From NCBI GenBank assembly GCA_037974665.1, contig CM075783.1, positions 20,802,762-20,866,761 of the forward strand: a stretch of DNA of 64,000 nt. Reading direction: 5' to 3'. The DNA comes from Ehretia macrophylla (lineage: Eukaryota; Streptophyta; Magnoliopsida; Boraginales; Ehretiaceae). Below the pieces are notes generated by a model. The model was not told the origin of the DNA and did no database searches. It saw nothing but the letters and a program-made list of their open reading frames with translations. Position numbers and translations under genes: made by a program. Positions 1 through 64,000 of this stretch are shown one piece after another (within the stretch, counting starts at the first letter, position 1; each line of letters begins with the position of its first letter).

Positions 1-240
1 AGGCTTTTGAAATAAGGTTATCAGTCATTAGCTTTGATAAGTTTTGCACTTCTAATATTTGGTGGTCAATTTTTTCCAGTGATCATTTCTTTTCAGTATA
101 ATGGAGGTCGAAATTATAAATTCAAATTGAGAATTACTCCAAATTACAAAAATTTACTATTGTATCATTTCACCTAACTTTTGAGTGATGTTTTTGGGAT
201 TATTTTACCCAAGAATTAGGACTCTAGAATGACTCAAGTC

Positions 241-345
241 AAAAATCCGTGTTTCTGATATATTCTTAGTCTCTAATCAACTACATTTTAAAAAAAAATT
301 ACAAACCGTGTCTGGATGTTGACGCCATTTGAGCTATAATAAGAA
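241..345 (+). promoter_or_regulatory. Promoter of array copy 1
   Basis: A distal CCGTGTTTCT motif (about 246-255) and a proximal AAACCGTGTCTG motif (from 303) precede a TATA-like box, TATAATAAG, at 335-343. The same order and spacing recur upstream of the other family copies. The box lies about 124 bases before the ATG at 459. It reads TATAATAAG where the other copies have TATAAAAAG, so it may be weaker. The promoter role is inferred from conservation and position. Confidence 0.6.
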
Positions 346-458
346 GCCATTCGCCCTATGTCAACACTAGATAGATCTCTCACCTCGATTTCTGGCTTTT
401 ATCTATAATATTTTGCCCTGATTCTGATCTTCCATTTTCGCTAACGTACGTTGTCCTC

Positions 459-2068
459 ATGGAATTTCCGTCGATTTGGTACCTCTCCTTTTGGTCCATC
501 ATCAGCCAGGTATCTCTATTAATAGCAGTTGTTGCTCCATATGAGGTCCATCTCCCTGTTCTCCAATTCCCTCATATTATATATATCCCTATATTTTTTT
601 CAACTTTTTATGCCTTCCTTGTACGGCCTATGATGGAACCTGATCTAACCACCGGAAGTGTTTCAAATGAACTCTATCAATTCTTTAAAACGCTCCTAGT
701 TGTGATAACAATACCATTTTATTCTTGGATGCTTCCGTTGTACCAGCAGTTGACTTTTTACTTCAAAGTGTGTGTGCCATTGTTAATAGTTTTAGGGGTA
801 CCCCGGTGCTTTTTCTATCTTTATCCACGCTATGTGATAAGTAAAGATATGGGAAGCTATGTGATTGGATTTGCAGGCCCTTTGCGAGTGTACCTCTCTC
901 ATACTTTTTTGTGTGTTTCGTTTATAGCTTTTTTTCCCTTGGTTGCATAGGTGGTATCTTTTCATGGTCCGTTTGAAGATCAAGAAATTGTTGAATTCTT
1001 TCAATCTCTTATTTCTTCGTTGATAGTAGCATTATTCCTAGTTCAGTTGTGCTTAAATCCTTTCCTAACAGGAATTGGGGCATCTATAGTTGGAAAGGTA
1101 AAAATGATTCAGATCCCTCTTGGGTTGTTAATTTATGTTATAGTTCAGTACAACATCCCAGAAAAGTCAGTTCCTCTTTTGGTGATGCTGTCTTCCTTTG
1201 CCATTTCTTGGCTAGCTATCCTCGCCATGATCCGACCTCCTACTTACTGGGGAATTTTCAAATTTTTTATTGGTGTGATCCTGGATTCGGCTATAAGTCT
1301 CTTCGGACTAGGCAAATTCACCTGGATTGTTTTTGCTGGTTGTGTCGTCCTCCTGCTCTTGCGACAGAAGTTGAATTCTGTGACATTGCGTTATCCTCGG
1401 CCTCAGGCACGAACAACTATTATGAGCAACTGGCGAAGTCTAGAAATCCAGATAGAGGAAACAGCTCTTTTGTTGTATAAATGGACGGGAAAAGAAAATA
1501 AAGGAAATAGAAGACTAAGTGATGATGAGTTCAGTTTTTTTTCATATTTCTTGTTTTGCGCGGCTAAGTTAATTATGGAAAAAATGGCAAGAAAGGAAGA
1601 AGAAAGCAAAGACAAGCTTATTGATAAGTTACTTCATTTCACTCTCCACCTGCTAATTAAGCAAAAAGAGGAAGGGACGGAAGATGAAATGAAGATGAAG
1701 AAAAGGTAAAAGATGAGCTAATTTATACATTATGCCATCTCTATTTCCGACTGTATATTGTAGAAGAAAAAGGAACAGAAGAGCAAACTAAAAATTGCAA
1801 AATTGCTCTATGTTCGTATCTGGTCTTTTTCTTGTTGCAGAAGAAAGCACATGAACAAGAGAAAGCAAAAGAAGAGCGAATTATTAGACTTTGCCTTTGC
1901 AACTTAGGCCAGCTTTGCCGAGAGATGGAGGACACTAGAAAGATAAGGGAAAATAAGAAAGTGAAAATAGTTGAAATTGGACTCTCTTTACCAGGACTGA
2001 TTCCAGGTTCAAACTCATTATGCCATCTTCTTTTCGTTATTTTGTTAGTTTCCTCCCATGGCACCTAG
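459..2068 (+). pseudogene. Array copy 1: multi-pass membrane protein, interrupted
   Basis: This is a member of the unrecognised membrane protein family of this window. The ATG at 459 opens the conserved N terminus (residues 1-20 end in SIISQV). The frame runs 163 codons to a TAG at 948-950 and continues in the same frame to 1709. Against copy 3 the TAG replaces the tyrosine of its SYLVSS stretch, so a single TAC to TAG change explains it. A frameshift near 1690-1709 moves the reading into the frame that ends at 2068. That last part carries tail modules resembling copy 3 (an LIYTL-LYFRL module, then an IIRLCLCNLGQL module). The membrane part keeps the IPLGLL, LRYP and MSNW signatures. The N-terminal half or the middle part could still be translated, but a full-length protein would need readthrough and a frameshift. 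Lesions come from comparison with copy 3; function is unknown. Confidence 0.8.
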
Positions 2069-3360
2069 CTATCCAGTCATTGTCGTCCGTTGTTGATCAG
2101 GAAATGTGTTGGTATGTCTTGTTACAGCATGTAATGGTGCCTGCCTATTTTGTAAATACTGTTCTTGTTAGCTTTATTGTAGTATGGGTTGTTATGTAAG
2201 AAAATTTTTACATTATTAGGATTAATCAATCTTTATAGTTCAATTCCTTCAGCATCCTTATTTTTTCCCTCTTAAATGTTGGGGATTTAAAGTTATTTCC
2301 ATGTTTTTAGACATATATGTCATATTTTAGTTTCACTTCAATAACTTCCATACTTCTAATTTTTAGAGAATCCCTCTTTCAGAACTTGTTCGGGTGGTTA
2401 TTGTTTGTAAGACTAGCTCTAGAAAGTTAAAAAAAATACAAATCTTAATAGAGCTATTTATATACTGTTTGGAGCCTTGAGAAAGCCTTTTTTTTTTTTG
2501 TGATCGCTTTGTAATTATGTCTACGGCCAACTTGTTTTTGTGTTTTGTCAATTAATATATATCTCACCAGCCTAGCAAAAAAACGATTGATGAATTAATG
2601 AAAAGAAACAGAGAAAATAAAAAACTTGGAATTGAAATATCAAAATGACTAGTTGAATGTAAGCATTGATTTTATTTTATTATTATTATTATTATTATTA
2701 TTACACAATGAACATCGAAGCCGTGGGATAAGCATTGATTTCGACAATGAAGCCTCAAAGCGGAAAAAACATTTCACTTTCGCAAAAGATTTACCTCGAG
2801 TATTTTAGAAACCGTGAACTCTTTCAAGTGCATATGTTGAATGTCAAAGCTACAATAATCATGCTTCGTTCTCCTTTGGTCTCCGTGATTGCCCATCAAA
2901 CATGTCTTGTTCCCATTTATCAAGTGCTGATTTTTGTTTTGGAATTCTTCTTGTTTGGAAAATAAAATAAAAGAAGAAAAATCTGATTTATTTGTGTACG
3001 TCATATGACGTTGCTAACTTCTTGAACGCGGTATACATGGTGTTGCTTGGGTCGTCAACGAGAATCAATTAGAGAATTCCAGAAATATGTAATTTTCATT
3101 TTTTTAAAACTCTCTTGCAAGTTTGGACTACTGAAATTTTTAAACCAAGAATTGTCTATTGATTTGCAGTCATCATCTGACTATTACTTACTGATTTGAT
3201 TACTTTTTGGACTTATACCGAGTATCTTTAACATATTTGATATAGCGTTCATTTACTTTTAAAAAGTGTATTTTTATAATCGTTAGAATATATATTTATT
3301 TCAAATTGAAAAATCATAAATTACTTGACTACCTTATAAGATCTTGAATTACTTCACTTA
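2069..3360. other. Intergenic, AT-rich, no gene seen
   Basis: I see no coding signal here. The short open frames around 2363-2551, 2735-2965 and 2774-3004 have no family resemblance and compete on both strands. A (TTA)n microsatellite lies at about 2677-2702. Confidence 0.5.
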
Positions 3361-3364
3361 ACAC

Positions 3365-3845
3365 CAATTAGTTTTAAGATGGAACTTCAATTATCTCTAT
3401 CTTAACAAAAAGTAGCAGTATTAGAAACTAATTAAATCCTTGTATACTTTTGTACTATTTTTTTTTAAACATTTAGAATTTAACTATATTTACAGTTTAT
3501 TTCATTGTTCAAGTACCACCTCATGTAAAAATATATACTATGAGAGAAGAGTTTTTGTTAGATTATTTTTTGTGTTCAACATGACTCTCACATGTAGGCT
3601 AGATTTGTTTTTTAGCCTTGCATGTCGGAAAGTTTTTAAATAGGTGGCGGAGAGACTTGAACTCAATTTACATGTGTAAGCGAGATTTGTTTTTGACCTT
3701 TACATGAAAAAAGTTTTTAATATTTTTAAATAAGTAACGGAGAGACCATTTAGTCACTTGGGCTCTATACCATGTTAACGAAAATGACATTCCATCTTAA
3801 AATCAATTGCTATTAGAAACAGTAATCCAAGATTGTATATGATAA
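3365..3845. repeat. Small inverted-repeat element with internal tandem unit
   Basis: CCAATTAGTTTTAAGATGGA near 3365 is mirrored by TCCATCTTAAAATCAATTG near 3792-3810. Between them are two diverged direct units of about 75 bases (about 3589-3661 and 3671-3749). Each holds an ACATGT start, a GCGAGATTTG or GCTAGATTTG stretch and a CGGAGAGAC stretch. This looks like an old non-autonomous repeat. I saw no convincing target duplication. Confidence 0.4.
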
Positions 3846-3939
3846 ATGTAGAGTTTATGACTTTTCTATGTAAATGAGGAGATATTCCAACATCCACCCT
3901 TACATGTGACTCGGCAAGAATGAAGAGCCTATATTTACG

Positions 3940-4870
3940 GATATACGAACATTAGTACTAGAGACTAATCATCAAATCACTGCATACTTTAAAACAAAAT
4001 TCGAAACATATCTTATAGATGCAAATTTTATCAAAAGATCAAGCTATGCTTTGACTTACTGAATTGGTATCACTTCGTCAACACATGAGAAGGGAGACAA
4101 ATGGCTATATTTTGTGTAGTATGAATGCAGCGTGAGAGCACTGGGATTGTGTATGTAATATGATTGTTTCACCTAATATTCATTCTACTCTGCTTAAGAA
4201 AAACGAAGAAACTTACCTATCAACTACCACCATCCAAAAAAAGAGAGAAGAAAGAGAAGGTTAGAAAAGAGAAAGAAAGGGATATGGTTCTTATTATATA
4301 GCATTTATACCCAATAACACGATGGCTATTTATTTGGGTAATTAACCTTAGTCAGTCTTATAGTAGAATTGTTGTTAACTAGTATGAAGACGACACGAGA
4401 AGTCATTATTCCCCCATACAATTTTAGTTGACTTTTATCTATTTTATTTAGGGTTGTTTAAAGCCTTGTACATCGAATACTAGTTTGAAGAGTTCAGTTG
4501 ATGATAGGATGATAATTATTGTGAATCCTAGGTTTTAGTCCTAGGGTAGTTGTGAAAATGACAAGCCAGGATGACATTTGGAATGACAGGTACGCGGTTA
4601 GCCATTCTCACTACTTGTTATGACAAGCCAAGATATGAAAATTGTTTTCCTAAAGCCATTAGTTGTTTGGTTTAACAGTATGATTCTCTAAACAGTGGTG
4701 AGAGCTTTCGAAATCAAGTCTCGTATATAACATCTTAAATGATGTAAAATGACTTAAAATTCCCTTAAAATATTTTCATGTTCTACCCTCCTTGATTTGA
4801 GGGTACTTCCATACAACACCATGTATGTCCTTTTCGCTGCTGACTCTATGCTCTCAAAAAAGCACTTCTT
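3940..4870 (+). repeat. Upstream block U of the array (first copy)
   Basis: The block starts near GAGACTAATCATCAAATC and includes AATAACACGATGGCTATTTA (about 4314) and a stretch near 4800-4870 about an early-gene-like ACTCTATG...CTC pattern. Similar stretches occur at about 14.0-15.1, 24.1-26.1 and 45.2-46.8 kb, and inverted at 39.2-40.3 kb. It therefore belongs to the duplicated unit that carries the membrane protein genes. No copy follows within 4 kb here, because several transposons lie between it and copy 2. Confidence 0.6.
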
Positions 4871-5058
4871 CCTTGGTTTTGAGATCTCTTTCGCTTTTTC
4901 CGAATTCATGGTTAAACACGCCTAAAGTGTCAATTCTTTGTTTGGTAGGTTTAAAGTGGCCTGAGCGCAGTGCTTGTTTCCAATTATCAAATGCTTCTGT
5001 TTAGGATGCAAATTGATGAGTGTTGTTATGTTTCTTCTTGTCTCAAAGAAAAAAATGG

Positions 5059-6027
5059 GAAAAATTACAAAATTAGTCCCTATTATTTTTCTCAAATTTT
5101 AATTTTATCCATATAATCATTTTCAAAATCTTTTCAAACATACTGTCAAATCTCAGTTAATTGTAACGGAAAACATATAAAATGCATAAATTACTGTTAC
5201 ATAATTAACAAAATTACCAACACATCCTATAAATATATATCATATTCATCCCTATTGTTTCACAAAATATTAAAATTAGTCCATTCCGTTTTGCAAAATA
5301 TTCAATTTAGTCCCTTTTATGTTACAAATATTCAACTTAGTTCCTATTACAAAAACACATACACAACCATACACATACACATAGCCACACATACACACAA
5401 TCACAAAAGTAGATGATTAGTCCAGTTAATAAAATATAAAAAATATAGTGACAAATGACAAATTTATGGAAAGTTACAATCTCCGCCATGGAATAGTGCA
5501 CTGACATGCCTTCTTTGTTGTTGTTCTTCAATATATTCTTATGATGATGACTTTTATATTTATATGCATTTTGATGACTTTGATGACTATGTTTTATATT
5601 AGTTATTGTGTACTTTTTTGGATTACTAATTAGAAAAAATTATTTGTTTTTGCAGTGCTGACAAATATTCAGAGGGGTTTTTTTTAACTATTTTGCAAGT
5701 AACATGGATTAAATTGAAAATATTGTCAAATAATAGGGGCGAAACTGATATATAAAAAACTTTGGAGACTGTTATGAATCTTTTGTTAAATATTGAGGAT
5801 TACTTTGAATTTTACATGAAAATAATAAAAATTAAATTAAAAGATTTAATAATTTTCCAAATATGCCCCATCCCAAACAATGGTTACGTTCATAGCACAT
5901 GACCAATTTTTTGTTTGATTTGACTGAGATTTTGACGATAGGGACTAAAGATAATTTTTTTTGAAAAACAATATGAATGAATTTAAAATTTTGAATAACC
6001 AATAGGGACTATTTATGCAATTTTTTC
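5059..6027. mobile_element. Mutator-type MITE, 969 bp
   Basis: The ends are inverted repeats: the left starts GAAAAATTACAAAATTAGTC and the right, reversed, starts GAAAAAATTGCATAAATAGT, with TCCCTATT following in both. The flanking 9-mers AAAAAATGG (5050-5058) and AAAAAATGT (6028-6036) match 8 of 9. That size fits Mutator-type target duplication, although the A-rich site weakens the case. No transposase is present. The minus-strand frame at 5337-5531 lies inside and is not a gene. Confidence 0.65.
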
Positions 6028-6130
6028 AAAAAATGTAAGGATTATTGCTAATAATGTCAAGGAAATATATGCGGCTTGGCTTGAGCACCATTAGAGATCC
6101 CCTACTGGGCAACACAAACAAGCCTTAATA

Positions 6131-6590
6131 GGATGGAAAAATCCCCTCCATGGCTTCAAACTAAATATGGAGGGACGTTCGAAGTCTAATCCTGGTCTTG
6201 CGGTAGCTAGTGTCTTGTGAAATGTTCAAGGAAACTTTGTGGAAGGTTTCCTTCTCAATTAGGGGATTGCCATCAACATGAAAGCTAAGTTGAGCATGTT
6301 GTAGGAAGCTCTCAAACTCGCTAAAAAAAATGAATATTGAAGATCTTATAATTGAAATACACTCATTAACGGTAATCAAGCTTATTACATGCATTAGACA
6401 TATAGTTCCCTACGCCTTCTTATTGAAAACTACCAATGTATTCTTCAAAGACACTCGAGTTTTCAACTATATCATATTTATCGAAAAGCTAATTCTTGTG
6501 CTGATTGATTAGCCAATCTTGGAATACCTCTTGGTATCCCAACCCTTGACCATATGCCTGACCAGTTGCAGCTTTTCCTGGATAAAAACT
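6131..6590 (+). pseudogene. LINE RNase H domain remnant
   Basis: Read from 6131 the sequence gives the plant LINE RNase H pattern: GFKLNMEGRSKSNPG (the catalytic Asp of the usual DGS is Glu here), NFVEGFLLN, then KAKLSML-EALKLA, NIEDLIIEIHSL and, near 6482-6525, RKANSCAD followed by LANLG. In-frame stops occur after ASVL, after FLLN, after LSML and after SCAD. The piece after KLAK needs a small frame adjustment. It is a dead 3' end of a non-LTR retrotransposon. I did not identify a poly-A tail or a target duplication. Confidence 0.65.
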
Positions 6591-7330
6591 GAAAAGGTGA
6601 AAGTACTCCTAAGATTTTTTTTTAAAATCCTCATATTAAATCCTCACTAACTATTGCCTTCTCCTGATTTTTTTTAAAGAAAAAGTTTGCCTGCTACAAA
6701 AGGTTGAATTGGACCAATTTAAGTGCCCTATTCATTTCAGTGGTAACCATCCAAATAATTATTGGCTACCTAGCCCACGAGGTTGACCATATCGAGAATA
6801 ATGTAAAAGAGATATGGTGATTTCCAGGTTTGAGGTTAGTCTAATATTAAATTGAGGATCTTCATTCCAAAACCTAACCTAAAAGACTTAATTTTTTTAA
6901 AATGAGTTTTACCCACCCATTAACCCAAATTACTAGGCCACATAAGCAAGCAAAAAAAAATAATGGATGGGTAAAACCCACCATTATACTAACAAAATAC
7001 TAATAAGTACTATAACAATGATTGATAAAGTAAAAAATTTTGGCCTATGCTATCACCTTTCAATAGTATAGACCAAATTTGGAAAGGGTGAAGAGTTAGT
7101 CTTTAAGGGGTTCAGTGCAGTAGTGGATAACAACTCATTGTGATTAAAACATTTCTGGATTCAAATTTATATTCTCTTGTCACAAATATTAGATGGCATT
7201 TGACTGATCTGGTATATGTTGTTATACCAAGAAGTTATAACCCTAGGATAGATCCAAATAATTGTTTAAAATGAGTTCTTTATTGACATGGCCTCGACCC
7301 TAACCTAAGGATTAATCATCCCTGGAGGAC
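6591..7330. other. Intergenic with one strong hairpin
   Basis: No gene is seen. A near-perfect inverted repeat pairs 6907-6922 (TTTTACCCACCCATTA) with 6961-6976 (15 of 16 bases) around a 38-base loop. It may be the core of a small MITE. Confidence 0.4.
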
Positions 7331-7780
7331 ATGTTGGGGTAGTTGAGGGATTTTTTGACATGTAGGAGTCAAACTTGAGGCTAGTAATTAGGTCGAGTAT
7401 GTGTGCTCGAGCTCGCCTTGCAGGCATAAGGTCGGTTGCTCCAAGTACCTACCATAAGTTAGTAAGATATCCCAAGGTCCTTTGAGAGAGGACTGCTCGA
7501 GAGAGCTCCACAATGAATAAAAGCTCGGCTCAAGAACGTAGTAGTCCTTGGTATACAAGTAACAACATGAATAGTTATCCATAAATCTAAACAATAGGAA
7601 TGTAAGTCCAATATAAATATCCCCTCAAATCAATGGTGAAAGATAACTCATTCTACCCCGAACTCTATTTGTTTACATACAAAAACCCTTCAGTCAATTA
7701 TAGATTACTGACTTGAACGTTAGAGGTATCGTTCGAAATTAAGTTGCTGACTCCAGTCAATTATCACACTTCAATATTCA
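7330..7780 (+). mobile_element. Probable LTR fragment
   Basis: The stretch has the look of a plant LTR. TATAAATATCCCCTC (about 7611-7625) resembles a TATA box plus start region. A pyrimidine-rich TTCTACCCC follows, then GACTTGAACGTTAGAGG (about 7710-7726), close to a GACTTGAGCGTCGGAG motif I know from many plant LTRs. I could not find its other end or partner LTR. The 68-codon minus-strand frame at 7388-7594 is not a convincing gene. Confidence 0.35.
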
Positions 7781-7819
7781 AATGCACCCTCAATGAATCT
7801 TCATTTACACCACTTGAAA

Positions 7820-8595
7820 TGTCAAATTCTTTGAACTTCCTTATTCATTTTCCCAAGAACTAAAAAGTCATCTTGAGTTTTGGTTTTCATTCTCCAACAC
7901 CCCCTTCAAACCAAAACCATCTCCACACCAAGTAGTGCCCTTAATTTCTTGAATGCTTCAACATTTCTTAACGTTTCAACTTCTTCGTCAAAACAACCTA
8001 CATGCTGATCCTTTTCTTCTCAGCCTTGTTTAATTGTTCTGGCGCAACAAAATCTGCTCAATGCATCAAAAAAAAAAATCTTTAATAACGAGCTTAAGCT
8101 CTCTCGTCTTTCTAGAGACTACTGCACCATTTCTCTTGACGCAAGCATCTCTTGCTTCTAGAGTCCTCTTCTTGACAATCTTCTTTTAACATTCTTCATC
8201 TGCTGCCAGCATACTGGAAGTGAATATGAATTTACTTCAAATGAATTTGGGTTTGTTAGAAATGACTACAACTTCTCACAAAAAGTTAGGTTGCTGCCTT
8301 TATAAAGATTTTTCACTCAGTTTTCTTTCTTTTCACTCTTTTTGCCTTTCTTCAACAACTCAATCCTTTTACATTTGTATGCGACCCTGAGCCCTGATGC
8401 CACATGTTGAAAATTGGATCTAGCACACAAATAAAAAAGAAAACAAAAGTTTTTAACGTGGTACAAACTTAGCCTACATCCACGGGCACCCAACATTTCC
8501 CTTATGACTACATAGCTTGAATTGCTTTAAACCTTGTCTCTTCATTTCTCAACATTCCAAGAGTTGTCTTGAATTTTGGTTTACATTCTCCAACA
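7820..8595 (-). mobile_element. TRIM-like small LTR retroelement, minus strand
   Basis: The right LTR spans 8405-8595 (TGTTGAAAATTGG ... CATTCTCCAACA). The left LTR is incomplete and ends at 7899 with the same TTCTCCAACA; its last 75 or so bases resemble the right one (about 70% by eye). On the minus strand the right LTR is followed by a primer-binding-like TGGCATCAGGGC (10 of 12 against the usual Met-tRNA TGGTATCAGAGC). A purine tract, GAAGGGGG (plus-strand complement at 7900-7907), directly precedes the left LTR. The internal region is only about 505 bases and has no gag or pol, so this is a terminal-repeat element in miniature or a deletion derivative. Confidence 0.6.
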
Positions 8596-8691
8596 ATAAA
8601 AATCCATGTTTCCAGGAAATCTTAATCTCTAAGAAACAACATTTTCTTATCCTACGTAACTACGACTGTGTCAAATTTAATAAAAAACCCC

Positions 8692-8733
8692 GCAAACCGT
8701 GTCTGATTTGAAGTTCATTTGTGCTATAAAAAG
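8692..8733 (+). promoter_or_regulatory. Promoter of array copy 2
   Basis: CAAACCGTGTCTG starts at 8692 and a TATA box, TATAAAAAG, lies at 8725-8733, followed by AAACCCTTCTTCAT. The ATG of copy 2 lies about 113 bases downstream. The arrangement matches the other copies closely. Confidence 0.65.
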
Positions 8734-8837
8734 AAACCCTTCTTCATAGTTCAACACTATCCCTCTTACATCGATTTCTAGCTTTTAGTAACAGTTCTCA
8801 CCCTCAAATTTCTTCCATCTTGGCCAACGTTGTCCTC

Positions 8838-10666
8838 ATGGAGTCTTCTTCGCTTTGGTACCTCTCTATTTGTTCCATCATCAGTCAGGTATCTCTAAAA
8901 ATTGCCCTTGTTGCTTCAAATAAGGTCAATCTCCCAGTTCCCAATTTTATTTGGGAAATCTTTTGTTCGAGTCTATTTCTACTTGCATGCTTTTTCATAT
9001 TTCTATGCCTTCTTTTCACGACCCATGATGGTGCATGATCTGGATATCGGGGATAGTTCAAAAGAACTCTTCAACTTCTGTAAATTTCTTCTCTTTGTAA
9101 TTGCTGTTTTCATAATATTATCCCTGCGGTTCAGTTTTCCCTTTTCAGAATTTTTAATTCACATTATGGGCACACTGGTTGTCTCTCAAGTCTTTCCTGG
9201 CCGCTTTTTAAAAATTGCCGAACTGGGAAGAAACTACTTGATTGGATTTGTAGGCCTTTTTCTAGTGTTCCCCTTTCATACTCTCTGTTGTGCTTTATTT
9301 ACAGCTTCTTATTTTTTAGTTGTATACTCGACTTCTTATCAAGATCGGTATGAAGCTGGGAAGATTCTAGTTGCTGTTAGTTTCTGTTTGAACATTGCAA
9401 CAGAATTTGTCCGATGGAATTCGAGTCTTCATCGTAATTTATCACGAATCGGGTCATATATACTTAGGATCCCGAGAGGTTACATAAAATTGATTGAAAT
9501 ATTTATTGGATGGTTATTTTACATTCTAGTTCAGTACTTCATCTAGGAAAAGTCGCGTTCTCTTTTGGTGATGCTCTCCTCCTTGGCCGTTTTCTGGCTG
9601 TCTAACCTCGCCATGATCCAACCCCCAACTGACTTGGGAATATTCAGTTTTATTGTTGGTGTTGTCCTGGATTGTGCAATAAGTTTGTTTAGGCTCCACA
9701 TATTCACCTGGATTACTTGGGCTGGTTGTGGCTTCCTCGGCTTCCTGTGGTGGAACTTGAATTCAGTGACACCGCGTTATCCTCGGGCACGAGCAGATGT
9801 AATACTCAAATGGCGACGTCAAGAACAGGAGGTAGCCAGCGAGGGTGGTTTGCTCAGATTTTTCAGAGCTATGAGGAAGAGAATGCTACTCGGTGGTATT
9901 CTGATTTTATCATCTGAGCTCTTCTTATTAGCAGAGATGTTAAGTAAGCAAAAAAGAGCTAGAAAGGAAAAAGAAATCAAACACATGCTAATTGATAATT
10001 TAGAACTCACCCTCCAACTGCTTGAGCAGAAGGAGGAAGGAATGGAGAAAAAGAGAATAGCTGAGCTAATTCATACGCTATGTCAACTCCTTTATGGACT
10101 GCGTAATGTTGTAGAAGAAAAAGCAATGGCGCCAGAAGAAAAAGAAAAGGAAGAAGAAAAGAATCGGCAAATTGTTCTGTTTTCACGTGTAGTCTTCATC
10201 CTGCTGCTGAACAGATCAAAAAATACCAGAAGTATTTTTGTAGATTTTTTTTGTGATGTGTTTTTTTTCTGGAAAAGAAATTATTAAAATTATTAAACTT
10301 ATTATAGAAGAAGAAAACGTCGCACGAATTATTAAAATTCGCCGTCTCATCTTAGGCCAGCTTTTAATGGAAAAGGAAGAAGCAAAAGAAGATGGACCGA
10401 AAAGGACCGGAGAAGGAAAAAGGAAAGCAAAGAGAAGGCAAATTAGAAAGGGAGGATTATTAGACTTTGTCGTCTCAGATGATGGCGGAAAAATAGAAGA
10501 AAATGGAGGAGAAATAAAGAACATAAAAAATAAGAAACTGAAAGAAGAAGAGGTTGGGCTTTACTTCATGTTGGGTGCTGCCGCCACTTATGAGAGTCTG
10601 CGGTTTCGGATCGAGAGACATCGGCCAGAAGTGACGAGCAGTAGTGGTGGAAGCTCTGGAGAATGA
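8838..10666 (+). pseudogene. Array copy 2: membrane protein with tail, broken
   Basis: The ATG at 8838 aligns with the family start; an in-frame ATG at 8820 is upstream of that conserved start. The first frame holds the N-terminal hydrophobic segment and is lost by a frameshift between about 8945 and 9000; the homologous reading then continues in the frame that ends at 9546. The TAG at 9544-9546 sits where other copies have Gln (in IQEKS), which a CAG to TAG transition would explain, and the frame continues unchanged to 10287. A second frameshift in T-rich sequence at about 10253-10287 moves the tail into the frame ending at 10666. The tail contains an ARIIKIRRLILGQLL module like those of copy 3. 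It ends in a different, copy-specific segment without Lys/Glu repeats. A full-length product is not possible as written. Confidence 0.8.
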
Positions 10667-11799
10667 TACTGGGAGAAAGATAAATATGTTTGTTCTTAAA
10701 CTTATTGAGAACATAAGTTCTTAGGTCTAGTATAAGGCATAGGATGGAGCCAGTCATTTTTATTATATTGTTTTTGTCAGCTTGTAATAAGAGGTTATAT
10801 CAACGAGAACTTCTTTCAAGCCATTCTTAATTAGCACAGAGTTACTCAACAATAAAGCCGTTGATTCTTGTTCTTGCGTCGTCCATACTGCAAAACAAAT
10901 TGAGCTGCTGGCATCAAGGACCCAAGAATATGCTGCTGCAGCAGAGGTGCATGATTTAACGGATCAACACATATAAAAAGCATGATAAATCTGGCGACGG
11001 CTGAGTCCATATCGTATGATTAACAGATCATCAATATCACGCCGTGGCACGGGAAAGAGTCGAAAAGTTGAAGATTAAGCAAATAACTCATAATACAAAG
11101 AAAACCCCTAAACAGCCTTCTGTTCGTTTCATCCCAAAAAAGGAGAAGAAGCCTGGTGAGTCAGTTTTTATGCCAATTCAAAAAATCAGAGACTAGCTTC
11201 CAACAAATCTTTTGAATTTTGCCATTTCTTTGCCCGCATCCACCTACTTCTATTGACTATTATTACTTTGACCTTATTTGGACTTGAAAGCTATCATCAT
11301 ATGTCCAATAAAACTTGCACCCCATGGGAAAATATGAACTGGAAGTTCTTCCTATCTTTTATGTCACTTTCAAACGCCTGCCTAGAAAATGCTGAGCAAT
11401 TTAATTATATTATAAAATTTAATGATCTTTTAGGTATGTTGACAAAATCCTAATACATGTTGATCTCTGCTTAATTGGAAGTAAGACTTTCATCCATGAT
11501 ATAGCATTTACTTCGTTTGCATTTCTTTTTTTTCCTTCTAATGGAGGCCAAAGGCCGATTAATTACAAAATCAACCGAAAAAATGTTTTATGGTCGAGTC
11601 CTTTCGATCACTAAACTGGAGATATTACAAAGCTTGCTAGCCTAAACGTGGAACTACAAAGAGAATAAGTAATCTCCTGAATTAGTAATTGTTAAGGATT
11701 TGAAATCTCCATCATTCGCTCCTTGTTGTTTCTCAGATTTCGATTCTTCTTTTGGATTGACTCAAACTTTATTGATTTTATGATCTCTGCCTTATTTAT
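10667..11799. other. Intergenic, no gene seen
   Basis: No coding region is supported. Short frames near 11253-11453 and 11692-11928 are AT-rich and show no recognisable pattern. A minor palindromic stretch lies near 10690-10725 (GTTCTTAAACTTATTGAGAAC). Confidence 0.4.
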
Positions 11800-12000
11800 T
11801 ATAACAAAAAATGCATATCCTAGAAATATGCTTGTATTATGCCTCATATAAGGCACTCGTTGTATCTTCTTCATTATCTCTCTTTCTTTTCTCGGTAATA
11901 TAATCAACATAATCTCTTTTTCTCTCATTCATGGCTTCACTCCTTTATTTCAACATGCATGCTATGAGAGCTACTGCTTTGATAGCATGTGCCATTATAT
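11800..12000 (+). repeat. 3' flank unit of the array, stranded
   Basis: AAATATGCTTGTATTA, GGCACTCGTTGTATCTTCTT and AATCAACATAATCTC match the region just after copy 3 (17.1-17.3 kb) and copy 6 (53.6-53.8 kb). This copy lies about 1.1 kb past the end of copy 2 and has a single unit. It may mark a lost gene copy, or it may be a solo LTR-like piece; see the 121-bp repeats. Confidence 0.5.
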
Positions 12001-13341
12001 CTCTTCATTTTTACCCCTATGCTTGCCGCTACGAATTGAACATCATCTCAATTTTTTTTTAATTAATTTTTTCATTTCTCCTTTATATGGAAGGTCATAT
12101 GCCAACATCACCTCTTTCTGTTTGTGGGGACGTTTCAATGCCACCAACTACATCTATTAAGGTAGAAATCTGGACTTGTTGTGATTGTCAGCAACTCCCA
12201 AACTCCTTGCTAAATTTACAACCAAGAAGCAATTGTGGGATCTTTCTGTGTGAGCACTTGATACTCAAGTTAGTTTATCTCTCAATTTGATGAATAGTCA
12301 AGTGAATTAAGTGTTTTCAGTGAATATGAGTTACATTGATACAACTTATTGTATCCTTCAACTTAAAAATATTATTAGTAAATATTTAAGATAAAATAAA
12401 AGTAAAATCAAGAATATTAACTTAAGCCCACCATTCACCATATTTTAAAAATTGTATTTTGCTCGGGTTGACTAAATGACTAATTCGTCTTTTGCTTGTT
12501 ATTGGATTGGTGGGTCGGGGTTTGGTGAACCAACTGGTTGCTATTCTAGTTGGAAGTATTGAGCCCTTTTTTCGTTGCCTAGGTTACACATTTTTAGAAT
12601 ACCCCAGAAATGAATTTTCTCTACTACCCCCAATCTTCACTTTACGCCACGTCGACTCCCCTTTCATCACAAGGCATGAAATTAGACGAAGGGGAATCTC
12701 TATAGGACCTAGTCCCTTAGATTTCGCACATAGGGAAAGATGTAGATCGATTGTCCTAGATAAAATTACATAGCTGGGAGACATATAAAGTTCATCTTGT
12801 AACATTTTCAAGAAGTCAACATTACAATCAATGTTAGTAAAATCTATCCTATAAACCTGTATATGGTTGAAAAATTATATGTTATTTATAACATTATTAT
12901 CCAAATATCATGATGATCATCATAACGAGTGCATCCTCAAAATAAATATTCCATTAATTGAGAACAGTCAACTTGAAAATTTTTAGATATATACTTTAAT
13001 TGAAAAATAACAATAATACAAACAAGCTAAGAAACATATCCAATAATATAGTGAGCAATCAATTGTATCATCACACTTATCTTTGGGTAAGTTAGTTATA
13101 TGCTAGTGATTTCACATTTATTGCTAAGCATGATTTATTACGATCATTGCAATTTATCTTTGAATAAAGTGTTACATGCTAGTGATTCACTCTTGATATT
13201 CCAAAATATGAACAAACACATTGACAATTATGTTATTCTACTATGAGTAATTGAGTGCATCATCATACTTGATATTCCAAAAAGGCACCTTAAAAAGGTA
13301 AAACTAACTTAGATAGAATCTATTCCAACCCAGCTAAATCA

Positions 13342-13377
<36 letters not shown>

Positions 13378-13950
13378 CACCATCCAAAAGAGCACCTAAA
13401 TGTATGTATAATCATATCTTATTAACCCAAAAAAATAAAGAAATCATTAAAAAAAAAATGTCTTTGTTACCATTAAGGTGGTGGTATGTTTTCTTGCTTA
13501 CCTGTACTCTCTTTAAAATATATACTTTTATGTATGGACATGCATTAGTATTCAATGCATTAACAATTAATTAAGAAGTTATAATGTTTAGAGTTGAAGT
13601 AATGACATGTTTAATGAATGGAGACTTAAAGTTCAGGCCATGTCATCAATCCGCGTTCTTGTTTCCGTGGTGATCTTTTTTTCTTTCTTCCTTTTTCTTT
13701 GGCCTTTCTTTATAAAACGATTTTCTTACATGCAATTTTTGTTGTATTTTCAGTCAACGAAGCATTCCTTTACGAGGTAATATTATGTTTCATCTTCCAA
13801 ATTTTTTTATAGGTTTTATGGAATTTTTAATGTATAGCCAATAGAATGATATATAGTTGAAGTCTATGCGATTACCATAGGTCAAAGAGACCTCCATGAA
13901 TTGGAATGTAGATTAATATGAAGTGTGCATAAACCGAACCAAAATATTAG
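12001..13950. other. Intergenic; one unrecognised 93-codon frame
   Basis: The plus frame 12492-12773 (93 codons) has a more mixed base composition than its surroundings and contains a segment reading RRGISIGPSPLDFAHR, but I cannot relate it to any family. No promoter or conserved copy elsewhere in the window supports it. The rest is AT-rich and carries no gene I can support. Confidence 0.3.
13344..13375. repeat. (AT)n microsatellite
   Basis: A run of alternating A and T is flanked on both sides by AAATCACCAT, so the flank itself is duplicated around the microsatellite. Confidence 0.9.
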
Positions 13951-13959
13951 ATGATCAAT

Positions 13960-15110
13960 TACTACCTTTAGAATGAAACAAATATCTTCCAGAAATTTAT
14001 AATATAACCAAATCAGTATTATTGAACCAAATTAGTAGTATTCATTAAAAGAAATCAATACAATGAATAACTTAATGGATTATTTATTTAAAATATTTCC
14101 TTGGTGCAATAGAATAACATGATGTCACTTCTTGAAAATCGTTAACCATCCTTCTCAGGAAGTCAGGATATGAAAAGCATTTAGGGTTTGGGGCATTTCA
14201 ACCAAAATACAACACATGAATGATACCAATTACCTTATTGACATTGGTACAACTTTTTGTTCTGATTGATGGGATATGACTTTCAATATATATAAAAAGG
14301 TTCATTTTATGTGTTTCAACTTAAAGTATTACTCGTAAATGTTAAAAATATAATGAGAGTAAAATCAAGAATATTAATTTAATCCCACTATTCTCTAGAT
14401 TTTTATAAAATTATTCAATTGTTAGACATATTAAGTTCATCTTGTACATAAAGTTCACCTAGTATTATAAAATCACACTGCTAAAGAAAATGAATGATAA
14501 TTACCTATAAACTACTATCTCACATACAAAGAGGCAAGAAACAGGGCGTTTAGAAGGAGAAAGAAAGAGTTACGGAACTTCTAATATTGCATTTACACCC
14601 AATAACACGATGACTATTTATTTGGGTAATGAACATTAGTCAAATCTTATGTAATGCCAAAATTAATTCTAGTAGATATACTCTTTAATGTATTTGGTAC
14701 CATTTAAGCCTCTTTTCAATAAAAAGAGAAATGCTTGTACAAACAATATTACTATGAATCATAGTGGCCCTTTGTCCTGCACGTCATCTTCATCGCTCAC
14801 TCTATGGTCTCAATCAAGCACTTGTTGTGCTTACTAGTTGCATGGCTCAGTCGTCTCTCACACTTTCTCCAAACTCATCAAATGGGTAAAGTCATGTGAA
14901 AGCTATTCAATTAAATGGAAATGAGTAGGAAGGTTATAATTAATTAGTCATTAGCTTGAGTGAGTTTTTTATTGTCATTTTTTGGTGGTCATTTTCTCGC
15001 TGGAAAAAATAATTCTTACCGGCACTACTGCGAAACTTCGTGTAAAACTCTTGCGTCTTGGTCTTTATGGCGTATATATCTTGATTAAAAAATAAAAATA
15101 AAAGAAGGGT
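13960..15110 (+). repeat. Upstream block U before copy 3
   Basis: The block carries AACAACTTTTTGTTCTGATT-like and ATGGGATATGACTTTCAATA (14269-14288) stretches, AATAACACGATGACTATTTA (about 14601) and CCTTTGTCCTG (about 14768). All recur in the blocks at 24.1-26.1 and 45.2-46.8 kb. It preserves the empty site of the 854-bp MITE: TTATTTGGG occurs once, at 14618-14626. It lies directly upstream of the copy 3 promoter. Confidence 0.65.
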
Positions 15111-15112
15111 AT

Positions 15113-15155
15113 AAACCGTGTCTACTGTCAATGCGATTTTCTGAGCTATAAAAAA
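15113..15155 (+). promoter_or_regulatory. Promoter of array copy 3
   Basis: AAACCGTGTCTACTGTCAAT starts at 15113 and a TATA box, TATAAAAAAG, starts at 15147, followed by AGGCCCTTCACC. The ATG lies about 122 bases downstream. Leader sequence between them (CCTCGATTTCTAGGTTTTAG) is also shared with copies 1, 2, 7 and 8. Confidence 0.7.
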
Positions 15156-15268
15156 GAGGCCCTTCACCGATCAACAATATCTCACTCACCTCGATTTCTA
15201 GGTTTTAGTTACACTTTTCACCCCGATTCTCTTCCATATTTTGCTGACGTTGTCCTGACTCCTGATCA

Positions 15269-17035
15269 ATGGAATTTTCGTCTCTTTGGTACTTCTCCTT
15301 GTGTTCCATTATCAGTCAGGTATTTTTACTAATTGCACTCCTTTCTTTAACGAGGGTCAAAACCCCAATTCTTGAAGTCATTTGGGATAATTTCGTGTGT
15401 TATACATGTGCCCAAGTAAGCTTTTCGTATCTTTATGCCTTCTGTGTCCTTCCTATGAAAGAGCCTGATCTAACCACCGGAAATGTTTCAGATGAACTCC
15501 GAAGCTTCTTTATAAGTCTTATGTTTGTGTCAGAAGCAGCTATTTATTTTCTCTTGTTTTTCGGGTACCAGAAGTTCTCTGTTTTTCAAATAGTTGTTAT
15601 ATCATTGATTACGCTTGTATTGGTACACTTTTGCTTTCACTTCATTCATCTACGCTATATAGAAGGCAAAGAGTTGGGAAACATCTTGATTGGAATTGGA
15701 GGCCCTTTATTAGTGTACCCCACTCATGCTCTTTGCTATGCTTTATTTACAACTTCGCTTTTCTCAGTTTCTTACTTGGTTTCTTCTCAAGGTCCGCGTG
15801 AAGCTAAGGAATTGGACCGAATTGTTGTATCGTTTGCTGCTTCCTTCATTATGCCATTATTTACATTTTATAATTACGCACATCCAAATTCACGACGATT
15901 TTTTTCACATTCACATGAAAAAAACAAGGGAAATATAATAAGCATGATTGGAACCCTTGTTGGCCTGTTGGCTTATGTTCTTGCTCAATACTGGCTCCGA
16001 GAAAGGTCAATTCCTCTTTTGGTGATGTTCTCCTCATTGGCCATTCATTGGCTAGCTACTCTCGCCTTGACCCAACCTACTAGAGACTTTGGAATTCTCA
16101 ACTTTTTAATTGGTGTGATCCTGAATTGTGCAATCAGTCTCTTTGGGATCCGCATATTCACCTGGATTGTCTTTGCTTCTTGTGTCGTCCTCGTGCTCTT
16201 GCGGAGGAAGTTGGATTCTGTGGCATTGCGTTATCCTCGGGCGCGAACAAGTATTATGAGCAATTGGCTTAGCCTTGAAAAGAAGATAATCAAAACACCG
16301 CGACCTTTAGAAATACGACTAGTGGGAATCATTTCAGATAGATTTCGTAGATTTATAGCGATGGAAAAGGAAACGCTGAGGAGGTTGTGGTCGAGTTTAT
16401 TATGTGCTGATAATTCAAGTATGGAAGAAAAGAGATCAGAACAAGAAGAAGAAGAAGGCAAAAATGAGCTAATTGGTAAGTTCATTATGAAAAATAAGGC
16501 AGGCAAGGGCAAAGAAAGCAAAGACGATCTAATTGATAAGTTACGCAATTTCACCCTCCAAGAGCTTGGGCAAAACGAGAATAATGGAAAGGAAGAAGGA
16601 AGCAGTGATGTGCTAATTCATACATTATACCATCTCTATTTCCGACTGTGCAAGGAAGAAGAAAAAGGAAAGGGGGAGCAAACGAATAAGTATCAAATTG
16701 CCTTGTGTTTGTATCAACTCTTAAAAGGAAAGGAAAAGGAAAAAGGAAAGGAAAAAGAAAAAGAGAAAGGAAAGGAAGTAGAAGAAAATGAAAAAGAGGT
16801 AACAGAAGAAGCTCAAATTATTAGATTATATCGTCTAATTTTTGGTATGCTTTCGCTGGAAGAAGGAAGGAAGGAAGTGAAAATAGACATACAGCAAAAT
16901 AAAGAAATAAAGGAAGTAGAAGAACTTCGTGAGAAAGAGTTGGCAAAGGAAGCTCAAATTGTAAGACTTTGCCGTCTTATCTTAGGCCAGCTTTTGCTAA
17001 AACAAGGAAAGGGAAAAGAAATAAAAGATGAATAG
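15269..17035 (+). CDS. Array copy 3: intact 588-aa multi-pass membrane protein with modular charged tail
   Basis: I do not recognise this family. The ATG at 15269 is the first ATG of the frame and aligns with the start in all other copies. Residues 1-311 are hydrophobic, with likely membrane segments near 8-28, 38-60, 80-98, 103-127, 138-170, 187-203, 222-241, 246-266 and 273-311 (by eye). Signatures shared by the copies are SIISQV (14-19), MKEPDLTTGN (63-72), GGPLLVYPTHALCYALF (144-160) and LRYPRA (320-325). No cleavable signal peptide is evident; the first segment looks like an anchor. Residues 312-588 form a tail rich in Lys and Glu with repeated short hydrophobic helices: DDLIDKLRNFTLQEL (419-433), DVLIHTLYHLYFRL (447-460), KYQIALCLYQLL (474-485), EAQIIRLYRLIFGMLSL (514-530) and EAQIVRLCRLILGQLLL (561-577). 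Single exon as read. It is the only complete tailed copy. Function is unknown; a membrane scaffold or sensor is only a guess. Confidence 0.8.
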   Translation: MEFSSLWYFSLCSIISQVFLLIALLSLTRVKTPILEVIWDNFVCYTCAQVSFSYLYAFCVLPMKEPDLTTGNVSDELRSFFISLMFVSEAAIYFLLFFGYQKFSVFQIVVISLITLVLVHFCFHFIHLRYIEGKELGNILIGIGGPLLVYPTHALCYALFTTSLFSVSYLVSSQGPREAKELDRIVVSFAASFIMPLFTFYNYAHPNSRRFFSHSHEKNKGNIISMIGTLVGLLAYVLAQYWLRERSIPLLVMFSSLAIHWLATLALTQPTRDFGILNFLIGVILNCAISLFGIRIFTWIVFASCVVLVLLRRKLDSVALRYPRARTSIMSNWLSLEKKIIKTPRPLEIRLVGIISDRFRRFIAMEKETLRRLWSSLLCADNSSMEEKRSEQEEEEGKNELIGKFIMKNKAGKGKESKDDLIDKLRNFTLQELGQNENNGKEEGSSDVLIHTLYHLYFRLCKEEEKGKGEQTNKYQIALCLYQLLKGKEKEKGKEKEKEKGKEVEENEKEVTEEAQIIRLYRLIFGMLSLEEGRKEVKIDIQQNKEIKEVEELREKELAKEAQIVRLCRLILGQLLLKQGKGKEIKDE

Positions 17036-17520
17036 GAACACAAAGGAGGTGTTAGAATGTGTAGATACATAGTTTATTGTAGTATGATTGAGTTAGGGAA
17101 ATGCTCGAAATATGCTTGTATTAATTAGGCGTTCATATAAAGCACTCGTTGTATCTTTTTCATTCTCTTTCTTTCTTTTCTCAGTAATGTAATCAACATA
17201 ATCTGTTTTTTTCTCATTCATAACTTCAATTGTTTATTTCAACATGGTATGAAAGGTATCGTTTTAGTAGTCTGTGTCATTATCATTTTTTCATTCTTTT
17301 TGCAGTATTATAATTAGCATAATCTATTTTTCTTTCATTCAGAGCCTCAATCCTTTATTTTAACATGGTATGAACGGTACTGTTTGCCATCTCACTTCCA
17401 CGTCAGCCAAACTAGTGTCTCTTGGTTTTTGGGCAATTTTCTTCCACATCCAACCTGTTCCTTCTTATTCATTTTGTCGCATTAGTTTTTCCAAATTCAG
17501 CCTTTAAGATAGGAGTTAGG
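17036..17520 (+). repeat. 3' flank of copy 3 with two 121-bp units
   Basis: After the stop comes a stretch shared with copy 6, then two units of period 121. AACATGGTAT occurs at 17241 and 17362. Each unit ends in TTATTTCAACATGGTATGAA or a variant, which resembles an LTR end (CAACA) followed by a primer-binding-like TGGTAT. Copy 6 has three such units. The LTR origin is an inference. Confidence 0.6.
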
Positions 17521-17639
17521 CTTCTATACATATAAGGCTCTCTAATACAAAAAGTGAGCCGTATACACATGAAACCTATTTCCTATTTCACGTCTATATA
17601 CGGCATCCGTAAAGAAGCAAAATCTTTAAGATATCCTTT

Positions 17640-19150
17640 TTACTCACTGTTCATTCATGATGCATATATATATTAAGTTCATTTTTTTTCTTACGAACAT
17701 CCTTTTGAGAAGATATATTAATGGAATTAAACAATGTTATACAAGTAATGTACTCGGACACCTAACAACAGTTAGGTGCATAGTCGTGTAACGATCTGTT
17801 GTAGGTTGTGAGTCAATAAATAATTGAATAAATATACTCAAAGGACAACACACCGCTCAATTGCCCCCTCTAATCGATTATAGAAAAGTGCAATAATATT
17901 TTATCAATCCATGATGTCTACAAACTCAACATGTGTAACGGGAAAACAATAAATGTAATGATTTGTTATCTAATTTGACTTAAGCCAACAACTCGGAAGT
18001 CAGTCTAGAGCATATTCCCGAGTCCTCTACAAGATCTTATAGTACAAGATAAAAGGAGTGTAACATTGTTAAGGCTGATTAGATAGTAAACTGGCTTCGC
18101 GGCCTCCATATACCCACAAATAAAAAAAGAAAGAAAAAGAGCTAAGTTTCTTCGTAGAAATCTTTTTTATATTTCAACTTTCTTAGTTTTTTATTTTTTA
18201 TTTTTGGCCTCTTCTACCTAAGCATGTTTCTGATATTGGGAAGTGCGCCATTTCAAGGAAGCGGAAATCGCCTAAGCATAACGAAGAGGAAGTAGAACAA
18301 GAAGAAGGGAAAGAAAGATGAAGAAAAGGAAAATTGTTTACGTCAGTGGATAGCGAGGTTGGTCAAACCTAATCAGTTTCCTATTTAGCACATACTCAAT
18401 TGTCTTTTACGTATTGAGGTAAATAGTTGGTATGTCTTGTAAAAGTTACAAGATGGTGCCAGCGGATTTTGTAATTCTGTTATATATTGTTAGCTTCATT
18501 GTACGTAATGTGTATACATAATATGTGATTATACTTAATTAGGATAGTCAAAATATTAACAATAAACTGGGACTTAATGATTTACAATTATTCTGAATGG
18601 ACTACATCATTGTTATTCCAATTAAAGAATTTGATAGAAAATTGACATTTGACTATATTAATTATGTTGTCATTGGCGTGACCGGTATGAATCCGAGCAT
18701 TATCACAAATTATTTTATCATTCAGCCAAGTGAAAGAACGTTAACTTGTTCTTAAAGAGGTATTATGACCACACAATGTTACAATTAACAATGTAATTGT
18801 TAAATAACAAAATTCATGAACTTATCTCTAACCTCTTAATTATATTATGGTATACTTAGTAAATTCATAAACTAAAATAAAAAAATATTGAGTCTGTTGG
18901 ATCTAATTAAGGCAATAATAAATCCATGAACTTGGAAAGTTCATATAACCACCTACACATACTTTTTCATTGTGATATACTTAGTGAAATTAGTACGTAG
19001 ATTTATGAACTTTTCTTGTTAACTTTCACCTCTATGAGATTTGAATCCCGACTCCCAATTACTAGAAAGAGTAATCTATCATTACATTACCCTCGTTTTC
19101 AAAAGAAGTTGGTTCATAAAAAATTCATGTAACATATTATATAATTAAAT
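17640..19150 (+). repeat. Downstream block D after copy 3
   Basis: TTAATGGAATTAAACAATGT, CTAATTTGACTTAAGCCAA and TACCTAAGCATGTTTCTGAT recur in the blocks at 20.4-21.8, 55.8-57.3 and 61.7-63.2 kb. There is no coding potential beyond short AT-rich frames. It is the most diverged of the four D blocks by eye. Confidence 0.6.
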
Positions 19151-19159
19151 CCATCATGG

Positions 19160-20040
19160 GAAAGGAAGTATAGATTAAAGAGAAAGAAAATTGTAGAACA
19201 TCATTTTTAAGTGGATCTATATGTAAAAGGCACTTCCGAAATACGTCGTATACTTATACAGTTTCAGTTTTAGATGGGTAAGAATACCTCATATGAGGCT
19301 TCTAACTTCTTTATTGATGTATACACTATGGTAATTTTAGGTCGTCAACGACAATTTGCCAAAAAAAAAAAAAAGTCATCAACTAGAACAATTAAGTCAA
19401 GAGAATTCCATAAGAATATAAAGCTTTTTTTAACGTTATTGCAGTGTCTTTGTAGAAATCCAACAACTTCTATTGATTATTATTACTTTAGGCCAACCTT
19501 TTGAAAATTTGTCTACTAACCCCCACTGATATGTGATTTCTAGTTCACTTTTGCTTTGAAAACATGTTTGACCATTGGGCTTGGACGCAATGATCAAATA
19601 TCCATTAAAATCTGCAACATGTGGAAACTTTTATAGTTACCAGCGATGACCAACTTGAAGTTTTTTCTAATGGGAAAATTGCGCAAGTAACACTCTTATT
19701 TTTAAAAAATTTAAATTTAATTTTACTAATTAGAATCAGTCAATTTAACTCATAACATTTAAAAAACAAATTGAATATAATCCCTAACATAAAGAAGTTA
19801 GTTAAATTAAAACGAAAAATTATTAGTTTCTTGCAACTACTGTTTGGGCGACAAAATTAGAAACTATTAAATATTCAATGGGAAACTATTAAATGTTTGT
19901 TAACCTTTTTTTCAACATGAGATACACTCATTTACCGAAGCAAAAGAGGATAATTATCTTATTTTGGTCAATAAAGAAGAGGATAATTAAACTAAGAAAA
20001 ATTTTGTTGTGTACAAAATTTGGAGGTCTTGCAGAACGCA
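19160..20040 (+). repeat. Inter-unit block I before copy 4
   Basis: The block includes GCTTCTAACTTCTTTATTGA (19291-19310), GGTCGTCAACGACAATTTGC and, near 20003-20035, GTACAAAATTTGGAGGTCTT. The same stretches occur at 57.7-59.0 kb before copy 8, partly at 23.9-24.1 kb, and inverted near 41.7 kb. It keeps the empty site of the 464-bp Tourist-like MITE near 19410-19425. Confidence 0.6.
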
Positions 20041-20070
20041 GTGCGGTTAACAGAGAGCGCTCACTTAAAA

Positions 20071-20379
20071 ATGAACATATTGGCTGGATCCCTAGGCCCT
20101 TTACTTGTGCGCCCCTCTCATACTCTTTGTTTTGCTTTATTTATAGCTTCTCTTTTCTCACTCAGATACTTGCTTTTTGTTCAAGTTCTAATGGTTGAAT
20201 CTTATTTAAATGTCCTTCTAAACGCATTTCTTGTAAGTTCACTGTGCTTCAGAAAATTTATTTCACAAATTGGGTCATATATAGGTAGAAACACAAATGG
20301 AAAAATAAAAGTAATTGAAATCCCTCTTGGGTTGTTGGGTACTGCTCTAGCTCAATACTACGTACAAGAAAAGATATGA
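20071..20379 (+). pseudogene. Array copy 4: internal fragment with a new start
   Basis: About 102 codons match the middle of copy 8 almost residue for residue: GPLLVRPSHTLCFALF, LRYLLFVQVL and IKVIEIPLGLLGTALAQYY. The N-terminal third is missing. Intergenic sequence that lies about 450 bases upstream of copy 8's start (ending TCACTTAAAAATGAA) is joined here directly to the coding sequence, and the ATG of that junction falls in frame. The 3' side is cut after QEK and joined to 3'-flank sequence that in copy 7 lies about 465 bases further on. So two deletions bracket the fragment. No family promoter precedes it. A three-segment peptide could in principle be made, but I call it a pseudogene. Confidence 0.75.
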
Positions 20380-21800
20380 TGTGGTAGATCAGTTTTATTA
20401 TTCGTTCCGAGAGTTTAAGGTTTGATGCAAGCTATGACAAAATATTAACCGTTATAATCGTGTACCACAAAGTAATTTAATTTGCATGGACTACTTGTAA
20501 TTACATGTTTTAATATAGGGTCCCTTTTTATATACATGCAAGATATTAATTCGTTGTTATAAGTTCATATTTTTCTAAGAAACATCCTTCTGAGAATGAA
20601 TATTAATGGCATTAAACTATGTTATATTACCAGTAATGTACTCAAAGGGACATTCAAGAGTTGGATACAATAACCGTATAACGATATATTGTAGGTTTTA
20701 TCAAATCACAGCTCTCCATTTCATTAAAGAATAAATAAATAAATGTACTCAAAGGACACAATGGCGCCCCTCTACTCATATATTGAAGGGTGCAAGAATA
20801 TTTCATCTAGCCTAATCGCTATAAACTCAAGCATGTGGTACCACCAAGTCAACAAATATAATGATTGTTTAGCTAATTTTGACTTAAGCCAATGACTAAG
20901 AAGTCACTCTAAAGCATTCCCGACTCCCCAACAAGACCTTGTACTACAAGATAAAAAAAGGTGTAATCTTCTAGATGCTAACTATTCAGTAACTCGGTTT
21001 TAATTACCTCCATATACCTGCAAATAGAAAGGAAAAAAGAAAAAAAAACAAAAAAAAGAAGAAGAAGAAGAAGAAAAAAGATCTTAGTTTCTTTGCACGA
21101 ATCTTTTTTTATTTCAACTTTTCTTAGTTCTTTTTTTTTTTTTTAAATTTTGGCCCCTTCTACCTAAGCATGTTTATCATCTTTTTTTTTATTGTCTTTT
21201 ACATATTGAGGTAAATAGTTGGTATGTCTTGAAAAAGGTACAAAATTTTGCCAGCGAATTTTGTAAATATTGTTATTGTTAGCTTCATTGTGTTGTGTGT
21301 ACATTACATGTAATTATTCGTAATTAGGATATAACGATAGTCAAATTATGCACGATAAAATGGGACTTAATGACTTATACATATCGTGTATGGATTACAT
21401 CATCGTTATTCCTATTAAAGAAAATTGACATTTAAATATGTTAGTTATGTGCTTAGATAAATATTATGTAATCATTGGCGTGACAGGTATAAATCGGACG
21501 AGCATTATCACAAATTATTTTATCATCCAGTCAAGTGGAAGAATGTTAATCTTTTCGTAAAGCGGCATTACCCGACCGCATAAAGTTGCAATTAGCAATG
21601 TAGTTGTTAAACGACCAAATTCATGAACATATCTCTGGCCTCTTATGTTAAGGTACACATAGTGAATTCATAAAATAAAAAAATATATAAATAAGTAAAT
21701 ATTGAGTCTCTTGTATCTAAGGCAATAGTAAATCAGCCAACTTGGAAAGTTCATATAAACACCTACGGATATTTCTTCATTGTGGTATATTTAGTAGGAT
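20380..21800 (+). repeat. Downstream block D after copy 4
   Basis: Very similar to 61.79-63.19 kb over its whole length: GGTTTGATGCAAGCTATG, CGTTATAATCGTGTACCAC, then AAGCATGTTTATCATC and GCGAATTTTGTAAATA. These two D blocks look like the youngest duplicate pair in the window. No gene is seen. A (GAA)n tract lies at about 21056-21076. Confidence 0.65.
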
Positions 21801-22204
21801 TAGGTTCCGTTTGTTTGCAGCAAAATATTTTTTAAAAAATACTTTTTGAATTTTTTAATATTTGGTAATATGAAATTTTTGGTCAATTGAAAAATATTTT
21901 TTAGTCAAGAAAAAATTTTAGTTCAAAAGTGTGGAAATATTTTCATATCCTCAATTTGGGAGAAAAAAATATTTTCCAAAATTCACTCACTTCACTCTCA
22001 CCCTACCCTACCCACACCCTACCCCTACCCCCTACCCATCCCTTACCCTACCCCATACCCCCTACCCCCCACCTTACCATCACCCCGTACCCTACCCCCA
22101 ATCACACCCCCTTCTACCCTCTACCCTTACCCCACTCACCCTCTACCCTCACTGTTAACATATATATTATATGTGTATATTTATATATATATATATATAT
22201 TTTT
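21800..22204. repeat. AT-rich foldback-type repeat with CCCTACC core (left part)
   Basis: It starts near GGTTCCGTTTGTTTGCAGC, has mirror-like AAAATATTTTTT stretches, and then a core of repeated CCCTACCC variants at about 22000-22150, followed by GTTAACATATATATTATATG. A second copy lies at 63.19-63.64 kb. Here it is cut by the CACTA remnant that follows. The 150-codon proline-rich frame over it reads repeat sequence, not a gene. Confidence 0.55.
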
Positions 22205-23427
22205 TTTGGAGACGGACCAGCTTGGTCCATCTCCATTTCTTTTTGGAGACGGGTCAGTCCATCTTCAATTGGCCCGTCCCCATTTGGAGACGGGCCAATA
22301 GTTCCGTCTCTATTTGGAGATGGACTGCATGTTTATCTCCATTTGGAGACGGACTGCAAGTCCATGTCCGTCTCCAAATAAGCAATTTTTTTGGTTTTAT
22401 TTCTTTATTTTATTTGTTTAAGGGATACTAAAAGTACTATAATAAATTTTAAACTAAAAAGAACATATTAAAATAATTTAAACTAATTTTTTTAAATCAA
22501 GATACCTTTAGAATTATATAATTTGTTTCTTTTTATCAAACTATAAATCTTAACATTACTAATTTAATTAATTAAAGAAATCAAAATAAATACAAAAACA
22601 AAATTTAAATTTAGTTAATTGACTAATTAATCTTAAGAATTAATTATTAACAAAAAATTTATTACTATGTACTAATAAATAAAATAGATAACTAAATAAT
22701 TAATAGATATTAAATAAATAAAAATATTATTTAATTAAATAATTAACTAATAAGGTATTAAATAAATAATATTAATTATATTTTAATTAGTTATTAATTT
22801 AGATAATATATTAATCATTAAATTAACATATTAAATTTTTTATTTTTTGAATTTCAAATTTTTTAAATTATCTAAAATTATTATTTAATTAATTAGAATT
22901 TATATACAGGGCCGTCGACCATAAGTCTACAATGGAGACATTTGGGTGATGGCCCTGTTTCTAAATTCAAATAGTTATTAAATGAACAAAAGTCTTGAAC
23001 TAAACAAATAATTAACTAACTTGGTATTCAATAAATAATATTAGTCACAATTATCTATGTAGTCTCCACGATGTCGCCAAGTGGTGACAATTTGAAGATG
23101 ACATAGATAGGTCGTCTCTATATCGTTACCAATTGAAGACGGTTTGGAGACGTCATATGTATGTCGTCTCCAAGTAGTTGTCAATTGGAGACGATTTGAA
23201 AATGACATATCTATGTAGTCTCTAAGTAGTCACCAACTGGTGACTTTTAGAGACGAAGTATAATGTCGTCTCCAACTAATCGCCATTTGGAGATGGTTTG
23301 GAGAAGACTTATCTATGTCGTCTCCATTCTGTTTCCAATTTCAACAAAAATTTTCATCTTATTTCTGTCACCAATTTGAAGACGAATTGGCGACGGACAG
23401 TTGCTAAAAATAATTTTTCCTGTAGTG
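22205..23427 (-). mobile_element. CACTA-type non-autonomous element, left end missing
   Basis: The right end reads CCTGTAGTG at 23419-23427. Reversed, this starts CACTACAGGAAAAATTATTT, a typical CACTA terminus. Next to it and again at 22210-22375 are many GGAGACGG / CCGTCTCC motifs in both orientations, the pattern of subterminal repeats. I found no left CACTA terminus, so the element looks truncated where it meets the CCCTACC repeat. The middle (22.4-23.0 kb) is extremely AT-rich and non-coding. Strand is arbitrary. Confidence 0.6.
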
Positions 23428-23429
23428 AT

Positions 23430-24113
23430 TTTATGACAAACTTAGTATAATTAATAGATTCATAATTTCTTTTTAACCTTCCATCCCCAATTAAATTTGA
23501 ACCTTGATCTCCCAATTATCAGTAGGAGTAATCCACCACTAGGCTACTTCTGAATCTTAAAAGATGGTTCATCATGGATTTTTGTAATTTAAAAAGGTAG
23601 GAACCAACTTATTTTGCATTAATGATCTTTGAGTTGATGGACTCTGGAATTGATAAAATGAATAGTAACTAAAAATGTCTGCCATTAGGGCTTTGGTTTA
23701 GTGAAAATATTACTCATTGTATATTCGAGAAGTTGCGAATTTGAATCTTATTGATTACGTTGTATATATAGCCTTAATTAAGCCTCCCCTAAATTAAAAA
23801 AAAAAAAAAAATCTCTTGGTCTCTCTTTCCATTCAACACAAATGTACAAATTTCTTGTTACTATTATTTGACAAACATAAAGTATAGATTAAAGAGAGAG
23901 ATGATTGTAGAATATCATTTTCAAGTAGATCCATATGTAAAAGGCACTTCCAAAATATGTCGTATACTTGTACAGTTTTGGATTGATAAGAATACCTTGT
24001 ATGAGGCTTCTAACTTCTTTATTGATGTATACATGGTTTTTTTAGGTCATCAACAACAATTTGCCCAAAAAAAGGTAAAAGAAAGAAAAAAAGTCATCGA
24101 CGAGAACAATTAA
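23430..24113 (+). repeat. Inter-unit block I (partial)
   Basis: TATGAGGCTTCTAACTTC and TTTATTGATGTATACATGG (about 24000-24035) match the I blocks at 19.3 and 57.8 kb. The first part (TTTGAACCTTGATCTCCCAA, about 23497) matches about 57.39 kb. No gene is seen; the 81-codon frame at 23868-24113 crosses the repeat. Confidence 0.55.
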
Positions 24114-26064
24114 GTAGGATATTTCAACGAAATACAATACATGAATATTAATTATCAATTATGTTATTGACATTGGTTCTTATTGATGGGATATGACTTT
24201 CAATATAAAAGGGTACCATTTTTATCCTTCAACTTAAAAATATTATTAGCAAATATTAAAAATATAATGAGATTAGAATCAAGAAGAATAACTTAATCTC
24301 ACTATTCTCCAAATTTTTATAAAATTACTTAATTGTAGACATAAAGTTCAAGTTCATCAAGTATTATAAAATAACACTGCTAAAGAAAATGAATTACTGA
24401 TAATTACCGATCAACTACCATCACAGGTACAAAGAAGCAAGAAAGAGCACGTTTGGAAAGAGAAAGAAAGTTTGATAAAAAAAAAAAGAAAAAAAGAAAA
24501 AAAGAGTTAGGGAACTACTTATATTGCATTCACACCAATACGATGACTATTTATTTGGGAAATAATACTAAACGTCATCCTTTTTTTATCACCCAATTAT
24601 CACCTCCTAATTAGCATACTTAGTTGGCATACCAACTTGGTAAATAAATTTTATTTCTATCTCCCTTTATTAATTTTATTTTATTTCTCTCTCTTCATTT
24701 ATTATTTTCTCTCTCTTTATTTTTTCCTTTTTCTCTCTTTTAATTAAGATTTCATCTTTCTTTTTCTTTCTTTTTTGTTTAATCTTACATGATGTTTACC
24801 TTTTACTTAGCAACAGTATATGAACACATAATGAATGGGTCGATTGAATTATTTTATTAATTTGTACAAGATGTTGGTTCTTATCTTTCTCCATGACTAA
24901 GATGAATTCTTGATTTTACTAACAAAAACTACAAAAAAAAAAAAAAAGATTAGTTCTTGAAACTTGGTTGTGAATTAAGTTTCTATAAACCCCCGATGGA
25001 AAAGCAAGCAAGAATGACTTCAAATGTGACATGTGCATCGCCAATTATTATTATATGCGACAACACTTTGAACAAATCTTTTAAGCTTGATTTTAATCCA
25101 ACAAAAGAATTGAAGAGTTAGACTTCAAATGTAATGCTATCAATTTGTCAAGAAGAGAGAAAGATCTAAAAGATATATATAGTGAATGGTAGAAAGAGAA
25201 AAGTGAATGTTTGGTAAGACTAAACAAAAGAGAAAGAAAGATAAAGAGGAAACCTTAATTAAAGGAGAGAAAAAAGGAAACATGTAGAGAGAGAAAAATA
25301 ATAGAAGAGGAGTGAGAAATAAAATTAATTTATCTAGATGGCAAGGCAACTAAGCATGCTAATTAGAAGGTAATAATTGAATGATGAAAAGAATGTGACA
25401 TTTAACATTACTCTTATTTGGGTAATGAACATTAGTCAAATCTTGCATAAGAGTAGTATGAATATGGTACGAGAAGTCATTGCCTTCCCTACAATTTTAG
25501 CTGACTTTAATCTATTTATTTAGGGTCCTTTAAAGGCTTGTACTATACAAAACCACCAGGCCTTTTTATCTAATCGTGTGATAATGTAAGTGTGAAATAT
25601 TCTGAAATTAATTCTTGTAAATATATTTTTTGATGTATTTTTTACAGGTTATAACTCTTTCGATAAAAAAACAAAATTAAAAGGCCTGTACAAAGAATAT
25701 TCCTATGACTCATAGTTGGGCCCTTTGTCCTGTATGTCATCTTCATCGCTCACTCTATGGTCTCAAACAAGCACTTGTTGCGTTTACTTTTTGCATGGCT
25801 CAGTCGTCTCTCACACTTTCTCCGCTATTTATCAAATGGGTAAAGTCATGTGAAGCTCTTCAATTAAATGGAAATTAGTAGGAAGGTTATTAGTCATTAG
25901 CTTCAGTGAGTTTTTTACTGCCATTTTTTGGTCTGAAAAAAAATAACTCTTACCGGCACTACAGCGAAACTTCCTGTAACCCTGTGTCTTCATGTTTACC
26001 GCGTATCTTTATTTATTTATTTATTTTTTAAAAAAATGGAAAAAGGAGAAACCAAAAAGTGTAT
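24114..26064 (+). repeat. Upstream block U before copy 5
   Basis: Matches the block before copy 3: GATGGGATATGACTTTCAAT (24187), ACGATGACTATTTATTTGGG (24540-24559), CCTTTGTCCTG (about 25727) and CACTCTATGGTCTCAAACAA (25750). It is interrupted by an 854-bp MITE and runs into the copy 5 promoter remnant. Confidence 0.65.
24560..25413. mobile_element. Long-TIR MITE, 854 bp, 9-bp target duplication
   Basis: The left arm (AAATAATACTAAACGTCATC onward) and the right arm are inverted copies over roughly 250 bases, including CTAATTAGCATACTTAGTTG on the left and its mirror near 25350 on the right. TTATTTGGG flanks it exactly at 24551-24559 and 25414-25422 and occurs only once in the paralogous block at 14618-14626. 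Length, long arms and 9-bp duplication fit a Mutator-type MITE. No transposase is present; the open frame at 25140-25349 is the right arm. Confidence 0.8.
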
Positions 26065-26085
26065 AAACCGTGTCTGTTGTCAATG
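26065..26085 (+). promoter_or_regulatory. Truncated promoter of copy 5
   Basis: AAACCGTGTCTGTTGTCAAT matches the proximal element of copies 3 and 6, but the TATA box that should follow is gone. Sequence changes to an unrelated stretch at about 26086, 48 bases before the CACTA element. Confidence 0.6.
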
Positions 26086-26133
26086 AAGAATGGGAACTGA
26101 TCAGCCAAGTACTAGCTAGACTTTTCCTATATT

Positions 26134-26480
26134 CACTACAAAAAATGAGGTAAAAGGGGGCACTTTTTTTCTATATAGGTGGCATTTTAGAAACCGCCGC
26201 TTATAAATACGCAACATTTTAGTAAGTGCCACAACAAACGCCGCGGTAGCGAGTATCGCAAAACTTTAACATCATTTAAATTAAGCGCCACCTATTATAT
26301 AACTTAGGCGGCATTTAAACTAAGCGCCACATATAATATTTTTTTACATTTTTTCATTTTTTTATAATATTTTTTCTATATAGATGGAATTTTAAGAAAC
26401 GCTGCATATTACAATAATCTAAATTTTATCTATATTTTGTTTTAAATTCGCTGCTGCTATTAGGCAGCATTTTTGGAAAC
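26134..26480. repeat. CACTA left subterminal repeats
   Basis: Repeated short motifs of the form GGCATTTTAGAAACCGCCGC, GTGCCACAACAAACGCCGC and GGCATTTAAACTAAGCGCCAC lie in both orientations. In En/Spm elements such subterminal motifs are the binding sites of the TNPA protein. That role here is inferred from family knowledge. Confidence 0.7.
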
Positions 26481-27435
26481 GTTGCCTATGAGTGACTTTT
26501 TTTTTTGGATGGATAAATTTCAAAGCAAATCTTACTTCATGACTCGACTTTAGCCATAAAAACGTAACATCTAGATTAGTTGTATTTCATAACCTGGATC
26601 AAGTCACTCTTACCTTAATGTAACATTGACATACAAGGTATTAGGGACCCAAATTAAATGTTGAGATAATTCAAATAACAAAACTAACAATTCTCAAAAT
26701 AAATTGATAACACCAAATAAAGTTTATGTAAGTATCCATATAAAGCCAGAAAATCCTTCATAATTTTATAACATCATACAACATAGTAGTAGCAAAACAA
26801 AGTCTCACAACTATGCAACATAATAAGGGCTAAAAGAAATACTGTATAATAAGCCCAGAAAGTTGTGAATCAATCCTAATAAGTAGTTGGTTCAAATATC
26901 ATACAATGTTCAAAAACTTGGCAAAAAAAGATAAAGGGTAACATGACTAATCAGTCCAAAAATCTGTGCCCAAAATACCAACATATTACTCTGAACAAAT
27001 CCGGTAGGTAGTAGGATCAAGCACGTGGAATGAATCTACAATAAAATAAGAAAAAATCAGTCCAAAAACTTTGCAAGATGGATACATCTAAATTAGATAG
27101 CTTAGGAACTCTAGCTTCTCATTCGTTTTCAATTGATTCAAACAATAATTTATATCTGATAACTAAAGTATCCATCTATGTGAAAACGTAAAATTAAGGG
27201 GCATTAGTATAAAATAAGAGGAAGGGACATAATAGTGGGATAAGAAGTTAAACTTTAACTACACAAGCGAGACTGATGTAATGAGTTCTAAAACGATCCT
27301 TTTTGCTTGTTTCTTGAAGTAAACCAGTAAGAATGAATTCATCCAAAATCAAATAAACCTAAACATGAAAAATAATAAATGAATACTAAATAAAAACATA
27401 TAGATTAGCAAGAGTCCTGAAATTAATGAGTGAGT

Positions 27436-27505
27436 ATTCATTAAGTCCAAGATATTGAAGAAGATGTCATATTCATTAAGTCCAAGATATTGAAGAATAT
27501 GTCAT
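27436..27505. repeat. 35-bp tandem duplication
   Basis: Two adjacent 35-base units (27436-27470 and 27471-27505) start ATTCATTAAGTCCAAGATAT and differ at one base. It lies in non-coding sequence just downstream of the TNPA-like gene. Confidence 0.85.
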
Positions 27506-27957
27506 CCATCAAGAATTTGATATAGGTCTTCTTTATACCTGTATGTTATACTAAGGTAATGATAATAAATTTCATTCACGAGCCTTATGGGCCTAGTTTC
27601 ACGTATAAGAACTTATTTCCCCATGATCACAAGGGTACTTTTTTCGAGAAATAGTATTGAGGACTAATGGGGACATTTATTTTAGTTATAATTAAGCAAA
27701 AATCAAATAATAGTTGTGGAAGAAGATACAGTAAATGGAATAGCAACAAAGATACATCTTTATTAAAAAATCATCTCAATCACAAGGGCACTTTCGCTAA
27801 CAATTGAATCTATTGAGAACTTCCAAGGTGAAGATCAATTATATAATTATGAAAACAAATATGTTGCATGAACTAATGAAAAATAGTACATATAATGAAA
27901 AAAAAAATACCTTTCAATGAGGAACTGCAATTTTTCATTTAATTGATTCACATCTAC

Positions 27958-30537
27958 CTACAACTTGGAACGTGAAGATTGCTCAACCGCTAGTAGGGCT
28001 TCACGTTCTGCCCTCGTGACAGCCAATAGAGCTTCACGTTCAGCCCTCTCGGTAGCCAATAGAGCATCTCTCTCAGCCCGCTCAACAACTAATTGATTCT
28101 CCAAACGTCGTACTTCTAATGAGGTATGCTTCGAGTCAAAGATTGAAGAAGGGGTTGGTCCCAACCCTTCCCCTCTAACACGACCCGGACGTTCTGGGCC
28201 CCGTATTTCATGGATGGCCACGTACTCTAAGTCATTAGATTTTGGGACATTAGCTCCAATACCTAGAGATGCCATCTTTTCATCGAAAAAGGATTTACTC
28301 TTAGCCTACACATAGAAAATGAAAAGAGTTAAAAGGAAGAATTATATTATTTTTGATGCAGATAAAGAAGATGTTTAAAGATGCTATCATGTTCAATTTT
28401 TACTACATATTGATCGTAATTGGCATAATTTCAAACTTAGTTAAGATTGATAAGCATGGCTTGTACATTGAGTTTCAAAACTTCCTAGGTCAAGATAATT
28501 AGAATTCATATGTTATTTTTCTTTATAAGCAATAGATAATTGATGCTAATGAGGTAAATTTTAGAAATATATATATAAAGTTGTGTTGTTTTGTGTGTGT
28601 GTGTGTGTGTGAATGAATGTTGCTTTGCAAAAGGAACGTGAAAAAACAAATATTCTTGATTTTTGCTTCTGACCTACACTACAACAAAGATAATGCGATC
28701 GAGAGAGCTAGATGTTTTCATGTACTTGATCAAATCTTTTGCATGTAGAAAATAAACCCACATGACCAAACAAGAAAAGCTTAAACAATAGCATATCTTG
28801 TAACAATTGGACAAGCAAATGTGGAATGATTTATAATGAGAGACAGAAAGTGTGTTTGAATTTTTTAGACAAAAGTTTAGCTTTACTCATATTTGAAGTT
28901 TCTCTCTCTCTCTCTCTTCTATTCACTGTTATGTGGACTTTCTTGGGAAATTTTAGAAGGCAAAGCCACAAGAAGTATAGGCAATAACTTGAGCTATTTA
29001 AGTAAGAAAAAAATGCATGACTATCACCGTCTTCTAACCCACTTCTTTATCAAAAAAAGGAAAAAACATAAGAAAATAGATTAAAGCCAATATGAGTTAG
29101 ATGGACAAAGACTGTGGAGCTAGCAAATCTTATTTCTGTAATCAATCAGCAAACTGATGAGTTTATATTACAAGTGGCATACAAGTACCACATGTCATCT
29201 TTTTTTCATTTTAACTCATTAATTACTATGTTGTCAATGTCTAAGCCCCTTTAATCATGATGTATTACAAGCTCTAGGTAGTTTAGCTACCATCATCTGT
29301 GTTTGTAGTTAATTTTCCCAAGAGTTGATATCAAATACAAGCAACAGTATACACGCAAAGTCAAGCATCAAAGATTTAATATATTCAAAGTGAAAGAGAA
29401 AAATCTCCTCCAAGGACAAAGACAAATAGAGGGAGAAATTACCCAAATATCGTGACACTCATGATCCATGTCGCCATTTTTCTTACTGTGCGTAATTTTG
29501 TCGAATTCAATGGGACCCACGTGATGTTTCTTTTTTTTCTCCTGCAAACGTATATAGGTAAGCTTAATTGTAATGTTTACTCATTTATTGTGCAATTGGG
29601 CAAGAAATCTAAAAGAGATTATTCTGAGTACCAGTGCATGCATTATATCGGCATAACTCTTATTGCCACATTTGTGTAACTCTGTTTGCTGACTTCTATA
29701 TTTTTTCCCATTTATTGATGCTTTATGTCAATATAATTAACATCAAAGTTATAACAATAGCTAAATAAACACAACTATAACTACATAGTGAATAGATATT
29801 AAATATGACACATATGGTACTTACTCTACCGCTTTTGGATAAATACACGTTTACCAAATGCCTCCATTGACGATCGTTCACCTCCTCTGGAACTGCATCA
29901 ACAATTTCTTGCAAAGAACTTCCACTGTCTGCTAATTTATAAATATGTTTCCTTAACTTGGACTTGTAGTTTCTCCATTTGGTTCCGATAGAACGAAGAA
30001 CAAACTTTTCATACTTTTTGCTGTCATCCGGGTTGGCTTCACGAAAAATGTAATGCTCCTAACACATATAGGAGCTATTAGTGTAAAAAGAGTATCAATG
30101 AAAGCTAAAACAAGGAAAAGAGTCATTTACAAGGGTATAATTAGATCATTAACCATTATATACTTGATAATATCATCTTTCGCTGAACTAGAAAGGCGTC
30201 TCCAATCACTATAAATTAGCGAACAGTAATTGCCCATGCAAGCAACTACTCCATAGCCACTTGCCAACTTAGCTTTTCCCAGACCAATAGGCTGGCCCTT
30301 TAGGTTAAATTCCACTGGGATTCGTTTATCCCTGTCAAGATGCCAACCTTTCCTACAATAGGTCTTGCCTCTTTTCTTTTTGGGGGTATTAGTTACTGGA
30401 GAATTCAACCAATTCCAATCATTTAAATGTAAAAATTCATAGTAAATATTTGTATTCTTAAACACATGGTATGTTCGGTACCTGGCCCCTGAGGAGATAA
30501 TGCGTCTGTCACATTGATTTCTGCCATTTACTGACAA
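27958..30537 (-). CDS. TNPA-like (Ptta/En-Spm family) protein, at least four exons
   Basis: Exon A (30537-about 30145) reads RKGWHLDRDKRIPVEF, GQPIG, KLASGYGVVACMGNYC and DWRRL, the conserved core of plant Ptta/En/Spm proteins. The open frame begins with TTG and is preceded by TTGTCAG, so this is probably a spliced exon with more sequence upstream. Exon B (about 30060-29830) reads EHYIFREANPDDSKKYEKF and LRSIGTKWRNYKSKLRKHIY and ends at a donor-like AGTAAGT. Exon C (about 29540-29450) reads KHHVGPIEFDKITHSKKN and ends before GTAATT. Exon D (about 28300-27958) reads FDEKMASLGIGANVPKSND, RVRGEGLGPTPSS and then four near-repeats of ERAEREALLA, a likely coiled coil. I saw no stop inside the proposed exons. 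Known TNPA binds subterminal repeats and suppresses or assists transposition; whether this copy is expressed is unknown. Splice sites are inferred by eye. Confidence 0.7.
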
Positions 30538-33261
30538 TTTTCATCACATACATGATTAGTGAAACTTTTATTCTTTTAATGATAACAGATAAAAGATAAC
30601 TCCAAGCACATCTTTAATATATGAGCTAAATTCTAGTTAATTTATATATAATCATAGGCATGATAGATATCTAATGAAATCAAGTTCACTCACTGATTGC
30701 TGCAGATACATATGCAACAACCTTGAATGCTAACACACTGGTTGCAATAGCTAATAATATGCAAACTGAACCAGTAGAAAAGTTGAAAATGATATAATCA
30801 ATGTGTTTCAGTCAACTTCTGTATCAATCAAACCTTGAATGTACTTTTATGAATTATGTAAAGATGTGTAACGAATCAGACACATGTGCAGGACCACAAG
30901 AATGATATTGATGCTGAGCTGGCTCTTGAGGCATAACCACCTCTGACGGATCACAACAAAAAGAATGAACCAGAGTAGTTAAGAAAAGACCTGTGTAACA
31001 AATTGATTCCTAGGCATCTAGATGGTTACATAAAAAAATAAGAATAGCATGAATGAAGGCCTATATCTACAAAACCAATTATATATGAGTTTTGGGCATC
31101 AAGAAAATTGTATTAGCTCTCTAGTTTTTACTTTCATCTCTAAGAGTTTGTCCAGTTCACTATGAAAAAACTTATTGTAATTCTCTGTTTACTACAATTC
31201 AATAAAAGCTTCTCTTAGTTCTTCCCTAATTCGTCTTTTAAATACTGAACTGCTACATTACAAGACGGAAATGGTATCACTATGAAGAATTGATGGCTTA
31301 ATTTACACTCGGGATAAGTATGTACTAACAATGAAAAATTTGCACTACACAACTACAAGGAATTCCAAATAGTCTATATTCCTTCAAACAATTAGGAAAT
31401 TCCTTAACATTTTTGGTTGCTTACAAGGAGCAGGGGAAGACTGAACAAACAAACTTAATTATGTCACAAGGAACACAAAAGGCCTTAAACTAGTATATGG
31501 GTTATCCATTTCTAACCTCTCTGTTTTGTTCATAACTTACACATCTTACAAAACAAAAGAAATAGAATAAGTTTTACCTAGCAGGAAATATAGTTTAGTA
31601 GAATTACTACTAATAGTCAGGTAAAAGGATGCAGAAGGCATCAGACACTAAATAGTGATCAATATATACAATTATATTGATCACTATAATAATAACACGA
31701 GTAATTACTTCTCGAAAAAGAAAAAATAATAACATGAAGTATTGGTCATAATTCTCCTTCATCATCCAGCTTGAACCAGGCTCTTTTAAATTTTCCAACT
31801 CTTTATCCACAGAATTATGGTGCAGTAAAATCTATTAATAGACATACATCAAAGGGAAGGGAAAAAAAAGGTTGAAAGAAAGCCTTGACCCTCCCCCAGA
31901 AAAACATCTATCAATATACATAATAAATATCTCTCTAAGGCCATTTTTCAAACATGTAATGTACATAAATACAATTTACGGTGTATAACAATAAGTTTGG
32001 ATCTCTTAATAATATAATAACGTGAATAAAAAGATCAATGGTGGTGAATTTTTGCTACTTTCGGCTATGAAAAATTTGAACTCTATTTTACGGAAAGGAC
32101 AAATTTCACCATTAGTTTTCGTGTTCAGCTTCTCATGCATTGTTTCAATTGTGTGCAATGAATTCAGTATTGGATAGCTCTCAGCCGAAGGCCTTTGGAT
32201 AAGCATGAACATTGAACACACCATTGATTCCTCTTGACATTCTAGAAGTGAATTGTGGGCCGTTGTGCCCACTCATACGCTAACTCTGCGCTTACCAATC
32301 TTGATAAACTTTAGGACACAAATTGAATGAGACCATATGGTGAGTGCCAATGTGCCATGCTGATGCATCTTCTCAAGGCACAACTTCCACCGACCCCATT
32401 TACGTGAAGTCCAAGAGCTACCTTTTACCTAATTTTTTGTAGAACACACCATTGATTCCTCTTGACATTCTAGAAGTGAATTGTGGGCCGTTGTGCCCAC
32501 TCATACGCTAACTCTGCGCTTACCAATCTTGATAAACTTCAGGACACAAATTGAATGAGACCATATGGTGAGTGCCAATGTGCCATGCTGATGCATCATC
32601 TCAAGGCACAACTTCCACCGACCCCATTTACGTGAAGTCCAAGTGCCACCATTTACCAAATTTTTTGTAGTGCAAGAATATTTTGAAAATGTCTAATCAT
32701 ATTTTTGTCACTCTAGAATGAAAAGGTGGTAGATGTATGCTACTAAAACAACATTCAATTGTCAAATTGAGAAAGCCATTAACTAGGAGATGACGACTTC
32801 AAAGACTACTGTTAGGAAAGTGTGAAAGATAGTATTGCTCAAAAGTATATACATAGAAAAGGATAATCAAGTCTACATTTGAGTAGTATACGTACTAGAA
32901 GTATAATATACTCAAATAGATTCATTTTTATTTACATCAAAAAGTGAAGGCATTGCACCAGCATTCTCAACAAAGATGATGAAACAAAATATAAACTTTC
33001 AATCAATGCAATGCATAACATGAGATTCATTTACTGGACTTTCATTTTATTAGGTAAAACATCTCTAGTTTTTGTGCCTACAAGTTACAAAACTTCTTTG
33101 CTAACAGTTTCCAAAGAATGAATGCATTTATTTCACATATCAAAGTTAATTTATAACTCACTAACTCTATCCAATCAAGTTCAACATTAAAGAAAAAACT
33201 TATATTTTATAAACAAAAAAAGCACTTCACAACACACGAAAAAGACGTGTTTACTTACCAC
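30538..33261. other. CACTA internal spacer, no gene seen
   Basis: This AT-rich stretch between the two transposon genes probably holds introns, an upstream TNPA exon and regulatory sequence. The frames at 31610-31810 and 32006-32272 show no known pattern. The only structure I see is the 228-bp tandem duplication at 32215-32670. Confidence 0.4.
32215..32670. repeat. 228-bp tandem duplication inside the CACTA element
   Basis: Unit 1 (32215-32442) and unit 2 (32443-32670) both contain CCATTGATTCCTCTTGACAT (32221 and 32449), ACTCTGCGCTTACCAATC and CATATGGTGAGTGCC, and close with TTTTTTGTAG. They differ at only a few positions, so the duplication is recent. Each unit ends in TTTTTTGTAGT or TTTTTTGTAGA, like the end of a CACTA element. 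Confidence 0.9.
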
Positions 33262-36200
33262 TCAAAAGGCATCAAGAATCCAAAAGATATTAAGAACCCT
33301 TAAATGGAAAAATATGTCTATCCTATGATTGTAGGACAATATCAAATAGCAAATCTTTGTTAACGTCCTCTCGAACCTAGTCACTTTCTTCCAACTCCTG
33401 ACATTCATAAGGAACACTTCTTGCAAAACTAGTGGCATTATCTTCAATAACATTATCCTCAATAGTTGATTCACCTTCCACACCAAGATCAAAAATATCT
33501 CTAGGGATTATTTTTATCACGTCCATGGAGGGCACAATAGATCTTGCACATAGAAAGCTTGTTGCACTTGAGAAGGTATAACATAGGGCTAATGAGTAAT
33601 GCGCTCCCTGGTATGTGACAACCGTGTAAAATGAACAAGTGTAAACCCATATTCATCTTTCTTCACTCATCTCTCCCGTGTGATATCAGCCCAATCACAA
33701 CGAAATAGCACCACCTTGAATTTTTCAGAATAGTTTAATTCAATTATGTCATTAAGCTCACCAAAGTACTCAACATCTCCATCTACAAGATTTGGATCTC
33801 GACGAGAAGCAATGCTTGGCGTTGCCAATATTACAACCACCCCATAATTTTGCGTTCTTTTTTCCCTATTTCCTTCCTTAGTGCGAAACTTAATACCACT
33901 GAAATCAAAGCCTTTGAAACTTCTTACAATTGTTGAAGGACCCAAAGAAAGCAATCTTATTATCTCTGGCACATTCTCATCACATATATTTGATACCTAT
34001 ATAATGAAGGATAAACAATTTTAGCCAAGAAGATTTCTCTCGTAGTACATAAATTTTGTGATTGAATAATTTAGTTAAAGAAAAAAAAAATCTTACTTAC
34101 ATGGGTTTTGAACCATGTATGAAATTCCTCTGACACTAGCTGTTGCAATGTGCTTGGATTATTGCCATATCTTCTATGGGGAAAATTTTGAATCTTGTAC
34201 CTCTTAAATTCTCTGTAAGTTCAAAAGAAATAGTCTTATTAAAAATATCACATAAGAATGGTAATTATTAAGTAGTAACTCACACAACATATGACTCTAC
34301 TTCATCAAGATGTAACAAGACATATCTGTGTACTTGTATCAATGATAAATTATCCAACACTTTAATCTCAGCTGTTCCCTTGAATATACCACCACTGGAA
34401 AGCAAATATTTATCTCTTTCTATGGGATCAATGTCTTTACTCCTACGTGGTCGATTGAAAACTGTCTCAATCCCATCAAAGTATCTAGAGCAAAAAGTAT
34501 GACACTCTTCTACAACGTAACCCTCAGCAATTGAACCTTCTGGATGAGCTTTATTGCCAACATACTTTTTGAATACTTTGAAGCACCTTCAGAAAGTTTA
34601 AACTGATTATATGATATTAAGAAACATAATTGACAATACATAAATCTAATTAAAATAATAATATCTTTCAATAGGATACATCCATCTAAATTGAATAGGA
34701 CCTGCAACTTTTGCCTCGTCTGCAAGGTGAATGACCAAATGTACTATTATAGTAAAAAACGATGGAGGAAAACATCTCTCCATGTGAAATAATAGTAATG
34801 CTGAACGAGATTTCAATATATCCAACTTGTCAACATTGAGTGTCTTACAACATATGGCCTTGAAAATACTACTCAATTCAATTATGAGTTTCATAACTTG
34901 TTTGTTCATAGACGAGCGTAATGCAACAGGAAGTAGATCTTGCATCAATATGTGATAATCATGGGTCTTAAGGGATTGTAATTTTCTTTCCTTAACATTA
35001 ATAGCCCTTGATATTTGTGATGCATAACCATCAGGTACTTTATATTCTTTAACAGATTGAGAAATACTTCTTTCTCTTTTCTAGTCATTGAGTAAGAAGC
35101 AGGAGGATAAAACACTTTTTCGTTAGATAGTTCCACAGGGTGAAGTTTTTTTCGTATTTCCATGCGTGTCAAATCATAGCGAGCCTTTGGGTCATCTTTG
35201 CTCTTTCCTTTAATGTTCAACAACATTCCAAGCACATTTTTACATACATTCTTCTCGATGTGCATAACATCAAGATTATGACGCAATATATTGAACTCCC
35301 AATAAGGCAATTTCAAGAAGATGCTTTTTTTCCATGGCACTGATTCACCAACAATCTCATCACCCATCTCAATTTTTGTCTCATCAAACGTGTCATCTAG
35401 GGCACTAGTAACTCTTCTTTCTCTTCCTTTTAGAAGTACTTGCTTCATTTCTTATATTCACAATGGGTTTATCAATGAAATTAACCCCACGCAACTGTCT
35501 TAATGCATCTGACCCCGATGATGTCTTCGGTGCTATCCTTTGTTCCTCAGTCCTATCAAAGTCGCACTTTTGTGCTCGAAACTTGTGTGATTGACTCAAC
35601 CATCGACGATGCCCTAAATAACAATATTTGTGCCCATGATGTAGCCACCTTGATTCTGTCATATTTACACAACATGGACATGCCTTCTTTCATTTGGTGC
35701 TCCAACTTGATAAATTAGCAAAGGCAGGAAAATCATTGATAGTCCACATTAATACAGCTTGCATTGTGAAATTCTGTTTACTCGTTGCATCATATGTTTG
35801 GACACCTTCCCACAATTGTAATAACTCATCAATAAGTGGCTGAAGAAAAATATCTATTTTGTCTCCTGGGGCATCTTTTCCTGGGATGATTGTCAACAAG
35901 ATTGGTGAAGATTGTTTCATGCACATCCACAGGGTTAAATTATACGGCATTAGAATGACATGCCATATGCTGTATGCATTGCTCATAGATCCAAATGGAT
36001 TGAAACTATCACTGGCTAATGCAAGTCTCACATTACCTGGATCATTAGCAAAATAAGAATACCTTTAATCAAATGCCTTCCACGCAAGTGAATCGGCAGG
36101 ATGTCTTAAAAGTCCATCTTTTATGCGGCCTTGGTCATGCCATATCATTGAGGATGATGTTTTTGATGACATATACAATCTTTGTAACCTGGGGATTAAT

Positions 36201-37116
36201 GGAAAGTATCTCATAACTTTACAAACAATTTGTTTCTTTTTGTATCTTCTACCATTAACTCCATTCTCCTGTTGCCAACGAGAAGAATTACAAACATGAC
36301 AGGATTGTTGCTCTGCTCTAACACCCCTATACAACATACAGTTATTTGGACATACATCAATATTTTCATACCCCAAACCTAAAGAATTTGTTATCTTCTT
36401 TGCTTCGTATAAAGTTTTAGGAATATTTGATTCTGGAAATTGTTGTTTCAAAAATTTAAGAAGCATGTCAACTGATTTTCCACTCCATTTGTAGTAGGAT
36501 TTTATGTGCATGAGTTGGATGGTAAATGATAATATGGTAGATTTGGATCTAGGATAAATTTCTTTGTTACCTTCTTAAAAGAATTAAAAAAACCCGGCAG
36601 CTTCTTCATTAGGACCATATTCACTTTGAATGTGCGGCTCAACATTAGGAGCGCCGCCATTTGCAATATCTTATTCTACATCTTCTCTCATTGCATTTGA
36701 TATATCATGAATTCCAAATGCATCCCTCATTAACTCATCTTCATTTATTGCATTTTATGTATCATGAATTCCAAAAGCATCTCTCACTAACTCGTGCATA
36801 TTGTAATTTTCTTCAAGTGGACTATCGTGTGATGAGTTTGAAGCAATTGGAAATGGTAAATCTGTAGTTACAAAATCTTCTCCATGGCAAACCCAAATAG
36901 TATATCCCTTGGTCATTTGCAGACTACATGATTTTTCACATCATCGCACTTTTGATATAGACGATTGACACACATAACGCAAGGGCATAATATTTTTTGA
37001 GGTGTAGTAGCATCGTAAGGTGGAGTACATTGACTAAACGCAAAATCGAGACACATCTCTAAGCCATTTTCATATTCGTCGCTATATCGTGGCTTCGTCA
37101 TCCAACTTTTATCCAT
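33262..37116 (-). pseudogene. TNP2-like CACTA transposase, broken by in-frame stops
   Basis: From the ATG at 37116 the first exon has the transposase-associated domain (MDKSWMTKPRYSDEYENG, then CPCVMCVN). A one-base frameshift near 36912 leads into GYTIWVCHGE. The tnp2 domain follows: IPKTLYEAKK, CPNNCMLY, CHVCNSSRW and RYFPLIPRLQRLYMSS; then after an in-frame TAA (36067-36065, following AWKAFD) VRLALASDSFNPFG, SIWHVILMPYNL and DFPAFANLSSWSTK; then after an in-frame TGA (35692-35690) a CPCC motif, GHKYCYLGHRRW and LPYWEFNILRHNLDVMHIEK (about 35309-35250). A frame change near 34945 leads to FRWMYPIERY, HPEGSIAEGY follows near 34540, and a DUF4216-like part (33972-33667) ends LFRCDWAD. Domain order is complete for a TNP2/TNPD transposase, but as written it cannot give a full protein. 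The exact 3' end is uncertain. Confidence 0.8.
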
Positions 37117-37739
37117 TGCTATATCTATAACAATAAAATTAAGATATAGTGTTATAACTAATATAAAAAGAAAATATAATATGCAGCCCACCCATTGTTA
37201 TTTTTTAGCAAAGAAATATTAGAGACAACTATTAAAAATCAAAATCATGCCTGTACTATTTCTATAGCTCAGTAGAAAGAGAGTCAATTCCAATTTATGT
37301 TAGGCTTTATTTTGATTTAAATCTTTCTCATTTTTTCAAAAAATAAAAAATTAATCAAAAAAAAAGTCATTATTTCTTCAAATTTACATTTATGTAGACC
37401 CAATACCAATTTAAACACTTTTAAAGAAAAGGGTTCCGATATACATGATGAGGAAAAACATAGGAGCATATTATGAAGGATCAAGAAAAATCTTGAAGAA
37501 ACATAGTTGCCAAATTGAACTTACTAGTTAGTTTATAGCTCGAACTTGATATTGAAACTCCTGATGAAAAGGTAGAAATTGAAATACTATCAATTATAAT
37601 TAAGGAAATCAATGAAGTACAACAACAAACTGAGAAAAAAAGGCAAACTTCAAATTGTTTAACTAACCTGGATATTTTATGCTTGAAGAAAAGTTATGCA
37701 AATTTTGAGGAAGTAAAGTTGGAAATTTACGGATATTTT

Positions 37740-38121
37740 TATATTGCCATTTTACAAATAGGCGGCGCTTCCTAAAATGCCGCTTATGTACCATTTGACT
37801 TATTATCAAATAGGTGGCGTTAGTAAACTCAGCTTATGTTAACTTAGAATAAGCGGTGCTTGTGTAAATGCCGCGTATAGCGAAATGACTATAATAGTAT
37901 TTGTTATTCGCGGCATTTAATATAAACGCCACCAATTCTCAATTGTTTTGGCACAAATTTTGCGCGCTAAATTCACATTGCAGGTTAGTGGCGTTTTTTT
38001 TCCTATCATAAGTGGCAATTTTACAAAACGTCGCCTAAGGTGTGGCCCGTCCTCTAATAGGTGGCGCTTCATTAAAACGCTACTAAGTAAGTGCCACTTA
38101 TCTCCATCTTTTTTTGTAGTG
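37740..38121. repeat. CACTA right subterminal repeats
   Basis: GGCGGCGCTTCCTAAAATGC, AGGTGGCGTTAGTAAACTCA, AAGCGGTGCTTGTGTAAATG and TAGGTGGCGCTTCATTAAAA alternate with their inverted forms up to the terminus at 38121. They match the motif class at the left end. Confidence 0.7.
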
Positions 38122-38630
38122 ATCGACTGGTTACAAGCTGGGGCTATTGAATATATAGTGGAGGGTTCTCCCTTGTGTTCGAGATGACGTGTTTTCCAGT
38201 CGGGGTCTACTATGGGCTTGGCTGGGGGAACAAAACTGTGAGGAGCATGCATGGGTTAATCCGTGGTGAAGCCAAAACGGACAATATCATCTTAGTAGTG
38301 CGCTCGGGGTTAATCCCGGGGCATCATGTCATCATCAACATAAACTACACATATATTCAATGAAGAAAACAGAAAGAATTAATGAAGAATGGCGATGTGT
38401 ACAATGCATTTGGAAAAAAAAAATCATTTCACTGCCAAACTCGCAAGAAACTAAACTCCATGTACATGAACATTTTCCACAATGAGTACTCATTCACTAG
38501 CCAAATTAACACCTGCATGAATATTGATCAGATAGACAAATTCTTCAACTTGGAAACAGTGCATGGAATCATGTCATACGGCATTGATGACCATATTAGG
38601 AATATATGAAGGTGATAATGCTAACATTAC
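38122..38630. other. Unplaced segment, possible LTR piece
   Basis: This segment has a higher G+C content than its neighbours. GCCAAAACGGACAATATCAT (38271-38290) resembles a motif I associate with the ends of some plant LTR elements. It is not part of the array block. With 26086-26133 it was probably one insertion in the copy 5 promoter before the CACTA element landed. The 75-codon frame at 38382-38609 is unrecognised. Confidence 0.3.
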
Positions 38631-38985
38631 TATCAAAGACGGGCCGGGTGGTGGGTGACGGGGTGGGGTGGGGTGGGGACGTTTAGGGGGTTGGGAAAGA
38701 TGACTATTTTTTTGTTTTTGTTTTTGTTTTTGTTTTTCTTTAAAAAGGATAATTTGATCAATTCTTATAATTATTTAATAAATAAATTCGTCAAAAATTA
38801 ATAAAAATTTCACTTAACGCATGTGAAGTACACTATCCATTAAATTTAACGGATTTTTTAACGGTAAAGAGTGTTGTGCACTTTTGGAAAATCACAAGGA
38901 CTAGTTCAGGAGATTTTTGAATTATATGGGGGGTGTTGTGTACTTTCGCTAAAATATAAGGAGGTTTGATGCATTTCACCCACTA
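38630..38985. mobile_element. Half of a Mutator-type MITE
   Basis: The right part (GTTGTGCACTTTTGGAAAAT ... TTCACCCA) resembles the right arm of the MITE at 42790-43740, including the order of GTGCACTTTTG, a GGGG stretch and a TACTTTCG or CACTTTAG stretch. The left part has a G-rich core (GGGGTGGGGTGGGG at about 38660) and a (TTTTTG)n tract at about 38709-38737. The left arm is missing. Confidence 0.45.
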
Positions 38986-39118
38986 AGTTTTAATTACACT
39001 TTTTACCCCGATTCTCTTCCATATTTTGCTCACATTGTTCTGATCATGGAATTTTCGTCCCTTCGGTACTGCTCCTTATGTGCCATTATCAGTCAGGTAT
39101 TTTTATAATTGCACTTCC
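38986..39118 (+). pseudogene. Array copy 5: leader and first codons only
   Basis: The leader at 38986-39045 (CCCCGATTCTCTTCCATATT) matches copy 3 closely. The ATG at 39046 is followed by about 19 family codons ending in SQVFL, where a one-base deletion relative to copy 3 creates a TAA. Similarity to copy 3 ends near 39118. The TATA box is gone, and the matching promoter remnant lies on the far side of the CACTA element at 26065-26085. Confidence 0.75.
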
Positions 39119-39179
39119 CTGCAAAAGTTTTCATTTTCACAAATAAACCTAGGACTTCACAATAATCCTATTATCAACT

Positions 39180-40270
39180 AAAGGGCATGTTGAAGTCTCC
39201 AAACTAGTAATACTCTATGTACAAGCCCTTAAAGGACCCTAATAATTAAATAGATAGAAGTCAACTAAACTGCAGGGGAGACAATGACTACTTCTATAAG
39301 ATTGACTAATCTTAACTACCCAAACAAATAGCCGTCATGTTATTGGGTATAAGTGCAATATATTAAGCACTATTTCTGTTTCCAAACCCCCTTGTTTCTT
39401 GTCTCTTTGGTTGATAGGTAACTTTCTTTTCTTTAAGCCGAGTGGTCCGATGATATTCGGTGAAATAATCATGTTATGTAAAGTATTTGAGAGATTATTA
39501 AACTATCTCTTTAGTCTTGTTTTGATCATTGAACTATTTTTGGTTCTATTTTACTTATTAAACTATTAATTAGGTATCATTTTGACCATTTTGTCAATTA
39601 TTCCGTTGAAATAACTAACTATAAAGGATAAAATTGTAATATCAATTATACAAAATTAATTTTTTTTCCCTCAAATTTAATTTATTTACAAATTAACACT
39701 AATGAGTTAAAATTTCATAAAAATGACTACTTCTATAAGATTGAATATATAGATGGAAGTCGACTAAAACTGTAGGGGAGACAATGACTACTTCTATAAG
39801 ATTGACTAATCTTAATGACCCAAATAAATAGCCGTTGTGTTATTGGATAAAAATGCAATATATTAAGCACTATATCTCTTTCTTTCTCTTTCCAAACCCC
39901 CTGTTTCTTGTCTCTTTGTGCATATGCTGGTAGTTGATAGGTAATTACTTTCTTTCTTTTTCTTAAGCCGAGTGGTTTGATGATATTAGGTGAAAATAAT
40001 CATGTTATATCGTCTCGTGTTCTCACCCTACGTTCATACCATACAGAATATGACCCTTTTTCCTCCCTTATATATCCTGTGTTGACGAAGTGATTTCAAT
40101 TTTCAAGTGCGTCAAAGTGTAGATTAATATTTTAACGAATTGAAATCTATAGGATAAATTTTGTTTATTGATCTAAAGTATGCAACGATTTGATGATTAG
40201 TCTCTAGTCTCTACTACTGTTTTTTGTATGTTTACGTCCTCAAAGTTTACAAATATTCTATTTCTAATCT
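39180..40270 (-). repeat. Inverted upstream block U with an internal duplication
   Basis: Read on the minus strand, 40215 to 39740 follows 3955-4430 closely: GAGACTAATCATCAAATC, CACTTCGTCAACACA, TTACCTATCAACTACCA, CAATAACAC and GGCTATTTATTTGGGT. The last part is present twice in direct orientation (about 39236-39470 and 39745-40010), separated by an unrelated AT-rich stretch. Opposite orientation to all other U blocks shows a local inversion or an inverted duplication. Confidence 0.65.
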
Positions 40271-41136
40271 TTTCTCCTTCAAAAGTTATGGGAAACAGTT
40301 ATCCAAGGAGTAGTGCGCTTGTGCATTTGATAAGGTTACTGCAAATTTTTGGATGACTAAAACATTAAAAGGACCAACAATGAAATACATTTAAAATTTG
40401 TGGTACTAAATTATGTAAAGAAGAACAAAGCATTTCAACTAGATTCAAATATTTAATATATTTTAGAAACTATACTTGTTGTTTGCACTAAACATTGCTG
40501 GCTAAACAAGATATATTATTCTTGTATATTACAAAAGAACACTATAGAATCTTTCATCAACGACTGAAGGACACAGCAAATTTTGTTGTGCTTCTACTTA
40601 TAGAAGATATAACTTAATTATTAAATCATTAGATAAATAATTATCTAATTAGATTACAAGCCCTTTTATTTACACGTGGGCCACTTAATTCTAACATTCT
40701 CACATTTGGCCATGTGACATCTGTTATGTTTAATAATACCATCATGGCGACAATCATATTATCTTAAATCTTTCTTGACATTGGCTACGTAAAATCATTA
40801 TTAAGTAATAAACTAATGGGAGTTATGGTAGTTGTACGTCATTAATTTTGACATATTACCTTCTATGTACTACAACGTTAGCTCGTTACTCAATATTATC
40901 CATAATAAGAGGTAAATTAATAGTCCAACAATAATGTCTTCATTCGAGACTATATCTATTATCTTTCATCTATATCAATTATGTATACTATATAGAAAAC
41001 AAATAAATCAGAAACATATAAGCGAGCTCAAGAGTATCAAGTCAATAAACTCTAATTTAGTCATGACATAAATCAATAATGACATCAAATTATGTCCATT
41101 CTTTCAACATGCCCATTAAATGTTTGGATTTCAGAA
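40271..41136. other. Intergenic, no gene seen
   Basis: AT-rich and non-coding. CTAACATTCTCACATTTGGC (about 40693) resembles retroelement junction sequence, but I could not find repeat ends. Confidence 0.3.
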
Positions 41137-41192
41137 GAAGGGCTTCTTTTTATAGCTCAAATGGCCTTCACATAAAACACGGTTTTTGCAGT

Positions 41193-41223
<31 letters not shown>

Positions 41224-41300
41224 GACTTTTTGCTTACGCGGGATTAAAAGTTGTGATTAATTTATTAGAGATTAAGGTTACCAGAAACGCGGTTTGTTGA
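41137..41300 (-). promoter_or_regulatory. Orphan inverted family promoter
   Basis: On the minus strand the order is: AAACCGCGTTTCTGGTAACC (distal motif, about 41297), TCCCGCGTAAGC, a (GA)n tract (41217-41193), AAAAACCGTGTTTTATGTGA (about 41187), GAGCTATAAAAAGAAGCCCT (about 41160) and TTCTTC at about 41140. This matches copies 7 and 8. After 41137 the sequence is not a leader or a gene, so the promoter points into unrelated DNA. Confidence 0.65.
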
Positions 41301-42366
41301 CATGATCCATACATTTTATTGACGTGATAATAAGTAATTAAAAAAACAGTAATTCTAGAGTCTTATATTCATTGGCAAAACAATCGCAAAAAGCTGACCA
41401 TATAAATGGCAGTACAACACTTAATAAAACTAATGCCTCAAACTTCTTATTAATAGCCACGTCTAAGCATTTTACTTGAAGACCTCATGACACTAAATAG
41501 TGTCGTTAATTTCTAGCTCACAAATGACCAAATAACATAATTTTTCTAGCCGAAGATGTTTCGTTGCTTAAATTTACCTGCATTTTGATAAGAGTAAATC
41601 ACGGCGGTATACATTTTTTTTTTTTTTTTTTTTTTTGTGAAGAAATTGTATAACAGAAGGGGGATGAGAAAGTGGGTTGCTAAACGCCATGAGGTTCTGC
41701 AAGACCTCCAAATTTTGTACACAACAAAATTTTTCTAAGTTTAGATACCCTTTTCTGGTAAATATAAGCGTATATCAGGTTGAAAAAATTGTTCTGAATG
41801 GAGTGATAAAACAAAGTATGGATTATGTTAATGAATGTACTGTTAAACAATGCTTTATTTAAAGGAAAAGAATATGGAATAATTGTTTTTAAACGTAATC
41901 TGGAAATATTATCGAGACCATTTCTATCACAAATTAAATTTGGCCATTTTGTGTTTGAAGTTTCAAGATAAAAATAAAATTGCATTGATATAAACTTTTC
42001 TCAGGGTCAGGTCAGGTTGATGAAATCAAAGACACGCAAATTTCCTAATCTTTGGTTGGTATTACAAATTCATAATACAATAGGGAAAATAGTATTATCC
42101 TATTAATCCACCAGATAAATGATAGAAAAGATGAAAAATAAGATCACTTTCAATAAAGCATCAATCTCGGGACCAAGCCTGACATGGATTAGTAAAGGGT
42201 AGGGCTGTAAGATAGCTTTTTTCTTCTTAATTGTATATGCAACTTGACCTAATGAAGCTAAAAATCTAGCCGAGGTGTTTATAATTAAAAGATATTGCTC
42301 CTATGAGGATGGTGCGGCACTCAATGTGGTGGACCCCATCCCCACGAAATGTGGTAGTGTATGGAG
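41301..42366. other. Mostly unexplained, with a short inverted I-block piece
   Basis: On the minus strand 41745-41695 matches the I block before copies 4 and 8 (AAACTTAGAAAAATTTTGTT, then GTACAAAATTTGGAGGTCTT), which continues the inversion seen at 39.2-41.3 kb. A T-tract lies at about 41609-41636. I see no gene in the rest. Confidence 0.45.
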
Positions 42367-42789
42367 ATGGACTTGAGTCTGTTGTGGAAATCGTATACGA
42401 ATCATACGATTTGATACGATTCAACAAAGAATTGATGCGAATCGAATGAGAGAATCGTGAATCAATATGAATCGTATATGAATCGTATCGAATTATAATG
42501 AATCGTACAATTCACTGAATCATTCACGATTTAGCCACACTCACAAACTGCAACTTGTTTGCATATCCTGCTTTGTTGTTGCGCTCATTAATAACTCATT
42601 GAAAAAAAAAAGAGCCAAAGCAAGAGTTGAAACGGCAAAACGTGAAAGTGATTAGAATGATGACCTTGGTGATCAACATTGCAAATTGGAGAGAATCCGC
42701 AGATTGACCAACCGCGTGCTTCCGGTTTGAGTTTTTCTTTTTCGTTTTTTTTTTTTTGGTTTGTTGCTACTGCTTTGAAATAAGTTCTC

Positions 42790-43740
42790 AGGTAAATAGT
42801 ATCGTAACTCCCTATGGTTTACCTAAAGTGCACAACACCTCCCTATAGTATTAAAACTGCACCGGACCCTCCTGTAGTTTAAAAAAAATAGCACCACAAT
42901 CCCCTCCGTCAATAAATCCGTTAGTTTTAACGGCATGTGAGGTACACGTGCCTCCCATGCAACTTTGGCTGGTTTTCAATAATTTTTTCAATAAAATATA
43001 TGGGTTAATTGACAAAAAAACCCTTTACAACACAAAAAAAAAAAAAAACAGCAACAAACAGTAACAAATTCATCGTCCCCAACTGAATATATATATATAT
43101 TTTTGGGTTTGGTACACACAAACCCCACCCCACCCCACCCCACCCCTTGGCGGAACCCACCCCCCCAGCCCCGTCAAGACCCACCACCCCACCCCCAAAC
43201 CCCAGTATGTATGTGTATATGTATTATCTATATACATATATATATATATATTTTGGGTTTGGTGTGCGTGTGTATATATATATATACATACACACAAACC
43301 CCACCCCCCCCCTCGGCGGAACACACCCCCCAGTCCCGTGGAAACCACCCCACTCCCCACCCCCCAAACCTCAGTATGTATGTGTATATATTTGTATGTG
43401 TATATGTATTATATATATATACATCTTTGTTTTTTTTTCTTTTGGGTTTGGTGTGTGTGTGTATATATATGTTATATATTATCATTTTTTTTTTGGTGTG
43501 GTGTGTGTATATATATTATATAATTTTTTGGTAAAGAAAAAGGAAAAAATACAGGAAAAAAAATGAATTGAGGGTATTTAAGTCATTTCACATTTTCTAT
43601 TATAAAATTTGACGGAAAAGAGACGGAGGGGCACGTGTGCCACTTTTTCAAACTACAGGGGAGTCCGGTGCACTTTTGAAACCACGGGGGGATTTTGTGC
43701 ACTTTAGGTAAACCATAAGAGGCTATGGTGCTATTTACCC
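42790..43740. mobile_element. Mutator-type MITE with G/C-rich core, 951 bp
   Basis: The arms are inverted copies over about 130 bases: the left contains GGTTTACCTAAAGTGCACAA and GCACCGGACCCTCCTGTAGT, and the right mirrors both. The 9-mers TAAGTTCTC (42781-42789) and TAAATTCTT (43741-43749) match at 7 of 9. The core is CCCCACCC-rich with (TATG)n and (GTGT)n tracts. Open frames on both strands across it (43103-43566) are repeat sequence. Confidence 0.7.
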
Positions 43741-44000
43741 TAAATTCTTTGCTGCTTTGGAGTTCTTATTGCTGCCCATATCATTCTCGTCTTGCATTCT
43801 GGTTTGGATATTTTTTTCATACGGCAGACTATTGTTTCGGCTTTTCAATTTGTTGGATTTCTCGTCTTTCTTGTTGATTATCATCATGTTCAAGTCCAAG
43901 AAGCAACTGAATGCTGCAAAGAAATGACAGTAACTAGGAAGGCAAGGACACTAAGAAGAAAATGGATAGGAAGAATGGGACTCCAGACAAAGTGATATAA

Positions 44001-44090
44001 CTGATGTCCAAGCTAACTTATCATTTAGAAAGCAAAAAAATATTACTGATGTCCAAACTAACTTATCATTTAGAAAGCAAAGAAATATTG
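44001..44090. repeat. 45-bp tandem duplication
   Basis: CTGATGTCCAA starts at 44001 and 44046, each followed by CTAACTTATCATTTAGAAAG. It lies within the hAT-like element. Confidence 0.85.
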
Positions 44091-44154
44091 GGCATCAGAC
44101 ACAAAAACAAAATTATATTAGCTTGTTTTATTTTATTCTTTATCACAAGCAATG

Positions 44155-44156
<2 letters not shown>

Positions 44157-44207
<51 letters not shown>
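44157..44207. repeat. (TA)n microsatellite
   Basis: About 25 TA units are followed by a T run, inside the hAT-like element. Confidence 0.95.
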
Positions 44208-44210
<3 letters not shown>

Positions 44211-44486
44211 TTTTAGATTCACAAGCAATCATATGTGGTCTTTGTAGTTTGGACATAAAATTGCTTTGAAATTTAGTTTGCAAGATAGTGATTATTAGAA
44301 AAGTAACAAAAAACATATATTAATATTCATTCAAAAGAAGAATTTCAACTAAAAACTGTTAATAGAAACATAATATATCAAATTAATCTAGTTTTAAATT
44401 TATAACCGAATTGATACGATTTACGATTTAAAAAAATAATATTTTGATTTACGATATAATTCACGATTCGACAACTATGGACTTGA

Positions 44487-45165
44487 CTAACATATATGAG
44501 TCTCTCCCATAATAAAATTGTTCAGATGTTTGTCCTAAGACATTTGAAAGTGACATAAAAGATTAGAGAACTTCAAGTTGGTCCGTTGGTAATAGTCATT
44601 TGGAAGTTTCCATTAGGTGCAAATTTATTGGAGAATTGGTAATAGCGTGGAAGTCCAATGGTCGTATTTATGGAAAAAGTGAACTAGATTTGAGTGGAAG
44701 TTAGTAGGATGAGATGCTTTTTCACTTAATTGTTGAAAATCATAAGTCTTCAACAACTAACCAAAACATAAAACAAAAAAAAAGTCTTCAACAGTCTTCT
44801 TTTTCTTTTTAGACTTCTGTTTCTTCTTCCTTTCCTTCTTTTGGGAAAAGCTTAACTGAATTAATACAACAAAGTTCAATAATTAACTTTTGACTAGCTA
44901 CTTAAACGATGAATTTGAAGTGATAGAGTTGACTAAACGAAGGACGAAGTGTGTGTTTGATAATATAGAGCTTGTGACTGTGGGAGGGTTTGGATTTTTA
45001 TCTATGTAAAAGATCCGTCGCATTGTAATGGTTCATATTGAATAGTGGATTTTCTAGTTTCTTGGGTTGTGGACGTAGACAGAAGGTCGATCCACCTTAA
45101 AATATCGTGTGTTAATTCTACTGTATTGTGTGCTCTCGGTGAGTGCATGTGTGATCCAAAAATTA
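44487..45165. other. Intergenic, no gene seen
   Basis: No coding pattern and no clear match to the other array blocks was found. Confidence 0.35.
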
Positions 45166-45562
45166 TAATATAACCAAATCAGTATTATTGAACGAAATCA
45201 GTAGTATTCATTGCAAGAAATCAATACAATGAATAACTTAAATGGATTATTGTATTTAAAATATTTCCTTAGCGCAACACAAAAACATGATATCACTTCT
45301 TGAAAATTGTTAACTATCCTTCTTAGGATATGAAAACATTTAGGATTTAGGGTATTTTCAACGAAAATACAACACATGAATAATGCCAATTACTTTATTG
45401 ACATTGGTGCAGCTTATTGTTGTTATTGATGGGATATGACTTTCAATATAAAAGGTACCTTTTATGTCCTTCAACTTAAGAATATTATTAGCAAATATTA
45501 AAAATATAATGAGAGTAAAAATTATTAATTCTCGTAAATATATTCTTTGATGTATACTATAT

Positions 45563-46374
45563 TTTTTTTTTTTTGGCAAAGGAGGGACGACATCCTCCAA
45601 AATTTTATTAATATCAAAAAAAGAAAGTACAAAAGTGGAGGGGGACGTAAGGCCTAATCTCCACAGGAGGATGGGGGACTTACCTACCCTGTCGTCTAAT
45701 CTAAACTAGAAGGGCACAACCCCCCACTTCTTACAAAAAAACCTAGTCAAAAGATCAAGTTGAAAAATGGAAAGATGCAGCCATCTTTCCAAAAGCCCAA
45801 GATCACAAAGTACAAGATAAAAGCCTATCTAATCCTAAAATGAGGTAAGTTTGCCTTTTCGGTGCAAACCATACCTTTAAGAATCTTAAAATCATGCAAA
45901 TTGTAGATACAAGTCATCGACGATGCCTGAGCTCCCAAATTAGCAAGGAAATCTGCTGGTTGGTTTCCCTCCCTGAATATATAAGAAATGCAGGCATGTA
46001 AATCAACCATGAGCTTTCTATCGTTTCTGAGATCATAACAAAGTTCCCACGGCCCCCTACTACCTGAATGAATGAGGTTGATGATGCTCTGGGCATCCAT
46101 TTCAATCCAAATATTATGAAAACCATTATCTTTACACACTTCAAGACCCATCACCAATGCCAACAGTTCCGCTTTAAATGAGTTATTGCAATCAAAAGGA
46201 CAGAAGAAAGCAATAACAAAGTCACCTTTTTAGTTTCGAATTATACCACCTCGCCCTGCAAGGTTCAAGTTCGCATGGAAACTTCCATCAATATTCATTT
46301 TAAAATAATTTTCTCTTGGTTTTCTCCAGTAAACAGCTTTGGGTAAAGGCTTCTGATCATTAACATAAAAACAA
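45563..46374 (-). mobile_element. 5'-truncated LINE, minus strand
   Basis: The plus strand begins with a T run (the poly-A tail of a minus-strand LINE), followed by the element's 3' end. TATACTATAT flanks the element exactly at 45553-45562 and 46375-46384, a typical 10-bp LINE target duplication. The related block at 14.68 kb has no insertion at the matching place. Only the last part of the coding sequence, the RNase H domain, is present. Confidence 0.8.
45825..46340 (-). pseudogene. LINE RNase H domain
   Basis: On the minus strand the frame reads YFKMNIDGSFHANLNLAGRG, then GGIIRN and an in-frame TAA, then NSFKAELLALVMGLEVC, IWIEMDAQSIINLIHSG and ISYIFREGNQPADFLANLGA. The catalytic Asp (NIDGS), Glu (KAELLAL) and Asp (IEMDAQ) are all present, and the final His/Asp region shows as EGNQPAD. 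A single stop after GGIIRN and the 5' truncation make it dead. It is better preserved than the RNase H remnant at 6131-6590. Confidence 0.8.
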
Positions 46375-46819
46375 TATACTATATCGTTTAATTAGTACTC
46401 TTTTCAATGAAAAGAAAAAGGCCTATAGAAAGAATATTATTATTGCTCATACTTGGGCCCTTTGTCCTGTACATATGTCATCTTCATCGATCACTCTATA
46501 GTCTCAAATAAACACTTGTTGCGCTTAGTTTTCGCTATTCATCAAAAGCTGAAGCCTCTTTATTCTTTTATTCATCGAATGGGTAAAGTCATGTGAAGCT
46601 CTTCAATTAAATGGAAATTAATAGGCAGTTTATTAGTCCATTATAGCTTCAGTGAGATTTTTACTGCCAGTTTTGGTGGTCAATTTTTCACGCTGAAAAC
46701 GTAACTTTTACAGGCACTGCTGTGAAACTTCCTGTAAAACTCCGCGTCTTCGTGTTTACCGCGTATCTCAATTTTTTTTTTTTAGAAAAAAAAAAAGAGA
46801 GAAAAACCAAAAAGTGTAT

Positions 46820-46870
46820 AAACTGTGTCTGCTGTCAATGCCATTTTCTGAGCTATTAAAAAGAGGCCCC
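46820..46870 (+). promoter_or_regulatory. Promoter of array copy 6
   Basis: AAACTGTGTCTGCTGTCAAT (CCGTGT changed to CTGTGT) is followed by AGCTATTAAAAAGAGGCCCC, where the TATA box has become TATTAAAAAG. Both key motifs are thus altered, which fits a dead copy. Confidence 0.6.
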
Positions 46871-46899
46871 TTTTTTTTTTTTTGGGGGGGGGGGGGGGG
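46871..46899. repeat. T13-G16 homopolymer block
   Basis: Thirteen T then sixteen G sit between two versions of the AGAGGCCC leader motif. This may be an expanded tract or an assembly artefact. Confidence 0.85.
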
Positions 46900-47236
46900 T
46901 GGAAGAAAAAAAAGAGAGAGGCCCTTCACCAATTAACAAGATACGCGGTTACGCAGTTTCACCCTCCAAGAGCTTGGGCAAAAAGAAAATGGAAAGGAAG
47001 AAGGAAGCAGAGATGATCAGCTTATTCATACATTATACCATCTCTATTTCCGACTGTGCAAGGAAGAAGAAAAAGGAAAGGGAGAGGAGACGACGAAGAG
47101 GTACCAAATTGCCTTGTGTTTGTATCAAGTCTTATGTTTGTTGCACAAAAAGGAAAAAAGAAAAAGAGAAAGGAAAGGAAGTAGAAGAAACTGGAAAAGA
47201 GGTGGTAATAAAAGAAGCTCAATTAATTATTAGATT

Positions 47237-49294
47237 TGTCACGACCCCAAATTTTAGCAAGTAAAATCTGGAAACGAGACTGCCGCGAACCTAAAAAGGG
47301 TATATCCTCCCTAAGCGCGCAAGACACTAATTCTAAATGTTCCAAATGTAAAACTAAGACCACCAGTAGAACAATAACTTGCAGAGCAACTAAACCAACA
47401 TAATACAAATATAATATATGCGAATCTCCAACATAAAATTTTGGAATAAACTCCCCAAATTACAATGAGATCATAGAGAATACTATGGTAATAACAATAC
47501 AAAAACATCTAAACACAAGAAAATATCCTAATACCCTTGCTAAAATATCCAACCACACAGAAATATCCAAAGAGGCAAACAACTCTCATTTATTAATCAA
47601 TAATCTAAGAACTTGAAACGAAGATCACTATATAACGTCAAGATAGTCTCCTACCCATAACTTTGCAAAAGACCTATTCTTCACATGCTCAAAATAAGGT
47701 TTAACGAAAAGAATGAGATAAAAATCTCAGTAAGTGTGAAGATCCCCCAAAAATAACATGGGACCTTTACAATAAAAATATATATGGACAACAATATAGT
47801 AATGAAATGAGACGAAAGGAATCCAATAATCATGCAATATAACTAAGTATGAACTAACAAAATGTATAGTCATGCCAAAAATCCAGAATTTAATCTGTCG
47901 TAGTACAAAAATGTTGTGCCAAAATTCAAAACTCAAAAACTCATCAGACCACTATACCAAAACTCAAACATGGTTATGGCTACAATTGGTAGCATAGTCT
48001 AAAGATGGTTAGATGCGTTCAACCATCACAAGCGAAAGGGGATCCCAACGAAAAGATTGTGCACAATCCCAAAACTCAGTGTATGTCAAGCCCGACTGAG
48101 AGAGGGTTCAAATCTCGCTATACCTGCTAGCTAGGTCACAGCCCCAAAATATGGCACAAGTGGTCCAAAATAGTTCTTATCAAGTCTCAATAAAAATGTC
48201 GAAACCTTCATAAAAGTACATACAAATATACACCAATTGGTCCCAAGTTTTCTTTTTTTGTTTTTGTTTTGAAAGCAGAATAGCACTTAGGTTTTGAAAG
48301 AAAATAACTATTGCTTGAAAATAAATAACTTGTCAATCTTTATAGAAATTAGAGTAAAGATATATATTTTTTTATATTAAAGAGCAACAAGCAGGTCACT
48401 GCTTGGCCTATCGTTGGTCACAAAAAAAAAAAAGGGTGAGTAGTGACCTGGTCACTATTCACGTGAATGGTGAGTACAGGTACTATTCACTGTATTTTTT
48501 TTTTTTTAAGAATCTATTTTAAGAACTATATATGCTATGCAGACAGATGGTATAAATAAGACGTTTTAATAAAATATAACAAGAATACTACTGCTAGTAA
48601 AATGGACATAACTCTCTCATGCATTCTATCTAAACTTCACATGAACCATAACAAAATTATTGTTAACCAAAAAAAATTCAATACATCCAAGAAAATAATA
48701 TTTTAGTAACTTTATAAATCAATTTTATTTCAAACTCACAAATCATAACTCTAAAAGTTAAACGATATTAGGTAATGAAAAAATAAGTCTTTCTACTTAC
48801 CTCTTGTCCAGCAATTAAACCTAACAAATTCTAAGTTTGAAGAACACAACCTTTCACAAGATTCCTTACCTTCAAAAAAACACATGAACACATTCTATTA
48901 CAATCTCCTATCAACATAGGTTACGCACTCTAACGCATATTTTATTGTGAAAAACCTACAATAAACTATTAATAAAGATGTGACTTAGGTTCTTACCAAT
49001 TAAACCTCACGGTTTCTCTTAAAGCTGCTTCCTGTATAATATTTTGCACCCAAGTTTTCTTCCTTTTTTGAGCATTTGATATGAGGTTTAGGGAGAGAGT
49101 GTTAGGATTCTGCTAATACATTAAACGTATTTTTTCTTTCTTTCAATGAGGGTCTTATGTTGTAACTGATAACCCCCACTAGTAGGATAAGCCCACTATT
49201 TTAGTCTGAGTGGGAAACATACTCCACCAAAATAGGCCCATTATTCATTTATTTATTTATATCTATATATACTTTTTTTTTTTGGGTCATTACA
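47237..49294 (-). repeat. LTR, 3' in element orientation
   Basis: This is the shorter LTR, without the GAATCG insertion. On the plus strand it starts TGTCACGACCCC and ends GGGTCATTACA. Confidence 0.85.
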
Positions 49295-50718
49295 TTTTTC
49301 CCCCAAAAGAAAAGTTTTGTCCTCGAAACTTAATTTTCCATCATTTCCTTAAAGTCACAAATTATTCGGTGATATGTCTTTCTCATATTTTGAGTAGCCT
49401 CTGTCGCTGGACGTTCTCAAAAAAAAAAAATTGCCCCTAAATATTATCCTCATTAATGTCAACAATAATAACAATAAAAATGTCATCTTAGATGCTTGAA
49501 GCTTTCAGTCAAATTCTTAGTGTGTCACAAATTGTATTTTCACAGAAATAAATGGCACAAAAATGACAAGTCAGAACCTCGGAATTTCTTCTCCAGAATA
49601 TTGAGACCCCAAACATCTATAATCTTAACTTTGAGGAACGCTAACTTGAATTCCTTAATACCCACTATAATAAAGAACTAACAAAAGAAAAAAAATTATT
49701 CTCCACAAGCATCAGATGCTTTATGGAATCTAAATATTTGTTCCATTCAACATATTTTTCCACTATTCTCTCCAAAGTGTTAACATCTGAAAACAGATCA
49801 CCAAAAACTATTTCATGACAAAGGAAATGTGCATTTCTCACAATTATAATATAATTACTGGCAATCATGGAAGACAATTTTTGTTTTCTTCTCTTCACCA
49901 ATTATCAAACGCATACTGTCCTATTTACCTCGCTAAGATAGATCAACACAAAATATATATGGTTAACACCTGAGCAAAATTTTTATTTAATTTTTTTTAA
50001 AAAACTACATAATGTGAAGACCATGCCATGCAAATCCTGCAACTATATCTCATGCTACTTTCTCTTCTTTTCAAAAGTCACTTTTGACAAAAACTACTTG
50101 TATCCTGTCAGCGAGACGAAACGGTTAATATCCTCATTTCTTTATACAAGATTCTAAAATCATACAATAGCAATACTACATATCTCGATTGAACTAGATC
50201 ACAAGTTTGAACCTACTCAAGCGCGCTAAGCCTATAGCTCAATATCTTAGGCCTGATTATAGGATCATAAACCAATTGCTTCTATTTATCACAAGGTATC
50301 ATCCGGCTACAGTCAGAGACTATACATGGTGATTATGACCTAAGCTCTATTGATACCTCAAATCACCAAATTGATTTCCTACATTTAACATCTAACTAAT
50401 ATACCCAAGATCATGTGATAAATGTAAAGATAACTAAATCTAATTTAGTCGTTAAACTCTAAGTTCGTCAAAACAATCACATGCTAAATTTCTTATACCC
50501 AAAATCAACATGACCCAAAAGATCATAACTCAAATCACCAAATTGATGGCCTACATTAAGTTTCGTCCTCGAAACTTAATCTCTTAGATAATAAATTTCA
50601 GGGTCACAAACCAAATTCAAAACTAATTAAATATAAGTCTAACCATAAGAGGCAAAAGCTTAATTACTCAACCCACTAAGGCTGCAAGTGATCAAAACCT
50701 ATTGCTCTTATACTACTC
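49295..50718 (-). other. Interior of the LTR retrotransposon
   Basis: No gag or pol motifs are seen. The longest minus frame (49665-49901, 78 codons) is unrecognised. A GTTTCGTCCTCGAAAC-type palindromic stretch near 50565-50580 resembles the TTTTGTCCTCGAAAC sequence next to the LTR at 49315, so a second, partly deleted element end may lie inside. Confidence 0.6.
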
Positions 50719-53318
50719 TGTCACGACCCCAAATTTTAGCATGTAAAATCTAGAGACGAGACTGCCGCGAACCTAAAAAGGGTATATCCTCCCTAAGTGC
50801 GCAAGACACTAATTCTAAATGTTCCAAATGTAAGCCTAAGACCACCAGTAGAACAATAACTTGCAGAGCAACTAAACCAATATAATACAAATATAATATA
50901 TGCGAATCTCCAACATAAAATTTTGGAATAAACTCCCCAAATTACAATGAGATCATAGAGAATTCTATGGTAATAACAAAACAAAAATATCTAAACACAA
51001 GGAAATATCCTAATACCCTTGCTAAAATATCCAACCACGTAGAAATATCCAAAGAGGCAAACACCTCTCGTTTATTAATCAATAATCCAAGAACTTGAAA
51101 CGACGATCACTATCCAACGTCAAGATAGTCTCCTACCAATAACCTTGCAAAACGCCTATTCTTCACTTGCTCAAAATAAGGTATAGCGAAAAGAAGGAGA
51201 TAAAAATCTTAGTAAGTGTGAAGATCCCCCAAAAAAAACAGGGGACCTGTACAATAAAAATATATATGGACAACAGTATAGTAATGATGAGACGAAATAA
51301 ATCCAATAATCATGCAATATAACTAAGTATGAACTAACAAAATGTATAGTCATGCCAAAAATCCAGAATTTAATATGTCGTAGTACAAAAATGTTGTGCC
51401 CAAATTCAAAACTCGAAAACTCATCAAACCACTATACCAAAACTCAAACATGGCTGTGGCTACAACTGGTAGCATAGTCTAAAGATGGTTAGATGCGCTC
51501 AACCATCACAAGCGAAAGGGGATCCCAACGAAAAGATTGTGCACAATCCCAAAACTCAGTGTATGTCAAACTCCACTGAGAGAGGGTTCAAATCTCGCTA
51601 TACCTGCCAGCTAGGTCACAACCCCAAAATATGACACAAGTGGTCCAAAGTATTTCTTATCAAGTCTCAATAAAAATGCCGAAACCTTCGTAAATGTACA
51701 TACAAATATACACCAATTGGTCCCAAGTTTTCTTTTCTTTTGTTTTGAAAGAAAATAACTATTGCTTGAAAATAAATAACTTGTCAATCTTTAAGGAAAA
51801 TAGAGTAAAGATAATTTTTTTTTTTTTATATTAAAGAGCAACAAGCAGGTCACTGCTTGGCCTATCGTTGGTCACAAAAAAAACGGTGAGTAGTGACCTG
51901 GTCACTATTCATGTGAATAGTGAGTACGGCATAGTTGTCGAATCGTGAATCGAAATGTCATTTTTTTGAATCGTGAATCGAATTGAATTGTGAATCGTAC
52001 CAATTCGGTCACAAATTTAAAACTAGTTGATATTTGACATATTATGTTTTTATTAACAGTATTTAGTTGAGATTCTTTATTTGAATTAATATTAATATAT
52101 GTTTTTGTTACTTTTCTAGATTGTTCACTACTTCACTTATTTCTAGTAGCCCAAACAATTTCTGCATCACAATATCACACTATTTTTTTTGGTCGGAACA
52201 ATATCACATTTCACAAGTGTCCAAACTAGTGCTCAAAAGCTACTGTAAACACAAGTGATCCAATCAGTTAGGAGTTTTGTCTCCCTTTTTTTACTAAAGT
52301 GGGCTTATTTTGTTATCTACTTTGAAATATTTTGGGCTTTTTAAAAAAAAAAAAAAAATTGACCCGAATCATGAACAATTCAGTGAATCGTTCGATTCAC
52401 ACGATTTGCTACGATTCGGTACCGATTCACTTGAGATTCACGTCGATTCACGATTCTCCTATTTAATTCATATCATTTTTTTAGTGAATCGTATTGAATC
52501 GTACGATTCGTATCTAATTGCTATTCACTATATATATATTTTTTTTAAGAACTATATATGCTATGCAGACAGATGGTATAAATAAAACATTTTAATAAAA
52601 TATAGCAAGAACACTACTTCTAGTAAAAGGGACATAACTCTCTCATGCATTCGATCTAAACTTCACATGAATCATAACAAAATTATTGTTATCCAAAAAA
52701 AATTCAATACATCCAAGAAAATAATATTTTAGTAACTTCATAAATCAATTTTATTTCAAACTCACAAATCATAACTCTAAAAGTTAAAGGGTATTAGGTA
52801 ATGAAAAAAGAGGTCTTCCTACTTACCTCTTGTCCAGCAATTAAACCTAACAAATTCTAAGTTTGAAGAACACGACCTTTCATAAGATTCCTCACCTTCA
52901 AAAAAACACATGAACACATTCTATTACAATCTCCCATCAACATAGGTTACGCACTCTAATGCATATTTTATTGTGAAAAACCTATAATAAACTATTAACA
53001 AAGATGTGACTTAGGTTCTTACCAATTAAACCTCACGGTTTCTCTTAAAGCTGCTCCCTGTATAATATTCTGCATCCAAGTTTTTTTCTTTTTTTGAGCA
53101 TTTGATATGAGGTTTAGGGAGAGAGTGTTAGGATTCTGCTAATATATTAAATGTATTTTTTTTTTCTTTCAATGAGGGTCTTATGTTATAACTGATAACC
53201 CCCACTAGTGGGATAAGCCCACTATTTTAGTCTGAGTGGGAAACATACTCCACCAAAATAGGCCCATTATTCATTTATTTATTTATATCTATATATACTT
53301 TTTTTTTTGGTCATTACA
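50719..53318 (-). repeat. LTR, 5' in element orientation, with insertion
   Basis: It starts TGTCACGACCCC and ends TTGGTCATTACA on the plus strand. It is about 540 bases longer than its partner, mainly because of an insertion at 51930-52519. Confidence 0.85.
51930..52519. mobile_element. GAATCG-rich insertion in the LTR
   Basis: The partner LTR lacks this piece (it reads GAGTACAGGTACTATTCAC there). The left end, CATAGTTGTCGAATCGTG, and the right end, GTACGATTCGTATC, match the ends of the hAT-like element at 42377-44476, in reverse. I found no exact target duplication, and the right end lacks the last bases. Confidence 0.6.
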
Positions 53319-53530
53319 AGATTGTATCGTCTAATCTTTGGTATGCTTTCGCTGAAAGAAGGAAGCAAGGAAGTGAAAATAGACATACAGCAAAATGAAG
53401 AAATAAAGGAAGTAGAAGAAATTCATGAGAAAGAGTTGGCAAAGGAAGCTCAAATTGTAAGACTTTGCCGTCTTATCTTAGGCCAGTTTTTGCTAAAAAA
53501 AGGAAAGCGAAAAGAAAAAAAAAAGATGAA

Positions 53531-54150
53531 TAGGAAACACAAAGAAAGTGTTAGAATGTGTAGATACAGAGTTTATTGTATTGAGTTAAGGAATTGCTTG
53601 AAATATGCTTGTATTAATTAGGGGTTCATATAAGGCACTCGATGTATCTTTTTCATTATCTCGCTTTTTTTTTCAGTAATGTAATCAACGTAATCTTTTT
53701 TTTTTCTTTCTCATTCATATCTTCAATTGTTTATTTCAACATGATATGAAAGGTTTCGTTTTGGTAGCCCGTGCCATTATCATCTTATCATTCTTTTTGT
53801 AGTACTATAATCAACATAACCTCTTTTTCTTTCATTCATAACTTCAATTGTTTATTTTAATATGGTATGAAAGGTTTTGTTTTAGTAATCCGTACCACTA
53901 TCATCTTATCATTCTTTTCATGGTATTATAATCAGCATAATCACTTTTTCCTTCATTCATAGCCTCAATCATTTATTTTGACATGGTATGAAAGGTACCA
54001 TTTGCCATCTCACTGCCACATCAGCCAAACTCGTGTCTCTTGGTTTTTGGGCAATTTTCTTCCACATCCAACCTGTTCCTTCTGATTCATTTTGTCGCAT
54101 TAGGTTTTCAAAATTCAGCCTTTAGGGTAGGAGTTAGGCTTATATACGTA
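53531..54150 (+). repeat. 3' flank of copy 6 with three 121-bp units
   Basis: The anchor AACATGATAT / AATATGGTAT / GACATGGTAT occurs at 53738, 53859 and 53980, a period of exactly 121. Copy 3 has two units and the stranded piece at 11.8-12.0 kb has one. After the array, ACATCAGCCAAACTCGTGTC matches about 17.40 kb. Confidence 0.7.
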
Positions 54151-54335
54151 TTGCCTGATGGGAACATTTTTCTCTTAATTACAAGCACTTCTCTTATATT
54201 TTAAGTTTCTATTAGAATATACACTGATAACATCAGAAAAATATAAATTTTTAAATCATCTTATAAAATCTTGGACTAGAATTACTCTCTTACACTGATT
54301 ATCACGTTAACAAACAGTATGTGTGATCATGTCAA

Positions 54336-54533
54336 CAAACCGTGTTTCTATTAATCTTAATTTCTAACAAAACTAACAATAAATTTTTCATCCCGCGTAA
54401 CTACTGACCTTTGCCACGACAAAAATGTAGAAAAACTATAAAGAAGTGCCAAAACCGTGTTTGATGTCAAGGCCATAACTATAAAGAAGTGCCAAAACCA
54501 TGTTTGATGTCAAGGCCATTGAGGTATAAAAAG
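54336..54533 (+). promoter_or_regulatory. Promoter of array copy 7, with 43-bp duplication
   Basis: The distal CAAACCGTGTTTCTA lies at 54336-54350. Two tandem 43-base units (54434-54476 and 54477-54519) each contain AAGTGCCAAAACC(G/A)TGTTTG. The TATA box, TATAAAAAG, starts at 54525. Only the first unit keeps CCGTGT; the second has CCATGT. The ATG lies about 103 bases from the TATA box. Confidence 0.7.
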
Positions 54534-54627
54534 AAGCCCTTCTTCATAAGCCAACATACTATCCCTCTGACATAAATTTCTATCTTTCAACTTACAGTTT
54601 TCACCCTCAATCTCTTCTATTTTCAGC

Positions 54628-55683
54628 ATGGAATTTTCCTCGCCTTGGTACTTGTCCTTTTGGTCCATCATCAGTCAGGTGTCTCTTCTAATTGTACTTT
54701 TAGCTTTAAATAAGGTCTGTGTCACAGATCCCGAAGGCATTTGTTTTGTTCTTCGGATTGGTATACTTGTCCATGCATGCTACTCATATTTTAATGTCTT
54801 CATTATAGAACCTATGAAGGAAACTGATGTATATGATGGAAATCCTATGCTGTTATTCTTCTTTGGAAAGCTCATTCTTCTACAGATCTTAATACCTGTT
54901 TATTTCTTCAAGTTCATTTATAATGTCGAAGTGCCCGTTTGGCTCATTGTCACTGGCTCTTTGATTATGGGTGCGGCTATATCCCTTATCGCTTACTCCA
55001 ACTTTGTACGCTATAGAAACAGTAAAGAGATGGGGAACTTATGGTCTGGATTCCTAGGCCCTTTACTTGTGTACCCCTCTCACACTCTTTGTTATGCTTT
55101 ATTTGTAGCTTCTCTTTTCTTAATCAGATACTTTGCTTATTGTCCAGCTCTATGTGAACCTGTAAAAAGGGTTATACTAGCTCAGCAACCTTCTGGCATA
55201 ACGATTGTATTATCAATAAATTCATTATTCTGCTTAGGTAATTTCCATATATTATTTGAGTTGTTTATAGGTGGAGATGCTAATGGAAATATAAAAGTAA
55301 TTGAAATCCCTCTTGGGTTGTTGGGTGCTGCTTTAGCTCAATACTACATCCAAGAAAAGTCCCTTTCTGTTCTGGTGCTGCTCTCATTCTTTGGCGTTTT
55401 TTGGCTAGCTCACCTGCCCATGACCCTACCTCGAAATGATTTTGGAATTTTGAACCTCATTATTGGTGCTATCATGGATTGTGCAATTAATCTCTTTGGG
55501 CTCGGAAAATTCAGTTGGATTTTCTTCGGTTGTTGTGTCTTCATGCTCATCTTGCAATCGAAATTGAAGTCGGTAACATTGCGTTATCCTCTGGCACAAG
55601 CAATTGTAATGAGCAAATGGCTAAGTGTACAAGAGAAGATAGCCAATGAGAAATATTTTGGTCATATATTAAAATTGTTCTAA
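54628..55683 (+). CDS. Array copy 7: intact 351-aa membrane protein without tail
   Basis: The ATG at 54628 opens the family N terminus. The frame is uninterrupted and contains the whole membrane part: EPMKETDV (61-68), SKEMGNLWSGFLGPLLVYPS (131-150), HTLCYALFVASLF (151-163), IEIPLGLLGAALAQYYIQEK, LAHLPMTLPR and LRYPLA. It stops 30 residues after LRYP, so the Lys/Glu tail is absent. The 3' flank at about 55766-55805 still reads RKEEEIKSKLIEK, close to tail sequence of copy 1 (RKEEESKDKLIDK), so the tail was lost by decay or deletion, not absent originally. There are 8 to 9 likely membrane segments. It has the best-preserved promoter. It may make a shorter product than copy 3. Function unknown. 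Confidence 0.8.
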   Translation: MEFSSPWYLSFWSIISQVSLLIVLLALNKVCVTDPEGICFVLRIGILVHACYSYFNVFIIEPMKETDVYDGNPMLLFFFGKLILLQILIPVYFFKFIYNVEVPVWLIVTGSLIMGAAISLIAYSNFVRYRNSKEMGNLWSGFLGPLLVYPSHTLCYALFVASLFLIRYFAYCPALCEPVKRVILAQQPSGITIVLSINSLFCLGNFHILFELFIGGDANGNIKVIEIPLGLLGAALAQYYIQEKSLSVLVLLSFFGVFWLAHLPMTLPRNDFGILNLIIGAIMDCAINLFGLGKFSWIFFGCCVFMLILQSKLKSVTLRYPLAQAIVMSKWLSVQEKIANEKYFGHILKLF

Positions 55684-57335
55684 GTACTGCAGGAAATGCA
55701 TGGGAAACTTAGGGTTGACGAGTTGAGCTTATTCTAGATGACTAGATCTCTCGTTATGCTCGGCAGGGAAGGAAGAAGAAATCAAAAGCAAGCTTATTGA
55801 GAAGAACTAATTTAGCAAAAGATATGATGCTAGCTTTTGTGGAAGATCAGTTTTATTATTTGTTCCAAGAGTGTAGGACCGAAGAGCTTAATGATTATGA
55901 TGTAGGTTTTGATGCAAGCTAAGTACAAATTTTGAAGGACAAAGTAATTTAATTTGCATGGAATACTTGTAATTACATGTTTTTATGTACATGCTAGATA
56001 TTTGTTGTTTTTAAGTTCGTATTTTACTAATTAACATACGTCTTAGACTATATATATTAATGGGATTAAACTATGTTATATTACAAGTAATGTACTCAAA
56101 GACACCCAAAAGTTGGGTGCAATAGTTGTATAATAATCTGTTGTAAGTTGTATGTCGAATCATAATTTCAATTTTCATTTTATCAACCAATAAATAAATA
56201 AATGTACTCAAAGGACAATGTACACCGCACAATTAGCCCCTCTACTCTTATATTAAAGAGTGCAAGAATATTTTGTCGAGCCATGATGGGTAGAAATTCA
56301 AACATGTGTACCGAAAAGTCAACAAATATGATGATTGATTAGCTAATTTTAACTTGAGCCAATGGCTCAAAAGTCAATCTAGAGCATCCCCACCTCCCCT
56401 ACAAGATATTGTAGTACAAGATAAAAGGATCGTAACATTCGTGATGTTGATTAGTCAATAACTCGACTTCGCCTTCATATAGCCGCAAACAAAAATATAA
56501 AATTAAAAGACCTATGTTTCTTCGCAACTTTCTTTTCTGTATTTCACCTTTTCTTAGTTTTTTTATTTTATTTTTGGCCCCTTCTACCTAAGCATGTTTC
56601 TCATATTGGGAAGTGCCATTTCAAGGGAGCTGAAATCGCCAACAAATTTGAATTTTGATGTCGTCCCACTTAAGCATAACGAAGAGGAAGTAGAACAAGA
56701 AGAAGGGAAAGAAATACGGAGAAAGGGAACAAGAAGTGGATAGCGAAATTGGTCAAACCTAATAAGTTTCCTATTTAACACATACTCAATTGTCTTTTAT
56801 ATATTGAGGTAAATAGTTGGTAGAAGATGGTGCCAGCGGATTTTGTAATACTGTTGTTGTTAGCTTCATTGTAATGTGTATACGTTATATGTGATTATAC
56901 TTAATTATATTAGGATAGTCAAATTATTTTATATATACATATTGTGTATGGATTACATCCTCGTTATTCCTATTAAAGAATTTGACTGAAAATTGACATT
57001 TATATATATTAGTTACGTGTTTAGATAAATATTATGTTACCATTGGCGTGACCCGTATGAATTCATTATCACAAATTATTTGATCATTCAGCCGAAGAAT
57101 GTTAATTTTTTCTTAAAGCGGCATTACGACCACATAAAATTACAATTAGCAATGTAATTTTTAAATGACCAAATTGATGAACTCATCTCTAACCTCTTAT
57201 CTTATGGTATACTTGGTGAGTTCATGAAAAAAAAAAAATTATTGAGTTTGTTGTCTAAGGCAATTGTAAATCCAAGAACTTGGAAAGTTCATATAACCAC
57301 CTACATATACTTATTCATTGTGATTTACTTAGTGG
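55684..57335 (+). repeat. Downstream block D after copy 7
   Basis: Holds the tail remnant (55766-55805), then GATCAGTTTTATTATTTGTT, AACTATGTTATATTACAAGT and TACCTAAGCATGTTTCTCAT, all shared with the other D blocks. The minus frame at 56584-56781 is not supported. Confidence 0.6.
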
Positions 57336-59030
57336 GGTTAGTGCAATTAGTGGATTTATGAGTTTTTTTTAACCCCTAATCCTCCAATAGATTCGAACTT
57401 TGATCTCTCAACTACCAACGTGAGTAACTCACTACTATACTACTCCTGAATCTCAAAACAAGTTGGTTCATAAAAAATAAAAATAAAAAATCATGTACTA
57501 TATTTTATAATTAAATCCATCATCGGAAAGGTTCTTGTAATTTAAAAACGTAGGAACCAACTTCTTTTGTGGTAGTGGGCTTGAGTTGATGGATGGGGAA
57601 ATTGATAAAATGAATAGTAACTAAAAATCTCTTGGTCCCTCTTTTCATTCAACACAAATGTACAAATTTTTTGTTACTATTATTTGACAAACATAAAAGT
57701 TTATATTAAAAAGATCATGAGTAATACGTTGTATACTTGTACAGTTTTGGATTGGTAAGAATACCTTATATGAGGCTTCTAACTTCTTTATTGATGCATA
57801 CATGGTAATTTTAGGTCGTCAACGAAAATTTACCAAAAAACCAAAAAAAAAAAAAAAGGTCATCAACGAGAACAATTAAGTCAAGAAAGGTCATCAACGA
57901 GAACAATTAAGTCAAGAGAATTCCATAAGAATATAAGGGTGTGTTTGGATTGAGGGGGAGGGAGTTTAATAAAGGAGAGGAAGAGAGAGTATCATAAAGG
58001 AAATAAGTGGAATCATATTTGAATTACATAATTTTATAAAGGAGAGTATCATAAAGGATGATGAATGTTCTTTATTTGGATTAGAAAGAAAATGGAAGGG
58101 AGGGATCGTATAATGATATTTATATCCTTTTTTATTTTATATTATAAATATCTTTTGTTTGGTATAATTGTAATTAGAATAAAAATAAAGGATAAAAATG
58201 TCATTATAATAAATAGTAATTTTTCCTTCCTCCATTTTACTCCAATTTGGAGGGATCAAATATAAGGGGTATGGAGGGATTAGACTCATCCCCTCTATAC
58301 CCCAACCCCTCATTCCTTCCCAAACTAAATAATAGAGAGAATAAACTCCTCCCGTTACTAACCCTCCCTTCCCCCCATTTTCCCCAATCCAAACACGCTG
58401 TAAAGATTTTTTAACGTTATTCCAGTGTCTTTGTGGAAATCCAACAACTTGTATTGATTATTATTACTTTAGGCTAACCTTTTGAAAATTTGTCTACTAA
58501 CCCCCACTGATATTTGATATCTAGTACACTTTTGCCTTGAAAACATGTTGACCATTGGTGTTGGACGTAATGATTAAATGTCCAGCAAAATCTGCAACCT
58601 GTGGAAACTTCTATGGTACCAGCGATGACCAACTTGAAGTTTTTTCTAATGGGAAATTGTGCAAGTTGCTCTCTTGTTTTTAAAAAAAAAAATTAATTTT
58701 TACTATTTAAAATCAGTCAATTTAATTCATAATATTTTTTAAAAAAATTGAATTTAATCCTTATCGTAAAAAATTTAGTTAAATTAAAATGAAAAAATAG
58801 TTACTTGCAACTACTGTTTGGACGACAAAATTAAAAACTATTAAATGTTAAATGGGAAACTATTATTTTTTCAACATGAGATACACTCATTTACCGAAGC
58901 AAAAGACGATAATTATCTTTTTTTTGGTCAATAAATTAAAGAAGACGAAAATTAAACTAAGAAAAATTTTGTAGTTTGTGTACAAAATTTGGAGGTCTTG
59001 TAGAACTGCAATGCATTTAGCAGAGAACGC
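57336..59030 (+). repeat. Inter-unit block I before copy 8
   Basis: Matches 19.0-20.04 kb: TTCTAACTTCTTTATTGATG, CAGTGTCTTTGTGGAAATCC (58422), ACTTGAAGTTTTTTCTAATG (58631) and GTACAAAATTTGGAGGTCTT (58980). It carries a 32-base local duplication near 57856-57915 and the Tourist-like MITE. Confidence 0.6.
57937..58400. mobile_element. Tourist-like (PIF/Harbinger-type) MITE, 464 bp
   Basis: The left end is GGGTGTGTTTGGATTG and the right end, reversed, is CAGCGTGTTTGGATTG. TAA flanks both sides (57934-57936 and 58401-58403), and the paralogous block near 19410-19425 has AATATAAAGC without the insert. A 3-bp TAA duplication is typical of the PIF/Harbinger superfamily. No coding sequence is present; the frame at 58065-58265 is internal repeat. 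Confidence 0.8.
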
Positions 59031-59253
59031 TCACTTAAAAATGAAAAAAGAAAAAGAAAAAAAAGAACTGGTATGTCTATCAACCTACCTTCCTTCTCTC
59101 TCTTTTTACAATAATTCGTAGACATTAGCTTTATCGAGTATTGTCCTGCCATTTTTTAAGGTAAAATTTTTTGGGATTGTTCTGCAATGAATAAAGGAGT
59201 TTAGAATTACCCTTTTTCCTGATTTTCACGTCTACAAACCGCATGTATATCAG

Positions 59254-59363
59254 CAAACCGTGTTTCTAGTATCTAATAAATTAACAACAAATTTTTCATC
59301 CGCGTAAAAAAAAAAGTGCAAAACCGTGTTTAATGTCGAGGGAGGCCATTGAGGTATAAAAAG
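59254..59363 (+). promoter_or_regulatory. Promoter of array copy 8
   Basis: The distal CAAACCGTGTTTCTAG lies at about 59254, then ATTTTTCATCCGCGTAA, the proximal CAAAACCGTGTTTAATGTC (about 59319) and a TATA box TATAAAAAG at 59355-59363. The ATG at 59470 is 115 bases on. The motifs are intact although the gene is broken. Confidence 0.65.
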
Positions 59364-59469
59364 GAGCCCTTGTTCATAACCAACATACTATCCCTCTGAC
59401 ATCGATTTCTAGCTTTCAACTTACAGTTTTCACCCTGAATTTCTTCCATTTTCGCTTACTTAGATGACC

Positions 59470-60531
59470 ATGGAGTTTTCGTCAATTTGGTACTTGTTCT
59501 TTTGGTCCATCATCAGTCAGGTATCTCTTCTAATTGAAATTTTTGCTTCAAGTAAAGTCTCTCTCCCAGTTCCTCTGGACATTTGGTGTCTTCTTCATCA
59601 TCTTTTACTTGTCCATTCATGCTTTTCATCATTTTATGCCTTCTTTGCACGACCATTGAAGGAGCTTGATCTAGCCAACAAAAAAGTTTCGAATGTGCTC
59701 GCTGTCTTGTGTGGACACCTCTGCGTGACACTATTCTTCTTACCTATTCATTTCCTGTCGTTCATACCCACCCAGGATTTATCTGTTTCGTTCATTTTCA
59801 CTGGCTTTTTTGATTATGCTATCCCTTTTCGGTTACTCCAAGTTTATACGCTATACAAAAAGTAAAGAGATAGGGAACATATTGACTGGATTAGTAGGCC
59901 CTTTACTTGCGCGCCTCTCTCATACACTTAGTTTTGCTTTATTTATTATAGCTTCTCTTTTCTCACTCAGATACTTGCTTTTTGTTCAAGTTCTACTTGA
60001 AGATCTGGGAAGTGTTCTAGTGGTTGAATCTTATTTAAATGTCCTTCTAAAGGCATTTCTTGTAAGTTCACTGTGCTTCAGTAAATTTATTTCACGAATT
60101 GGGTCATATATAGGTAGAAATACAAATGGAAAAATAAAAGTAATTGAAATCCCTCTTGGGTTGTTGGGTACTGCTCTAGCTCAGAACTTCATCCAAGAAA
60201 AATCTCTCTTATGGTGCTGTTGTCCTCCTTTGTCGTTTATTTGCTAGCTAATCTCGCCATGACCCAACCTCGTACTGACTTGGGAATTTTCAATTTCATT
60301 ATTAGTGCTATCATGGATTGTGCAATTGGTCTCTTTGGGCTCGGCGGCAAATTCACTTAGATCGTCTATGTTTGTTGTGTTGTCATCTTCCTCTTGCAAT
60401 GGAAGTTGTATTCCGTGACACTGCGTTATACTTCGGCACGAGCAAGTGTAATGAGCAACTGGAAAACTGTAGAAGAAAAGTTAGCTAATGCAGAACCTTT
60501 AGAGGGGTTATATGAACTTTTCAAAGCATAG
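59470..60531 (+). pseudogene. Array copy 8: membrane protein without tail, broken
   Basis: The family start is the ATG at 59470; an in-frame ATG two codons earlier (59464) may also be used. The frame fails near 59810-59865; the homologous reading continues in another frame with SKEIGNILTGLVGPLLARLS. A second shift near 60205, after IQEKS, leads back to VLLSSFVVYLLANLAMTQPR. A TAG at 60358-60360 replaces the Trp of the family FTWI motif. The frame then runs through LRYTSARASVMSNW to a stop at 60529-60531. The residue pattern is very close to copy 4, so the two share a recent ancestor. A tail remnant (KEEECKDKLIEK) lies at about 61717-61760, beyond a 1060-bp MITE. Confidence 0.8.
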
Positions 60532-60564
60532 CTGGAAAGGGGAAACTAAACAACCTTTCCTTTA

Positions 60565-61624
60565 GGGTTAAATCCATTTTGTACTCCTATGGGTTAAATC
60601 CATTTTGTACTCCTATTCTATACATGTTGTGACACTTATTATCCCTCACCTTTAAAAATACCCACTTATTAACCCTCCTATTAACTTCACGTTAAAAAAT
60701 TAACCAATTGTCTTACTGTTCATTTTTTTTGTCAAAACACCCTTGTCATTTAAACACCCACACACCATGAAAAACACTCTTCGATCCCTCCATCATCAAC
60801 ACCCGCACACATACCATTTCTTCAACATCAATATCAACATCCATACACAACCTTCAGAAACACAGACAATGAGACACCAAACACACACAGTGAGACACCA
60901 AACACACACAGACACACACAATGACAACATGCACATACACACAATCACAAACACGTACACACACAAACAAGAAGAACAAAATGAGCAAATCTTGGTGAAA
61001 GAATGACAGAACCCTAGCTGATTTTGGATCTTATTTTGTCTTGTAACATCAAAATGATTATAATAGAAAAAACAAACAACACATACACAAACAATCACAA
61101 ATACACGCACACAGTACCACACACATATAGTCCACGCAGTGTGGGGGTGGTGGTCTACGTGAGTTGTAGCTATGGAGGTGGTGGTCAATGTGTCGTGGGG
61201 CTATGGGGTGGTGGTCTGCGCGGGGTGGGGTATTGTGGGGGTGGTAGTTCGCGCGAGGTAGAGCTATGGGGGATGGTGGTGCACGCATTGGGGTTGTGGT
61301 GGAGAGGGTTCGCGTGGGGTGGACATCACCAGATGTTGGGGTTGGGGTTTTGTTTCAATCGTGGGAGAGGGAAGGGTTGGGGTTGGGGGTGTATGGGGTT
61401 AGGTTGGGATTGGGGATGACAGGTTTGGGGTTTTGTTATTTTTTTATTTAAGGGTATATTTGTCTTTATAAATAGTTGATAAGGGTCATTTAGTTTTTGT
61501 GCTTTTATGTTAACAAATGTTAAAATTGACCAAAGTCAAAGGTTAATAAATGGGTGTTTTTAAAGGTAAGGGGTAATAAGTGTCACAATATGTATAGAAT
61601 AGGAGTATAAAGTGGATTTAACCC
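60565..61624. mobile_element. Mutator-type MITE, 1060 bp, perfect 9-bp target duplication
   Basis: The left end reads GGGTTAAATCCATTTTGTAC and the right end, reversed, GGGTTAAATCCACTTTATAC. The inverted arms extend about 100 bases, through ATTCTATACATGTTGTGACA. TTTCCTTTA flanks it exactly (60556-60564 and 61625-61633). The interior has an ACACAC-rich left part and a very G-rich right part (61130-61430). Open frames across it on both strands are low-complexity. It separates copy 8 from its tail remnant. Confidence 0.85.
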
Positions 61625-61633
61625 TTTCCTTTA

Positions 61634-63188
61634 TAATTCCCTCCCTTCCTCTCTTTTATTAAACTTCTCTCCCCTCAATCATACTTGATCTTGTTCTTAG
61701 ATCTCTCGTTATGCGAGGCAGGGAAGGAAGAAGAATGCAAAGACAAGCTTATTGAGAAGAACTATTGTAGCCAAGGAGCTTAATGATGTAGGGTTTGATG
61801 CAAGCTATGTACAAAATATTAACCGTTATAATCGTGTACCACAAAGTAATTTAATTTGCATGGACTACTTGCAATTACCTGTTTTTATATAGGGTCCTTT
61901 TTTATATACATGCAAGATATTAATTTGTTGTCATAAGTTCATATTTTTCTAAGAAATATCCTTCTAAGAATGAATATTAATGGCATTGAACTTTGTTATA
62001 TTACCAGTAATGTACTCAAAGGGACATCCAAGAGTTGGATGCAGACTATATAATGATATGTTATAGGTTTAGTCGAATCACGAATCTCCATTTTATTAAA
62101 GAATAAATAAATAAATGTACTCAAAGGACACAATAGCCCCTCTCTACTCATATTGAAGGGTGCAAGAATATTTTATCTAGCCTAATGGCTTTAAACTCAA
62201 GTATGCAGTACCACCAAGTCAACAAATATAATGATTAGTTAGCTAATTTTGACTTAAGCCAATGGCTAAGAAGTCACTCTAGAGCATTCTCGACTCCCCA
62301 TCAAGACCTTGTATTACAAGATAAAAAGGATATAATATTCATGTTGCTAACTAGTTAGTAACTCGGCTTTAATTACCTCCATATACCCGTAAATCAAACC
62401 AAACTAAACTAAATCTTGTTTTATAAGGTGAGGTCAGATATGTGAATCATGTGATACTATGTGTTTTTGTTGAGAGTCATCTCCTCTATAAGCTCCATAC
62501 ACACTAACAGAAAGACAAAAAAAAAAAAAAAAAAAGAGAAGAAGAAAAAGACCTAAGTTTCTTTGCAGGAATCTTTTTTTATTTCAACTTTTCTTAGTTT
62601 TTTCTTTTTAAAATTTTTCCCCCCTTCTACCTAAGCATGTTTCTCATCTTTTTTTATTGTCTTTTACATATTGAGGTAAATAGTTGGTATGTTTTCAAAA
62701 AGGTACAAAATTTGCCAGCGAATTTTGTAAATACTGTTATTGTTAGCTTCATTGTAATGTGTGTACATTATATGTAATTATACCTAAATAGGATAGTCAA
62801 ATTATTAACGATAAAATGGGACTTAATAATTTATACATATTGTGTGTGGATTACATCATCGTTATTCCTATAGAATTTGTTATAAAATTGACATTTAAAT
62901 ATGCCAGTTATGTGCTTAGATAAATATTATGTAATCATTGGTGTGACAGGTATAAATCCAACGAGAATTATCACAAATTGTTTTACATCCAGTCAAGTGG
63001 AAGAATGTTAATCTTTTCGTAAAGCAGCATTACCCGACCACATAAAGTTGCAATTAGCAATGTAATTGTTAAATGACCAAATTCATGAACTTATCTCAAA
63101 CCTCTTATGTTAAGGTATACTTAGTGAATTCATAAAATATATAAATAAGTAAATATTGAGTCTCTTGTATCTAAGGCAATAGTAAATT
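61634..63188 (+). repeat. Downstream block D after copy 8
   Basis: Starts with GATCTCTCGTTATGCGAGGC and the tail remnant (61717-61760), then matches 20.4-21.8 kb almost throughout (GGTTTGATGCAAGCTATG, CGTTATAATCGTGTACCAC, AGCGAATTTTGTAAATA). No gene is seen. Confidence 0.65.
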
Positions 63189-63189
63189 T

Positions 63190-63640
63190 TATGATGTTTG
63201 GTAATACAAAAACTTGTTCAACCAAAAAATATTTCTCGGTCAAGAAAAAATTTTAGTTTAAAAGAGTGAAAAATATTTTTTTGTCCTTTGGAAGAAGAAA
63301 ACAATTTTCGAAATTCACTTACATCGCCCACACCCTACCCAACCAATGCCTTACCCCTACCCTATACTTCACCCCTACCCCCTACCCCCTACCTTACCCC
63401 CAAACCATAACTTAACCCCTACCCTTACCCTACCCACTCTCTACCCTCTCTGTTAACATATATATTATATGTATATTTTCTTTTTTTAATAACATCTCAT
63501 GTCATAAAATATTTTTCACTGTACATCTAAGCACCAAAAAATATTTTTTAGTATTCTATTTTCCAGAAAAATAATTTTTCTTGAAAATATTTTCCCCCAT
63601 CAAGTTATTCACTAAAAAAAACTACCAAATGCGACGGTCA
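63190..63640. repeat. AT-rich foldback-type repeat with CCCTACC core (second copy)
   Basis: Shares GGTCAAGAAAAAATTTTAGT, the CCCTACC core (about 63335-63450) and GTTAACATATATATTATATG with 21.8-22.2 kb. The right side has mirror-like AAAATATTTTTT stretches that were cut off in the first copy. Confidence 0.55.
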
Positions 63641-64000
63641 ATTTCCGCCTCTTTTCCGTCACCAAAAGGGTCTAGGCAACAGCAAATAAACGAAAATCGT
63701 CTATCACCAAAATTATTATCACCAATTTGTCGTGTCACTGCCAATTTATCTCCTTTGACGACGAAATTTTAATCCGCCGCAAATTTACCCTTTTCTTGAT
63801 AAAGATGTGTTTTTGGCTCCAAAGCTGTCAACTTTTACATTCAATTCCACAAATGAATCTCTGGGTAAAGCTGAATAATTACTATCCATTTGAATATGCT
63901 TATGTATGTAAAAATATGTTCTAAGTAATTTTATGGATTTATATATAAATATAAAAAAAAACCTATGTATAAATATGTGATTGAAGTTAACGAAGAAAAG
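63641..64000. other. Window end, no gene supported
   Basis: The frames at 63581-63772 and 63727-63924 overlap in different frames and resemble nothing known. A CGACGGAAAA-like stretch recalls the subterminal motifs of CACTA elements, but no terminus is in view. Confidence 0.3.

Follow-up and report, generated by a model that had tools for sequence, protein, structure and literature searches.

An apparently unclassified family of predicted multi-pass membrane proteins multiplied within a 2.6-Mb block of the Ehretia macrophylla genome

Introduction

Plant gene blocks of megabase scale that evolve fast consist mostly of immune receptors, F-box genes or genes for small secreted peptides. Among these, the clusters of NLR and receptor-like genes are birth-and-death arrays in which intact and broken copies stand side by side, exchange sequence and change quickly. 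An N-terminal membrane part followed by a long soluble part is known from other plant proteins, i.e., those of the DUF4220/DUF594 type and the plastid protein Ycf1/Tic214. A further system to be considered here is the wtf family of fission yeast. According to PMC6526906, this family is multicopy, includes pseudogenes, encodes predicted transmembrane proteins and undergoes non-allelic gene conversion; its genes contain internal repeats that vary in length, and some members show high nonsynonymous diversity (PMC6526906).

Here we describe a gene, referred to as copy 3, that lies in a window of 64,000 nucleotides (the whole stretch of DNA that was analyzed; C20:20802762-20866761, where C20 is a contig of 52.9 Mb). 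Judged by anatomy, the wtf killer-driver family appears to be its closest documented parallel. Like wtf, the copy 3 family consists of membrane proteins in many copies, some of them pseudogenes, between which non-allelic exchange takes place; a linker that differs in length among the few copies read may parallel the internal repeats of wtf. It differs from wtf in its Lys/Glu-rich tail. The wtf genes are killer drivers with poison and antidote products from two transcripts. Pfam holds a wtf family, to which no sequence relation was found in scans at E-values up to 5 or up to 1. The likeness to NLR and receptor-like clusters lies in the arrays of intact and broken copies, the sequence exchange and the fast change; however, the copy 3 product is a multi-pass membrane protein for which Pfam lists no NB-ARC, LRR or kinase domain. 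With DUF4220/DUF594 proteins and Ycf1/Tic214 it shares the order of a multi-pass part at the N terminus and a hydrophilic part behind it, but neither of these Pfam families occurs among the nine window proteins and five further proteins scanned. The reading that we prefer, and to which we give an even chance of being right, is that of a lineage-specific membrane-protein family mixed by gene conversion, in which the frame is kept while residues turn over very fast and which is probably related to conflict.

Copy 3 and its predicted product

Copy 3 is one open frame at window positions 15269-17035 (+) that encodes 588 amino acids from the ATG at 15269 and ends with the stop codon at 17033-17035. 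Counted from after the preceding stop, the frame extends over 15266-17035 and has 589 open codons. Its elements are the following.

15147..15155, + strand: TATA-box-like element, TATAAAAAA, recognized in the aligned 5-prime regions of the copies
15269..16243, + strand: membrane part, residues 1-325, with about 9-11 hydrophobic segments, from hydropathy and the tblastn paralogues
16244..17035, + strand: Lys/Glu-rich tail (263 residues) and stop codon
near residues 513-531 and 560-578: duplicated helical modules of the tail, 47 residues apart

The 5-prime regions of the copies can be aligned, and TATAAAA or TATAATA is present at the equivalent position in five of seven; of the remaining two, the copy at 46.8 kb has TATTAAA and the one at 38.9 kb is diverged.

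The initial annotation of this stretch proposed eight to nine membrane segments, which is a fair lower count: residues 9-311 contain eleven 19-residue windows with a Kyte-Doolittle value of at least 0.9. The Lys/Glu-rich tail that it described behind the membrane domain is also borne out, residues 326-588 including 45 glutamates and 38 lysines (83 of 263 residues). Within the tail there is one further hydrophobic 19-residue window (residues 558-576, value 0.96), and other short hydrophobic stretches are present as well. That the last two tail helices are duplicates had been proposed by eye from the letters and now holds statistically. The top self-match of the tail, EKEVTEEAQIIRLYRLI / EKELAKEAQIVRLCRLI, has a score of 58, which neither 300 residue shuffles (best, 45) nor 300 shuffles retaining the hydrophobic pattern (best, 46) reached; the final two modules are thus true duplicates and not a product of chance. 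The accompanying guess that the tail helices skim the membrane or serve oligomerization found no such backing. Taken together, the five tail segments have a helical moment no higher than expected by chance (1034 of 5000 shuffles match or surpass it), so that a special amphipathic role for these helices is unsupported.

Structure prediction, which had been suggested as a check, was run with AlphaFold2. The full copy 3 model is all-helical and of low confidence (pLDDT 53.1, pTM 0.31), as is the model of the membrane part (pLDDT 45.6, pTM 0.25). Because both are low-confidence models, we draw no conclusion on topology or fold from either. According to the positive-inside rule, the positively charged flank of a membrane segment faces the cytosolic side. 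As the basic stretch RRKLDS..RYPRAR follows right after the last membrane segment, the tail is predicted to be cytosolic.

Search for known relatives

In Pfam, no family scored above its curated cutoff for copy 3, the window paralogues or three further intact copies of the family. These scans covered nine window proteins at E-values up to 5 and five further proteins at E-values up to 1. Cullin_binding, the best Pfam match of copy 3, reached 12.9 bits against a cutoff of 27.9 and was rejected. NCBIfam gave only sub-threshold matches, and both single-sequence and profile searches of PDB sequences produced no convincing relative. Viral contigs and prokaryote genomes were scanned with the 325-residue core, a search that reaches close relatives only, and yielded none. 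A description of the family was not found in the excerpts of the literature on orphan plant membrane families and DUF4220 clusters, nor in those on membrane-type self-incompatibility determinants and plant pollen killers. The initial annotation, which spoke of an unrecognised family with a duplicated-helix tail, was right in outline. Its word "unrecognised" stands for the libraries searched, and the family appears to be unclassified in the sense of being unmatched in Pfam, NCBIfam and PDB sequences.

The multi-pass helical membrane core would also be expected of an ordinary plant transporter or channel family, locally expanded and already carried in plant databases as an uncharacterised protein. 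Nevertheless, the core matches no Pfam family at cutoff and no PDB sequence convincingly, and its near-neutral residue turnover (see below) is unlike that of housekeeping transporters, in which such amino-acid turnover in the core is not typical. We therefore consider an ordinary transporter or channel very improbable.

Family copies in the window

The window holds eight family places, copy 3 included, when the tail pieces at 46946 and 53313 are counted as one split copy. Paralogues found by tblastn on the same strand as copy 3 are located at 459, 8838, 20074, 54628 and 59470. Two of the eight places are intact, copy 3 (15269) and the copy at 54628-55680, and the other six are broken or fragmentary. 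Apart from copy 3, the following features were recorded.

459..1975, + strand: broken paralogue with an in-frame stop at 948-950, a frameshift near 1688 and tail stretches present
8838..10390, + strand: broken paralogue with a frameshift near 8965 and a stop at 9544-9546
20074..20373, + strand: paralogue fragment of 100 codons, 87% identical in amino acids to the copy at 59470
39046..39105, + strand: fragment covering codons 1-20 of a copy, with 17 of 20 residues as in copy 3
46840..47236, + strand: promoter-like stretch joined directly to tail codons (copy 3 residue 424 onward)
47237..53318, strand not assigned: LTR element inserted in the tail of the split copy, with AGATT on both sides
53319..53540, + strand: remainder of the LTR-interrupted tail, found by tblastn
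54628..55680, + strand: intact paralogue of 350 amino acids, membrane part only, tail absent
59470..60528, + strand: broken paralogue, membrane part, with frameshifts and stops

In the copy at 8838, a weak tail match extends to 10390 (E 0.004). The split copy (46840-47236 plus 53319-53540) is missing the membrane part, and its tail (46946-47231 plus 53313-53540) was then interrupted by the LTR element, whose LTRs (47237-49294 and 50719-53318) differ at 118 of 2034 aligned bases. On the far side of the element, the tblastn match at 53313-53522 is 86% identical in amino acids to copy 3 residues 517-586. Tail stretches are found in other copies at 1688-1975, 9925-10206, 46946-47203 and 53313-53522. 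With such stretches present in the split copy as well as in those at 459 and 8838, the tail is not peculiar to copy 3.

The stretch 20074-21693, which takes in the fragment at 20074 and its 3-prime flank, resembles 60014-63155, in the region of the copy at 59470, in several blocks of 91-95% DNA identity; by these alignments, the likeness is that of a recent duplication within the window.

The family across the genome

The genome, comprising 1.58 billion bases in 20 contigs, was searched with the DNA of copy 3. At least 63 matches were obtained, all of them on C20 between 19,182,243 and 21,760,644 and on both strands; merging pieces within 1500 bases joins them into at least 40 places in about 2.6 Mb. 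This count is a lower bound, 40 of 262 candidates having been scored. The diverged copies of the window are not among the genome matches listed for copy 3 DNA, and diverged family members may be present elsewhere in the genome besides the C20 block.

Eight loci, L001 (copy 3) to L008, were read, these being the best-scoring matches. Five of them (L001-L005) are intact frames of 588 amino acids. L006 carries a one-base deletion, L007 differs in its start region and shows a 2-base gap close to the end, and L008 contains frameshifts and stops. Among these copies, length differs at CDS position 1455, in the Lys/Glu linker, which relative to copy 3 is 42 bases shorter in L006 and 21 bases longer in L007 and is equal in L001-L005.

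Places of like identity and strand recur at fixed offsets, with four pairs each at about 19.3, 60.4 and 147 kb and six pairs at about 1.245 Mb; every one of these offsets is conserved to within 75 bases. Four offset groups of at least four pairs were thus observed, some of which imply one another, compared with none in 1000 random placements. The pattern suggests nested recent block duplication, unless the assembly is partly duplicated. The pairs at 1.245 Mb connect six gene places at C20 19.81-19.95 Mb with six at 21.05-21.19 Mb, and point either to a large duplication of very recent date or to duplicated assembly.

How closely some of these distances are kept (the six pairs at 1.245 Mb to within 64 bases, the four at 147 kb to within 75) speaks for the close copies being partly an assembly artefact, i.e., one heterozygous block present as haplotypes that were left uncollapsed or as mis-joined duplicates. 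However, nested offsets of about 19.3, 60.4 and 147 kb and 1.245 Mb cannot all be accounted for by two haplotypes. Moreover, the repeated-offset groups contain no pair from among the five intact close copies, the flanks of these five group differently upstream and downstream, and the window alone has eight family places. An artefact of this kind is, in our judgment, unlikely.

Frame conservation and residue change

The coding DNA of L001-L005 differs by 2.2-3.4% between pairs and shows no gap in any of the ten pairs over 1764 coding bases. The flanks of these copies, taken as 600 bases on each side, differ by 1.7-4.2% (5-prime) and 0.2-2.8% (3-prime) and do contain gaps, their divergence being about equal to that of the coding DNA. 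Of 26 gap events in total, 10 at alignment ends were excluded; the other 16 all lie in flanks and none in the CDS, with 162 segregating sites in the flanks and 110 in the CDS. If gaps track segregating sites, the chance of finding none of 16 in the CDS is about 0.0003, a value biased by the preselection of intact copies. Similarly, none of the changes in the CDS creates a stop, compared with 5.3-6.3 expected for kappa 2-1. Both the gap and the stop test lean towards intactness, because the five intact copies were picked from the eight best-scoring loci. The frame thus appears, among copies preselected as intact, to be kept open along with divergence, as in a working protein-coding gene.

When copy 3 is compared with the diverged intact copy at 54628, dN/dS is 0.69 overall; the membrane part taken by itself gives 0.71 (with a pN/pS interval of 0.67-0.98). 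Against the broken copies, the membrane part of copy 3 gives dN/dS values of 0.97 (459), 0.63 (8838) and 0.85 (59470), and the tail gives 0.40 (459) and 0.50 (8838), with a pN/pS of 0.59 against the split copy. With membrane values of 0.63-0.97 and tail values of 0.40-0.59, the core is weakly constrained at the residue level and the tail more strongly. When neutral change was simulated at 0.37 changes per site in each lineage, half the dS of the copy 3/54628 pair, none of 2000 runs left the frame open for the copy 3 membrane part, for its tail or for the 54628 copy; at 0.18 changes per site, 7 of 2000 did so for the copy 3 membrane part. As neutral change at the higher rate leaves 0/2000 open, the frames were kept while residues changed.

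The initial annotation had named a Ka/Ks near 1 as a sign that would tell against a selected gene. For the membrane part, comparison of copy 3 with the broken copy at 59470 does give a ratio near 1, and the five intact copies yield values of about 1 or above; the five intact frames without a gap, nevertheless, argue against a dead gene.

Among the 105 biallelic CDS sites of L001-L005 (50 transitions, 55 transversions), 86 are nonsynonymous and 19 synonymous, giving an omega-like value of 1.34-1.59 for kappa 1-2. A test of omega >1 gives P values of 0.145, 0.069 and 0.037 at kappa 1, 1.5 and 2, respectively. The pN/pS ratio is 1.18 when summed (1.26 for the membrane part, 1.14 for the tail) and ranges from 0.80 to 2.30 between pairs. 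Taken together, these estimates put omega of the five intact copies at about 1.2-1.6, which is not clearly above 1. Relative to copy 3, the intact copies have nonsynonymous and synonymous codon changes of 27:7, 36:8, 42:5 and 45:11, and the non-intact ones of 56:11 (L006), 112:14 (L007, whose start region aligns unsafely) and 100:18 (L008). Because L006-L008 show codon counts like those of intact copies, positive selection on the family is at most suggested by these sequences.

When substitutions among the five close copies are compared with random ones, the shift in hydropathy that they cause is smaller both in membrane segments (133 of 5000 simulations had one as small) and in loops (48 of 5000); in the tail of the same copies no such constraint is seen (2043 of 5000). 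Core variation is seen around residues 41-130 and 181-215. The tail after residue 448 has only four variable positions among the five copies, so that the last 140 residues are nearly invariant; the 3-prime flank, however, is nearly identical too (at most 0.7% different in six of ten pairs), and recent homogenization therefore accounts for the invariant tail end as well as constraint does. At 30 informative sites of L001-L005, 267 of 435 site pairs conflict, which shows the genes to be mosaics of each other.

Several of these observations can be read differently, as those of a dying tandem array of once-functional genes that are copied along with large blocks, in which many copies decay, constraint is relaxed without selection for change, and the intact copies are merely recent or freshly overwritten by gene conversion. 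The broken or fragmentary state of six of eight window places fits such an array, as do coding divergence at about the level of the flanks, membrane dN/dS close to 1 against the copies at 459 and 59470, and the alike counts in broken and intact copies, which fit near-neutral drift as well. It is less easily reconciled with ten pairs without a coding gap against 16 gap events in the flanks, with the hydropathy kept in the core, or with the diverged copies at 15269 and 54628, which are open although no neutral run left either so, and have dN/dS of 0.69-0.71. We regard a dying array as a serious possibility, if one that is probably not correct.

Possible role of the family

According to our preferred reading, i.e., that of a conversion-mixed family with kept frames, copy 3 would be a working gene, single-exon-like in structure, whose lineage-specific family of multi-pass membrane proteins is being multiplied and reshuffled within the 2.6-Mb block of one chromosome. 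Its membrane core, residing in a cell membrane, would present a changing recognition or target surface, and the core residues around 41-130 and 181-215 may be the part that is pressed to change. The Lys/Glu-rich tail helices could act as a cytosolic scaffold or self-association part, a part that apparently can be lost (54628) or vary in length (L006, L007). The family would most likely take part in genetic or biotic conflict, such as immunity, reproductive recognition or selfish transmission, in which new variants are favoured. Fast residue change in the presence of several intact close copies is a pattern often seen in genes of biological conflict.

More interesting than copy 3 itself is the recently growing, mixing and fast-changing 2.6-Mb block with its intact members. 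A block of genes for an unclassified multi-pass membrane protein, combining intact frames with recent block duplication and gene mixing, would be a candidate for a system of immunity, reproductive barriers or selfishness not yet known, and the close intact copies make the conflict reading directly testable. In a bolder form, the whole block would be a plant conflict locus built on a previously undescribed membrane-protein family, either a counterpart of wtf or a new reproductive or immune recognition locus. The variable multi-pass core would then be the membrane-damaging or recognition part, joined to a cytosolic scaffold of variable repeat length, and tail-less copies, e.g., 54628-55680, would be partners or suppressors. 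This bolder form is speculative, and we hold it to be a long shot.

Other features of the window

The LTR element at 47237-53318 has LTRs of about 2.1-2.6 kb and an interior of only about 1.4 kb, with no open frame of at least 150 amino acids listed. By eye, one of its LTRs contains an extra stretch at about 51940-52490 that is absent from the other. Two frames lie on the minus strand at 34945-36574, one of which (36065-36574) has a weak likeness to a CACTA-type transposase (Transposase_21, whose score of 15.2 bits falls short of the cutoff of 28.6). Finally, 32214-32669 is a tandem duplication of 228 bases with 97% identity.
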